Positions 1 through 44,616 of a stretch of 44,616 nt of DNA are shown here, one piece after another. The first letter of the stretch is position 1. Each line of letters begins with the position of its first letter. This DNA comes from Oscillospiraceae bacterium. Its GTDB lineage: Bacteria > Bacillota > Clostridia > Oscillospirales > Ruminococcaceae. The notes under the pieces are model-generated. The model worked only from the letters and a program-made list of their open reading frames with translations, was not told the origin of the DNA and made no database searches. The stretch spans positions 1-44,616 of the forward strand of contig JAFUNR010000027.1 in the NCBI GenBank assembly GCA_017472965.1. The letters are read 5' to 3'. A program made the translations under genes and the position numbers.

Positions 1-44
1 GAACCTTAGACATACATAGGAAACTTCCAAAACCATCACAAAGC

Positions 45-75
45 AAAAGCGGAGGGGTGTATGGTTCCCCTCCGC
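45..75 (-). terminator. Rho-independent terminator of the tnpV/DUF6809 pair
   Basis: A 9-bp perfect GC stem (GCGGAGGGG at 49-57 with CCCCTCCGC at 67-75) is followed on the minus strand by a short T run (45-48). It lies just past the stop of the small gene at 84-350, so it most likely ends that two-gene transcript. Confidence 0.75.
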
Positions 76-83
76 AAGCTATA

Positions 84-350
84 TCAATTATCTTCCATGA
101 CTTCCAACATCATTCTGGCTCCCAGTTTGAAGCCGTTCTGGAAAATCAGGCAATCCGTTATGGTTTGGAATTCCCGGACGCAGTCTGTATATTTCTCAAA
201 CCGTTCCTTCTGCTCATCCGTCATGGTGGCACGGAGCTTTTCTTCGTCCCTGCAGATCAGCTCCACTAATTTCTTGTACTCTTTATTGAAAGATGTGTCA
301 TACTCGGTCGGCTCGATGTTGCCGTACCAAAATTCTTCAAGGATTCTCAT
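84..350 (-). CDS. Small DUF6809-like protein of a mobile element
   Basis: This encodes 88 residues, acidic and probably all-helical, with no signal peptide or membrane segment. The pattern (a YDTSFNKEYK stretch near residue 17, a T-x-E-Q-K-E-R-F helix and a final FKLGARMMLEV) resembles the small DUF6809-type proteins often found in clostridial integrative elements; the family assignment is from memory of such proteins. Its ATG overlaps the tnpV stop as ATGA, so the two are translationally coupled. The base composition is clearly more AT-rich than the chromosomal genes to the right, in line with horizontal origin. The molecular function is unknown. Confidence 0.7.
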   Translation of the reverse strand: MRILEEFWYGNIEPTEYDTSFNKEYKKLVELICRDEEKLRATMTDEQKERFEKYTDCVREFQTITDCLIFQNGFKLGARMMLEVMEDN

Positions 351-712
351 ACCGCACCCTCCTCGTAGATCATCTCACGCAGAACAATCTCCTCTGCACG
401 ATGGCGGATGCTGTTCATGGCTCCGACCCATGCCATCTGGTCAGTTGCTTTCATGCCCTCTGTTACACCCTCAGACGCTTTCATCTGCTCGATGATAAGT
501 TCAAGACGGCTCTGTGCCTGCTCGTTCAAATCAGCCAGATACGTCCACAGTTCGCCGCTGAGACACAGATCGTTAAAGCGAATGGGATTATGCTCCTTGA
601 TATAATCTCTGTGCATACGCCCCCAACGACCAATAGGTCTGGTTTCCTTCGGCAAACAAATATCGGGAATATAGTAATCACCGCAACGGATATAGTTCAG
701 TTCCTGCATCAT
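347..712 (-). CDS. tnpV: TnpV-like transposon-encoded protein
   Basis: The 121-residue product begins with a stretch reading L-N-Y-I-R-C-G-D-Y-Y-I-P-D and continues GRWGRMHRDYIKEH, the signature of the TnpV family found beside large serine recombinases in Tn4451-like and related clostridial elements. The role of TnpV is not well established. I place the start at the ATGATG at 707-712 because GGAGG lies 5-8 nt upstream; the GTG at 724 falls inside that Shine-Dalgarno. The stop overlaps the next gene by 4 nt. No recombinase is visible, so the window holds only one edge of the element, or a remnant of it. Confidence 0.8.
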   Translation of the reverse strand: MMQELNYIRCGDYYIPDICLPKETRPIGRWGRMHRDYIKEHNPIRFNDLCLSGELWTYLADLNEQAQSRLELIIEQMKASEGVTEGMKATDQMAWVGAMNSIRHRAEEIVLREMIYEEGAV

Positions 713-743
713 ATGTACCTCCACAAAAGCTTTTTACGGGTAA

Positions 744-783
744 AAAAAGAAGCGATACTCGGTTATCAAACCAAGTATCGCTA
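744..783 (-). terminator. Terminator-like hairpin upstream of tnpV
   Basis: AGCGATACT (752-760) pairs with AGTATCGCT (775-783), 9 bp plus two inner pairs. Read on the minus strand it is followed by TCTTTTTTT, a good terminator tail. It lies 30-70 nt upstream of tnpV, so it either ends a lost upstream gene of the element or acts as an attenuator of tnpV. Confidence 0.6.
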
Positions 784-1024
784 ACTTTTGTTTAGCCAAC
801 CCCGTCTGACAGATGCCGTAAAATAGTTAAATTTTTGGTTTAACTGTTTTACGAGCACCCGCCTAAAGGAGCTGCTTTGCGTTGCGCGGAAGCGGCTCCT
901 TTTGCTTGTGCCCTTCCCCGTCCGAAGGATTCTGTGTATACGGATGTGAGCATCCGCCGGTTTCAGGACTGCCCCGCAGCCGCCGCAGCCGTGCGGCGGC
1001 CTGCATAAAATACGGAGGACGACA
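784..1024. other. Element-chromosome junction with three palindromes
   Basis: No gene is seen here. A 14-bp AT-rich inverted repeat with one G-U wobble (818-831 with 839-852) is followed by a stem AAAGGAGC-x-GCTT (865-877 with 890-902), and then a 9-bp GC stem (979-987 with 992-1000) in the leader of the 1025 gene. The composition switches from AT-rich to GC-rich at about 855. I read 818-855 as the likely right end of the mobile element and 865-902 as an older chromosomal hairpin, possibly the terminator of a gene displaced by the insertion. Confidence 0.45.
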
Positions 1025-2113
1025 ATGAAACATATTCTTTCCGATCACACCTTCCCCGCCGACCCGCATACCCCCGTGCAGGCGGATTTTTCGGTGCTGG
1101 ACGGGCTGTATGCCGGTAAAAAGGCGTATTACGGCGATTACCACGGCCACAGCGATTCCGGCGGCACCAGCGACGGCAAAACCACCCCGGAGCAGTGGCT
1201 GCAGGCCATGCCGCAGCTGGGGATGGATTTTCTGGGGCTGATGGATCACCGTCAGGTGCGCCACCAGTATCTGGATTGCTTTGACGAAACGGTTTTTCTG
1301 TACGGCAGCGAGCCCGCCGGTCTGTGGCACGAGCCGTATACCGATTTCCATTACCTGATGCTGTTCCAGAAGCGGGAATCGCTGGAGCAGCTGCTGGAGC
1401 AGTTCCCCGATGTGTTTGAATTTACCGGCGGCATCGAGGGTCATTTCAAGTATATCCGGGTGGAGCGTGCCCGCTTTGCGCAGGTGGTGGAGGCCATCCG
1501 TGCGCTGGGCGGCGCTTTTGTGCACCCGCATCCCAGACAGGTGATGGTCAGCGACAATGCCGCCGATTATTCCTTCGGCGACGGCACCGCCATCGAGACG
1601 ATCTATTGCTGCGAGTATCCCGAGCCGCTCAACCCCCACACGGCGGAGAACTACCGTCTGTGGCTGCAGCTGCTGGATGAAGGCCACAGGGTGTATAACA
1701 CCGCCACCGCCGATGCCCACGGCGGGCCCACCAATGTGGGTGTCAACACGGTGTATGCATCCCGCCGTCACGGTGCGGCATTTGTGCGGCAGCTGATCGC
1801 CGGCGATGTGACCGCCGGCTTTGCGGGCATCAAAATGGCCGTCGGCAGCACCCCCATGGGCGGCACGGCGGCAAAGGGTGATGGGCAGACCCTCTGCGTG
1901 CGCATCGACGATGTGCATCCGCAGCTGTTTGACCCCGCCGAAAGCTACCGTGTGAATATCCACACCGACCGGGGACTGGCGTACTCCGCGCCGCTTGTGC
2001 TGCCCTTTGCCGCGGCGCTGCCGGTGCAGGACCGCCGCTTCTACCGCGTGGAGGTGCTGCGCGAGCGTGACGGCAGCCCCGCCGCCATCGGCAACCCCAT
2101 CTGGCTGGAATAA
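1025..2113 (+). CDS. CehA/McbA-like PHP-domain metallohydrolase
   Basis: The 362-residue protein has PHP-type metal-binding motifs in order: YHGHSDSG (HxH, about residue 39), LMDHRQ, a mid-protein HPHPRQ, and TADAHGGP near residue 240. A C-terminal beta-rich extension ends in GNPIWLE, as in CehA/McbA-like proteins. The family hydrolyses phosphoesters or carbamate-type bonds with two or three metal ions; the substrate here is unknown. The ATG has GGAGG 6 nt upstream. There is no signal peptide, so it should be cytosolic. The FAD oxidoreductase follows after 35 nt with no terminator between, so the two probably form an operon acting on one small molecule. Confidence 0.75.
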   Translation: MKHILSDHTFPADPHTPVQADFSVLDGLYAGKKAYYGDYHGHSDSGGTSDGKTTPEQWLQAMPQLGMDFLGLMDHRQVRHQYLDCFDETVFLYGSEPAGLWHEPYTDFHYLMLFQKRESLEQLLEQFPDVFEFTGGIEGHFKYIRVERARFAQVVEAIRALGGAFVHPHPRQVMVSDNAADYSFGDGTAIETIYCCEYPEPLNPHTAENYRLWLQLLDEGHRVYNTATADAHGGPTNVGVNTVYASRRHGAAFVRQLIAGDVTAGFAGIKMAVGSTPMGGTAAKGDGQTLCVRIDDVHPQLFDPAESYRVNIHTDRGLAYSAPLVLPFAAALPVQDRRFYRVEVLRERDGSPAAIGNPIWLE

Positions 2114-2148
2114 GAGCTGCCCCAAAACAGGGGGGCAAGGAGGCTGTT

Positions 2149-3606
2149 ATGCTTTACACGATCGAGCCCCGGCAGGGCAAAAGCTATGATGTGATCGTCT
2201 GCGGCGCGGGCACCGCGGGCGTGGCGGCAGCGCTGGCCGCCGCGCGGCAGGGAGCTTCCGTGCTGCTGCTGGAGCGCAGCTTTTCCGTCGGCGGCATGCT
2301 GACGGAGGGCAACGCCGGCATCACCAAATTCACCGAGCACTGCAAGGATCCGCAGCAGTATAAAACCGAGGTGCTGGATGTGCTTGCCACCGATCCGCGC
2401 AGTGTGCAGGTGGCGGGCGGCATCGCGCGTGAGCTCTGTCTGCGGCTGATCGCCTCCGGCGGGGCGGCAGGCACCCACGGCGACTGCGGCAGCTATGTTT
2501 TCACCGACCGCTACGCCCTGCAGGCGCTGCTGCTGCAGCTTCTGGAGCAGGCGGGGGTGCAGATCCTGTACGACAGCCGTGTCTGCCTTGTTAACCGGCA
2601 GGACGGCTGCCTGAAAAGTGTGGTGGCGGTGAACAAGGAGGGCTTTACCGAGTTTGCGGCAAAATGTTTTGTGGATGCCACCGGCGATGCCGACACCGCG
2701 GTGCTGGCGGGCGCGGAGTATGTGCTGGGCGCAGACGAAGAGGATCTGGCGGAGGGCGGTGCAAGAGCCGTCGGTCAGATGCAGCCCATGGGCTGTATGT
2801 ACCGGGCCGAGGGCATTGATTATCCCCGTCTGTTTGCCTGGTTTGAGGAAAACCCCGGCTTCGCCGTGCAAAGCTGTGGCCTGATGGATTTTGAAAATGT
2901 GAAGGAAAGCTACCGGAAGGGTGATATGTGTGTGTTTTGCGTGCCTATCGACAATCCCGATCCCGCTACGGCACAGCAAAAGCCGCAGGTGCTGGTGCAG
3001 ATTTATATTACGCCCTCCCGCACCGGCGCGGTGCTGCTCTCCTTCGGACCAACCCACACCGCATATACCGGCAGCGGTGTGGATGCCGCGCAGCTGAGCG
3101 CCGGTCATACCGCTATGGTGCATGGGGCGCTGGCGATCACAGAGCTTCTGCGCAAAAACTATCCCGGTTTTGAAAATGTGCGCGTCACCCACATTCCGGA
3201 TATCGGCGTGCGCGAGACTCGCCACATCAGGGGCGTTTATAAAATGACGGCGCTGGATGTGATCAGCGGCCGCGAATTTGCGGATTCCATTGGCTGCGGC
3301 GGTCATCACATCGATACCGATACCGTCCCCGATGCGGTGCGCCGGATGAGCATGGAGCACTGGCGCTTCCACATCCCTTACCGCATCATGTTGGCCCCGG
3401 GCATCCGCGGCCTGCTGGTGGCGGGGCGCGCTGTCAGCGCCACCCGTCTTGCAAGCGGCGCACTGCGTACCACGGTATCCTGTATGCAGATGGGCGAGGC
3501 CGCCGGCACGGCGGCAGCCATGGCAGCGATGCAGGGCATCTCGCCGGAGGAACTGGATGTACAGGCGCTGCGCGCTGTTCTTGCCGAAAACGGCGCAGTG
3601 CTGTGA
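2149..3606 (+). CDS. FAD-dependent oxidoreductase
   Basis: The 485-residue protein starts with a Rossmann dinucleotide fold, VIVCGAGTAGVAAALAAARQ, ending in a conserved Glu (LLLE) that would bind the FAD ribose. Mid-protein GDADTAVLAGAEY and the C-terminal VSAT...GEAAGTAAAMAA segment are typical of the pfam12831-type FAD oxidoreductases. These enzymes are often paired with sugar- or acid-catabolic hydrolases; the substrate is unknown. AAGGAGG sits 5 nt before the ATG. It lies 35 nt behind the PHP hydrolase gene and ends before a bidirectional terminator. Confidence 0.8.
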   Translation: MLYTIEPRQGKSYDVIVCGAGTAGVAAALAAARQGASVLLLERSFSVGGMLTEGNAGITKFTEHCKDPQQYKTEVLDVLATDPRSVQVAGGIARELCLRLIASGGAAGTHGDCGSYVFTDRYALQALLLQLLEQAGVQILYDSRVCLVNRQDGCLKSVVAVNKEGFTEFAAKCFVDATGDADTAVLAGAEYVLGADEEDLAEGGARAVGQMQPMGCMYRAEGIDYPRLFAWFEENPGFAVQSCGLMDFENVKESYRKGDMCVFCVPIDNPDPATAQQKPQVLVQIYITPSRTGAVLLSFGPTHTAYTGSGVDAAQLSAGHTAMVHGALAITELLRKNYPGFENVRVTHIPDIGVRETRHIRGVYKMTALDVISGREFADSIGCGGHHIDTDTVPDAVRRMSMEHWRFHIPYRIMLAPGIRGLLVAGRAVSATRLASGALRTTVSCMQMGEAAGTAAAMAAMQGISPEELDVQALRAVLAENGAVL

Positions 3607-3702
3607 CGTGCCGTACAGATGCCGAAGCTATGCGGTAATCGCTCACAGAGCGATATCACATCCGGGCTGTATCACCCGTCGGGAGCAGAAACAGACAGAA
3701 TC

Positions 3703-3742
3703 AAAAAAGCCACCCTTGCCGGCAGGCAAAGGTGACTTTTTT
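3703..3742 (+). terminator. Bidirectional terminator between convergent genes
   Basis: A run AAAAAAG, an interrupted stem (CACC, TTGCC / GGCAA, GGTG) and CTTTTTT form a symmetric hairpin usable from both strands. It separates the FAD oxidoreductase (plus) from the alpha/beta hydrolase (minus), which converge here. Confidence 0.85.
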
Positions 3743-3782
3743 CGTGTTGTACGGCTGTGCCGCGGAGGTGTATCGGGGGCGC

Positions 3783-4796
3783 TCACTGCGCCAGCAGCTT
3801 TTTCAGCACGGGCCAGGCATCGTCGGCATAGAAGCGGTGGCTGCCCTCGCCGATGACCAGTGCGCAGGCATCCGGCGTACCGGCGGCGGCGTACAGCTGC
3901 TGCACGGTCTCCCAGGTCTCGCGCACGCCGGCCAGCGGAAAGATGGGGTCATCTTTGCCGCAGACGATCACCAGCTTGTTCGGGGCGATCATGGCGGCCA
4001 TATCGCCCATATCGAACCATTTCATAATGCCGGGCACATAGTTGCAGGGGCAGTGCTCCATCGCCACGATGGAATCCCGGTAGGTGCACACCGCGCAGCT
4101 GGGCATAAAGGCGGCGAAGCGGTGCTCCAGCGCGGCGGTATACCATGTGGCGGTGCCGCCGCCGGAGTTGCCCATCAGCACGCTGTTTTCCATGGTGACA
4201 TATGCGCCGTAGGCTGCCTGCACGGCATCCAGCACGCGGCTGACATCCCATACGCGCTCACCGATCAGGGTGCGCCCCAGCAGCACGGCGGTGCGGGCGG
4301 GCTCGGCGCAGGCGGGACCGTTTTCGGTGCCGCCGCATACGCCGAAGGCGCGCTGCTCGATGGCCAGCGCCGCATAGCCCTCGGCAACGGCACGCACGGC
4401 GAAATCCCGGTCGCCGCCCTTGATGGTCTCCTCGTCGCCGGGGAATTTGGCGATACCCAGCGAGATGTGTGCGCCCTTGCTGTGGCCCTGCAGGCAGCAG
4501 CACAGCGGCAGCGGGCCGCTCTGGTCTTCCGGCAGCAGCAAGTCGGCGTGAGCAAGATACCCGGGCTCGGTCTCCACGGTGAAGTGGATGCGGCGGCAGC
4601 CGTTTTCCGTCACATCCTCTGTAACGGTCAGGTCGGGCTCACAGCGGGTAAAGGTATCCATGCCCAGCAGCTCGCTCAGCTTTTCGGTGCAGCGGGCGCG
4701 GTGGGCTTCAAAATCTCCGCCCGTATAACGCAGCGCGGGCTTTGCGCCGGCGGCGAGCATACGGTGGTGAAGCAGCGGCAGATTGGTCTTTTCCAT
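3783..4796 (-). CDS. Alpha/beta hydrolase (acetyl-xylan-esterase-like)
   Basis: This is a 337-residue hydrolase without a signal peptide. The nucleophile elbow is GNSGGG (about residue 210), an acidic residue follows in CGKDDPIFP (about 280), and a histidine in EGSHRFYADD near the C-terminus: a complete Ser-Asp-His triad in the right order. The layout, with a 100-residue N-terminal lead-in and a QGHSKGAH oxyanion region, resembles the abhydrolase_7 or acetyl xylan esterase group. It is likely a cytosolic deacetylase or esterase of sugar derivatives; the substrate is unknown. The start is supported by AAGGAGG 6 nt upstream. An extended -10 promoter lies about 50 nt upstream and a terminator insulates it from nahK. 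Confidence 0.75.
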   Translation of the reverse strand: MEKTNLPLLHHRMLAAGAKPALRYTGGDFEAHRARCTEKLSELLGMDTFTRCEPDLTVTEDVTENGCRRIHFTVETEPGYLAHADLLLPEDQSGPLPLCCCLQGHSKGAHISLGIAKFPGDEETIKGGDRDFAVRAVAEGYAALAIEQRAFGVCGGTENGPACAEPARTAVLLGRTLIGERVWDVSRVLDAVQAAYGAYVTMENSVLMGNSGGGTATWYTAALEHRFAAFMPSCAVCTYRDSIVAMEHCPCNYVPGIMKWFDMGDMAAMIAPNKLVIVCGKDDPIFPLAGVRETWETVQQLYAAAGTPDACALVIGEGSHRFYADDAWPVLKKLLAQ

Positions 4797-4845
4797 GGTG
4801 TTTCCTCCTTTTTGCGTGCGGCAGCGCCGCCCTTTCTCTGCTGTA

Positions 4846-4854
4846 AGTATAGCA
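4846..4854 (-). promoter_or_regulatory. Extended -10 promoter of the alpha/beta hydrolase gene
   Basis: On the minus strand TGCTATACT matches TGnTATAAT, with no good -35. It is 50 nt upstream of the hydrolase start and downstream of the 4896-4936 terminator. Confidence 0.6.
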
Positions 4855-4885
4855 CGGTGGAAAGGATCCCGCTACCCCTTTTGAC

Positions 4886-4936
4886 AAAAAAAGAACAGGC
4901 GCTCCGGTTGCGGACCCGGAGCGCCTGCCCTTTTTT
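4886..4936 (-). terminator. Strong terminator downstream of nahK
   Basis: A perfect 12-bp stem (CAGGCGCTCCGG at 4896-4907 with CCGGAGCGCCTG at 4916-4927) has T runs on both sides (TTTTTT 4931-4936 on plus; a seven-T run on minus). It ends the nahK transcript before the next minus-strand gene. Confidence 0.85.
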
Positions 4937-5105
4937 GAGGGTATTTGGTGTGAGGAGGAATCATGACAGGGGCCGAACGTTGCGGACCGTTTTCCCCTGC
5001 ATGTATATTGTACCACTTCCCTGCCGGCAGTACATGAAATTTGCGTGAACGAACTGTTAAAACTCCCGACAGAATTTGTGAAGTTTTCTTAAGGTTACGA
5101 CGGTA

Positions 5106-6206
5106 TCAGCGGTATTTCGACACAATGGCGTTCATGGCATCCCAGTCGCGCTCCATATCGGCCACCAGCTTGAACTGGGTGTGGCAGCGGTCCAGATTGT
5201 GTTCGGGGTAGCTGATGCGGAAATAGTTGTCGCCGTCCAGATAGTCGGTCAGGAAGCGGATGCCGCATTCCAGCGTCATCAGCCGTGCGCCCCAGGGCAG
5301 GGTCTCTTTTTCAAAATCCGTCAGCGCATTGCCGGCGGCCTTCAGAAAGCCCTCGGTGTAGGTCTCGAACAGCGGCAGGCTGAAATTCACTTTGGAAAGA
5401 TCCTTTTCCGCCTCGGTGCAGTCGTTGGCGCCGAACCGGATGGAATCGCCGTAATCGTTGGCGGCAAGTCCGGGCATGACGGTGTCCAGATCGATGATGC
5501 AGATGCCCTTGCGGGTGGCGGCATCCATCAGGATGTTGTTCAGCTTGGTGTCGTTGTGGGTCACGCGCAGCGGCAGCCTGCCCTCGGCCAGCCAGTTCAC
5601 CATGCGGCTGCAATCCTCCCTGCGGGCGCGGACAAAGGCGATCTCCTGCGCCACGGCAGCGGCGCGGCCTGCTTTGTCGGCGGCCACGGCGGCTTCAAAT
5701 TTTGCATACCGGTCGGCGGTATCGTGGAATTTGGGGATGGCCTCGTGCAGGGTGGCGGCGGGGTAATCGGCCAGCAGCTGCTGGAAGGTGCCGAAGGCGT
5801 AGGCGCTTTCGTAGAAATCGGCGGGGTTTTCCACCTCCTGCAGACAGACGGTGCCCTCTACAAAATCGTATACGCGCCATGCGCCGCCCGCGGTGTCGGC
5901 GTACCAGCTGCCGCCGTCGGCAGCGGGCACCACGTTCATGGTCTCCCGCGCGGGATCGCCGCCCGCAGCGAGGATCTTTTGGCGCAGAAAGGCCGTCACA
6001 CCGCAGATGTTCTCCATCAGTCCGGCGGGATCGGTGAAGATGCCGGTGTTGATGCGCTGCAGGATGTAACGGCGGCCGTTTTCCAGCACCACGCAGAAGG
6101 TATCGTTGATGTGGCCGTTGCCGTAACGGTCGGCCTCTTTCACGGGGGCGGGCCAGCTCCACGCGGCAAGGGCTTCGTGCAGCATTTCTTCGGCGGTATG
6201 ACGCAT
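5106..6206 (-). CDS. nahK: NahK-type N-acetylhexosamine 1-kinase / phosphotransferase
   Basis: The 366-residue protein has the aminoglycoside-phosphotransferase fold and reads very close to Bifidobacterium NahK: YGNGHINDTF near residue 28, YILQRIN, GGAWRVYDFVEGT, the catalytic loop LRVTHNDTKLNNILMD, the metal-binding IDLDTVMPG, and YPEHNLDR near the end. NahK phosphorylates GlcNAc or GalNAc at C1 in the lacto-/galacto-N-biose route; the exact sugar here is inferred. I chose the ATG at 6206 because AAAGGAG lies 8 nt upstream, rather than an earlier start 23 codons away. It is monocistronic, with an extended -10 promoter upstream and a strong terminator after it. No GNB/LNB phosphorylase gene is visible nearby. 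Confidence 0.82.
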   Translation of the reverse strand: MRHTAEEMLHEALAAWSWPAPVKEADRYGNGHINDTFCVVLENGRRYILQRINTGIFTDPAGLMENICGVTAFLRQKILAAGGDPARETMNVVPAADGGSWYADTAGGAWRVYDFVEGTVCLQEVENPADFYESAYAFGTFQQLLADYPAATLHEAIPKFHDTADRYAKFEAAVAADKAGRAAAVAQEIAFVRARREDCSRMVNWLAEGRLPLRVTHNDTKLNNILMDAATRKGICIIDLDTVMPGLAANDYGDSIRFGANDCTEAEKDLSKVNFSLPLFETYTEGFLKAAGNALTDFEKETLPWGARLMTLECGIRFLTDYLDGDNYFRISYPEHNLDRCHTQFKLVADMERDWDAMNAIVSKYR

Positions 6207-6304
6207 GATGGATTCTCCTTTTTTCGGCGGCCGGCAGACCCGTGTGAGCCGCTGCGTTTTTACAGCGGTCCGCACCCCGGCGCAGGATTTTTTCTTGCAG
6301 TATT

Positions 6305-6313
6305 ATCATAGCA
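6305..6313 (-). promoter_or_regulatory. Extended -10 promoter of nahK
   Basis: TGCTATGAT on the minus strand lies about 100 nt upstream of the nahK ATG and directly after the terminator of the preceding PHP gene. Confidence 0.55.
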
Positions 6314-6314
6314 C

Positions 6315-6356
6315 AAAACGATGGGCACCGGAAAGCGCCCATCGTCCATTCTTTTT
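6315..6356 (-). terminator. Terminator ending the hydrogenase-PHP operon
   Basis: ACGATGGGC (6318-6326) pairs with GCCCATCGT (6337-6345), with four Ts following on the minus strand and CTTTTT on the plus. It closes the minus-strand operon whose last gene is the PHP protein. Confidence 0.75.
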
Positions 6357-6380
6357 GTGCTATCGTGTGTTTTTTGGCGT

Positions 6381-7109
6381 TCAGCTTCCCTGCAGCTCCA
6401 GCCGTCGGCGGATCAGCGGCCACAGAAAGCTTTCCTCCGGGTGTTCCATGATGCCGCCGGCCTCGCCCAGCGCCTCGATGCGGTGCGCATCCGAACTGGT
6501 CAGCACCTCCCGGGGCGGCGGCAGTGCGCCCAGCTCCACGAATCTCTGCACCTTGGCGGGGTCGCGGAATTCCACGCAGGGGAAATCCAGCTCCTCCGGC
6601 ATGATGCCCAGCACCGAAAGCACCGAGGTGGAATCCTTGTCCAGATGTGCCGGTACGCAGAGCCCGCCCAGCTGCTCCGCCAGTACCTTGGTGCGGGCCA
6701 GATCCAGCGCCGTGGCGTTGATCAGCAGCTTTTCGGGGCGGTCGATGATGTTGTCGTCGCTGTCCATCACCAGCTGGTTGCCGAAGAAATCCGGCTCGCA
6801 GGGGATATCCGGCAGGTATTCGTACAGCAGCGTGCCCATGGCCTGTGCGGCTTCCACCGTGGGAAAATAGCACAGCAGGTGGATCTCCTCCTCGGTGGTC
6901 ACCTCAATGCCGGGCAGCAGCGTCAGCCCGTAGGCGGCGCAGGCTTCCTCGGCGGCGGGCAGGTTGGCGGCGGTGTTGTGATCGGTGAGTGCCAGCAGCT
7001 GTATGCCGGCCAGCGCCGCCATGCCGCACAGCATCACAGGGGTCATGCTGTCATCCCCGCAGGGGGAAGCACAGCTGTGGCAGTGCAGCTCGTAACGCAG
7101 CGGCTCCAT
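6381..7109 (-). CDS. PHP-domain phosphoesterase of the putative sensory-hydrogenase locus
   Basis: This 242-residue protein carries PHP metal motifs: HCHSCAS (HxH near residue 8), TDHNTAAN (about 45), GIEVT (Glu), a central PAHLDKDS, and SSDAHR near 210. The family splits phosphoesters with a bi- or trinuclear metal site. The ATG at 7109 is preferred because AGGAGG lies 7-8 nt upstream; a GTG at 7118 overlaps the Shine-Dalgarno. It is the last gene of the run DRTGG, RsbW-like ATPase, hydrogenase, DRTGG, PHP, and recurs with such genes in Clostridia. It may make or remove a phosphorylated signal; that is inference. Confidence 0.78.
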   Translation of the reverse strand: MEPLRYELHCHSCASPCGDDSMTPVMLCGMAALAGIQLLALTDHNTAANLPAAEEACAAYGLTLLPGIEVTTEEEIHLLCYFPTVEAAQAMGTLLYEYLPDIPCEPDFFGNQLVMDSDDNIIDRPEKLLINATALDLARTKVLAEQLGGLCVPAHLDKDSTSVLSVLGIMPEELDFPCVEFRDPAKVQRFVELGALPPPREVLTSSDAHRIEALGEAGGIMEHPEESFLWPLIRRRLELQGS

Positions 7110-7187
7110 GGCGGTCACCTCCTGTCGGATCCTGAATGATGTATCCCGGACGGGATGGAATGCGCGGCTTGCGCCGCGGGAATCTGG

Positions 7188-7523
7188 TTACAGTGCGATG
7201 CCGCCGGCCTTTGCCAGCGCCACGGCGGCATCAAACTCCGCCATATTGGTGGAAAGCACCGTGATGCCGTTTTCCTCAGCGCGGCGCAGCATCTCTTCGG
7301 TGGCGGGAATGCCGTGGCACAGCACCACACAGGCGGCCTCGGTCAGGGTGGCCACCGCAATGGTGTTGATGTTGCCCATCACGGTGCACCAGCAGGTATC
7401 CTCCAGCACCTGCCCCATCACATGACTGAGCAGGTCGCAGCAGTAAAAGCTGCGGATGGTGCGTTCCTCACCGGCGCACAGCACGGTAAAGCCGGCAGTG
7501 CCGGCGGCTTCTTTGTTGGTCAT
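7188..7523 (-). CDS. DRTGG-domain protein (distal copy)
   Basis: This is a 111-residue single-domain protein resembling DRTGG domains: CDLLSHVMG near residue 30, a hydrophobic core strand TIAVATLTEAACVVLCHG, and ITVLSTNM near residue 88. DRTGG domains look like nucleotide- or ligand-binding modules of unknown specificity, also found in HPr kinase and CBS proteins. Its ATG overlaps the hydrogenase stop by 4 nt (ATGA), so production is coupled. It is related in fold, though not closely in sequence, to the DRTGG protein at 9322-9675. Confidence 0.72.
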   Translation of the reverse strand: MTNKEAAGTAGFTVLCAGEERTIRSFYCCDLLSHVMGQVLEDTCWCTVMGNINTIAVATLTEAACVVLCHGIPATEEMLRRAEENGITVLSTNMAEFDAAVALAKAGGIAL

Positions 7524-8809
7524 GGGTTTTCCTCCGGGGTGGTTTCATCGGTGGCTGACTGCAGCTCCTGCATGCGCTTGCGCATCAGGAAGGGGCAGTT
7601 ATCCAGTGTGTTGTAGCCGCGGACGATATCCTCCGCCAGCGCGGCGCAGGTGGGCGCGCCGCAGGCGCCGCAATCCAGATCCGGCAGCAGGGCGCGCAGC
7701 TCCTCCAGCTGGGCATAACGCTCAAAGCGTTCCCGCCGGGTGGAGCCCAGCTCCAGCACCGGCAGATATTCCAGATCGGTATCCCACAGCATCTGCGGGG
7801 GAATGCTGCCGGGCAGGTGGTTTTCGCTCACCGGCATATAGCGGCGCAGCTTGGCCAGCTTGGCACGGGCGATGTAGGGGTTTTCCACCGTCAGCACGCC
7901 GCCCACACAGCCGCCGGCGCAGGCGTTCAGCTCCACAAAGGCAAGATCGTGCAGCTTCTCGTCCTCCAGATCCTCCAGCACGCGGATCACATTCTCGATG
8001 CCGTCGGCGGCAAGGTAGTTATCCACGCTGACAAGACCGCTGCTCTCGCCGCCGCTGGAAGCCCAGCTCACGCCGATGCGCCCCGCGTGGGAAAGCGGCT
8101 CATCGCCGGCGGTCTTCATCAGACTGCACAGCTTCGGGTACAGATCCTTGATGGCCAGCACGCCGTCGATCTCGCTGCGGGCGCTGCCGATGGGCATCTT
8201 CACGGCGGTCACCTTGGCCGGACAGGGGCTGATAAAGAATACGCCGATGCGCTCGGGGGCGATGCCGGTCTCCTCCACCGCCTTCTGCCGCGCCAGCCGT
8301 GCGGCAAGCTCGGCGGGGGCGATCAGCGGCAGCACACGGTCGATCAGATTGGGGAAACGCACCCGGATCAGGCGCACCACCGCGGGGCAGGCGCTGGAGA
8401 TAAAGGGCTTCATCTCGTCGGCAGCGGCCTTCATCAGGTGGCGGGTGGCGTCGCTCACCAGCTCGGCGGCGGCGCTCACCTCGAACACGCGGTCAAAGCC
8501 GTAGGCCTTCAGCGCGTTGAGCACCAGATCGGTGTCCTCCAGATTGTTGAACTGCCCGTACAGTGCGGGCGCGGGCAGTGCGATGGTCAGATCGTAGTTT
8601 TTCAGCAGCTCGGGGCTGTCGTAATTGGCTTTTTTGGCGTGGTGCGGACATTGGCGGATGCACTCGCCGCAGTCGATGCAGCGCTCAGTCAGAATATGCG
8701 CGACGCCGTCATGCACGCGGATGGCCTCGGTGGGGCACCGCTTGACGCAGCGGGTGCAGCCGTGGCAGATGGATTTGTCCAGCGTGACGGAGTGGACGAA
8801 CTCGCTCAA
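7520..8809 (-). CDS. [FeFe]-hydrogenase-like protein, putative sensory type
   Basis: The 429-residue protein (TTG start) has two N-terminal [4Fe-4S] motifs (Cys 15, 18, 21, 25 and 44, 47, 50, 54), an [FeFe]-hydrogenase catalytic domain, and a C-terminal DCGACGAPTC...CPF iron-sulfur domain. The three H-cluster motifs are present but altered: SSACPA (Cys141 kept, but Ala where catalytic enzymes have the proton-relay Cys), SPCPAK (Cys196, Lys199; Ser for Met) and ELNACAGGC (Cys297, Cys301; Asn for Met). Such changes occur in putative sensory hydrogenases. The TTG at 8807-8809 is the only start with a well-spaced Shine-Dalgarno (AAAGGAG, 8 nt). Neighbours are an RsbW-like ATPase and two DRTGG proteins, which supports signalling over bulk H2 metabolism. 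Confidence 0.8.
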   Translation of the reverse strand: MSEFVHSVTLDKSICHGCTRCVKRCPTEAIRVHDGVAHILTERCIDCGECIRQCPHHAKKANYDSPELLKNYDLTIALPAPALYGQFNNLEDTDLVLNALKAYGFDRVFEVSAAAELVSDATRHLMKAAADEMKPFISSACPAVVRLIRVRFPNLIDRVLPLIAPAELAARLARQKAVEETGIAPERIGVFFISPCPAKVTAVKMPIGSARSEIDGVLAIKDLYPKLCSLMKTAGDEPLSHAGRIGVSWASSGGESSGLVSVDNYLAADGIENVIRVLEDLEDEKLHDLAFVELNACAGGCVGGVLTVENPYIARAKLAKLRRYMPVSENHLPGSIPPQMLWDTDLEYLPVLELGSTRRERFERYAQLEELRALLPDLDCGACGAPTCAALAEDIVRGYNTLDNCPFLMRKRMQELQSATDETTPEENP

Positions 8810-8906
8810 TGCTTCATCTCCTTTATGTGTCTCCGGACAGGGGCATGCTGTGCGGGGCGGCGCTCCGCACGGCGGCCGCAAAAGGGTTTTCCCTGCACAG
8901 GAGCCG

Positions 8907-9329
8907 TCAGATATTCACCGTCATCACGATGTCGGTGCCTTCGCCCACCACCGAGGAGATCTCGAAGGTGTCGGCGTATTTCTTCATGTTGGGCAGACCC
9001 ATGCCTGCGCCGAAGCCCAGACTGCGGATCTCGTCCGGCGCGGTGGAATAGCCCTCGCTCATGGCAAGGGGAATATCCGGGATGCCGGGGCCCTTGTCGT
9101 ACAGGTGCATGGTGCACACATCGTCGCCGATGGTGACATCGATATTGCCGCCGCCGGCGTGGATGGCCAGATTGATCTCGCCCTCATACAGCGCGATGGC
9201 AACGCGGCGGATGGCGGCGGGATCCACACCCAGCTTTTTCAGCGTGGCCTTGCAGTGGGCGCTCGCTTCGCCCGCGCGGGTGAAATCATCCCCCGGCACG
9301 GTGTAGCTCAGCTTGATATCCTCATTCAT
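8907..9329 (-). CDS. RsbW/SpoIIAB-like ATP-binding regulator
   Basis: The 140-residue protein has the GHKL/HATPase_c fold: N-box EGEINLAIHAGGG (about residue 50), G1 box DKGPGIPD (about 83), and G2 box GFGAGMGLPNMKK (about 107). It has no dimerisation domain, so it resembles anti-sigma-factor or switch kinases rather than a full sensor kinase. I take the ATG at 9329 (GGAGG 8 nt upstream), which overlaps the end of the previous gene by 8 nt. Its partner (anti-sigma antagonist, sigma factor or SpoIIE phosphatase) is not in the window. Confidence 0.8.
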   Translation of the reverse strand: MNEDIKLSYTVPGDDFTRAGEASAHCKATLKKLGVDPAAIRRVAIALYEGEINLAIHAGGGNIDVTIGDDVCTMHLYDKGPGIPDIPLAMSEGYSTAPDEIRSLGFGAGMGLPNMKKYADTFEISSVVGEGTDIVMTVNI

Positions 9330-9675
9330 GGTGAGTACCTCCGCGCAGGCCGGCATCGTACAGCAGACCGCAGGCCGTGAACATGGGCAGATCGGTGGTC
9401 AGCACCGCGATGCCGCGCATATCCGCCAGCTTCAGGATCTGTTCATCCGGCTGCTTGCCGCGCACAAAGACCACGCAGTGCATATCCATCATGTCGGCGG
9501 TGCGTACCACCTGCGGATTATTCAGGCCGGTGAGCAGCACAGCCTGATCCTTCACATAGGCCAGCACATCGCTCATCATATCGCTGCCGCAGGCGGTGTG
9601 GACCTCGATGTCCATATCCGCCTCGGGGGTCAGCAGTGTGGCGTTCAGGGTGGTCAGCAGCTCATGCAGTTTCAT
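9322..9675 (-). CDS. DRTGG-domain protein (proximal copy)
   Basis: This 117-residue single-domain DRTGG-like protein has C-G-S-D-M-M-S-D-V near residue 29, LTGLNNPQVVRTADMMD, a core strand CVVFVRG and GIAVLTTD near residue 89. It is the first gene of the sensory-hydrogenase set. AAAGGA lies about 10 nt upstream of the ATG. The transporter gene ends only 42 nt upstream on the same strand with no terminator, so the whole block may be transcribed from the transporter promoter. Confidence 0.72.
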   Translation of the reverse strand: MKLHELLTTLNATLLTPEADMDIEVHTACGSDMMSDVLAYVKDQAVLLTGLNNPQVVRTADMMDMHCVVFVRGKQPDEQILKLADMRGIAVLTTDLPMFTACGLLYDAGLRGGTHHE

Positions 9676-9717
9676 CGATTTATCGTCCTTTCTGAATTTT
9701 TGCCTTGTATTGCGGTA

Positions 9718-11073
9718 TCAGTCGTCCATATCCTCAAAGGCTTCCAGACCTTTTTTGGCCTCGGCCTTGCTGTCGCCGTGTTTGACGAACAGCATGGTCA
9801 CAAAGCTCAGCCCCACAAAGACGGCGGCATAGGGGAACAGCACCTGATAGCTGATATTGCTGAGCAGCGTGCCCGCCAGAATGGGGGTGACGACCTGCGC
9901 CGCCATGGAGAAGGTGTAATAGTAGCCGGTGAATTTGCCCACGTCGCTGCCGCGGCACATCTCCACCACCATGGGCAGACTGTTTACATTGATGGCTGCC
10001 CATGCCAGACCCACCAGAGCGAACAGCGGATACATACCCACGGTGATGCTGGTTGCATTGACGGTGACGAAGAACGCGGTGGCAAAACAGGCGCACAGCA
10101 GGAGGATGCCGCCCTGAATGGTGCGCTTGCGGCCGATTTTGGATGCCAGTACACCGATGGGCACATAGCTGACGATGGCGCCGGCGGTGGCCACCAGCAG
10201 GCAGGTGGAGGCGCCGCCCAGACCCTTGCCCATCACCTTGTCGATATAGGTGGTGAACCAGGTGGTGACACCGTTGTAGCCGATGAACCACAGCGAGATG
10301 GAGATCAGCAGGAAGCCAAGGCTGCGCCGGACAGGGCGGGGCAGCTTTTCGGCGCCGGTGTCGGTGGTCTCGGCCAGATTCTGCTCGGGATGCGCGGCCT
10401 CATAGGCGCGGTTGGCGGCGGCCAGCTTCGGCTCGTTGGTGGTGAAGAACAGCACCGCTATGCAGCCCACCATAATGGCGGAAACCACGGCGAACAGCAG
10501 GGTGTAATCCACATGGGGCAGCCCGCCGATGCGCTTGTCGGAATACAGCACCGCGGCCACGCCCAGATACAGAATGCCGCCCATGGCGCCCATCAGGTTG
10601 ATGATGGCGTTGGCCTTGCTGCGCAGGGGCTTGGGGGTGACATCGGGCATCAGCGCCACGGCGGGGCTGCGGTAGGTGCCCATGCACACCAGCTGCAGGC
10701 CCAGCACCACGATGAAGGCGGCGCGCAGCCAGCCTGCATTGCCGGAGGAATCACCCGTGGTGATGCCGTAGAATTTGTTATCCAGTACGGGCAGCAGGTT
10801 CATCAGCACCACGGCGCCGGCGGTGCCGCACAGAATAAAAGGCATACGGCGGCCGATGCGGGTGTTGAGCTTGTCGGAAAGCCCGCCGAACAGCGGCAGC
10901 AGGAACAGCGCAAGGACGTTGTCTGCGGCCATGATGGCGCCGGACCAGGTCTCATTGAGCGCGAAGGTCTTGGTCAGGATCAGAGGTACGACGCTGTCGT
11001 ACATCTGCCAGAAGGTGCTGATGGACATAAAAGCAAGACCAACCAGCACGGTGCGGCGGGTATCCAGTTTCAT
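9718..11073 (-). CDS. MFS/GPH-type (SLC45-like) sugar transporter
   Basis: The 451-residue polytopic membrane protein has about 12 hydrophobic segments. The loop between helices 2 and 3, GGLSDKLNTRIGRRMPF, is the signature of the GPH/SLC45-like sugar:cation symporters. A charged central loop (about residues 205-245) separates the two six-helix halves. It is likely a disaccharide or glycoside importer; the substrate is unknown. I take the ATG at 11073, which has AAAGGAA upstream, instead of an in-frame start 26 codons earlier. The promoter at 11169-11198 drives it. Confidence 0.8.
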   Translation of the reverse strand: MKLDTRRTVLVGLAFMSISTFWQMYDSVVPLILTKTFALNETWSGAIMAADNVLALFLLPLFGGLSDKLNTRIGRRMPFILCGTAGAVVLMNLLPVLDNKFYGITTGDSSGNAGWLRAAFIVVLGLQLVCMGTYRSPAVALMPDVTPKPLRSKANAIINLMGAMGGILYLGVAAVLYSDKRIGGLPHVDYTLLFAVVSAIMVGCIAVLFFTTNEPKLAAANRAYEAAHPEQNLAETTDTGAEKLPRPVRRSLGFLLISISLWFIGYNGVTTWFTTYIDKVMGKGLGGASTCLLVATAGAIVSYVPIGVLASKIGRKRTIQGGILLLCACFATAFFVTVNATSITVGMYPLFALVGLAWAAINVNSLPMVVEMCRGSDVGKFTGYYYTFSMAAQVVTPILAGTLLSNISYQVLFPYAAVFVGLSFVTMLFVKHGDSKAEAKKGLEAFEDMDD

Positions 11074-11168
11074 AATCGGTGTTTCCTTTCCTGTTTCGGC
11101 AAAGCGCAGAGTGCAGCCGGTCACTGCATCTGTATGCAGGTGCGGCGGCACTTTGTCCTGTATCCTTT

Positions 11169-11198
11169 ATTATGACATATTTGTGTGGGTTTTGGCAA
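11169..11198 (-). promoter_or_regulatory. Sigma-A-type promoter of the transporter (and possibly hydrogenase) operon
   Basis: On the minus strand TTGCCA (11193-11198), an 18-nt spacer and CATAAT (11169-11174). No other strong promoter was seen before the DRTGG gene at 9675. Confidence 0.65.
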
Positions 11199-11306
11199 GG
11201 CGCGGCGGTGTACATTCTGTATGCGCGGCTTTGTGCACAACGCCAAAAGAGCTGCCGTGGGGCGGGTTTCGGGCGATGCACGGCTTCTCTGCGCGGGCGC
11301 TGCTTT

Positions 11307-12146
11307 TTAAACAAAGCGAATGCGCCGTACGGTGGTGCAGCCCACGCCGTACTGCCGCAGTGTGCCGGTGATATCCGCCTCAAAATCCCTGTGCAGATGA
11401 CCGGTGAGCACCGCTTTCAGCAGCGGCTGGGCGCAGATCCATTCCAGCGCCTCGCGGGTGGTCCCGTCCGCCAGCTGCTGGCGGTAGCGGTGGTCGTCGT
11501 AGCCGCGCATCTCCTGCTCCGGCACCGCCATCAGATAGGCGGGCTCCTCCGGACGCAGGCGGCCGTTTTGCCGCAGCACCGCCAGCGTTTCGGCGCTGTA
11601 CAGCGGGGTGTGCACCAGCAGCACCATGGGCAGGCCCTTCGCCGCCTCGGCCTTCAGGCGTTCCAGCTGCCACGGCTCGATGAGATAGTAAGAGTTATCC
11701 AGCGCGATGAAATTGACCCCGTGCATCACCCGGCTGCAAAAGCGGATGTCGTTGGTAAAGGCCGCCTGCACCCGGTCAAGGCTCTGTGCGCGGTAGGCGG
11801 CATCCTCCCACGCTTCGCCCACATACAGGCTGAACTCGTGGTTGCCCGCCGCCATAAAGCAATCCACCGCCGCAGTGAAGGCCCGGCTGGCATCCAGATT
11901 GGCGAAGGAGACAAAATCGTTTAGATCACCTGTGTGCAGCACGGGCAGACCCTCGTTTTGCGCCAGCGCCGTCAGCCTGCGCAGACAGTCCTCCGCTTCG
12001 GGAAAGCACGCCGCCCGCACCGCGGCCAGCGCCAGCTTGCGGGCGTCGTCCCGCTCATCGGCGCAGGTCAGGTGGGTATCACTGGCGTGCAGCACGGTAA
12101 AGGGGCGCTGTGCGCCCACACGGATGACGGTGTCAAGAATTTTCAT
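11307..12146 (-). CDS. Calcineurin-like metallophosphatase
   Basis: The 279-residue protein has metallophosphoesterase motifs in order: HASDTHL (D-x-H, about residue 20), HTGDLND (about 70), AAGNHEF (about 93), LLVHTPLY (about 170) and TGHLHRDF near the end. No signal peptide is present, so it is probably cytosolic; the substrate is unknown. The start is the ATG at 12146 with GAGG upstream; the open frame extends far upstream only because it is antisense to ktrB/ktrA. It diverges from the potassium-uptake operon, and both have clear promoters in the shared intergenic region. Confidence 0.8.
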   Translation of the reverse strand: MKILDTVIRVGAQRPFTVLHASDTHLTCADERDDARKLALAAVRAACFPEAEDCLRRLTALAQNEGLPVLHTGDLNDFVSFANLDASRAFTAAVDCFMAAGNHEFSLYVGEAWEDAAYRAQSLDRVQAAFTNDIRFCSRVMHGVNFIALDNSYYLIEPWQLERLKAEAAKGLPMVLLVHTPLYSAETLAVLRQNGRLRPEEPAYLMAVPEQEMRGYDDHRYRQQLADGTTREALEWICAQPLLKAVLTGHLHRDFEADITGTLRQYGVGCTTVRRIRFV

Positions 12147-12180
12147 GGGAGACCTCTTTTCTGTGAGTGTTGTTTTGTTC

Positions 12181-12209
12181 AGTATGCCACACCCACCGTT
12201 CTGTGGCAA
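12181..12209 (-). promoter_or_regulatory. Promoter of the metallophosphatase gene
   Basis: TTGCCA (12204-12209), a 17-nt spacer and CATACT (12181-12186) on the minus strand, 35 nt upstream of the start. Confidence 0.7.
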
Positions 12210-12297
12210 GGGGCAGATTTCCCTATTTGCCCTGCCGTTTTTGTGCACAGTGACAAAACTGTGCGGACGGCAGCCCGCAGACCGTCCATTGTCCGCA

Positions 12298-12326
12298 TTG
12301 TATTTTGTCTTTGCATTTGCTATAAT
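12298..12326 (+). promoter_or_regulatory. Promoter of ktrB-ktrA
   Basis: TTGTAT (12298-12303), a 17-nt spacer and a perfect extended -10 TGCTATAAT (12318-12326), about 50 nt upstream of ktrB. Confidence 0.8.
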
Positions 12327-12377
12327 AAAAAAACATAAAGAAAACTGCGCCGCGCTGCGGCGGGAAAGGAGCGCCCC

Positions 12378-13748
12378 ATGCCGAAACGGGACCGCAGCCG
12401 GAAAATTTCTCTTTCCACCACACAGATCATCCTTCTCAGCTTTCTGGCAGTCATCGGACTGGGCAGCGGGCTGCTGGCGCTGCCGGTCAGTGCGGCGGAT
12501 GGCGTGGGCGTGGCCTATGTCGATGCGCTCTTCACCGCCACCACCGCCGTGTGTGTCACCGGTCTTACCGTGCTTCCCACCGTTTCGGCGTGGAGCGTTT
12601 TCGGCCAGACGGTGATCCTGCTGCTGGTGCAGATCGGCGGCCTGGGGGTCATCACCATCCTTTCCGGCATGATGATCGCGCTGCAGCGGCGCATCGATAT
12701 CGGTACGCGGGTGCTGATACAGGATGCTTTCAATCTGAACGGACTTTCCGGCATAGTGCGCTTTGTCAAGCGGGTGCTGCTGGGCACGCTGACGGCAGAG
12801 GCTGCCGGCGCGGTGCTGTATATGCTTGCCTTTGTGCCCCGCTTCGGCGCAAAAGGGATCTGGATGGCGGTGTTCACCGCGGTGTCCGCCTTCTGCAATG
12901 CGGGACTGGATATCTTCGGCGAGCAGAGCCTGTGTGCCTTCGGCACGGATCCGCTGGTATGCGGCACCACCTGTGCGCTGGTGATCCTGGGCGGTCTTGG
13001 CTTCCCGGTGTGGTGGGATGTGCTGCGTATCTGCCGGCACGGGCGCGGACGGGGTCTGCGCCGCCTGCGGGAGCTTTCGCTGCACAGCAAGATCGCGCTT
13101 TCCGTCACGGCGGCGCTGCTGGCGGCGGGCACGGCGGCATTCTTTGTGCTGGAGCGCACCAATCCGCAGACTCTGGCCCCCCACAGCCTTTTCGATCAGC
13201 TGCAGCTGGCGTTTTTCCAGTCCGTCACCACCCGCACGGCGGGCTTTTACACGCTGCCGCAGCAGGATCTGACCAACGCGTCGGCTTTCGTATCGCTGCT
13301 GCTGATGTTCATCGGCGGTTCGCCGGCGGGCACGGCGGGCGGTATCAAAACCGTCACGGCGGCGGTGCTGACAGCGTACACCCTTTCGATGGTGCACGGA
13401 AAAAATGAGGTCGGTCTCTGGGGCCGAAGCATCACCCGCCAGACACTCAGCAAGGCGGTGGCGGTGACAGCGGTATCCTTTGCCACCGTGTTTTTCTCCA
13501 CCGTGCTGCTGGCAGCGGTCACCGATGCCCCGGCACTGGATATCCTGTATGAAACAGTCAGCGCTGCCGCAACGGTGGGCCTGACCCGAAACCTGACCCC
13601 GCAGCTGACGGTGTGGGGCAAGCTGATCGTTACATGTACCATGTATCTGGGGCGCGTGGGGCCGATCTCGCTGGCGGTGGCTTTCGGCACCGGAAAAGCA
13701 GCTCCCAATATCATCCGCAATCCCATCGAGGATATCAGCGTGGGCTGA
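12378..13748 (+). CDS. ktrB: Potassium uptake channel subunit KtrB/TrkH
   Basis: The 456-residue integral membrane protein has the four pore-loop repeats of the TrkH/KtrB superfamily, each with its selectivity-filter glycine: TTAVCVTGLT (about 60), SAFCNAGLD (about 177), TTRTAGF (about 292) and AAATVGLT (about 403). It forms the K+ translocating subunit, gated by the cytosolic KtrA ring. AAAGGAG lies 6 nt before the ATG. ktrA follows after 23 nt, so the two form an operon. Confidence 0.92.
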   Translation: MPKRDRSRKISLSTTQIILLSFLAVIGLGSGLLALPVSAADGVGVAYVDALFTATTAVCVTGLTVLPTVSAWSVFGQTVILLLVQIGGLGVITILSGMMIALQRRIDIGTRVLIQDAFNLNGLSGIVRFVKRVLLGTLTAEAAGAVLYMLAFVPRFGAKGIWMAVFTAVSAFCNAGLDIFGEQSLCAFGTDPLVCGTTCALVILGGLGFPVWWDVLRICRHGRGRGLRRLRELSLHSKIALSVTAALLAAGTAAFFVLERTNPQTLAPHSLFDQLQLAFFQSVTTRTAGFYTLPQQDLTNASAFVSLLLMFIGGSPAGTAGGIKTVTAAVLTAYTLSMVHGKNEVGLWGRSITRQTLSKAVAVTAVSFATVFFSTVLLAAVTDAPALDILYETVSAAATVGLTRNLTPQLTVWGKLIVTCTMYLGRVGPISLAVAFGTGKAAPNIIRNPIEDISVG

Positions 13749-13771
13749 TGGCGAAAGGAGTTTACAGGCAT

Positions 13772-14422
13772 ATGAGCATTCATAAATCTTACGCAGTATT
13801 CGGGCTGGGCCGCTACGGTCTGGCGGTGGCAAAGGAGCTTGCCGAGAGCGGCGCCGATGTGATGGCCGTGGATGCGGACGAAGCACTGGTGCAGGATGCC
13901 GCCGCCGAGCTGGCGGTGTGCAAATGCGCCGATATCACCGATCCGGATGCGATCCGGCAGCTGGGCATCTCCAATGTGGATGTGGTGATCATCGCCATGG
14001 CCGGAAATCTGGAGGCCAGTGTTATGGCGGTCACCCTGTGCAAGGACGCCGGCGTGCCCACCGTCATCGCCAAGTGTGGCAGCGAGATGCACCGCCGTAT
14101 CCTGCTGCGCGTGGGCGCGGACAAGGTGGTTTTTCCCGAGAACGAATCCGGTATGCGGCTGGCCAAAAATCTGCTCAGCTCCGGCTTTGTGGATATGATC
14201 GAGCTCTCCCGCAATGTGTCCATGGTGGAGCTGGAGGTGCGTTCCGAATGGTGCGGCTGCAGCCTGCAGGAGCTGAATCTGCGCAAAAAGTATTCCATCA
14301 ATGTGGTTGCCATCCGCAGCGACGACGGTGTGAGCACCGATATCGACCCGCATCTGCCGCTGAATGCCGGAATGAAGCTGATCGTCATTGCCGATGTGAA
14401 CCGGCTGGCCCGGCTGAAATAA
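13772..14422 (+). CDS. ktrA: Potassium channel gating subunit KtrA/TrkA
   Basis: The 216-residue cytosolic protein has an N-terminal RCK Rossmann domain (FGLGRYGLAVAKELAE, with an acidic residue at the end of strand 2) and a C-terminal TrkA_C domain (about residues 135-216). RCK proteins bind ATP/ADP or NAD and, in Gram-positives, often c-di-AMP through the C domain; a c-di-AMP receptor (darA) also lies in this window. The ATG at 13772 follows GAAAGGAG at 11 nt. It is co-transcribed with ktrB. Confidence 0.92.
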   Translation: MSIHKSYAVFGLGRYGLAVAKELAESGADVMAVDADEALVQDAAAELAVCKCADITDPDAIRQLGISNVDVVIIAMAGNLEASVMAVTLCKDAGVPTVIAKCGSEMHRRILLRVGADKVVFPENESGMRLAKNLLSSGFVDMIELSRNVSMVELEVRSEWCGCSLQELNLRKKYSINVVAIRSDDGVSTDIDPHLPLNAGMKLIVIADVNRLARLK

Positions 14423-14483
14423 GGGCGCGGGGCGGTCACGCCGCGATTTTCCCGCCCTGTAAAAACCGGATCCTGCCTTCCGC

Positions 14484-14513
14484 ACTGCCGCCTGTATCGG
14501 GCGGCAGTTTTCT
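14484..14513 (+). terminator. Terminator of ktrB-ktrA
   Basis: ACTGCCGCC (14484-14492) pairs with GGCGGCAGT (14500-14508), followed by TTTCT. Confidence 0.75.
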
Positions 14514-14546
14514 GTCCATACTGGATAGCGGAAAAGAGGGATGGGT

Positions 14547-14945
14547 ATGCGTTTTCGGTTGTATGCGCCTGCGGCGGATGCGGCGGGCGGCGCGGTGCTG
14601 GCACTGGCGCTGACACTGGCGCTGTGGTGCCCCGGCCGGCTGCCGGTACGGCTTGCGTGGGCACTGGGGATCGGCGGGGCGGTGTGGCTGTATCTGCGGC
14701 TGTATGTGCGCTGCGCCTGCTGGGGCGTGCGGGGCGGTGCGCTGTATCTGTGCACCGGTGTGGCGGCGGCACGGGTGCAGCTGCTTTCGCTGGATACTGT
14801 CACCGCGCTGCACTGCCGCTTTCTGCCCGGCGGCGGCTGCGTGCTGCGCATTTGCTGGCGCGGCGGGGGTGCAGTGCTGCCCTTTGTGCGCCGTGCCGAT
14901 GCACAGGCCCTGCAGCGCCGCTGGCAGCAGGATAAAGAAACATGA
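14547..14945 (+). CDS. Small membrane protein with PH-like C-terminal domain
   Basis: This encodes 132 residues: two N-terminal hydrophobic segments (about 10-28 and 38-53) and then a short beta-rich domain that ends LPFVRRADAQALQRRW, a layout typical of bacterial PH-like (YdbT/YdbS-type) membrane proteins. The match is by pattern only. I place the start at the ATG at 14547, six nt after AGAGGG; the ATG at 14541 abuts the Shine-Dalgarno. It lies between two terminators, so it is probably monocistronic. The function is unknown. Confidence 0.55.
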   Translation: MRFRLYAPAADAAGGAVLALALTLALWCPGRLPVRLAWALGIGGAVWLYLRLYVRCACWGVRGGALYLCTGVAAARVQLLSLDTVTALHCRFLPGGGCVLRICWRGGGAVLPFVRRADAQALQRRWQQDKET

Positions 14946-14950
14946 AGATG

Positions 14951-14997
14951 AAAAGACCGGAGACTTCCATCGGAGAGTCCCCGGTCTTTGTGTTTTG
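14951..14997 (+). terminator. Strong terminator after the PH-like gene
   Basis: AAAGACCGG-x-GACT pairs with AGTC-x-CCGGTCTTT (14952-14989), followed by GTGTTTT. It insulates the blaI promoter from upstream transcription. Confidence 0.85.
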
Positions 14998-15060
14998 AAA
15001 TGCGGTACGCGGTGAAACGGCCGTGCGATCTTCTGATTTGTGAAAAATACAGAAAAACAG

Positions 15061-15115
15061 TTGACAGATGCTTATGACAAGTGTAATATGATAATTGTCA
15101 TAAGACGTTTGTCAA
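15061..15115 (+). promoter_or_regulatory. blaI promoter overlapped by a four-half-site palindromic operator
   Basis: The promoter is TTGACA (15061-15066), a 17-nt spacer and TAATAT (15084-15089). It is embedded in a two-layer dyad: CTTATGACAA (15071-15080) with TTGTCATAAG (15095-15104), and outer TTGACA (15061-15066) with TGTCAA (15110-15115). This gives four TGACA/TGTCA half-sites. BlaI/MecI repressors bind dyads of this TACA/TGTA-like kind across their own promoter, so it is very likely the autoregulatory operator. Confidence 0.85.
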
Positions 15116-15151
15116 CGATTTTTAACCCCGCAGAAAGGAAGGTATGAGAAT

Positions 15152-15535
15152 ATGCAGGAGATCAGACGTTTGCCCGACAGCGAGCTGGAGGTGATGAAGG
15201 TGGTGTGGGATGCCGCAGCGCCCGTCACCCGCAGCGACATCCAGAATGCGCTGCGCGATAAAAGCTGGGCCACCCCCACCTTTCAGGCGCTGCTGGCGCG
15301 GCTGGAGGAAAAGGGCTTTCTGACCCATGAGAAAAACGGCAACACCTTTGTATATACCGCGCTCATCCCCTGTGCCGAGTATCTTGCGGTGGAAAGCCGC
15401 ACCGCCCTTGGACGGATGTTCGGCGGCAGCCCCGCCCGTCTGGTGGCCGCACTGCATCAGACCGATTCCCTCACCGATGCGGATGTGGACGAGCTTTACG
15501 CCTATCTGTGCGAACTGAAGGAGGGCCGCCTATGA
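15152..15535 (+). CDS. blaI: BlaI/MecI-family transcriptional repressor
   Basis: The 127-residue protein has an N-terminal winged helix (LPDSELEVMKVVWD through LARLEEKGFL, about residues 7-62) with the wing NGNTFVYTAL, and a C-terminal helical dimerisation region. In the BlaI/BlaR1 paradigm the repressor is inactivated by proteolysis when the M56 membrane sensor is activated; the sensor is the next gene and overlaps it by 4 nt (ATGA). The repressor promoter carries a matching palindrome. The target genes are inferred to be this operon, including at least the next two lipoproteins. Confidence 0.88.
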   Translation: MQEIRRLPDSELEVMKVVWDAAAPVTRSDIQNALRDKSWATPTFQALLARLEEKGFLTHEKNGNTFVYTALIPCAEYLAVESRTALGRMFGGSPARLVAALHQTDSLTDADVDELYAYLCELKEGRL

Positions 15536-17997
15536 TCACCGATGCCCTGATGCGCTGCTTTGCGGTGTGTCTGGCGGTGGGCGCAGCGGTGGGTCTGCCG
15601 GTGCTGGCGGCTGTGCTGCTGCGGCCGGTGCTGCGCCGCCGGTATTCCGCCGCGGGCTGCAGTGCGCTGTGGATGGGGCTTGCCCTGCTGCTGGCGGTGC
15701 TGCCGCCGGTGCTGACGGCTGCCGGCGCGGCTGTGCCGGCACTGACTGCCGTACAGCATACTGCCGTTACGGCTGTGACCGAAAGCGCCGGTGCATCTGA
15801 AATCGTCGATGAGATGCAGCAGGGCGCGGAGGAACAGCCCCTGCCGGATACCTCTGCCGCAGCGCAGGATACGGTGCCCTCTGCGGAGGAATACCCGCAA
15901 AGCTCTGCGCCCGTTTCCGCCGCTCCGAAGAAAAGCGAAGCAGCATCCGGCGATTTTTCTGCTTTTGCACAGCACCTTGTGCTTCCCGCGGCGGCGGCAG
16001 CGGCGCTGCGTATCGCCGCAGGTATCTGGCTTGCGGGCGCGGTGCTTTTTGCCGCGGTGCTTGCGGTGCGCCAGCTGGTCTGGCGTGCACAGTGCCGCCG
16101 CTGGGCGCAGCCCGTACCGGAAGAAGCCGCCGCGCTGTATGCGCAGCTTTGCGCGCAGCTGGGCGTGCGCCGTGTGCCGCTGCTGCAGTGCACCCGCTGG
16201 GTCGGTGCGCCCATGCTCACCGGCGTGCTGCGCCCCGTGCTGCTGCTGCCCGCCGTGCCGTGGCAGCGGGAGCACCTGCTGTATATTTTCGCCCATGAGC
16301 TGATCCATCTGCAGCGGCGGGATCTTGCCCGCAGCCTGCTGCAGTGCGCTGCCGGAGTGCTGCACTGGTACCATCCGGCGGTGTGGCTGCTGGGCGCTGC
16401 CGCCCGCCGCGATGCCGAACAGGCCACCGATGCCGCCGTGCTGGCGCTGGGCGGCTCCGGCTGCTTTGCAAATGACCTTTGCGCCGCCGGGCGCAGTGCC
16501 GTCTACGGTGAAGCGCTGCTGCACAGTGTGCGCCGCGCCGCTGCGCCGCTGGGCGCAGGGTTCTCCGTTTCCAAAAAGGAGATGAAGGAACGCATGAAGC
16601 ATCTGTTCGATCCCCGCCCCGGCCGCCGCGGTGTGCTGCCGGTGTGTCTGCTGCTGTGCCTGAGCCTTGCCGCCGCCCTGTTCGCCGGCTGTGCTGCCGG
16701 TACGCTGCAGGTGCAGACCGCCCCCGAGGAAAGCGCCGATACCGCTGTCCGCACCGAAGCGGACTCTCCGGAGAGCGCTTCTGCCCAGACCATCACCCTC
16801 GCCGCGCAGACGCTCACCTATACGGGCACGCCGCCCGGACAGCTGACCTGGCCTGTGCCGGAATACGCCATGGTCTCCCGCCTGTTTGAAGGGGTTGACG
16901 AGCACAGCGGGCTGGATATCGAGGCCGCCCGCGGTGCGGATATTGTTGCCGCCGCAGACGGCGTGGTGATAAAAGCCCGCTATGCCGATGACGGCCTCGG
17001 CTACGGCAATTACATCGTTCTGGATCACGGTGACGGTGTCACCACCCTGTATGCGCACTGCCGCGAGCTTTGCGCCGCGGCGGGCGATACCGTGAGTGCC
17101 GGGCAGTGCATCGCCCGTGTGGGCAGCTCCGGCAAGGCGGTGAGCAACCACTGTCATTTTGAATATCGTCATAACGGCATCGCGGAGGATCCCGCCCGCA
17201 TCGGCTTCCCCGATGTGCTGGTGACGGAGCACACCTCCACCCGCTGGAACATCCCGACAATGCACGGCTTCAGCCGCTGCAGCCGCAATACACAGGGCGA
17301 CGGCATACTGTTCGCGGTGAAGGCCTTTTCCACCGTCTCTGCCGCAGCCGGCGGCGTGGTGGCCGAGGTCGGCTCCACCCCGCAGGATGGCGAATACCTT
17401 GTGCTGGATCACGGCCGCGGCGTCACCAGCCGCTATACCCATCTGGCCAATGTTGCTTACAGCAGCGCCGGCGCAGAGGTGGAAAAGGGCTGGCCGCTGG
17501 CCGAAGCGGATGCATCGGGCTGCATCGGCTTTGTGGTGTACCGCGGCGGCAGCGCCATCGATCCATACACCTACTGCTGGCCGGGAATGCAGACGATGAC
17601 CGGGCTCAAAGGCAAGGGCCTGTGGCCCGTGCCGGAATATGAATCCGTGGCGCGGGAATTCACCGGCCTGTATCAGCACAACGGTCTGGATATCGCCGCA
17701 CAGACCGGTACGGATATCGTGGCCTTTGCCGACGGCACCGTCACAACGGCGGAAAAAGCATCCATCGGTTACGGCTGGCATATCATCATCGACCACGGCG
17801 CAGAGGTATCCACCCTGTACGCCCACTGCGATGAACTGTATGTAAAGGCGGGCGATCAGGTAAAGGCCGGTCAGATCATCGCCGCGGTGGGCAGCACCGG
17901 CTACTCCACCGGCCCGCACTGCCATTTTGAATACCGCATCGCCGGCGAAGCGACGGATCCCGCCGCCTATCTGGAAACCCCTCAGCCTGCGGTATGA
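15532..17997 (+). CDS. BlaR1-like M56 membrane protease fused to three M23 (LytM-like) modules
   Basis: The 821-residue protein has N-terminal membrane segments (about 1-25, 30-70 and 150-180), then the M56 zinc-protease site H255-E-L-I-H259 with a downstream Glu in DAEQATDAAV. A last membrane segment (about 367-385) leads to a long extracellular part. That part has three M23-type modules: module 1 with H458-x3-D462 and H540-x-H542, a middle module (about 580-690) that lacks all the metal ligands, and module 3 with H716-x3-D720 and H796-x-H798. M23 enzymes cut peptidoglycan cross-bridges. Where BlaR1 has a penicillin-binding sensor domain, this protein has peptidoglycan-hydrolase folds, which suggests wall sensing. 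It starts at ATG 15532, coupled to blaI. Confidence 0.82.
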   Translation: MITDALMRCFAVCLAVGAAVGLPVLAAVLLRPVLRRRYSAAGCSALWMGLALLLAVLPPVLTAAGAAVPALTAVQHTAVTAVTESAGASEIVDEMQQGAEEQPLPDTSAAAQDTVPSAEEYPQSSAPVSAAPKKSEAASGDFSAFAQHLVLPAAAAAALRIAAGIWLAGAVLFAAVLAVRQLVWRAQCRRWAQPVPEEAAALYAQLCAQLGVRRVPLLQCTRWVGAPMLTGVLRPVLLLPAVPWQREHLLYIFAHELIHLQRRDLARSLLQCAAGVLHWYHPAVWLLGAAARRDAEQATDAAVLALGGSGCFANDLCAAGRSAVYGEALLHSVRRAAAPLGAGFSVSKKEMKERMKHLFDPRPGRRGVLPVCLLLCLSLAAALFAGCAAGTLQVQTAPEESADTAVRTEADSPESASAQTITLAAQTLTYTGTPPGQLTWPVPEYAMVSRLFEGVDEHSGLDIEAARGADIVAAADGVVIKARYADDGLGYGNYIVLDHGDGVTTLYAHCRELCAAAGDTVSAGQCIARVGSSGKAVSNHCHFEYRHNGIAEDPARIGFPDVLVTEHTSTRWNIPTMHGFSRCSRNTQGDGILFAVKAFSTVSAAAGGVVAEVGSTPQDGEYLVLDHGRGVTSRYTHLANVAYSSAGAEVEKGWPLAEADASGCIGFVVYRGGSAIDPYTYCWPGMQTMTGLKGKGLWPVPEYESVAREFTGLYQHNGLDIAAQTGTDIVAFADGTVTTAEKASIGYGWHIIIDHGAEVSTLYAHCDELYVKAGDQVKAGQIIAAVGSTGYSTGPHCHFEYRIAGEATDPAAYLETPQPAV

Positions 17998-18080
17998 CCG
18001 CAGCCCGTCGTGCGGCCCGATGACAGGAGCATTCCCGGCGGCTGGATAACGGCCCCTCCGAAAAAAGAAAGGAGTCTTCC

Positions 18081-20561
18081 ATGAAAAAGCTGAAAAAAGC
18101 GCTGTGCCTGCTGCTGTGCGCCGCGGTGTGCTTTTCGCTGCTTGCCGCCTGCGCCGAAGCCCCGCAGCAGGATCAGCCCCCTGTTCCGGATACCGGAACC
18201 CTTGTCGAAGCGGGGGAAACCGGGGCCGCGGTGGATGCCGACCACGCGCTGGGACTTCCCGGTCTGCGGGCGGACGGTGAGCTGCAGCAGCTGCTGCAGG
18301 ATATCGAATATTACAGGCATGCGCTGGGCGGCGGCGTGCTGTGGGCATGGGGCAAGGCCCGCGGCACACTGGATCGCGCCATCGCTTCGGTGCCGCTGGA
18401 TGGCTCTGTCGGGCAGGTGCTGACACTGCACTTTCCCGCTTCGGATGAGCAGCGCAGGATCATCACGCCGGAGGAGGAGGCCCGCGGTGTGATATCGGTC
18501 AGCGTCGGCTACGATCCCACCGACAGCGCGGGCGAATACCCGATGCTGGTCCGCAGCCGCGTATGCTTTACCGGCGAACCGGGCAAAGAGGTGTGGGAGA
18601 AAGAAAACCTGTGGCTCTGCACGGTGGATGCGCAGGGCAATGTGTCCGAGGGTGTTCCCATCGCACAGGATGTGAACGGAGAGGAGACGGATGCCGCCGC
18701 TTCCTTTGCCTGCTGGGGGGTCAGCGGCGGCACATTTTGGGGCTGCACCCAAAAAATGAATGAACAGACAAAGACGATCGATTCGCTGGAACTGCAGGGC
18801 TATGATGCTGCCGACGGCGCGCTGAAGGCGCAGTACAGCTTTCCGCCGCTGTTCAGCTTTGTCGATCTGTATCCGCTGAATGATTCCACCGTGCTGGTGC
18901 TGGGCTACGCGCGGGAGCAGGAGGACGGCAAATTCCTGAACGGCGACGACCGGTGCGTTCTTGTGGTGGAATTTGCGCAGGGTAAGGGCAAGCTGCTGCA
19001 AACGGTGGAGCTGCCCGACAGCATCCGTCTGAATGCATATATGTGCTGTTTTGCCCGGTCGGTGCAGCCCGGCCCGGTGTGGCTGCTGGGCAGCCGCGGG
19101 CTGTACCTGTGGGATCTGGAGGAAAACACCTTTACGCTGAAGCACGATATACAGGATGTGGGTATGACGCAGAATCTGCCCAACCGCGTTTATGCGGTGA
19201 ATGAGGATACCTTCTATCTCACCTCAGGCTCGATGAAGGTGGTCGGTCAGGATAAGCTCAAACAGGTTTTCGAGGTGTGGCTGCTGGGTGAGGATGTGAC
19301 GCTGCCGGCGGATGAACGCCCCGTCGTCACCGTGGGGGCGTTTGCCTTTAACAAGGCCGCCGTTCATACCGCTGTCCAGTCCTTCAACAAAATCAGCGCC
19401 GATCTGCGGGCCGAGATGATCACCTACACCGATGCCGATGCCAAAGCCGCCGGTTTGGAAAGCGCACAGGAACTGCTCAACCGGGATATTCTGCAGGGCA
19501 CCGCGCCGGATGTGATCACCGGCCTTTACGGCGCAGACCTGCGCCAGCTGGTGGGCAAGGGCGCGATCATGGATCTGTATCCCCTGCTGGATGCGGATGC
19601 GGAGCTTTCGAGGGAGGATTTTGCCGCAGGGCCGCTTTCCGCCGGTACGGTGGACGGCGGGCTGTACGGCATCATCACCGAGTACAGCATCCTGACCGCG
19701 GTGGGCAGCGCCGGAAAGCTGGGGGAGGAAATGGGCTGGAGCACGGATGAATTCGCCGCACTCACCGCCGGCATGCCCACCCCGTACTACGGCTTCGGCC
19801 GCGATACGCTGCTGTGGTATCTGTTTCAGGCAGGTGCTGACCGCTATATCGATTACGCCGCCGGCAAAGCGCATCTGGATACGCCGGAATTCGCCGCCAT
19901 GCTGGAAGGCTTTGCCGCTTACCCCGAGACCATGGGCTATTTCCTGACGCAGGATCTCAAGCCGCTTTTTGACGGGGGTCAGGCAGCTGCCGCCGTCTGT
20001 TTTATCATGGATTTCAGCACCGTCAAAGATCAGGTCTACACCTTCAACGGTCCGGTGGTGTACAAGGGCTTTGCCGGTGCTGCGGGCAGCGGCAGCCTGC
20101 TTGCGCCGGGGCTGCAGCTTTCCGTGTGCGCGTCCTCGCCCCGAACCGATGCCGCGTGGCGCTTTGTGCGGTATTTTCTTTCGGCGGAGTACCAGTTCGA
20201 TCTGACCGTTGCCCTGCCCCTGCGCCGCGATGCACTGGCAGCCGCCGCCCAGGAAGCGCAGGAGCCCTATCTGGATCTGAATACGGAGGATGGCATTCTT
20301 TACTGTATCCCCTCGTATCTGGATCAGCGCACCACCAATCAGAATATCATCGATTATTGGACCCGCGGCCTGACGCCGGAGGAGACGGATAAGATCGTCG
20401 CCCTTGCCGAGGCCACTTCCGTTCCCTTCCTGTACGACGATGTGGTGATGGGGATCCTGACGGAGGAGGCCTCCGCCTTTTTCGCCGGTGCACGCACCGC
20501 TGCGGATGCCGCTGCCATCATGCAGAACCGCATCCAGACCTATCTGGATGAGCAGGGGTAA
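18081..20561 (+). CDS. Lipoprotein: propeller-like N-terminal half plus solute-binding C-terminal half (paralogue 1)
   Basis: The 826-residue lipoprotein has signal peptide and lipobox LLAAC (Cys24). Residues about 40-400 have repeated short beta-strand blocks of the kind LWLCTVDAQGNV, YDAADGALKAQY and GLYLWDLEENTFTL, suggesting a beta-propeller. From about 412 the chain reads like an ABC-type solute-binding protein (COG1653): VVTVGAFAF, a hinge GLYGIITEYS, DEFAALTAGM, and the closing QNRIQTYLDEQ. No permease or ATPase gene is nearby, so a sensing or scavenging role is as likely as transport. AAAGGAG lies 6 nt before the ATG. It follows the M56/M23 gene by 83 nt with no terminator seen, so it is probably under blaI control. 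Confidence 0.75.
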   Translation: MKKLKKALCLLLCAAVCFSLLAACAEAPQQDQPPVPDTGTLVEAGETGAAVDADHALGLPGLRADGELQQLLQDIEYYRHALGGGVLWAWGKARGTLDRAIASVPLDGSVGQVLTLHFPASDEQRRIITPEEEARGVISVSVGYDPTDSAGEYPMLVRSRVCFTGEPGKEVWEKENLWLCTVDAQGNVSEGVPIAQDVNGEETDAAASFACWGVSGGTFWGCTQKMNEQTKTIDSLELQGYDAADGALKAQYSFPPLFSFVDLYPLNDSTVLVLGYAREQEDGKFLNGDDRCVLVVEFAQGKGKLLQTVELPDSIRLNAYMCCFARSVQPGPVWLLGSRGLYLWDLEENTFTLKHDIQDVGMTQNLPNRVYAVNEDTFYLTSGSMKVVGQDKLKQVFEVWLLGEDVTLPADERPVVTVGAFAFNKAAVHTAVQSFNKISADLRAEMITYTDADAKAAGLESAQELLNRDILQGTAPDVITGLYGADLRQLVGKGAIMDLYPLLDADAELSREDFAAGPLSAGTVDGGLYGIITEYSILTAVGSAGKLGEEMGWSTDEFAALTAGMPTPYYGFGRDTLLWYLFQAGADRYIDYAAGKAHLDTPEFAAMLEGFAAYPETMGYFLTQDLKPLFDGGQAAAAVCFIMDFSTVKDQVYTFNGPVVYKGFAGAAGSGSLLAPGLQLSVCASSPRTDAAWRFVRYFLSAEYQFDLTVALPLRRDALAAAAQEAQEPYLDLNTEDGILYCIPSYLDQRTTNQNIIDYWTRGLTPEETDKIVALAEATSVPFLYDDVVMGILTEEASAFFAGARTAADAAAIMQNRIQTYLDEQG

Positions 20562-20644
20562 GAAAGCGGATTCCCCGCTTGCCGCCGCAGCACTTACCCC
20601 CTTTTTGGCTCTCCCTCTCTCCTCAAAAAAGAAAGGAGCCTTCC

Positions 20645-23095
20645 ATGAAAAAGCTGAAAAAAGCTCTGTGCCTGCTGCTGTGCGCCGCGGTGTGCCTTTC
20701 GCTGCTTGCCGCCTGCGCCGAAGCCCCGCAGCAGGATCAGCCCCCTGTTTCACAGGATGAAAGCGCCGCTGCCCCGGCGCAGCCGCCCGCCGCCACGGTG
20801 GATTTGGAGCATTTTCTGCCGATCAGTGCATATCAGGTTGCCCCGCAGCTGGAAACGGAATATGATTACGTCGATGTGATGAACTCCGTTTTCTGCGGCG
20901 GGCATCTGTGGCTGCTTGCCGTCAGAACGGTGGAGGATACCGCCGAAAGAGTCCTGTGCGGCATTTCGGCGCAGGGCGAGGTTGTCAGCGTTCCGCTGCA
21001 GCTGCCTGCGGCGGATGAGCAGCTCAAGGCTGCTCCGCCCGAGGGATACCGGTACCTTATCAGCTATCAGCCGGTGGATGCCGGCGGTGCGCTGCCGGGG
21101 CTGCTGCGTACCGTCACGCTTTCGCGGCAGGTGGAAAACGAAGACGGATCCTATTCGCTGCACGCCGAGAGCAGCCAAAGATACCTTGCCGCTGTGGATG
21201 AACAGGGCGCGGTGGAGGAAGGCGTGCTCATCCCCTTTTCTCTGGCGGAGAACGAGGGAAGGAACTATCTGAACACCGGCGGCGGTCTGCTGTGGTTTTA
21301 CAGCACATGGATCGTGTATCAGGGCGGTGAGACACCGGCTGAACAGCCGGTCGCTTTGTACGGTGTTTCCCCGCAGGATGGCAGCATCGCGGCGGAATAC
21401 CCCATGCCGGATAATATGAGCCCCGATGCCATGCAGCTGCTGCCGGATGGCCGCCTGCTTGTCACCGCTATTCCGGCGGATCCCGCCACCGGCATCCGTT
21501 ATTTCAGCAGTGCGCAGACCCTGATCCTCTCGCTGCAGCAGGATACGCTTGTATTGGAGGAGCAGTTCCAGATGCCGCAGCGGGTGCGGGAGAACCGGGG
21601 GACCGGCACCTTCGGCGGCTGGGAGCATGCCGGCGATGAGCTGTGGCTGAGCAATGGCGAGGGCGTTTACCTGTGGAACAAAACGGAAAACACCTACACG
21701 CTGCGTTACCGGTGGGAGGATTGCGGTCTGGCGGGTATGTTTAAAAACGGCCGTGCGCTGCTGCCGGACGGCCGCATCCTGATCGTCACCGGCGGCGGCG
21801 CCGGCGAAGCGCCCCGTGTCTGGCTGGCAGGCGGTACGCCGCCCGAAACGCAGGATGCCCGCACCGTCCTCACGCTGGGCGCGGTGAACAGCATGGATGC
21901 AGCCCTCGCCGATTTTGTGATCCGCTTCAATCAGGAAAACGAAGCCGTCCGCATCGAGCCGGTGCTTTACACCGATGCCGATGCCGCCGAACAGGGGCTG
22001 GCGGACGGTGTCGGGCTGCTGCAGCGGCAGCTGGTGCAGGGCAATGTGCCGGATATCCTGCTGCTGCCCAACGGTATGGATGCTGCCGCACTGTCCGATA
22101 AGGATTTTTTCATCGATCTTTACCCGTATCTGGATGCGGATACCGGGCTTTCCCGCGAGGATCTTGTGCGGGGCGTGCTCGCCGCCTGTGAAGCGGACGG
22201 CGCCCTGCCCACCCTGATGCCGCAGTACGGTCTGCTCACCGTTGTGGGCAGTGCCGCCGCGCTGGGCGGGGATATGGGCTGGAGCTGGCAGGAATACGAA
22301 ACGCTCACCGCCGGTATGTCCGTGCCGCTGTACGGCTTCGGGCGGGATTTCGTGCTGCATTATCTGCTCAAAGCCGGCGGCAGCCGCTTTGTGGATTTTG
22401 CCGCAGGAAAGGCGCATCTGGATACCCCCGCCTTTGCCGGCCTGCTGAATGCAGCAAAGGCCTATCCCGAAACGGCGGTCTACTACACCGGACAGGACTG
22501 CAAGCAGCAGCTTGCCGGGGGCGAAAGCGCCGCAGCCATCAGTTTTCTGTCAGGCTTCGGCAATATGCGGTACGATGTGTACGCCTTTGACGGTCCGGTG
22601 GTGTACAAGGGCTTCCCCGGCGATGAACAGGGCAGCGGCAGCGCCTTTACCGCCACGCTGCGGCTGGGCATCACAAAAAACTGTGCCGACCCCGATGCCG
22701 CGTGGCAGTTCGTGCGCACCCTGCTGCTGCCGGAATATCAGGATGCCGTGGGTGCAAACGGCGCACCCGGCTTCCCCGTGCGGCGGGATTCGCTGCAAAA
22801 GATGGCTGAGGCTGTCCAAAAGCCGCTGGAGTACCCTGCCGTGCCGGCATATCTGGCGCAGCAGCAGCTGACCCCCGCCATGGAGGAATACTGGAGCCGC
22901 GGCCTGACCGCGGAGGAAGCCGCGCAGATCGTTGCGCTGATCGAAGCCACCGATACTCTGTACCGGTACGACGGCGTGATTTATGATATCCTCGTCGAGG
23001 AGGCCGCGCCCCTCTGGGCGGGGCAGACCACCGCCGAAGCCGCCGCCGCCATCATGCAGAACCGCATCCAGACCTATCTGGATGAGCAGGGGTGA
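20645..23095 (+). CDS. Lipoprotein: propeller-like plus solute-binding (paralogue 2)
   Basis: The 816-residue paralogue 2 has a signal peptide, lipobox (LLAAC, Cys24) and Shine-Dalgarno almost identical at the DNA level to paralogue 1, but most of the mature protein is much more divergent. The N-terminal half again has propeller-type blocks (YGVSPQDGSIAAEYP, GVYLWNKTENTYTLRY); the solute-binding half starts near residue 405 (VLTLGAVNSMD). Shared motifs are YGFGRD, AGKAHLDTP, and the C-terminal IMQNRIQTYLDEQG. The start chosen is the ATG at 20645, 22 codons inside a longer frame, because AAAGGAG lies 6 nt upstream. It is likely in the same transcript as paralogue 1. Confidence 0.75.
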   Translation: MKKLKKALCLLLCAAVCLSLLAACAEAPQQDQPPVSQDESAAAPAQPPAATVDLEHFLPISAYQVAPQLETEYDYVDVMNSVFCGGHLWLLAVRTVEDTAERVLCGISAQGEVVSVPLQLPAADEQLKAAPPEGYRYLISYQPVDAGGALPGLLRTVTLSRQVENEDGSYSLHAESSQRYLAAVDEQGAVEEGVLIPFSLAENEGRNYLNTGGGLLWFYSTWIVYQGGETPAEQPVALYGVSPQDGSIAAEYPMPDNMSPDAMQLLPDGRLLVTAIPADPATGIRYFSSAQTLILSLQQDTLVLEEQFQMPQRVRENRGTGTFGGWEHAGDELWLSNGEGVYLWNKTENTYTLRYRWEDCGLAGMFKNGRALLPDGRILIVTGGGAGEAPRVWLAGGTPPETQDARTVLTLGAVNSMDAALADFVIRFNQENEAVRIEPVLYTDADAAEQGLADGVGLLQRQLVQGNVPDILLLPNGMDAAALSDKDFFIDLYPYLDADTGLSREDLVRGVLAACEADGALPTLMPQYGLLTVVGSAAALGGDMGWSWQEYETLTAGMSVPLYGFGRDFVLHYLLKAGGSRFVDFAAGKAHLDTPAFAGLLNAAKAYPETAVYYTGQDCKQQLAGGESAAAISFLSGFGNMRYDVYAFDGPVVYKGFPGDEQGSGSAFTATLRLGITKNCADPDAAWQFVRTLLLPEYQDAVGANGAPGFPVRRDSLQKMAEAVQKPLEYPAVPAYLAQQQLTPAMEEYWSRGLTAEEAAQIVALIEATDTLYRYDGVIYDILVEEAAPLWAGQTTAEAAAAIMQNRIQTYLDEQG

Positions 23096-23102
23096 TGCAA
23101 TA

Positions 23103-23141
23103 TTAAGAAAATCTTAAACACTCTTTAAACAGTCCTTAAAA
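23103..23141 (+). promoter_or_regulatory. Four direct TTAA-type boxes at exact 11-bp phase
   Basis: TTAAGA (23103), TTAAAC (23114), TTAAAC (23125) and TTAAAA (23136) start exactly 11 bp apart, one helical turn each. The array ends about 9 bp upstream of where the -35 should be for the promoter at 23171-23178. Tandem 11-bp-spaced boxes are the hallmark of OmpR/PhoP-family response regulators. No two-component gene is in the window. Confidence 0.65.
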
Positions 23142-23170
23142 TGCCCCTCTTTTTCTTTCGCCCGTTATAT

Positions 23171-23178
23171 GTTATAAT
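23171..23178 (+). promoter_or_regulatory. Extended -10 promoter of lipoprotein paralogue 3
   Basis: TGTTATAAT (TG at 23170-23171, TATAAT 23173-23178), with only a weak T-rich -35, lies 24 nt upstream of the start codon. The poor -35 fits activation from the adjacent 11-bp boxes. Confidence 0.65.
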
Positions 23179-23201
23179 AAAAGAAAAAGGGGGAACAGCC
23201 G

Positions 23202-25625
23202 ATGAAACGAAACCGTTCTTTTTGCCGTATTTTCTGCTGTTTGCTGTGCGCGGTGCTGCTTGCAGCCTGTGCGGCGGGCGAGCCCGCTGCGGATGAATCC
23301 GTGCCCGCCGCGCAGCCGCTTGCTTCCGAAGAAAAGGAAGCAGTGGTGGATATGGATCACGCGCTGGGTATGGGCGCCATCCGGGCGGATGCGCAGCTGG
23401 ATCTTCTGCTGGATGATATCGAATACTACAAAACCGCGCTGGGCGGCGATAAGCTGTGGGTGTGGGGCAATGCCAGAGGCACCGATGATCCGGCCATCGC
23501 CTCCGTCAGTATGGACGGCACGCCGGGACAGGTGCTGACGCTGCAGTTCCCCGCGCTGGATGCGCAGCTGCAGGTCGCCGCCGAAGAAGCCGGTGCGCTC
23601 GGAAGAATGTTCTACGAGCTGCATGATTCCGCCGGGGAATTCCCACTGCTGGTGCGCGACTGGCACACCGTCCCGGACGAGGAGCACTGGCAGGAACGCT
23701 CGGACAGACGGATGTGGCTGTGCGGCGTGGATGCACAGGGCAATGTGTCCGAAGGCGTTGAGCTGGATATCGAAGACGGGGAGTTTTCGACCCTTGGCAT
23801 AAGGGACGGCATCATCTGGCTGCGGGCTTATGCGGAGGATCCCGCATACGGCACCTATACGGAAAAAGCCCTGTACGGCTTTGATACCGCCGACGGCACG
23901 CTGAAAAAGCGGTACGAGTTTGCTCCGGGCCTGCTGCTGGCGAATCTGTGTCCGCTGGAGGAAAACCGTGTGCTGGCGCATGTGTATGAAATGGATCCGG
24001 CCGACCCCGGCAGAATGAGTGACAATGCGCAGAGGCTGCTGGAGATCGGCTTTGAGGAAGGCGCCGGCAGGCTGATACGGACGGTGAAGCCGCCCCTGCC
24101 TGCGACGAGCTGCATGCAGTTTGTGAACACGGTGCAGGGCGAAGATATCCTGCTGTGGAGCAATACGGGGCTTTTCCGCTGGGATATGGAGGAAAACACC
24201 TATACGCTGCTGCACGATGCCGTGGATGTCGGCATAAACGATATGCCCGGAAAGGTCTACTGCATCAACGGCAAGGATTTTTATCTGACGGTCGGCCATG
24301 TTTCGGTGCAGAAAAATACCCGTAAGGTCAAATTTGAGGTGTGGCTGCTGGGGGATGAGGCTGCCATACCGGCGGATGACCGCCCTGTGATCACCGTGGG
24401 GGTGCTGGCCTCCGCCAAGGCGAAGCTCCACCCCGCCGTGGATGCTTTCAATAAGGCCAGCCCCGATCTGCGGGTCGAGATGGTGGATTATACCCCGGCA
24501 GCCGCCAAAGCCGCCGGTCTGGAAACCGCGCAGGAGCTGCTCAACCGGGATATTCTGCAGGGCACCGCGCCGGATATCATCTCCGGCCTTTACGGCGCAG
24601 ACCTGCGCCAGCTGGTGGGCAAGGGCGCGATCATGGATCTGTATCCCATGCTGGATGCGGACGCAGAGCTTTCGCGGGAGGATTTTGCCGCCGGGCCGCT
24701 TTCCGCCGGTACGGTGGACGGCGGGCTGTACGGCATCATCACCGAGTACAGCATCCTGACCACGGTGGGCAGCGCCGGAAAGCTTGGGGAGGAAACGGGC
24801 TGGAGTATGGATGAATTTGCTGCCCTCACCGCCGGTATGCCCACCCCGTACTACGGCTTTGGCCGCGATACACTGCTGTGGTACCAGTTCCAGGCGGGCG
24901 CTGACCGCTATATCGATTACGCCGCCGGCAAAGCGCATCTGGATACGCCGGAATTTGCCGCCATGCTGGAAGGCTTTGCCGCTTACCCCGAGACCATGGG
25001 GCTGCATGTCAGCGAGGATCTCAAGCCGGTTTTTGATGCCGGTAAGGCCGCGGCAGCGGTCTGCGTTGTCAGCAACTTTGACGGGGTGAAAAATGATGTC
25101 TACACCTTCAACGGGCCCGTCACCTACAAGGGCTTTGCCGGTGCCGCAGGCAGCGGCGGGCTGCTTTCGCCCGGGGTGCAGCTTTCCATCTGCAGCGCAG
25201 CCAAAGACCCGCAGGCGGCGTGGCGCTTTGTGCGGTATCTGCTTTCCGCTGAATATCAGTCGCAGCTTTCCTCTATCCTGCCCCTGCGCCGCGATGCGTT
25301 GGCAGCCGCCGCCCGGGAAGCGCAGCAGCCGTATGTGGATCTGATCCCCAACGACGGCATCATTTACGGCATCCCCTCGTATCTGGATCAGCGCACCACC
25401 AATCAGAATATCATCGACTATTGGACCCGCGGCCTGACGCCGGAGGAGGCGGATAAGATCGTCGCCCTTGCGGAAAACACTTCCGTTCCCTTCCTGTTCG
25501 ACGATGTGGTGATGGGGATCCTGAAAGAGGAGGCCTCCGCCTTTTTCGCCGGTGCACGCACCGCCGAAGATGCCGCCGCCATCATGCAGAACCGCATCCA
25601 GACCTATCTGGATGAGCAGGGGTAA
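23202..25625 (+). CDS. Lipoprotein: propeller-like plus solute-binding (paralogue 3)
   Basis: This 807-residue lipoprotein has its own signal peptide (lipobox LLAAC, Cys23), different from paralogues 1 and 2. The N-terminal half shares blocks with paralogue 1 (WLCGVDAQGNVSEG, GLFRWDMEENTYTL). The solute-binding half from about residue 393 is nearly identical to paralogue 1 over long runs (for example LRQLVGKGAIMDLYP and NQNIIDYWTRGLTPEE), and the similarity runs about 35 nt past both stops. The start has a G-rich Shine-Dalgarno (AGGGGGAA) and its own regulated-looking promoter, so it can be expressed apart from the blaI operon. No transporter partner genes are seen. Confidence 0.75.
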   Translation: MKRNRSFCRIFCCLLCAVLLAACAAGEPAADESVPAAQPLASEEKEAVVDMDHALGMGAIRADAQLDLLLDDIEYYKTALGGDKLWVWGNARGTDDPAIASVSMDGTPGQVLTLQFPALDAQLQVAAEEAGALGRMFYELHDSAGEFPLLVRDWHTVPDEEHWQERSDRRMWLCGVDAQGNVSEGVELDIEDGEFSTLGIRDGIIWLRAYAEDPAYGTYTEKALYGFDTADGTLKKRYEFAPGLLLANLCPLEENRVLAHVYEMDPADPGRMSDNAQRLLEIGFEEGAGRLIRTVKPPLPATSCMQFVNTVQGEDILLWSNTGLFRWDMEENTYTLLHDAVDVGINDMPGKVYCINGKDFYLTVGHVSVQKNTRKVKFEVWLLGDEAAIPADDRPVITVGVLASAKAKLHPAVDAFNKASPDLRVEMVDYTPAAAKAAGLETAQELLNRDILQGTAPDIISGLYGADLRQLVGKGAIMDLYPMLDADAELSREDFAAGPLSAGTVDGGLYGIITEYSILTTVGSAGKLGEETGWSMDEFAALTAGMPTPYYGFGRDTLLWYQFQAGADRYIDYAAGKAHLDTPEFAAMLEGFAAYPETMGLHVSEDLKPVFDAGKAAAAVCVVSNFDGVKNDVYTFNGPVTYKGFAGAAGSGGLLSPGVQLSICSAAKDPQAAWRFVRYLLSAEYQSQLSSILPLRRDALAAAAREAQQPYVDLIPNDGIIYGIPSYLDQRTTNQNIIDYWTRGLTPEEADKIVALAENTSVPFLFDDVVMGILKEEASAFFAGARTAEDAAAIMQNRIQTYLDEQG

Positions 25626-25666
25626 GGAGACGGATTTCCCGCTTGCCCCGCGGCATCCCGCCCCCC

Positions 25667-25714
25667 CTGACTCTCCCTTTGGGAGAGCGGTCACCGCAGG
25701 TGACTGAGAGGGCC
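25667..25714 (+). repeat. Interspersed palindromic repeat, copy A
   Basis: The copy reads CTCTCCCTTTGGGAGAG (a palindrome), a variable GC stem, then GACTGAGAGGG. The same frame of motifs occurs at 27685-27736 (reverse), 33915-33965 and 33992-34044 (reverse). It lies in the intergenic space after lipoprotein 3. Confidence 0.7.
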
Positions 25715-25758
25715 ACAGCCTGATTCGCTGCACCGCCTTTTTGTATCCGCTTTTCTCC

Positions 25759-26817
25759 TCAGCCGTTTTGGGCCAGCCACTCCTCCAGACACAGGCCGCT
25801 TTCGGCAATGGCGGGGGCGGCATCGCCCACATAGCGCCAGTGCCACGGCTCACTGTGTACGCCGGTGACCCCCTCTTTGCCGGCGGGGTAGCGCAGAATA
25901 AAACCGTACTCCGCCGCGTGCTGCACCAGCCATGCATAGGCGGCGGTTTCGGCAAATTCTCCGGTCAGGTCGTCGTGGGTCAGATACCAGTCGCCGCTGA
26001 CCAGATCCGCCGCCAGCCCCAGCGAATGCTCGCTTGCGCCGGGACGCGCCACCCATCCGGCGGCTTCGGCCTCCGCTTCGGCGGCGGACAGCCCTGCATC
26101 GATGCAGCTTTTTACCTTGCGCTCAAATAACCCCTGCTGATATTTTACCGAGCGGTAGCCGCTGACCACATGCAGCGGGCAGCCGTCGGCGGCAGCGGCG
26201 GCAAGCATTTTGTTCAGCGCCGCGGCAGCGGTGCGGTGCAGCTTTTTCTCACTGCCGTCAATGTCGCCCAGCGGCGGCTCGTAGCCCGCCGTCAGCCGGT
26301 TGGCATCGTTCACCAGCACCAGAAAATCCCCCGCCGCGGGGGTGATCTCGATATATGCCTGTCCGCTGCGCGGCACATCCGGCGCGGCGGCCTGTGCCGG
26401 AGCGCTCTCCAGCGCAGAGGAGCTGCTTTTTGCAGAAGAACCGCCTTCCGTAAAAGCGCCGTTTCCGGCAGAGGTACTGTCCGCTGCGGAAGCACTCCCC
26501 CCGGTGCCGGCATCCTCCCGGTAACTGCCCTTGATACTGTTATCCATCTGCCCCGACATGGAATTGCCCGCGCTTGCGGCAAAATCCTGCGCCGGGGTCT
26601 GCTGCCCCGCGTGGGTGGAGCCCGCATCCGGGGTATCCGGCTCGCCCCCGTCCGGTATGCCCGCATCCGGCACGGCGATTTTTTGGGAGCTGTCCGGCGG
26701 GAGCTGTCCGCTGTGTGCCCCCGGCGAAAGCCCCCTGCTGATGCAGCCGGTCAGAAAAATGGTACAGAGCATCGCGGACAGCGCCGCAAAAGTCGCGGTC
26801 AAAAAGCGTTTGAACAT
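25759..26817 (-). CDS. VanY-type D-alanyl-D-alanine carboxypeptidase lipoprotein
   Basis: The 352-residue protein has a lipoprotein signal (lipobox FLTGC near residue 25), then a low-complexity Ser/Ala/Gly/Pro linker (about 30-150), then an M15B peptidase domain: VSGYRSVKYQQGLF (about 225), the zinc site SEHSLGLAADLV (S-x-H-x6-D), and EPWHWRYVG near the end. M15B enzymes trim the terminal D-Ala of peptidoglycan stem peptides. It is extracellular and membrane-anchored. The ATG at 26817 is followed by a proper signal peptide; its only Shine-Dalgarno (GGGAGGG) lies in one arm of a terminator-like hairpin that ends at the start codon. Confidence 0.88.
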   Translation of the reverse strand: MFKRFLTATFAALSAMLCTIFLTGCISRGLSPGAHSGQLPPDSSQKIAVPDAGIPDGGEPDTPDAGSTHAGQQTPAQDFAASAGNSMSGQMDNSIKGSYREDAGTGGSASAADSTSAGNGAFTEGGSSAKSSSSALESAPAQAAAPDVPRSGQAYIEITPAAGDFLVLVNDANRLTAGYEPPLGDIDGSEKKLHRTAAAALNKMLAAAAADGCPLHVVSGYRSVKYQQGLFERKVKSCIDAGLSAAEAEAEAAGWVARPGASEHSLGLAADLVSGDWYLTHDDLTGEFAETAAYAWLVQHAAEYGFILRYPAGKEGVTGVHSEPWHWRYVGDAAPAIAESGLCLEEWLAQNG

Positions 26818-26818
26818 G

Positions 26819-26876
26819 AAAAAAGCCCTCCCTGCAGTACGGTTTTTCACCATTTTCTGCAGCCGGAGGGCTTTTT
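26819..26876 (-). terminator. Terminator-like hairpin that contains the vanY Shine-Dalgarno
   Basis: A 12-bp stem (26820-26831 with 26865-26876, reading AAAAAGCCCTCC / GGAGGGCTTTTT) plus an inner CTGCAG pair is followed on the minus strand by six Ts that end at the vanY ATG. It should end rsmE transcripts, but its 3' arm holds the GGGAGGG that vanY needs. Confidence 0.75.
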
Positions 26877-26888
26877 ATTCCCTTTGCG

Positions 26889-27653
26889 TTATTCCAGATT
26901 TTCCGTAAAGGCCATCACGGCGGTCAGCGCGGCAAGGGGGGCGGTCTCGCAGCGCAGAATACGCGGCCCAAGGCCGATCGGCGTGCTGACGGCGGCGGCG
27001 GCCTGCGCCTCCTCGGGGGCAAAGCCGCCCTCGCTGCCGGTGATGATGGCAATGCGGGGCGCGCGGCTTTCGGCGGCGGCCTTCTGCACCGCGGCTTCCA
27101 CACATTCCCGCAGGCTTGGCCCGCCGGTCTGTGCCTCGTAGCAGAAAAGCGCCGCATCGTATTCCGGCAGCTGCCGCAGCATGGCGGCAAAGGAGAGCGG
27201 CAGCTCCACCGCGGGGATGCAATCCCGGGCGGACTGCTTGACCGCTTCAAAGGCGATGCGGGCATAGCGGGCGTTTTTCTGCTCCTCTTTTTTGGGGGTG
27301 ACCACGCAGAAGCGGGAGAAAAACGGCACGATGCGCACCGCGCCCAGCTCGGTGGCCTTCTGGATGATATGCTCCAGCTTATCCCCCTTGGGATAGCCCG
27401 CATACAGTGTCACCTGCACCGAGGGCTCGGCAGCGCCGGGAGCGGCGGTGAGCACGGCGCATTCCACCGCCGCATCGCCGGCGGCGGTGACGGTGCATTC
27501 GTAGCGCGTGCCCTGTCCGTCAAAGCAGGAAAGCGCCTGCCCCGGCTTTATACGCATCACGCGGACAAGATGGGCGGCCTCGTCGCCGGTCAGGGTCAGG
27601 GTGCGGCCATCCGCCGCGATGTTTTCGGGCGGGCAGTAGTAATGATGTGCCAT
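26889..27653 (-). CDS. rsmE: 16S rRNA (uracil(1498)-N3)-methyltransferase RsmE
   Basis: The 254-residue SPOUT-class methyltransferase has an N-terminal PUA-like domain (HHYYCPPENI, GDEAAHLVRVMRIKPG) and a C-terminal trefoil-knot domain with KGDKLEHIIQKATELGAVRIVPF, ARIAFEAVKQSARDCIP, ITGSEGGFAPEEA and LGPRILRCETAPLAAL, the last being the SAM-binding knot. It methylates U1498 of 16S rRNA. GGAGAA lies 7-8 nt upstream of the ATG. It follows prmA on the minus strand, a common pairing. Confidence 0.95.
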   Translation of the reverse strand: MAHHYYCPPENIAADGRTLTLTGDEAAHLVRVMRIKPGQALSCFDGQGTRYECTVTAAGDAAVECAVLTAAPGAAEPSVQVTLYAGYPKGDKLEHIIQKATELGAVRIVPFFSRFCVVTPKKEEQKNARYARIAFEAVKQSARDCIPAVELPLSFAAMLRQLPEYDAALFCYEAQTGGPSLRECVEAAVQKAAAESRAPRIAIITGSEGGFAPEEAQAAAAVSTPIGLGPRILRCETAPLAALTAVMAFTENLE

Positions 27654-27684
27654 GTGTATTCTCCGGAAATCAAAAAAATGTGTC

Positions 27685-27736
27685 CGGCCCTCTCAGCCGC
27701 GCCGCCGGCGCGGCAGCTTTTCCAAAGAGAGAGCCG
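27685..27736 (-). repeat. Interspersed palindromic repeat, copy B
   Basis: Read on the minus strand this shows the same plan as copy A: CTCTCTTTGG, a GC-rich palindromic centre (GCCGCGCCGGCGGCGCGGC) and TGAGAGGG. It sits between prmA and rsmE, which are otherwise collinear. Confidence 0.6.
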
Positions 27737-27770
27737 GGGGAACAGGTGTGACGGGCGGTAAAGCGCGGGC

Positions 27771-28691
27771 TTATTTCGCCAGCCTTGCCACGATGCACAC
27801 CCAGCCGTTTTTCTCCAGGATCTCCTCAATGGCAAAGCCGCAGGCGACCAGCGCTTCGGCCACCTCGTCGCGGCGGTCATCGATGATGCCGCTGGTGATG
27901 TAGATGCCATCCGGCGCCAGCAGCGCGGGCACGGCGGGAGAAAGCATTTTGATGGCGTTGGCCACGATGTTGGCGCATACGATGTCATAGGGGCCCTTCG
28001 CCTGCTCGGAAAGATCGCCCACCCGCACGGTGAAGCGATCCTGTACGCCGTTGAGCGCGGCGTTTTCGCCGGCGGTGCGCACGCACATGGGGTCGATATC
28101 GATGCCGTCGGCCTCCCGTGCGCCCAGCAGCAGTGCGGCAATGGCCAGAATGCCGCTGCCGGTGCCCACATCCAGCATGCGCTCGCCGCCGTGCACGATC
28201 GCATCCAGCTTGCCAAGGCACAGGGCGGTGGTCTCATGGGTGCCGGTGCCGAAGGCCATGCCCGGATCCAGCCGCAGCACGGTGCGGTTTTCGGGCGGGG
28301 TCTCCCAGCTGGGGCAGACGGTCAGCCGCGGGCCCACGTCCACGGCGTGATAGTATTTCTTCCAGCCGTTCTCCCAGTCGGACTGCTCCACGCCGGAGAT
28401 CTTCAGCTGAAAATCCGCGCCGGCGGCCAGCAGGCGGGAGCGCAGCAGCTCGATGATCTCGGGGGTGTCTTTTTCATCCGGTGCAAGGTACATATGCACC
28501 AGCACGGTGCTGCGGTCCTTTTGCAGCAGCTCCTCCTCGATCAGATCCACGTGGGCGATGGCCTCCACCTGGGCCTCCAGATCGGCGTAATCCTCCACAT
28601 AAATACCGCTGCCGGAAATACCGGTGGCGATGGCCTCGGCCGCGGCGGCATCGCGCCGGGGCACGGTGATGCAGATATCGGTCCATTCCAT
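27771..28691 (-). CDS. prmA: Ribosomal protein L11 methyltransferase PrmA
   Basis: The 306-residue protein has an N-terminal substrate-recognition domain (about 1-110) and a C-terminal Rossmann methyltransferase domain: FGTGTHETTALCL, LDVGTGSGILAIAAL (motif I), GIDIDPMCVRTAGENAALNG and CANIVANAI (the NxxA-type catalytic region). It trimethylates L11. The ATG at 28691 has GGAGAA upstream; the longer frame (32 extra codons) starts in promoter sequence. An extended -10 promoter lies about 70 nt upstream. Confidence 0.95.
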   Translation of the reverse strand: MEWTDICITVPRRDAAAAEAIATGISGSGIYVEDYADLEAQVEAIAHVDLIEEELLQKDRSTVLVHMYLAPDEKDTPEIIELLRSRLLAAGADFQLKISGVEQSDWENGWKKYYHAVDVGPRLTVCPSWETPPENRTVLRLDPGMAFGTGTHETTALCLGKLDAIVHGGERMLDVGTGSGILAIAALLLGAREADGIDIDPMCVRTAGENAALNGVQDRFTVRVGDLSEQAKGPYDIVCANIVANAIKMLSPAVPALLAPDGIYITSGIIDDRRDEVAEALVACGFAIEEILEKNGWVCIVARLAK

Positions 28692-28757
28692 AAAGTAGCT
28701 TCTCCTGTTCTGCGCGGGGAAAAACCTGCGCCGTGTGCTTTTATTCCTTTGCTGTCT

Positions 28758-28766
28758 ATTGTAACA
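28758..28766 (-). promoter_or_regulatory. Extended -10 promoter of prmA-rsmE
   Basis: TGTTACAAT on the minus strand, 67 nt upstream of prmA. A GC hairpin (CCCCC/GGGGG, 28787-28801) followed on the plus strand by TTCTTTTT lies just upstream. Confidence 0.6.
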
Positions 28767-28874
28767 TACTGTGCCGCCGCCGTCCACCCCCTGCGCGGGG
28801 GTTCTTTTTCACAAAAAACCGGCTGCAGCAGAAAATTTCCTGTGCAAAAATGAGGAAAACCCGCCTTGAAACAC

Positions 28875-28903
28875 TGGAAATTCTGTGGGATTTGTGTTAT
28901 ACT
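28875..28903 (+). promoter_or_regulatory. Promoter of darA-holB
   Basis: TGGAAA (28875-28880), 17 nt, and TATACT (28898-28903) with an upstream TG (extended -10). Confidence 0.65.
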
Positions 28904-28922
28904 GATTCTGCGTAAAAAGATT

Positions 28923-28947
28923 CCCTGCGGCTGCGCTTTCCGCAGGG
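28923..28947 (+). promoter_or_regulatory. Leader hairpin upstream of darA
   Basis: CCCTGCGG (28923-28930) pairs with CCGCAGGG (28940-28947) in the 5' leader, about 35 nt upstream of the darA ATG. The tail is not T-rich, so this is more likely a stabilising or regulatory stem than a terminator. Confidence 0.35.
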
Positions 28948-28981
28948 GCTTCAATATTTCACAAAAAGGAGAGACGGACCT

Positions 28982-29305
28982 ATGAAAATGCTCACCGCCA
29001 TCATCAACAAAGAGGATACCGGCAGCGTCTGCCGCGCTCTGACCGAAGCGGGCTTTTCCTTCACCAAGCTGGCCACCACCGGCGGCTTCCTGATGTCCGG
29101 CAACACCACCCTGCTCATCGGCGTTGCGGATGATAAGGTTGATGCTGTCATCGATGCCATGGCCAGCAAATGCTGCCGCCGCACCGAGATCGTGCCCGCC
29201 ACCGCCAGCTACGGTGTGACCATGGCCAATTCCTACCCGCTGGAAGTCACCGTGGGCGGCGCCATCATCTTTGTCACCGATGTTGTTCGCTTTGAGAAAC
29301 TGTGA
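28982..29305 (+). CDS. darA: Cyclic-di-AMP receptor DarA (PII-like, PstA)
   Basis: The 107-residue PII-like protein starts MKMLTAIINKEDTGSVC, then FTKLATTGGFLMSGNTTLLIG, and ends GAIIFVTDVVRFEKL, the typical DarA/PstA sequence. It binds c-di-AMP as a trimer; its partners are not known. The gene sits where it does in Bacillota, just upstream of holB, and its stop overlaps the holB GTG by 4 nt. It has its own promoter with a small leader hairpin. Confidence 0.93.
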   Translation: MKMLTAIINKEDTGSVCRALTEAGFSFTKLATTGGFLMSGNTTLLIGVADDKVDAVIDAMASKCCRRTEIVPATASYGVTMANSYPLEVTVGGAIIFVTDVVRFEKL

Positions 29306-30216
29306 TCATTGACCGCTTTCTGGGCAGTGAGGATGCAAAGGCCCGGCTGAACGCAGCCCTGCGTGCCGGGCAGCTTCCCCACAGCCTGCTCATCTGCGGA
29401 GAAGCCGGCTGCGGCACCGGGTATTTCGCCCGGCTGCTTGCAGCCGATTTGCTGTGCAGCGATCCTGCCGCCGCCGACGGCGAGGCCCGTGCCCGCCGCG
29501 TGCTGGAGGGCGCCGACCCCGACTGCATCGAGGTGGAGGGCGAGGGTGCCTCCGGCCAGATCCGGGTGGATCGCATCCGCGAGGTGCGCACCGCCGCGCA
29601 GCAGACCTCGCTGGGGGGCGAGCGCCGGGTGCTGATCGTGTACGGCGGCGAAAATATGGCCGCCCCCGCCGCAAATGCTCTGCTGAAAATTCTGGAGGAA
29701 CCGCCGGAGGGCGTGTTTTTTCTGATCACAGCCCGCAGCCCCGCCGGGGTGATGGCCACCATCCGTTCCCGCTGTTCCGCCGTGCTGCTGGCGGCCCCTT
29801 CGCCGCAGGTCTGCGCCGCCGAGCTGCGCCGTCAGGGGGTATCCGCCGCCGATGCCGATCTGCTGGCCGGCGTGTGGCAGGGGCGCATCGGTCTTGCGCT
29901 GCAGTGCGCTGCCGGTGAGCGCCGCGCCGCCTTTGATACCGCCATGGTCGCCTGCCGCGCCGTTGCCGCCCGCGATGCCTACGCTCTGATGAAGCTGTTC
30001 GCGCCGCTGGAAAAGGAGCGCGAACGCCTGCAGACTCTGCTGGCCGATATGGTGCAGATCCTGAGCGGCAGCTTTGCCGGTCTGGAAAGCTGTCCCATGC
30101 CCGCTGCGGCTGCCGTGCCGGCCATCCGTGCGCTGCTGGATACCGCCGCCCGTCTGCGGGGCAACGGCAACGCCCGCCTTGTGCTGACAGGTCTTTGCCT
30201 GCAGCTGGGCGAATAA
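29302..30216 (+). CDS. holB: DNA polymerase III delta-prime-like clamp-loader subunit
   Basis: The 304-residue AAA+ protein starts at a GTG overlapping the darA stop. It has a degenerate Walker A (GEAGCGTG, Lys replaced by Thr), IRVDRIREV, NALLKILEEPPEGVFFLIT and the S-R-C motif, as in delta-prime subunits, which do not hydrolyse ATP. The usual zinc-binding Cys cluster is not evident. It is part of the clamp-loader complex. Its position between darA and ricT matches the conserved cluster. Confidence 0.88.
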   Translation: MIIDRFLGSEDAKARLNAALRAGQLPHSLLICGEAGCGTGYFARLLAADLLCSDPAAADGEARARRVLEGADPDCIEVEGEGASGQIRVDRIREVRTAAQQTSLGGERRVLIVYGGENMAAPAANALLKILEEPPEGVFFLITARSPAGVMATIRSRCSAVLLAAPSPQVCAAELRRQGVSAADADLLAGVWQGRIGLALQCAAGERRAAFDTAMVACRAVAARDAYALMKLFAPLEKERERLQTLLADMVQILSGSFAGLESCPMPAAAAVPAIRALLDTAARLRGNGNARLVLTGLCLQLGE

Positions 30217-30247
30217 ATCCGTCGATCCCTGTGAAGGATAACAAAAA

Positions 30248-30268
30248 CCGCCGCGCCCGTTGCGGCGG
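30248..30268 (+). terminator. Hairpin between holB and ricT
   Basis: CCGCCGC (30248-30254) pairs with GCGGCGG (30262-30268), followed after five bases by TTTT. The short T run makes this only a likely weak terminator; readthrough into ricT is plausible. A T/A-rich stretch (30286-30301) before ricT could be a promoter but has no clear -35. Confidence 0.5.
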
Positions 30269-30317
30269 CTGCGTTTTCGGTTTCACATTTATTTTATAAA
30301 AAGAGGAATTTCCGTTT

Positions 30318-31196
30318 ATGAAACAAGTCATCGGCGTGCGCTTCAAGCCCACCGGAAAGATCTATTATTTTGACCCGGGCGAGCTCCGGGTGGAAAAAGG
30401 CGATTATGTCATTGTGGAGACCAGCCGCGGCGTGGAATGCGGCGAGGTCGCCCAGCCCAACCACGGCGTTGCCGATTCCTCCGTGGTCAAGCCGCTGAAG
30501 CAGGTGGTGCGTGCCGCCGACAGCGTGGATATCCGCAAGGCAAAGCAGAACCGCGAAAACGAGGCAAAGGCTTTCCGCATCTGCGAGGAGCGCATTGCAA
30601 AGCACAAGCTGGATATGAAGCTGGTGGAGGTGGAATACCCCTTTGATTCCAGCAAGATCCTGTTCTACTTCACCGCCGACGGCAGAGTGGATTTCCGTGA
30701 GCTGGTCAAGGATCTGGCCGGCACCTTCCACACCCGCATCGAGCTGCGCCAGATCGGCGTGCGCGATGAAAGCAAGATGCTGGGCGGTCTTGGCATCTGC
30801 GGCCAGCCCTTCTGCTGCAGCCGTTTCCTGCGGGATTTCCAGCCCGTCAGCATCAAAATGGCCAAGGAGCAGGGCCTTTCGCTCAACCCCGCCAAGATCA
30901 GCGGTACCTGCGGACGTCTGATGTGCTGTCTGGCGTATGAGCAGCCCGCCTACGAGTATCTGGGCAAAATCACCCCCGGCGTGGGCAGTATCGTGCGTAC
31001 TCCCGATGGCGAGGGCACCGTGGCCGAGGTGAATCTGGTCTCCGGCAAGCTGCGCGTGCGGGTGGAGAATATCCCCGAGGTGATGGGCCGCTGGTATCTG
31101 CGCGACGAGTGCACCTATCTGCGCGGCGGAAAGCGCGCCCCCATGGCGCCGGATCCCGAGCCGGAGAGCGATTTTGCTGCGGAAACGGATATCTGA
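30318..31196 (+). CDS. ricT: PSP1-domain protein RicT (YaaT)
   Basis: The 292-residue protein has the PSP1 domain (about 20-210) with its cysteine-rich signature GGLGICGQPFCCSRFL and ISGTCGRLMCCLAYE, residues that in Bacillus RicT help hold [4Fe-4S] clusters in the RicAFT complex. RicAFT works with RNase Y in mRNA maturation and affects sporulation and biofilm formation. The C-terminal region (GVGSIVRTPDGEGTV) is a KOW-like barrel. Cluster position after holB is conserved. ricA and ricF are not in the window. Confidence 0.92.
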   Translation: MKQVIGVRFKPTGKIYYFDPGELRVEKGDYVIVETSRGVECGEVAQPNHGVADSSVVKPLKQVVRAADSVDIRKAKQNRENEAKAFRICEERIAKHKLDMKLVEVEYPFDSSKILFYFTADGRVDFRELVKDLAGTFHTRIELRQIGVRDESKMLGGLGICGQPFCCSRFLRDFQPVSIKMAKEQGLSLNPAKISGTCGRLMCCLAYEQPAYEYLGKITPGVGSIVRTPDGEGTVAEVNLVSGKLRVRVENIPEVMGRWYLRDECTYLRGGKRAPMAPDPEPESDFAAETDI

Positions 31197-31199
31197 CAG

Positions 31200-31229
31200 G
31201 GTGAAAATCGGTTTTTACACCGTTTTTTT
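31200..31229 (+). terminator. Terminator of ricT
   Basis: GGTGAAAA (31200-31207) pairs imperfectly with TTTTTACACC (31212-31221), followed by GTTTTTTT. Confidence 0.7.
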
Positions 31230-31241
31230 ACCGAAAAACTG

Positions 31242-31269
31242 TTGCTTCTTTGCAAATTTGTGCTACAAT
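31242..31269 (+). promoter_or_regulatory. Promoter of the ferredoxin gene
   Basis: TTGCTT (31242-31247), a 16-nt spacer and TACAAT (31264-31269), with TGC before the -10 (extended -10). Confidence 0.75.
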
Positions 31270-31347
31270 AGTGGTTAATGAAGAACGGCTGAGGTGCTCT
31301 TCGCCCCGGCCGGATTCAAATAATGTGAACATACGGAGGATTTTACT

Positions 31348-31515
31348 ATGGCTTACAAGATTACTGATGCCTGCATCGCTTGCGGTTCCTGTGAGGGCGA
31401 GTGCCCCGTCGGCGCTATCTCCCTGGGCGACGGCAAGTACGAGATCAACGCTGATGCCTGCCTGGACTGCGGTTCCTGCGCCGCTGCCTGCCCCGTTGAT
31501 GCTATCGAAGGCTGA
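31348..31515 (+). CDS. 2[4Fe-4S] clostridial-type ferredoxin
   Basis: This is a 55-residue ferredoxin with the two-cluster pattern C9-x2-C12-x2-C15-x3-C19-P and C38-x2-C41-x2-C44-x3-C48-P. It is a low-potential electron carrier for pyruvate:ferredoxin oxidoreductase, hydrogenases and similar enzymes. GGAGG lies 8 nt upstream of the ATG. It has its own promoter and a strong terminator, and uses codons (GCT, GGT, GTT) unlike the GCC-rich neighbours, a pattern of high expression. It sits inside the ricT-trmN6 gap, where Bacillus has yabA. Confidence 0.95.
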   Translation: MAYKITDACIACGSCEGECPVGAISLGDGKYEINADACLDCGSCAAACPVDAIEG

Positions 31516-31530
31516 TTTCTTTGAAAAAAG

Positions 31531-31569
31531 CAGCGGCTGTCCGTCTGAGTGCGGTCAGCCGCTGTTTTT
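31531..31569 (+). terminator. Terminator of the ferredoxin gene
   Basis: CAGCGGCTG (31531-31539) pairs with CAGCCGCTG (31556-31564), followed by five Ts. Confidence 0.88.
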
Positions 31570-31572
31570 CTG

Positions 31573-31601
31573 TTGCCAAAAAACCTTTCGCGTGTTATTA
31601 T
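31573..31601 (+). promoter_or_regulatory. Promoter of trmN6-rsmI
   Basis: TTGCCA (31573-31578), 17 nt, and TATTAT (31596-31601) preceded by TG (extended -10). It lies directly after the ferredoxin terminator. Confidence 0.75.
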
Positions 31602-31719
31602 ATTAAAATAAATGTATACAGCCTGTGCAAATGCAGCGGAAAACGAGGGCGGGCAGAGAAAGCTGCCGCGCAAGGGGCCGATTCTGCTGCGCAAAAAAAT
31701 GGGGACGGAGGTGCCGCGT

Positions 31720-32487
31720 ATGGAGGCGATGGGCGATCGGATTGCCCGCGAGCTGCTTTGCGGCGGCACGGCGGTTTTTGTCAGCGCCGCGCACCGCTTC
31801 GGCACCGATGCCATGCTGCTGTCCCGTTTCTGCCGGGTGCGCCGGGCCGAGCGGGCCTGTGATCTGGGCAGCGGCTGCGGTATCATCCCGCTGCGCTGGC
31901 ACGATGGAGGCCACCGGGGGCCCGCCCTTGCGGTGGAGCTGCAGCCCGAAGCCGCCGCTCTGCTGCGGCGCGGGCTGGAAGAACCGGACGCCGCCGGTGA
32001 GCGCCCCGGCGGGCATATCACCGCCCTGTGCGCCGATCTGCGCAGCGTGGAATGGAAAGCACGCCCCGATGCCGGGCTTTATGATGTTGTCAGCTGCAAC
32101 CCGCCCTATTTCACCGGCGGCTTTGTCAGCACAAAACCGGGCCGCGCAGCGGCGCGGCACCAGATCACCTGCACCACGGCCGATGTGGCCCGTACCGCCG
32201 CCGTGCTTCTGCGGGACGGCGGCCGCCTGTGCCTGTGCGGCCGGCCCGCCGCGCTGGGACAGACCATGGCCGATTGCGTCAATGCCGGTCTGCAGCCAAA
32301 GCGGCTGCGCCTTGTGCGCCAGCGTGCCGACGCCGGCAGCCTGCCCTGGCTTTTCCTGCTGGATGCCCGCAAGGCGGGCGGCGTGGGGCTGCAGCTGCTG
32401 CCCGATCTGATCATGGAAAGCCCGCAGGGCGGTTTTTCCGACGAGGTGCTGGAAATTTACGGCAAAAAGAAGCCGGACGAAGAATAA
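31720..32487 (+). CDS. trmN6: tRNA1(Val) N6-adenosine methyltransferase-like protein (TrmN6/YabB)
   Basis: The 255-residue class I SAM methyltransferase has motif I (ACDLGSGCGIIPL, about residue 55), an AVELQPEAA acidic strand, and the NPPYF catalytic motif typical of N6-adenine methyltransferases. The family methylates A37 of tRNA1(Val). The ATG at 31720 is chosen because GGAGG lies 8 nt upstream; the open frame begins 36 codons earlier. It sits between ricT and rsmI, as in Bacillota. Confidence 0.88.
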   Translation: MEAMGDRIARELLCGGTAVFVSAAHRFGTDAMLLSRFCRVRRAERACDLGSGCGIIPLRWHDGGHRGPALAVELQPEAAALLRRGLEEPDAAGERPGGHITALCADLRSVEWKARPDAGLYDVVSCNPPYFTGGFVSTKPGRAAARHQITCTTADVARTAAVLLRDGGRLCLCGRPAALGQTMADCVNAGLQPKRLRLVRQRADAGSLPWLFLLDARKAGGVGLQLLPDLIMESPQGGFSDEVLEIYGKKKPDEE

Positions 32488-32538
32488 CGGCGAATAATAA
32501 ACGCCAAAGGATAACGAGAGAAAAAATGAGGTGACAGG

Positions 32539-33393
32539 ATGGCCGGAACGCTGTATGTGGTGGCAACGCCCATCGGAAATTTACAGGATATGACCCCGCG
32601 TGCGGCGGCCACCTTCGGCAGCGTGGATTTCATCGCCGCCGAGGATACCCGCGTCACGCTCAAGCTGCTCAACCATCTGGGGCTGAAAAAGCCGATGGTC
32701 AGCTATTATGAGCACAACGCCGCCGAGCGCGGCACGATGATCATCGACCGCATCCTTGCCGGCGAAAGCTGCGCCGTGTGCAGCGATGCGGGCATGCCCT
32801 GCATCAGCGATCCCGGCGAGCTGCTGGTAAAGGATGCCCACGCCGCCGGCATTACAGTGGTGCCCGTCCCCGCGGCAAGCGCCTCCGCCACCGCGCTGGC
32901 CGTCAGCGGACAGGCCACAGGCCGCTGGTGCTTCGAGGGCTTCCTGCCCATGAACAAAAACCAGCGGCGGGAGCGTCTGGCCGAGCTGCAGGATGAGCGC
33001 CGCACCATGATCTTTTACGAAGCCCCCCACAAGCTGAATGCCACGCTGGCGGATCTTGCCGCGGCTTTCGGCGGGCAGCGCAGCATCAGCATCTGCCGCG
33101 AGCTGACCAAGCTGCACGAGGAGATCTTCAAAACCACGCTGGAGGAAGCGGTGCGGCGCTATCAGGAAAATCCGCCCAAGGGCGAATTCTGTCTGGTGGT
33201 GGCGGGCGCAGAGCCCAAAGCCGCCGAAGAAAAGACCCTGACGCTGCAGGATGCGGTACAGCTGGTATTCGGCCTGATCGAAGAGGGCAAAGCCCCCAGC
33301 GCCGCCTGCAAGGAGGCCGCCCGTCTGACCGGCCGCACCAAGGGTGAGCTTTACACCGCGTATCTTGCCGCAAAAGAGGAGGAAGAGAAATGA
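32539..33393 (+). CDS. rsmI: 16S rRNA 2'-O-ribose methyltransferase RsmI
   Basis: The 284-residue protein is a tetrapyrrole-methylase-fold enzyme: TLYVVATPIGNLQDMTPRA at the start, FIAAEDTRVTLKLLNHL, SDAGMPCISDPG and CRELTKLHEE near residue 190. It 2'-O-methylates C1402 of 16S rRNA. Its stop overlaps the next gene by 4 nt. Its place next to trmN6 matches the conserved yabB-rsmI pairing. Confidence 0.95.
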   Translation: MAGTLYVVATPIGNLQDMTPRAAATFGSVDFIAAEDTRVTLKLLNHLGLKKPMVSYYEHNAAERGTMIIDRILAGESCAVCSDAGMPCISDPGELLVKDAHAAGITVVPVPAASASATALAVSGQATGRWCFEGFLPMNKNQRRERLAELQDERRTMIFYEAPHKLNATLADLAAAFGGQRSISICRELTKLHEEIFKTTLEEAVRRYQENPPKGEFCLVVAGAEPKAAEEKTLTLQDAVQLVFGLIEEGKAPSAACKEAARLTGRTKGELYTAYLAAKEEEEK

Positions 33394-33869
33394 AGCTGCT
33401 GGTCATCTCCGATGTGCACGGCGAGCACTATATCATGAAGCAGGTGCTGGAAAAGGAAGCCGATGCCGATGCCATCTTCTTTCTGGGGGACGGCATCCGC
33501 GATGTGGAGGTGTGGCAGCGCGCCAACCCCCAGCGCCGGCTGTACGCGGTACGCGGCAACTGCGATTACGAGCAGATGTGGCCTGAGGAGGGTCTTGCCG
33601 CTTTTGACAACACCCTGTTCTTTTATACGCACGGCCATGAATACGGGGTCAAAAGCACTCTGAGCGTCATCACCGATGCCGCCCGCGCCCGCGGTGCGGA
33701 TGTGGTGCTGTACGGCCACACCCACTACCCCATCCTCACCGAGCAGGATGGCATCCGGCTGTTCAACCCGGGCAGTCTCTCTTTCTCGCTGCGCATCAAC
33801 GGCCCGTGCTACGGGGTGCTCACCACCGCCCCCGGCGGCAAGGTGGAATTTGAACACAAAACCATTTGA
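33390..33869 (+). CDS. YfcE/MJ0936-family metallophosphoesterase
   Basis: This 159-residue phosphodiesterase has ISDVHGE (D-x-H, about residue 7), FFLGDGIRDVE (GDG), RGNCDYE (GNxD), FFYTHGHEYG and YGHTHYP, the full metal-ligand set of the YfcE family. It likely hydrolyses small phosphodiesters; the substrate is unknown. The ATG overlaps the rsmI stop (ATGA), so it is coupled to that operon. A terminator follows directly. Confidence 0.9.
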   Translation: MKLLVISDVHGEHYIMKQVLEKEADADAIFFLGDGIRDVEVWQRANPQRRLYAVRGNCDYEQMWPEEGLAAFDNTLFFYTHGHEYGVKSTLSVITDAARARGADVVLYGHTHYPILTEQDGIRLFNPGSLSFSLRINGPCYGVLTTAPGGKVEFEHKTI

Positions 33870-33877
33870 TTTTTCGA

Positions 33878-33912
33878 AAGGGACAGCTGCTTTTTCTCTT
33901 GCTGTCCCTTCT
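33878..33912 (+). terminator. Terminator of the trmN6-rsmI-yfcE-like operon
   Basis: AAGGGACAGC (33878-33887) pairs perfectly with GCTGTCCCTT (33901-33910). The T tail is short, so termination may be only partial. Confidence 0.65.
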
Positions 33913-33914
33913 TA

Positions 33915-34044
33915 CTTGGCTTCCCCTCTGGGAGAGCTGACGGCGAAGCCGACTGAGAGAGCCTTTGCCGCAAATGCCTGCCGGAAGACACACCCTCTCC
34001 GACCTCGCTCACGCTCGGCCACCTCCCCAAAAGGGAGAGGCAAG
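33915..34044. mobile_element. MITE-like element bounded by repeat copies C and D in inverted orientation
   Basis: The left end (33915-33936) and the right end (34023-34044, reverse-complemented) match at 16 of 22 positions and both begin CTTG. Copy C reads CTGGGAGAGCTGA...GACTGAGAGAG; copy D on the minus strand reads TTTTGGGGAGGTGGCC...GGAGAGGGT. The element encodes nothing. The ends look like imperfect terminal inverted repeats of a non-autonomous element or a pair of REP-type repeats. Confidence 0.5.
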
Positions 34045-34135
34045 CAGAATGTCGGGGAAGGCAAGGATGAGTGAAGAGGTTGCGCTGTAATCATTTTGCC
34101 TTCAAAAATTCCAAAAAAGGAAAGAGGAAATTGCT

Positions 34136-35482
34136 ATGGAACACAAAATTCTGAACCGTTATCCCCTGAAAAACCCCCGCCGCAAATGGGCACAGGACAA
34201 TTTTGTGCTTTCGCAGTTCAAAGCGCACGGAAACAATATGCGCAGGCATGTCAAGGCGTGCGCCGATGTCGGCTTTGACACCGTCGAGCTGGGCTGGGCA
34301 TCGGATGAGCAGGCCGATGCGGCGATCCAGCTTTGCGAACAATTCGGTATCCGCCTCATCTACCAGAACATGAGCCGTTTCGGCGGCGCCTGGGACAGGG
34401 ATCCGATCAACGGAAACCACGGGCCGTTTTTTTCCAACATTTACAAAAACCTGATCGGAAGCGGCCGGTGGAAGGAAAGCTCCTTCAAAGGCGAGACCGA
34501 TATCCGCAAGGTGATCGCCGAAAAACGGCATTGGAACGCCGTTGCGGGTTACTACATTTGGGACGAGCCGTTTTTTGAGGAGCAGTTCAGGCTCTGCCGC
34601 AAGCTGACCGACGACTGCGAAGCCGAAGATGCATCGGCGCTGGCATTCACGGTGGCCAACCCCAGCTACAACCCGCATTTTACCTGGGAGGGCAATGCGT
34701 ATCCCGCCTACATCGAGCGGTTTGCCGACATCATCGACCCGCCCGTCCTCTCCTTCGACTATTATCCCATCGGCACGCCGGAGCAAAACGAAGAGGATCA
34801 GCTTGACCGTTCGCCGATGTGGTGCGATCTTGCCGCGGTCAAGCGCATTGCGGATGCGCGCAGCCTGCCTTTCTGGTTTTATTATCAGGGAGTGAATTTG
34901 CATAAAGTGCCCGTCTTTACCTTCCCGATGGTCCGTCTGTCCATGTACGCGGGAGCGCTGTATGGAGCAAAGGCCCTCCAGCACTACTGCTCCACCGATG
35001 CCATCGTCGACGCCGACGGCAACCGTCTGCCCTTTTTTGAACCGCAAAAGCAGATCAACGCCGAATTTAAAGCACTTGGCGACACACTGATGGCCATCGA
35101 CTGCAGGCATGTGTTCCACGATGATGCCTGTCTTGCGGATTTTGAACCGATGCAGCACTATGCCGAACCGCTTTCCGACAGCGAATTTCTTGCAGAGAAG
35201 CTGCCTTACCGCACCTCCGTCGGCGAATTTGCCGATTCCTACGGCAACCGCTATATGATGGTGCTCAACCGGGACTATCACTGCGACAAGACCATCGCAC
35301 TGAAGCTGAATAAAAACTACCGCATTTATGAAGTCAGCCGGGATGACGGTCTGCAATATATCAAAAACGAGGGCACGGATACGCTTTCACTCCATCTGGA
35401 AGCCGGAGATGCCGTGTTGCTTCGTCTGCAGCCTGCCGAAGAGGAGGCTTTTACGGTCGAATACCGGTTGGTGAAAGACTGA
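34136..35482 (+). CDS. Putative glycosidase-like TIM-barrel protein
   Basis: The 448-residue protein has no signal peptide. I do not recognise it as a named family. Residues about 40-330 have TIM-barrel-like spacing: DVGFDTVELGW, GIRLIYQNMSR, VAGYYIWDEPFFE (a likely acid residue), VLSFDYYPIGT and PFWFYYQGVN. The last 100 residues form an all-beta module (MMVLNRD...LSLHLEAGDAVLLRL), as in C-terminal beta domains of many glycosidases. AGAGG lies about 8 nt before the ATG. It is followed by the larger glycosidase-like gene; the two probably share one transcript. The substrate is unknown. Confidence 0.55.
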   Translation: MEHKILNRYPLKNPRRKWAQDNFVLSQFKAHGNNMRRHVKACADVGFDTVELGWASDEQADAAIQLCEQFGIRLIYQNMSRFGGAWDRDPINGNHGPFFSNIYKNLIGSGRWKESSFKGETDIRKVIAEKRHWNAVAGYYIWDEPFFEEQFRLCRKLTDDCEAEDASALAFTVANPSYNPHFTWEGNAYPAYIERFADIIDPPVLSFDYYPIGTPEQNEEDQLDRSPMWCDLAAVKRIADARSLPFWFYYQGVNLHKVPVFTFPMVRLSMYAGALYGAKALQHYCSTDAIVDADGNRLPFFEPQKQINAEFKALGDTLMAIDCRHVFHDDACLADFEPMQHYAEPLSDSEFLAEKLPYRTSVGEFADSYGNRYMMVLNRDYHCDKTIALKLNKNYRIYEVSRDDGLQYIKNEGTDTLSLHLEAGDAVLLRLQPAEEEAFTVEYRLVKD

Positions 35483-35610
35483 GCCGCAGAAAAAGGCAAC
35501 AAGACAAAGGGTGTGCCGGGGTGCAGCAAAACAGCTGCACCCCGATGACAGCTTTACCAAACCAAATCCTGTCCGATAACCCGAATGCTTTTCGCAAAAA
35601 GGAGACCGCC

Positions 35611-37797
35611 ATGTACACCAAACAGGAACGGGAACGCATCCGCAGCTTTGCCGCACGTATCGGCGGCATTGATTTTGCACCGGGGAATGACCGGGTGCTG
35701 AACACCGCCGCCGCCGAACTGAAAAAGTTTTTTGAGGGCTGCGCCTTTACCAGCAGCGGACGGCTGCGCGTGGGGCTTGCCGACAGCGATGAGATCCGCC
35801 CTTTCTGCGAAGCGGGGGCGCTTTCCATCCACACGGTGGATGCGGCAGACGACGGCTTTGAGCTGCGCTGTGTCGGCGGCGATGTACTGGCGGCGGGCGC
35901 CAATCCCCGCGGCGTGCTGTACGCCGTGTACGAGCTGGAGGACCGCATCCTTGCCGGGGAAGCGGAAGAGCTTGATATTTTCATCGTGCCCGCCTTCCGC
36001 AAGCGTTCGGACGCCATCGGTCACTACCACAACGCACGTACCTATAATTTCGGCAACGACCCCATTGATGAAAAGAAAGCCGAATACCTTGCCCGCCTGC
36101 GCATCAATCAGTTCTGCGCCTGCTTTGACGGCTCTGCTTTCGGCAATTGCCTGTCGGATTTTGTCCACAGCGACGTGTTCCCATTCCAGCGGCAGCCACT
36201 GCCCGAGGCGGTGGCCATGCTGAAAAACAGCTCGTCCCTGCTGAGCAAATACGGCATCGAATTTCACATGATGCTGTGGGCGCCCGCGCTGCCCAAGCTG
36301 TTTGCGCCCATCGAAGCCTATCCCGAAGGCGTTCTGGGACAGGTTCGCCGTCCGTGGGGCGGGGATGAAAACCATCTGGACTACACGCTGTGCATCAACC
36401 ACCCGCTGGTGCAGCAGCACTACCGCAATATCATTCCGAAATTCATCCGGGAGTACCCGGACGTCAAGGGCTTTTTCCTGTACAATATGGACGGCGCCAG
36501 CTGGCTGTGCACGCCCGGGCTTTGCCCCAACTGCGCCAAAACGCTGGTGGATTCCGACCCCGCCGCTCACAACCCGTGGGAAACACAGGCTGCACTGGTG
36601 ACGCTGTTTGCCGATGCCGCCCACGGACAGGATCCGGATTTTACCGTCAGCTTCTGGGGGACCGTACATTTCCACGGCGAACCCATCGCCAAAATGTACC
36701 GCACCGCCAAAGGGTTTGATGTGCTGACCACCGGCTGCATGGGCGGCGACCACGACATCTACGTCACCAAGCAGGACGAGCCGGTGTACGAGGTGGCCGA
36801 AACACTGCGTGCCGCCAAGGAGCACGGCGTACCCGCCTGCGTGTATTACGCCTATAACCGGCTGGAAGCGGTGCAGCCGGGCCTGCCCACCCCCTTCGCC
36901 GCCGCCGAAGCGCTGAAGCTGTTCCGCGACTGGGGTTTTACCAACGCCATGGAGGTCACCGGCCCCACCCCCTGCATGAACCAGATCACCGCACTGGCCA
37001 TGCGGCAGTTCCAGTCCCAGCCGGACACCGATGCGGAAAGCTGGCTTTCTGCACTGGCGGCACGACAGTTCGGCACGGCGGCGGGCGCACACATGGTCAC
37101 AGCGTGGAAGCACATCCACAGCGCCTTTGGCTGCTGGCGGGATTATGACGCCAGCCCCCTGACGGGCAGCCAGTTCATGATGCGCATGGGTCTTTTTTCC
37201 AACGTCAGCGGCGCAGAGTGCATCCTGCCCGGCGTTCTGGATGCATTTGACAACTTTTACATGGAAACGCTCTCCGGTGTGGAGCCGTTCCGCCGCGAGG
37301 CCTTTGCCAAAAACCTGACCCCGGAGTTCCTTGACCGCTTTACCGCCACCGAACGGCACCTTGCCGCCGCCGAGGCCGCCGCATACCGCGCATTGGAAGC
37401 GGCAGGGGATGAGCCGGTGGGCATCTGCTATTATGAGGGCGGCTTTGAGGGCATCGGCCGTCACACGCAAAAGGAATTTGCCCGGCTGAACCTGTGCTCC
37501 ATCCGCATGACCCACGCCATGTGCCGGCAGAACATCGATATTCTGAAAGCCGTGGCGCTGCTGCGCGCCATGCGGGATACCCCCGCCATGAAGGCGGAGC
37601 TGTATCCCCGCTACCTGCGGCTGCTGGAAGCCGACCGGGCGCTGCTGACAGAATATGTCACCATGCTGGAGGAATTTTCCGCGCTGCGCCCCTGCCTGCC
37701 CATGACCGGTATGTGCGAAAACGAGCTGCACATTTACATCGACAACGCAGAGGAGCGTATCGGACGCATCACCGCCTACCTTGCCGCAAACCGCTGA
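35611..37797 (+). CDS. Putative glycoside hydrolase with GH67N/GH20b-like N-terminal domain
   Basis: The 728-residue protein has no signal peptide. The N-terminal 120 residues end in DVLAAGANPRGVLYAVYELE, the typical boundary of the domain that precedes alpha-glucuronidase and hexosaminidase barrels. A long TIM-barrel-like region follows (GIEFHMMLWAP, FFLYNMDGASW, a Cys pattern TPGLCPNCAK, VSFWGTVHFHG), then a helical C-terminal part. The nearest relatives by pattern are GH67-like and DUF4838-type proteins. AAAGGAG lies 6 nt before the ATG; the open frame extends 30 codons upstream. It is probably the second gene of a glycan operon and ends at a very strong terminator. Confidence 0.55.
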   Translation: MYTKQERERIRSFAARIGGIDFAPGNDRVLNTAAAELKKFFEGCAFTSSGRLRVGLADSDEIRPFCEAGALSIHTVDAADDGFELRCVGGDVLAAGANPRGVLYAVYELEDRILAGEAEELDIFIVPAFRKRSDAIGHYHNARTYNFGNDPIDEKKAEYLARLRINQFCACFDGSAFGNCLSDFVHSDVFPFQRQPLPEAVAMLKNSSSLLSKYGIEFHMMLWAPALPKLFAPIEAYPEGVLGQVRRPWGGDENHLDYTLCINHPLVQQHYRNIIPKFIREYPDVKGFFLYNMDGASWLCTPGLCPNCAKTLVDSDPAAHNPWETQAALVTLFADAAHGQDPDFTVSFWGTVHFHGEPIAKMYRTAKGFDVLTTGCMGGDHDIYVTKQDEPVYEVAETLRAAKEHGVPACVYYAYNRLEAVQPGLPTPFAAAEALKLFRDWGFTNAMEVTGPTPCMNQITALAMRQFQSQPDTDAESWLSALAARQFGTAAGAHMVTAWKHIHSAFGCWRDYDASPLTGSQFMMRMGLFSNVSGAECILPGVLDAFDNFYMETLSGVEPFRREAFAKNLTPEFLDRFTATERHLAAAEAAAYRALEAAGDEPVGICYYEGGFEGIGRHTQKEFARLNLCSIRMTHAMCRQNIDILKAVALLRAMRDTPAMKAELYPRYLRLLEADRALLTEYVTMLEEFSALRPCLPMTGMCENELHIYIDNAEERIGRITAYLAANR

Positions 37798-37836
37798 ACG
37801 GTTTTCACAGCGGCTGCTCAAAAACTGCCCTGAAGA

Positions 37837-37888
37837 AAAACAGGAGACGGTACGTTTTCGTGTGAAAGCGTACCGTCTCCTGTTTTTT
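37837..37888 (+). terminator. Very strong terminator of the glycosidase operon
   Basis: An 18-bp perfect stem (37837-37854 with 37869-37886), then a further T pair. Confidence 0.9.
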
Positions 37889-37929
37889 CAAAGTGGGTAA
37901 GAAAATTTTCTCTATAACAGTCTTATCTC

Positions 37930-38105
37930 ACCGTCGGCGCAGGGCAGTTGCGCAAGCAACTGCGGGACATATCCAAGAGCGTTCTGCATTCGGATAACTT
38001 TACCGATGCGCTCTTCTACCATCGGCGCAGGGCAGTTGCGCAAGCAACTGCGGGACACATCCAAGGGCGTTCTGCATTCGGATAACTTTACCGATGTGTC
38101 CAGTC
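37930..38105. repeat. Two 88-bp tandem repeat units with an internal palindrome
   Basis: Units start at 37930 and 38018 and are about 90 percent identical. Each contains GCAGTTGC-GCAA-GCAACTGC (a perfect 8-bp stem) and is bordered by CATCGG/CCGATG inverted hexamers. The unit is open in one minus-strand frame but has no start or family. The second copy directly abuts the truncated URO-D gene. There are only two copies, with no spacers, so it is not CRISPR. Confidence 0.8.
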
Positions 38106-38396
38106 GCCTCTGTATTCCCGCACGACCTCGATCATGTTCAGGTAGTTTTTGGCAGGGATGTAGTTGGGGATGGAGTTGCCGGTGCCGATGGCAAAGCCGC
38201 CGTGGCCGACGCTCTTTTTGATCACATCCAGCGCGTATTCCCGCAGCTCGGCGCGGGAGAAATGGCACACCTTGTCCATATCCAGACCGCCGAAGTTGCC
38301 GATCCTGTCGCCGTAGGTCTCCGCATCCGGCGCAAAGGCCTCCGCCGACCCCGCCTTTCCTGCGCCGTAAGGCCTGCGGCAGCGGTGCTTTTTCAA
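38088..38396 (-). pseudogene. C-terminal remnant of a URO-D/MtaA-family gene
   Basis: The frame encodes about 95 residues (GDRIGNFGGLDMDKVCHF, then LREYALDVIKK, GGFAIGTGNSIPNYIP and NYLNMIEVVREYRGDW) that match the C-terminal part of uroporphyrinogen-decarboxylase-family proteins (URO-D-like methyltransferases), which are usually about 340-400 residues. The first two thirds, with the active-site region, are absent; upstream lies the asnS promoter. It is too short to be functional and is best read as a decayed gene, with its 3' end abutting the tandem repeat. Confidence 0.7.
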
Positions 38397-38455
38397 AAAA
38401 ACGCCGTTTTGCGGGGTTTTGGCCCAAGTTTCCTGTGCGGATGCGTAAAAACTCT

Positions 38456-38484
38456 TTTACTTTTCATTCCGGCTGTGTTATAAT
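38456..38484 (+). promoter_or_regulatory. Promoter of asnS
   Basis: TTTACT (38456-38461), 17 nt and a perfect TATAAT (38479-38484) preceded by TG (extended -10). The leader is only about 70 nt long and shows no T-box. Confidence 0.78.
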
Positions 38485-38559
38485 AGCAACAAGTATTTTT
38501 ACTTTTCCGGAAAAGCCCGGAGGAGATTTCCCGCGTTTCGCGGTTTGGGAGGAACTATC

Positions 38560-39945
38560 ATGCAAAGAACAGAACTGGTCTCGCTGCTGCGGGCAACGCC
38601 TGCCGCCGGTACCGTGGTGACTGTGGCCGGCTGGGCCCGCACGGTGCGTGATTCCAAAAACATCGGCTTTATCGAGCTGAACGACGGCTCCTGCTTCAAA
38701 AATGTGCAGGTGGTGTTCGAGGCCGCCAAGCTGGAAAATTACAAGACCGTCGCCAAGTGCGGCGTGAGCACCGCCTTTGAGGTGACCGGTACCGTGGTGC
38801 TGACCCCGGAGGCCAAGCAGCCCTTTGAGATCAATGCCGAGTCCATCACCGTGGTGGGCGAATGTCCCCCCGATTACCCCATGCAGAAAAAGCGCCACTC
38901 CATCGAGTTTCTGCGCACCATGCCCCATCTGCGCCCCCGCACCAATACCTTCAGCGCGGTTTTCCGCGTGCGCAGCGTGGCGGCCTATGCCATTCACAAA
39001 TTCTTCCAGGAGAACGGCTTCGTCTACACCCACACCCCGCTGATCACCGGCAGTGACTGCGAGGGCGCGGGCGAGATGTTCCGCGTCACCACGCTGGATC
39101 TGGATAACATCCCCCGCACCGAAGAGGGCGCTGTGGATTTCAGCCAGGATTTCTTCGGCCGCTCCACCAACCTGACCGTTTCCGGCCAGCTGGAGGGCGA
39201 GACCTTCGCCATGGCCTTCGGCAAGATCTACACCTTCGGCCCCACCTTCCGCGCCGAAAATTCCAACACGCCGCGCCATGCCGCCGAATTCTGGATGATC
39301 GAGCCGGAGATCGCCTTTGCGGATCTGGCCGACGATATGGATCTGGCCGAGGCCATGGTCAAATATGTCATCGGCTATGTGCTGGATCACTGCCCCGATG
39401 AGATGGCTTTCTTCAACAATTTCATGGATAAGGGCCTCATCGAGCGCCTGACCGCCTTGCGCGATGCCGAGTTTGGCCGCGTCACCTACACCGAGGCGGT
39501 AGAGATCCTCAAGCAGAACAACGATAAGTTCCAGTACAAGGTGGACTGGGGCACTGATCTGCAGACCGAGCACGAGCGCTTCCTGACCGAGGAGGTCTAC
39601 AAGAAGCCGGTGTTCGTCACCGATTATCCCAAGGAGATCAAGAGCTTCTATATGCGCGTCAACGAGGACGGTAAAACCGTTGCCGCTGCCGATATGCTGG
39701 TACCCGGCGTGGGCGAGCTGATCGGCGGCAGCCAGCGCGAGGAGCGTCTGGATGTGCTGCGTGCCCGCATGGCCGAGCTGGGTCTTGGCGAGGAGGACTA
39801 TAAGCAGTATCTGGATCTGCGCCGCTTCGGCACCGCCAAGCACGCGGGCTTCGGTCTGGGCTTTGAGCGCCTGATCATGTACCTGACCGCTATCGGCAAC
39901 ATCCGCGATGTGCTGCCGTATCCCCGCACCGCCGGCGGCTTCTGA
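38560..39945 (+). CDS. asnS: Asparaginyl-tRNA synthetase
   Basis: The 461-residue class IIb aminoacyl-tRNA synthetase has an N-terminal OB-fold anticodon-binding domain (about 10-110), then the catalytic core with [15 protein letters not shown], motif 2 ([25 protein letters not shown]) and motif 3 ([26 protein letters not shown]). The last motif marks AsnRS rather than AspRS. GGGAGG lies 7 nt upstream of the ATG. It is transcribed alone, with a 12-bp hairpin just past the stop. Confidence 0.96.
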
Positions 39946-39962
39946 TCGCAGCATCACGCAAA

Positions 39963-40002
39963 ACAGCCCTGTTTGTACGCGATACGCCGAAAACAGGGCT
40001 GT
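39963..40002 (+). terminator. Hairpin after asnS
   Basis: ACAGCCCTGTTT (39963-39974) pairs with AAACAGGGCTGT (39991-40002), 12 bp. The plus-strand tail is AATCAC, not T-rich, so it is a weak terminator or a processing stem; the next gene starts 10 nt later. Confidence 0.55.
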
Positions 40003-40011
40003 AATCACATC

Positions 40012-41181
40012 ATGGGAAATACGAGTTTGAAAAAAAGAAATTCTGTCAAAAGAACCGCGCAAAAAAAGAGAGACCGGTATCGCGCACTGCAGATCTGGTT
40101 TGCGCCGCTGGCGCTTGCCGGTGGTGCAGGCGTGGGGCTGTGGCCCATGCTGTGCGCAGCGGGCAGCTTTGATGCCCGGCTGCTGGCGGGCGCGGTGAAT
40201 CTGGCGGTGCATGCCGTCGTGGGCGCGCTTGCCGTGGGCATTGCGCCGGTGGGCAAAAAGCTGCTGTTCTGCTGCGGGCTGCTGCCCTTTGCGCTGCAGA
40301 TGGCCTGTCAGCCCGCGCCCGAAAGCCTGCTGCTTCCTTTTGTGCTGCTGTTCTGTGCACAGACTCTGTCGCTGGCATTTCTGCCGGTGCGTGCGTGCGG
40401 CTGGCGCTGGGTATTTTATGTGCTGAATGCCGCCGTGCTGGGCTGGCTGTGCTGGCAGTACCGTACCGGTGCGCTGCCGGTGCTGCTGACGGCGGGCATC
40501 ATCCCGCTGCGCCGGTGGATCCCCCGTGCTCTGCAGCAGCCGGCGCCCCTGCCTGCGCCGGAAAGCCGCCGCAAAGCAAGGCGGCTGAATGCACTGGGCC
40601 GTATGCTTGCCGCCGCCGCGTGTGCGCTGTGGTTTGCCGCCGCGGTGTTTCTTGTGCTGCGGGTGCTTCCTGCTCCCGCCGTGCTGCGCAGTCTGGTGCA
40701 GACCCCGCCGGAAGCTCTGCTTGCCGAAGCGGGGCAGAAAACCTCGCTGCTGCTGCGGATGATAAGCACCGGCATCTATCCCGATGTCTTTGCCGCGGGC
40801 GGCAGCCTGTTGTATAACAGTATCTTCGGCCCGCTGGACGGTGTCCTGGTGTACACCGCCGCACTGCCGCTTGCGTGGGGGCTGCTGATCTGCTCCGCGC
40901 TGCCCGAGCCCGCCTGTCAGCTGCGTCCCTGCCGCCGCCAGCGCCTGCTGGTGCTGTGCACCGGTATCCCTGCCATTGCGGGAGCCTTTGCCGCATATCT
41001 TGTGTGGGGGCAGCCGGTTTCCGCCGCACTGACGCTGCTGTGCCTTGCCCCACCCGTGCTGTGGGCGCTTACGCCGGACCGTCTTGTGCTGCGCCGCGGC
41101 CGTCCGGGCCGTCTTGCTGCCGCTGCTGCTCTGCTGCTGGCGCTGCAGGTGCTGCCGGGTATTCTGGCGGCGCTGGGCTGA
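40012..41181 (+). CDS. Polytopic membrane protein of unknown function
   Basis: The 389-residue protein starts with a very basic 24-residue cytosolic tail, followed by about ten hydrophobic segments and a second basic loop (SRRKARRLNALG, near 185). Leu, Ala and Cys are abundant, and no motif of a known transporter or enzyme was recognised. The ATG at 40012 is the nearest after the asnS hairpin but has no clear Shine-Dalgarno, so the start is uncertain. It is followed after 60 nt by a zinc-ribbon membrane protein on the same strand, and may be co-transcribed with it. Confidence 0.6.
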   Translation: MGNTSLKKRNSVKRTAQKKRDRYRALQIWFAPLALAGGAGVGLWPMLCAAGSFDARLLAGAVNLAVHAVVGALAVGIAPVGKKLLFCCGLLPFALQMACQPAPESLLLPFVLLFCAQTLSLAFLPVRACGWRWVFYVLNAAVLGWLCWQYRTGALPVLLTAGIIPLRRWIPRALQQPAPLPAPESRRKARRLNALGRMLAAAACALWFAAAVFLVLRVLPAPAVLRSLVQTPPEALLAEAGQKTSLLLRMISTGIYPDVFAAGGSLLYNSIFGPLDGVLVYTAALPLAWGLLICSALPEPACQLRPCRRQRLLVLCTGIPAIAGAFAAYLVWGQPVSAALTLLCLAPPVLWALTPDRLVLRRGRPGRLAAAAALLLALQVLPGILAALG

Positions 41182-41241
41182 ACAGGCTGATACAGGTTTC
41201 TTTGAATCGGGCCGTCATTCTGATAACAGGAGGAACGATCC

Positions 41242-42051
41242 GTGAGCAGTTCTGTGAAAACATCCGGATCCTGCACGCCGGTGCATTCCCTGCTGGAGAT
41301 CATGCCCTCCGCGGAATGCCACTGTCACCATTGCGGTGCGCTTATTGCCGAGGGCGATGCCCGCTGCGCCGCCTGCGGCAAAAAACAGCAGGTGAAGAAT
41401 ACCCCGCTGCTGGATTTTCTGATCGCACACACAAAAGAGGGCATCGCCGACAGGGTCACCGATTCGCTTTACGAGGCCATCAAGGATTTTCTGCTGTCCC
41501 ACCTGTTCGGGGTGGTGATCAGCTTGTCTCTGGCGGTGGCCGTGGGTGCAACGGTGTATGCAAACGAGCCGTATATCGAGCGTGTGCAGTCCAGTGGGAA
41601 TACGGCGTCGGTTCAGTTTGTTATTGATGCCGAAAGTGATGATGAATATCTCAGGCGGCTGCTGCATGAGCATTATGTGGGCGCTGTGCTGTATGGGAAT
41701 GCACCTGTGGTTGCTGCCATACGGCTGGATGAAAGCGATCCCCGCTGTGCGGGATATGAACTTTCGACCGGAGACGAACAGATTATACTGCAGGATGGAA
41801 CGGTCTCCCGGTCGGTATTAAGCAGTTATGAAAATGTCTTCCAGCCGGAGCGTTTCCAGAGCGAAGCGGCGAAAAGGATCACCGCTTCCGGTTATCCGGC
41901 GGCAGAATGTATATTCTGGCTGGATTATTATGATGATACCGGCAGCGCTGCCGTCAAGCGGTATTTTCTTGTTGTTTTTATAAAAACAGACGATGGCTGG
42001 CGGGTGGCTGCCGACCGGAAGGTCGATCCTGAAGTCATTGACTTGCCCTGA
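41242..42051 (+). CDS. Zinc-ribbon membrane protein 1
   Basis: The 269-residue protein has an N-terminal zinc ribbon (C-H-H-C-G at about residue 28, C-A-A-C-G near 46), one membrane helix (about 90-115) and an extracellular C-terminal domain of mixed alpha/beta type with no recognised family. GTG is chosen as the start because AGGAGG lies 8 nt upstream. It is the first of three zinc-ribbon genes in a row on the same strand. Confidence 0.7.
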   Translation: MSSSVKTSGSCTPVHSLLEIMPSAECHCHHCGALIAEGDARCAACGKKQQVKNTPLLDFLIAHTKEGIADRVTDSLYEAIKDFLLSHLFGVVISLSLAVAVGATVYANEPYIERVQSSGNTASVQFVIDAESDDEYLRRLLHEHYVGAVLYGNAPVVAAIRLDESDPRCAGYELSTGDEQIILQDGTVSRSVLSSYENVFQPERFQSEAAKRITASGYPAAECIFWLDYYDDTGSAAVKRYFLVVFIKTDDGWRVAADRKVDPEVIDLP

Positions 42052-42119
42052 GCGGTACGGGCAAAGATAAGGCGGCTGCGGACGGATGTGCACGGCCGCA
42101 AAAAGAGGGGTGAAAGCGG

Positions 42120-42641
42120 ATGTACTGTAAAAAATGCTGGCACCGCAATATTCTGAAAGCGGAGTACTGCCGTCACTGCGGTGCACCGTTTACTGATGAG
42201 GAACGGGAAGCTGCTTACAAAAAAACATTCCCCGGCCGGATCGACCAGTTTTTGAAGTTGAAAGCATGGGTCACGCTGGCGCCTGTCACCGGCAGCCTGT
42301 GGTTTCGTATTACCGTGCTGGCAGGCATTCTGCTTTATGCGCTGGCGGTGCTGCTGGTCAACGGAACCCATATGCATATCATGCAAAGCCCGGAGTACGA
42401 TGTGCAGCTTGATACCGCTACCGGTGTGTATACTCTGCAGACACAGGCTCCGTCCGTGGCATTGCGCCTGTATATTCCCAGCCGGGTGGAAAGCTACACC
42501 TTGCTGATGCTGGATGAGCGGGATAATATCCTGCGGCAAAAGACCGTTTCGGTACAGGAAAGCCCAGTGGTGAACGGCGGCCCCGGTATCCGCTATGTGG
42601 TACAGATCCCTGATGAAGAGCTGACCCTGCAGCTGCAGTAA
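42120..42641 (+). CDS. Zinc-ribbon membrane protein 2
   Basis: The 173-residue protein has an N-terminal zinc ribbon (YCKKCWHRN, then YCRHCGAPF), one membrane helix (about 61-83) and a small beta-rich extracellular domain. The layout is the same as that of zinc-ribbon protein 1, which ends 68 nt upstream. GAGGGG lies before the ATG. The function is unknown. Confidence 0.68.
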   Translation: MYCKKCWHRNILKAEYCRHCGAPFTDEEREAAYKKTFPGRIDQFLKLKAWVTLAPVTGSLWFRITVLAGILLYALAVLLVNGTHMHIMQSPEYDVQLDTATGVYTLQTQAPSVALRLYIPSRVESYTLLMLDERDNILRQKTVSVQESPVVNGGPGIRYVVQIPDEELTLQLQ

Positions 42642-42702
42642 AAGAAGCGCAAGCTTTCATAAAAACAAATCCGATCCTACGATCACAACGGAGGTAATGA
42701 TT

Positions 42703-43266
42703 ATGGCAAATTTTGACAACCTGAAAGAGAGCATCGCCAGGGCGATGGAGGCCGTGAAAGAAAAAACCGGCATGGCGGTGAACACCGGCAAGATGGCCAT
42801 CGAGGTGAACCGCGCCCGCGTCGATGCCAACGCTGCCCGCATCGAGCTGGCGGATCTGGTGATGGATAAGTATGTGGGCGGCAAGATCACCGACGAGGAT
42901 ATTCTGGCTCTGTGTGCCGAGATCGAGGATGCCGACGAGCAGATCGCCGAGATGACGCTGGCGCTGGAGGAGATCCGTCAGGAGACTGTGGACGGTCTGC
43001 GCACCGTGAGCGAGGGCGTGATGAGCTTCTTCGGTAAAAAAGAGGGCGAGACCCTGACCTGTCCCGCCTGCGGCGGCAAGCTGGCAGAGGATTTCCTGTT
43101 CTGCCCCAGCTGCGGCTGTGAGCTGGATACCGTGGATGATATCATCGCCGAAGCCGAAGAGCTGGAGGGCTGCACCGGCTGCTGCGAGGGCTGCGTCGGC
43201 TGCGAAGCCGGGACCGAATATGTGGAAGTGGTGGAAACCGAAATCGTGGAGCCCACCGAAGAGTGA
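42703..43266 (+). CDS. Coiled-coil zinc-ribbon protein with Cys-rich tail
   Basis: The 187-residue protein has an amphipathic helix (about 1-35), acidic helical segments (about 36-105), a zinc ribbon (LTCPACGGK...LFCPSCGCE, about 120-145), then a Cys-rich stretch CTGCCEGCVGCEAG (about 158-171) and an acidic tail. It has no membrane segment. The ATG at 42703 has GGAGG 8 nt upstream. The Cys-rich stretch is not a standard ferredoxin or ribbon motif. It is followed by a terminator. Confidence 0.7.
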   Translation: MANFDNLKESIARAMEAVKEKTGMAVNTGKMAIEVNRARVDANAARIELADLVMDKYVGGKITDEDILALCAEIEDADEQIAEMTLALEEIRQETVDGLRTVSEGVMSFFGKKEGETLTCPACGGKLAEDFLFCPSCGCELDTVDDIIAEAEELEGCTGCCEGCVGCEAGTEYVEVVETEIVEPTEE

Positions 43267-43290
43267 GCGGTCAGAGACACAGGCATATAA

Positions 43291-43335
43291 AAAACGGACA
43301 GAGGAACGCAAAAAAGCGTTTCCCTGTCCTTTTTT
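43291..43335 (+). terminator. Terminator of the zinc-ribbon genes
   Basis: GGACAG...GAACGC pairs imperfectly with GCGTT...CTGTCC (43296-43329), with a central run of As and a T tail (43329-43335). It lies between convergent genes and may act from both strands. Confidence 0.75.
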
Positions 43336-43395
43336 CATACCAGCATCGGGCTTTCGGCGTATGGGCGGCAAAAAGGCTTTTCATGGAACGCAGTC

Positions 43396-43764
43396 TTACT
43401 GCTTCTCCGGATGGGCCTTTTCCAGCAGCGCGGCAGCGCCAAAGCCAAAGGCCGCCAGCGCCAGAGCGCCCAGAACAAAGCCGCCCAGCATGGCACCGCC
43501 GGTTTCCAGTGCGCTGCGGCGGCGCAGCCGCCGTGCAAGGCTGGCCCAGCCGTCCGCCGCAGGGGCGGTATCGGGGCCTTCGGTTGTGGGGGCGGCCCTG
43601 CGGTTGGCGCCGCTTCGCATATACTTTTTGTAATATTCGCGGCAGACGGTGCAGCTTTTCAGGTGGCTGCTCACCGCGGCGGCCGTGGCTTCGCTTGCGC
43701 CGCCGTCGGTGTAAAGCGCGGCCAGATCCTGTACCACGGCGCAATCCAGAATGATCTCATCCAT
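43396..43764 (-). CDS. Anti-sigma factor with zf-HC2 domain
   Basis: The 122-residue protein has an N-terminal zinc-binding anti-sigma domain (S-H-L-x3-C-x2-C, about residues 33-41), a linker, and one membrane helix near the C-terminus (about 88-112). Such proteins hold their cognate ECF sigma factor at the membrane until a signal frees it. It overlaps the sigma-factor gene by 8 nt, so it is its direct partner. Confidence 0.82.
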   Translation of the reverse strand: MDEIILDCAVVQDLAALYTDGGASEATAAAVSSHLKSCTVCREYYKKYMRSGANRRAAPTTEGPDTAPAADGWASLARRLRRRSALETGGAMLGGFVLGALALAAFGFGAAALLEKAHPEKQ

Positions 43765-44323
43765 CGTATTTCTCCTTATCGCACGGGGCGTTTTCCCCCA
43801 GTTGTTCCCTCAGTTGTGCGGCCAGCTTTTCCTTGGCGCGGAAGTACAGTACCTTGGCCGAGCCCTCGCGGATGCCCAGCGCCGCCGCCACCTGTGCAAA
43901 CGGCAAACCGGCGTAGATGCGCAGCATCACCACATCCCGGTAATTGGGCGGCAGCGTGCGCACCAGCTCCCGCACGGCGCGGCAGATCTCCGCCCGTTCG
44001 GCGTGCTCGGCAGGGGTGTCGGCATCATCCGCCAGATTTTCCAGCCATGCATCGGCCACGGCGCCGGGGGCAATGGCATCCGGCTGCAACCGCTTGCGGC
44101 GCAGATGCCGGTAAAATACATTTTTGGCAATGCTCGCCAGCCATGTGAAAAGCTCGCACTCACCGCGGAAGCCTCCCATGCTGCGGAACGCCTGAAAAAA
44201 AGTCTCCTGCGTCAATTCCTCGGCGGTGTGCCAGTCGCCCGTCAGCCGGTGCAGAAAGGCGAAAATCCGCTTGTAATACTCTTTGTAAATTCCCTCAAAA
44301 TCGGCCTGCGCATCATGGCGCAT
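43757..44323 (-). CDS. ECF-type RNA polymerase sigma factor
   Basis: The 188-residue sigma factor has region 2 (DWHTAEELTQETFFQAFRS, about 30-48) and region 4 with a helix-turn-helix (LPPNYRDVVMLRIYAGLPFA, AALGIREGSAKVLYFRAK, about 125-170), and no region 1.1 or 3. GGAGGGG lies 6-7 nt before the ATG. It is paired with the anti-sigma gene at 43396-43764. The trigger and regulon are unknown. Confidence 0.9.
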   Translation of the reverse strand: MRHDAQADFEGIYKEYYKRIFAFLHRLTGDWHTAEELTQETFFQAFRSMGGFRGECELFTWLASIAKNVFYRHLRRKRLQPDAIAPGAVADAWLENLADDADTPAEHAERAEICRAVRELVRTLPPNYRDVVMLRIYAGLPFAQVAAALGIREGSAKVLYFRAKEKLAAQLREQLGENAPCDKEKYDG

Positions 44324-44420
44324 GGGATCCCCTCCTTCCGGCCCTGTTTCTTACAGCATAACCGCATCCTGCCAAAAAGGCAAGTAAAATTTTCACAGCG
44401 GAAAAAAATTTACAAAATTC

Positions 44421-44455
44421 TGTAACCTTTTGTGCTGCGGCGGCACTACCTGAAC
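44421..44455 (+). promoter_or_regulatory. ECF-like -35 motif in the sigma-degV intergenic region
   Basis: TGTAACCTTTT (44421-44431) resembles the -35 of ECF-type promoters in related Clostridia. A TTACA/TGTAA inverted repeat lies here as well (44411-44425). The -10 is uncertain. It could drive degV or belong to autoregulation of the sigma operon. Confidence 0.35.
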
Positions 44456-44483
44456 GGAAAACCGCAAAAGGAGAACCGCTCTT

Positions 44484-44616
44484 ATGGCTTTACATATCAT
44501 CGCCGATTCCACCTGTGACATCACGCAGACCGAAGCCGCCCGCATGGGCATTCAGGTGCTGCCGCTTTCCATCCATTTCGGCGCGCAGGAATACCGCGAC
44601 GGCATGGATCTTTCCA
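44484..44616 (+). CDS. DegV-family fatty-acid-binding protein, partial (runs off the window)
   Basis: The first 44 residues (ADSTCDIT, then VLPLSIHFGAQEYRDG) match the start of DegV proteins, which bind fatty acids and feed them to fatty-acid kinase FakA (FakB role). AAAGGAG lies 10 nt before the ATG. The gene continues beyond the right edge. Confidence 0.88.
   Translation, partial: MALHIIADSTCDITQTEAARMGIQVLPLSIHFGAQEYRDGMDLS

Follow-up and report, generated by a model that had tools for sequence, protein, structure and literature searches.

BlaR1-type signalling is known for beta-lactams, and a BlaI-M56 gene pair with an outside part of another kind, followed by genes for large lipoproteins, raises the question of what it senses and what it controls. 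The pair lies in a stretch of 44,616 nucleotides (hereafter the window; contig JAFUNR010000027.1) from the genome of a gut bacterium of the Oscillospiraceae, and all features of the window described below are on the forward strand. An earlier note, made from the letters alone, had described a BlaI repressor, an M56 protein with three M23 modules and three lipoproteins, and had proposed that the modules read or act on the cell wall, activate M56, remove BlaI and thereby induce the lipoproteins. Domain searches, lipoboxes and solute-binding halves confirm the observation, and the interpretation as a whole is partly supported.

The BlaI gene and its candidate operator

The first gene (15152..15535) encodes a 127-residue repressor of the BlaI/MecI/CopY type (PF03965, 91.7 bits for a cut-off of 22.6). 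Sequence reading and a promoter scan place its promoter, with TTGACA at 15061-15066 and TAATAT at 15084-15089, in an interval (15061..15115) that also holds an overlapping operator-like palindrome. The palindrome core, TTATGACAA and TTGTCATAA separated by 14 bases, spans 15072-15103 and makes a candidate operator of the arrangement expected in this repressor family, a dyad over the repressor's own promoter. Boxes of the form nACA-TGTn were found 5' of 13 of the 22 BlaI genes read, the window's gene counted in, and were absent from the other nine. At up to three mismatches, the 30-base core pattern has a single match genome-wide, in a genome that is 85% complete and with looser operators able to escape. 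A genome-wide BlaI regulon is unsupported by this single match. Rfam models at their gathering scores gave no match in 14300-26900.

Exchange of the sensor part

The repressor gene overlaps the next one (15532..17997), which codes for an M56 (BlaR1-type) membrane metalloprotease of 821 residues with C-terminal M23 modules. Its M56 domain (PF05569, 109.3 bits, cut-off 31) keeps the HExxH motif as HELIH at residue 255, with hydrophobic helices around it according to hydropathy. Behind the M56 part only M23 (PF01551) passes a Pfam cut-off and no penicillin-binding outside domain is found, in agreement with the proposal that M23 modules have taken the place of the penicillin sensor. The curated BlaR1 and MecR1 models stay far under their cut-offs (NCBIfam blaR1_generic, 70.7 of 400 bits; the second cut-off, 15.7 of 1200 bits), which, together with the missing penicillin-sensor domain, rules out a beta-lactam sensor. 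No match to a beta-lactamase or a penicillin-binding protein (PBP) was obtained for any of the five gene products, although in a genome 85% complete a looser BlaI operator elsewhere could escape. Judged by its sequence, the locus is a new variant of BlaI/BlaR1 signalling with an exchanged sensor part.

By sequence, the modules have the M23 (peptidoglycan endopeptidase) fold. Module 1 (16819..17211) and module 3 (17593..17994) keep the zinc-ligand motifs HxxxD and HxH (H458, D462 and HCH540; H716, D720 and HCH796), but module 2 (17212..17601) is degenerate and has lost both. M56-M23 fusions recur in at least nine loci fetched from the matches listed, with a BlaI gene called in eight of the nine; for seven more M56-M23 loci only 2.9 to 3.9 kb was covered. 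No other M56 protein in the stretches read carries a triple M23. A second M23 gene occurs in 4/9 M56-M23 loci vs 0/8 M56 loci without M23 (Fisher p 0.08; fetched stretches of unequal length, 4 to 20 kb), making a cell-wall link of the system plausible. Genes in the compared loci were called by script, so that starts may be missed or misplaced.

It is conceivable that the M23 modules are themselves the regulated product, a membrane-anchored wall hydrolase, with the M56 protease serving its maturation or turnover and the lipoproteins carried along as passengers. Motifs kept in two of the three window modules and in 10 of the 16 other M56-M23 proteins would be needless for pure binding, but the remaining six proteins (L068, L201, the M23 part of which is cut by the locus end, L211, L258, L269 and L276) show at most one of the two motifs, and the middle module in the window shows neither. 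In addition, this genome has six distinct BlaI-M56 pairs, always with a large outside domain of varying kind at the BlaR1 sensor position. We regard a hydrolase under regulation as quite improbable, mainly because of the six M23 parts without motifs, the loss of which fits a binding role.

Lipoproteins 1 and 2 and their relatives

Lipoprotein 1 (18081..20561) has a lipobox with Cys24, a beta-propeller and a sugar-type solute-binding (SBP) half, as indicated by domain search, alignment and a structure model. Lipoprotein 2 (20645..23095) is assigned to the same family by domain search, and the lipobox and solute-binding half are common to lipoproteins 1, 2 and 3. Cys24, the predicted lipidation site, is conserved without exception in an alignment of 50 relatives, these three among them. 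Domain search assigns the binding halves to the SBP_bac_1/8 type; the fold was modelled for lipoprotein 1 only, as a beta-propeller plus a sugar-type binding protein, which supports the two halves that had been proposed from the letters.

Does BlaI control these genes? The earlier note had named BlaI-independent promoters at 18000-18080 as evidence against its reading, and the promoter scan finds no promoter-like site in the 83-bp gap before lipoprotein 1 (17998-18080). Induction through BlaI is thus favoured for lipoprotein 1, which stands promoterless behind blaI-M56 with the palindrome on the blaI promoter. It is less sure for lipoprotein 2: neither gene has an apparent promoter of its own, yet a terminator-like hairpin (20555..20606; arms GGGGTAAG and CTTACCCC, then TTTTT), recognised by sequence reading, separates the two. 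Its 30-base loop is beyond the range of the hairpin scan, hence its absence from the scan list.

The predicted absence of a permease is true locally, as no permease gene, and thus no complete importer, was found among the open reading frames overlapping 11000-29000. It does not extend to the family: two paralogues on another contig of the same genome, C37, adjoin two ABC permeases, an HlyD-type adaptor and a MacB-type protein, and this setting is common among relatives. Within 6 kb of the lipoprotein gene, same-strand MalF/MalG-type genes occur in 34/80 named loci, and HlyD-type and MacB-type genes are present in 33/80 and 29/80. The ABC permease partners in 34/80 loci suit transport as well as sensing. 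From these settings, and from a family-typical box before lipoprotein 3, one might argue that the lipoproteins are spare substrate-binding proteins of the C37 ABC/HlyD/MacB system, placed behind blaI-M56 by chance. We consider this unlikely: the scan shows no separate promoter-like site for lipoprotein 1 behind blaI-M56, and in two further BlaI-linked M56 proteins of this genome the whole module (propeller plus SBP) is fused as the outside domain. The search for M56-SBP fusions covered 394 genomes of the order, with at most two candidates scored per genome, and left out one long frame (G096, 1019 residues).

Conservation of the gene order was the other point on which the proposal had been staked, and here it is not borne out: M56-M23 was found beside these lipoproteins in no other genome (9 loci; 80 named lipoprotein loci), and both M56 and lipoproteins are absent from the one same-genus genome compared (88% complete). 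As a counterweight, this genome has two fusions of the lipoprotein module to M56, and the order BlaI-M56-lipoprotein occurs in one of the 80 named loci (L185), where the M56 protein has no M23.

Lipoprotein 3 and its TTAA box

Lipoprotein 3 (23202..25625), of the same family by domain search, has a separate promoter, as had been proposed. A TATAAT at 23173..23178, read by eye, is its likely -10 element; the promoter scan picks another, weaker site instead (9 of 12 positions, 23115-23142), inside an array of four TTAA half-sites with 11-bp spacing (23103..23139). The array resembles the box of relatives linked to OmpR-type regulators and is found before lipoprotein 3 only, with a repeat spacing of 11 bp vs 10 bp in many relatives. 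A related box is present in 25 of 28 relatives opposite a regulator-sized gene (Pfam-confirmed for one of the 28, with its kinase, L119) and absent from three such gaps. It also occurs in 14 of 45 large genes without such an adjoining regulator. With two mismatches allowed, the array pattern hits its two places again in offset registers and gives one match at C23:17. Since the box stands in 25/28 relatives opposite a regulator-sized gene, lipoprotein 3 is probably under a two-component system of the kind found beside many relatives. Simple BlaI control of lipoprotein 3 is rejected in view of the upstream TTAA array.

A model for the locus

On balance, we think it somewhat probable that the locus is a BlaI-M56 switch of the BlaR1 type with a changed sensor, its operon including lipoproteins 1 and 2, with lipoprotein 3 outside the BlaI circuit. 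On the outside of the cell, peptidoglycan would be the ligand or the substrate of the M23 modules, and a change there would activate the inward-facing M56 protease. Cleavage of BlaI would then raise expression of the operon, yielding more sensor/hydrolase and more of lipoproteins 1 and 2. Given that the same module class is fused to two BlaI-linked M56 proteins, the most likely role of these two is to bind a saccharide or a fragment of the wall and to act as co-receptors or scavengers, not as standard components of an importer. Lipoprotein 3 may have departed from the circuit and now answer to the two-component system. Points against this model are the locus order unmatched elsewhere, the hairpin before lipoprotein 2 and the nine boxless BlaI regions.

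The last M56 helix as a possible lipoprotein signal

The last transmembrane helix of the M56 protein (residues 365-394 by hydropathy; 16624..16713) contains a lipobox-like FAGC with Cys387 (16690-16692), a borderline case by signal profile. This opens the possibility, which we hold tentatively and would not bet on, that the helix is an internal lipoprotein signal and that Lgt/LspA processing yields a protease and a membrane-held outside lipoprotein. The stand-alone lipoproteins would be separately encoded equivalents, and such processing is compatible with the switch model. The profile is passed by 25 of 111 last M56 helices, by two of the 304 remaining hydrophobic stretches in these proteins and by 45 of 5550 shuffled last helices; a regular expression, composed after sight of the sequences, selects 32/111 vs 0/304. 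Among the 17 M56 proteins closest to the window's on a quick tree, 12 pass the profile, and staphylococcal BlaR1, with its N-out/C-out topology, has its sensor shed by SpsB just past the last helix, according to the portion of PMC9834060 consulted. The window's own site, however, passes narrowly (9.03 for a threshold of 8.68), with Phe at -3 and failure of the G+LPP-type pattern. A stronger lipobox, LIGC, is present in the M56-SBP fusion protein encoded on contig C38. The two tests concur on 20 proteins, the window's included, but conflict on 17, and clustering of the lipobox label along the M56 tree is weak (17 changes; shuffled minimum 18, mean 22.6). Moreover, the 111 proteins are related and non-random: 88 come from the best-scoring part of the match list and the other 23 by different routes, nine of these being M56-M23 matches. 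On the helix counts, some M56 sensors may be released as lipoproteins, with the window's protein a borderline case.

It is tempting to go further and view a group of BlaR1-type sensors as polyproteins, in which cleavage at the lipobox of the last helix would detach the outside module (M23 triplet, propeller-SBP or Asp-box repeats) and leave it beside the protease as a lipoprotein. Stand-alone lipoproteins behind blaI-M56 would be exchangeable sensor subunits, and signalling would need no covalent link. We deem this extension doubtful. In the one open library covered, no literature on BlaR1 with a lipobox or with signal peptidase II was found.

Comparison with known systems

Six distinct loci in one genome place varied outside modules, among them a triplet of wall-hydrolase type and a propeller-SBP module, on the BlaR1 chassis. 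If confirmed, BlaI-M56 would serve gut Clostridia as a general plug-in system for envelope sensing, and a lipobox after the last helix would give a testable rule for which sensors are cut free.

With BlaI/BlaR1 and MecI/MecR1, the window shares a repressor gene overlapping the M56 gene, a palindrome on its own promoter and a C-terminal outside module past the last helix. It differs in having three M23 modules and no penicillin sensor, and the five products include neither a beta-lactamase nor a PBP. In Bacillus licheniformis, a wall dipeptide releases BlaI and ties it to peptidoglycan turnover (PMC3305447, in part); there the dipeptide acts on cytoplasmic BlaI, whereas in the window the wall-facing part would be the M56 protein. 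M56 is one of the partner catalytic domains, jointly less than 1% of hits, that are recorded in a review of M23 enzymes, the consulted sections of which describe a role of M56 in wall cleavage as not yet demonstrated (PMC9662197). The window adds a repressor, a triple M23 and lipoproteins, none of them mentioned in those sections. Family 1 sugar-binding lipoproteins (CbpC, YesO, MalE) differ from those of the window, which have an extra N-terminal beta-propeller, lack an adjoining ABC permease and stand behind blaI-M56. Finally, M23 proteins of the EnvC/NlpD/LytM type share the M23 fold with the window's modules by sequence, and EnvC lacks the catalytic residues, as does the window's middle module; in the window, M23 comes with a membrane protease in the same protein and with a gene for a repressor.

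Results

Gene row and promoters

The five-gene layout of the earlier note was confirmed. On the + strand, a BlaI gene (15152-15535; Pfam Penicillinase_R, 5.1e-26) overlaps the M56 gene (15532-17997; Peptidase_M56, 2.7e-31) by four bases, and the genes for lipoproteins 1 (18081-20561), 2 (20645-23095) and 3 (23202-25625) follow, each with a solute-binding match (SBP_bac_1 or SBP_bac_8). The BlaR1-type M56 protein retains HELIH (residue 255) and carries three Peptidase_M23 stretches (2.3e-73) in place of the penicillin sensor. M23 modules 1 and 3 (56% identical) both keep HxxxD and HxH; module 2 can be aligned to them but lacks both motifs.

A palindrome, TTATGACAA-14-TTGTCATAA, exact at 15072-15103, overlaps the promoter TTGACA-17-TAATAT (15061-15089, +) upstream of blaI; the 30-base pattern of the palindrome's core has its single genome match here with up to three mismatches allowed. 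At least one nACA-(1 to 3)-TGTn box lies within 150 bases upstream of 13 of the 22 BlaI genes read, the window's included; the other nine have none by this pattern. Autoregulation of blaI through the palindrome would be the expected reading.

The earlier note held that BlaI-independent promoters of the lipoprotein genes' own at 18000-18080 would refute its proposal. Scanning the 83-bp gap before lipoprotein 1 gave neither a promoter-like nor a terminator-like match, and likewise for the 83-bp gap before lipoprotein 2. Read-through into lipoprotein 2 is less sure, as its gap holds perfect 8-bp arms enclosing a 30-base loop, with C and five T behind them.

The genes trkH-trkA (12378-14422) precede blaI-M56, with one 132-residue ORF in between. 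The order trkH-trkA-blaI-M56 recurs, with a different sensor tail, in another locus (L075:5819-11557), which may reflect sensor exchange at one site, or chance. Convergent with lipoprotein 3 is a gene for a VanY-type D-alanyl-D-alanine carboxypeptidase (25759-26817, - strand), apparently a lipoprotein.

Control of lipoprotein 3

Upstream of lipoprotein 3, four TTAA half-sites at 11-bp spacing (23103-23139, +; found in 0 of 100 window shuffles) are followed by TATAAT (23173, +). At one mismatch or less, the array has one further site in the genome (contig C22, position 19850). The gene behind it encodes an FtsX-type permease of 1178 residues (L291:4216-7887), which may share a regulon with lipoprotein 3. 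Among relatives, 28 large genes lie opposite a gene of 225-245 residues, and almost all of the 28 encode lipoproteins of the same family as those in the window; the one pair tested (locus L119) comprises an OmpR-type regulator and a histidine kinase. A TTAA-6/7-TTAA box occurs in 25 of these 28 gaps, compared with 16 of the 316 remaining gaps in those loci and 1.8% of shuffles. The window genome's closest regulator, 53% identical to that of L119, is on contig C1, adjoined by a kinase-sized gene. We infer that lipoprotein 3 would be part of an OmpR-type regulator/kinase two-component circuit.

M23 tails among M56 proteins

Searching the M56 protein against 148 family genomes gave at least nine alignments, the window's own excluded, that span M56 far into M23. 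All nine listed matches were fetched as loci and gene-called: each protein has one M23 module, a BlaI gene adjoins in eight, and the fetched stretches hold no window-type lipoproteins. A separate M23 gene is present within the stretch in four of the nine versus none of eight loci of M56 without M23 (p 0.08), two of the four being from one genus; that of L065 also lies beside ftsE/ftsX-like genes (by reading). Seven additional M23-tailed proteins occur in a sample of 111 distinct M56 proteins. None of these 16 has three modules (L201 and L220 perhaps carry a second, weak module); both motifs are kept in 10. On a quick M56 tree, the tail requires 11 changes (shuffled minimum 13, mean 16), so it was probably acquired several times.

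The only same-genus genome compared yielded neither an M56 nor a lipoprotein match. Contigs C50 (L018) and C56 (L019) of the window's genome share a near-identical blaI-M56 locus, probably through redundant assembly or strain variants, so that the genome's distinct M56 loci number six, not seven.

The lipoprotein family

Scanning named genomes retained 80 loci of 133 relatives, mostly titled Oscillospiraceae, Ruminococcaceae, Lachnospiraceae or other Clostridia, a few just 'bacterium' or Bacillota. Many loci are short; 34 have MalF/MalG-type permease genes on the lipoprotein's strand no more than 6 kb from it, and HlyD-type and MacB-type genes occur in 33 and 29 (Pfam on examples). BlaI-type genes are found in three and M56 in one, L185, where BlaI, M56 and lipoprotein are consecutive and the M56 tail lacks M23.

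The module combining beta-propeller (modelled for lipoprotein 1) and solute-binding halves is present in 17 of 148 family genomes, the window's included (E up to 1e-40). The window's genome has seven copies: three in the window, two beside permeases on contig C37, and two that form the outside portion of M56 proteins (C37, C38), each adjoining its own BlaI. The fused modules are 32-33% identical to lipoprotein 1 across the whole module, propeller included. No further such fusion appeared in 394 genomes of the order, with at most two candidates per genome scored. The C37 row (L030:3489-13291) encodes two ABC permeases, an HlyD-type adaptor, a MacB-type protein and two propeller-solute-binding lipoproteins; many relatives have rows like it, in many cases facing a regulator-sized gene, and a literature search on this row type found nothing.

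The last helix as a possible lipoprotein signal

A signal profile built from 65 of the lipoproteins passes 25 of the 111 last helices (the final transmembrane helix before the outside part). Of 304 other hydrophobic stretches in these proteins it passes 2, and of 5550 shuffled last helices 45. A regular expression drawn up after this test passes 32 of 111 versus 0 of 304 (Cys-containing segments only, 32/72 versus 0/100). Both concur on 20 proteins, the profile alone adding five and the expression alone 12; a G+LPP-type pattern passes 26 of 111, the window's not among them. FAGC (Cys387) of the window's M56 protein clears the profile by a narrow margin; the C38 and C37 proteins have LIGC and LCGC. 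Twelve of the 17 M56 proteins closest to the window's (quick tree) pass the profile, and all 17 lack an M23 tail; two of the 17, L064 and L073, have Asp-box repeats under the Pfam cut-off. Downstream of the C38 BlaI/M56 fusion genes is an 802-residue lipoprotein-like product with Ycf48/Asp-box repeats (L020:7209-9617), weakly similar to L064 (3e-05, two-sequence comparison).

Published BlaR1 is N-out/C-out, and signal peptidase SpsB sheds its sensor directly behind the last helix (PMC9834060), a precedent for cutting there. Literature searches combining BlaR1 with a lipoprotein route found no paper. The proposed split sensor is supported by these statistics in one group of M56 proteins, the window's own case being borderline.

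Discussion

The best supported reading is a probably autoregulated BlaI-M56 switch in which wall-enzyme modules have taken the place of the sensor, and which would have at least lipoprotein 1 under its control. Wall-damage sensing, as the earlier note proposed, is a reasonable candidate reading whose basis is the nature of M23 and the neighbouring genes. The gene-order search in relatives that it had suggested went against it, the complete row being seen in the window's genome alone. The two M56 fusions and L185 suggest that the lipoproteins may be partners in M56 sensing; they are also kin to importer-linked proteins. The gene system is real and beyond chance and, with its mechanism as proposed, would represent a variant of BlaI/BlaR1 signalling.
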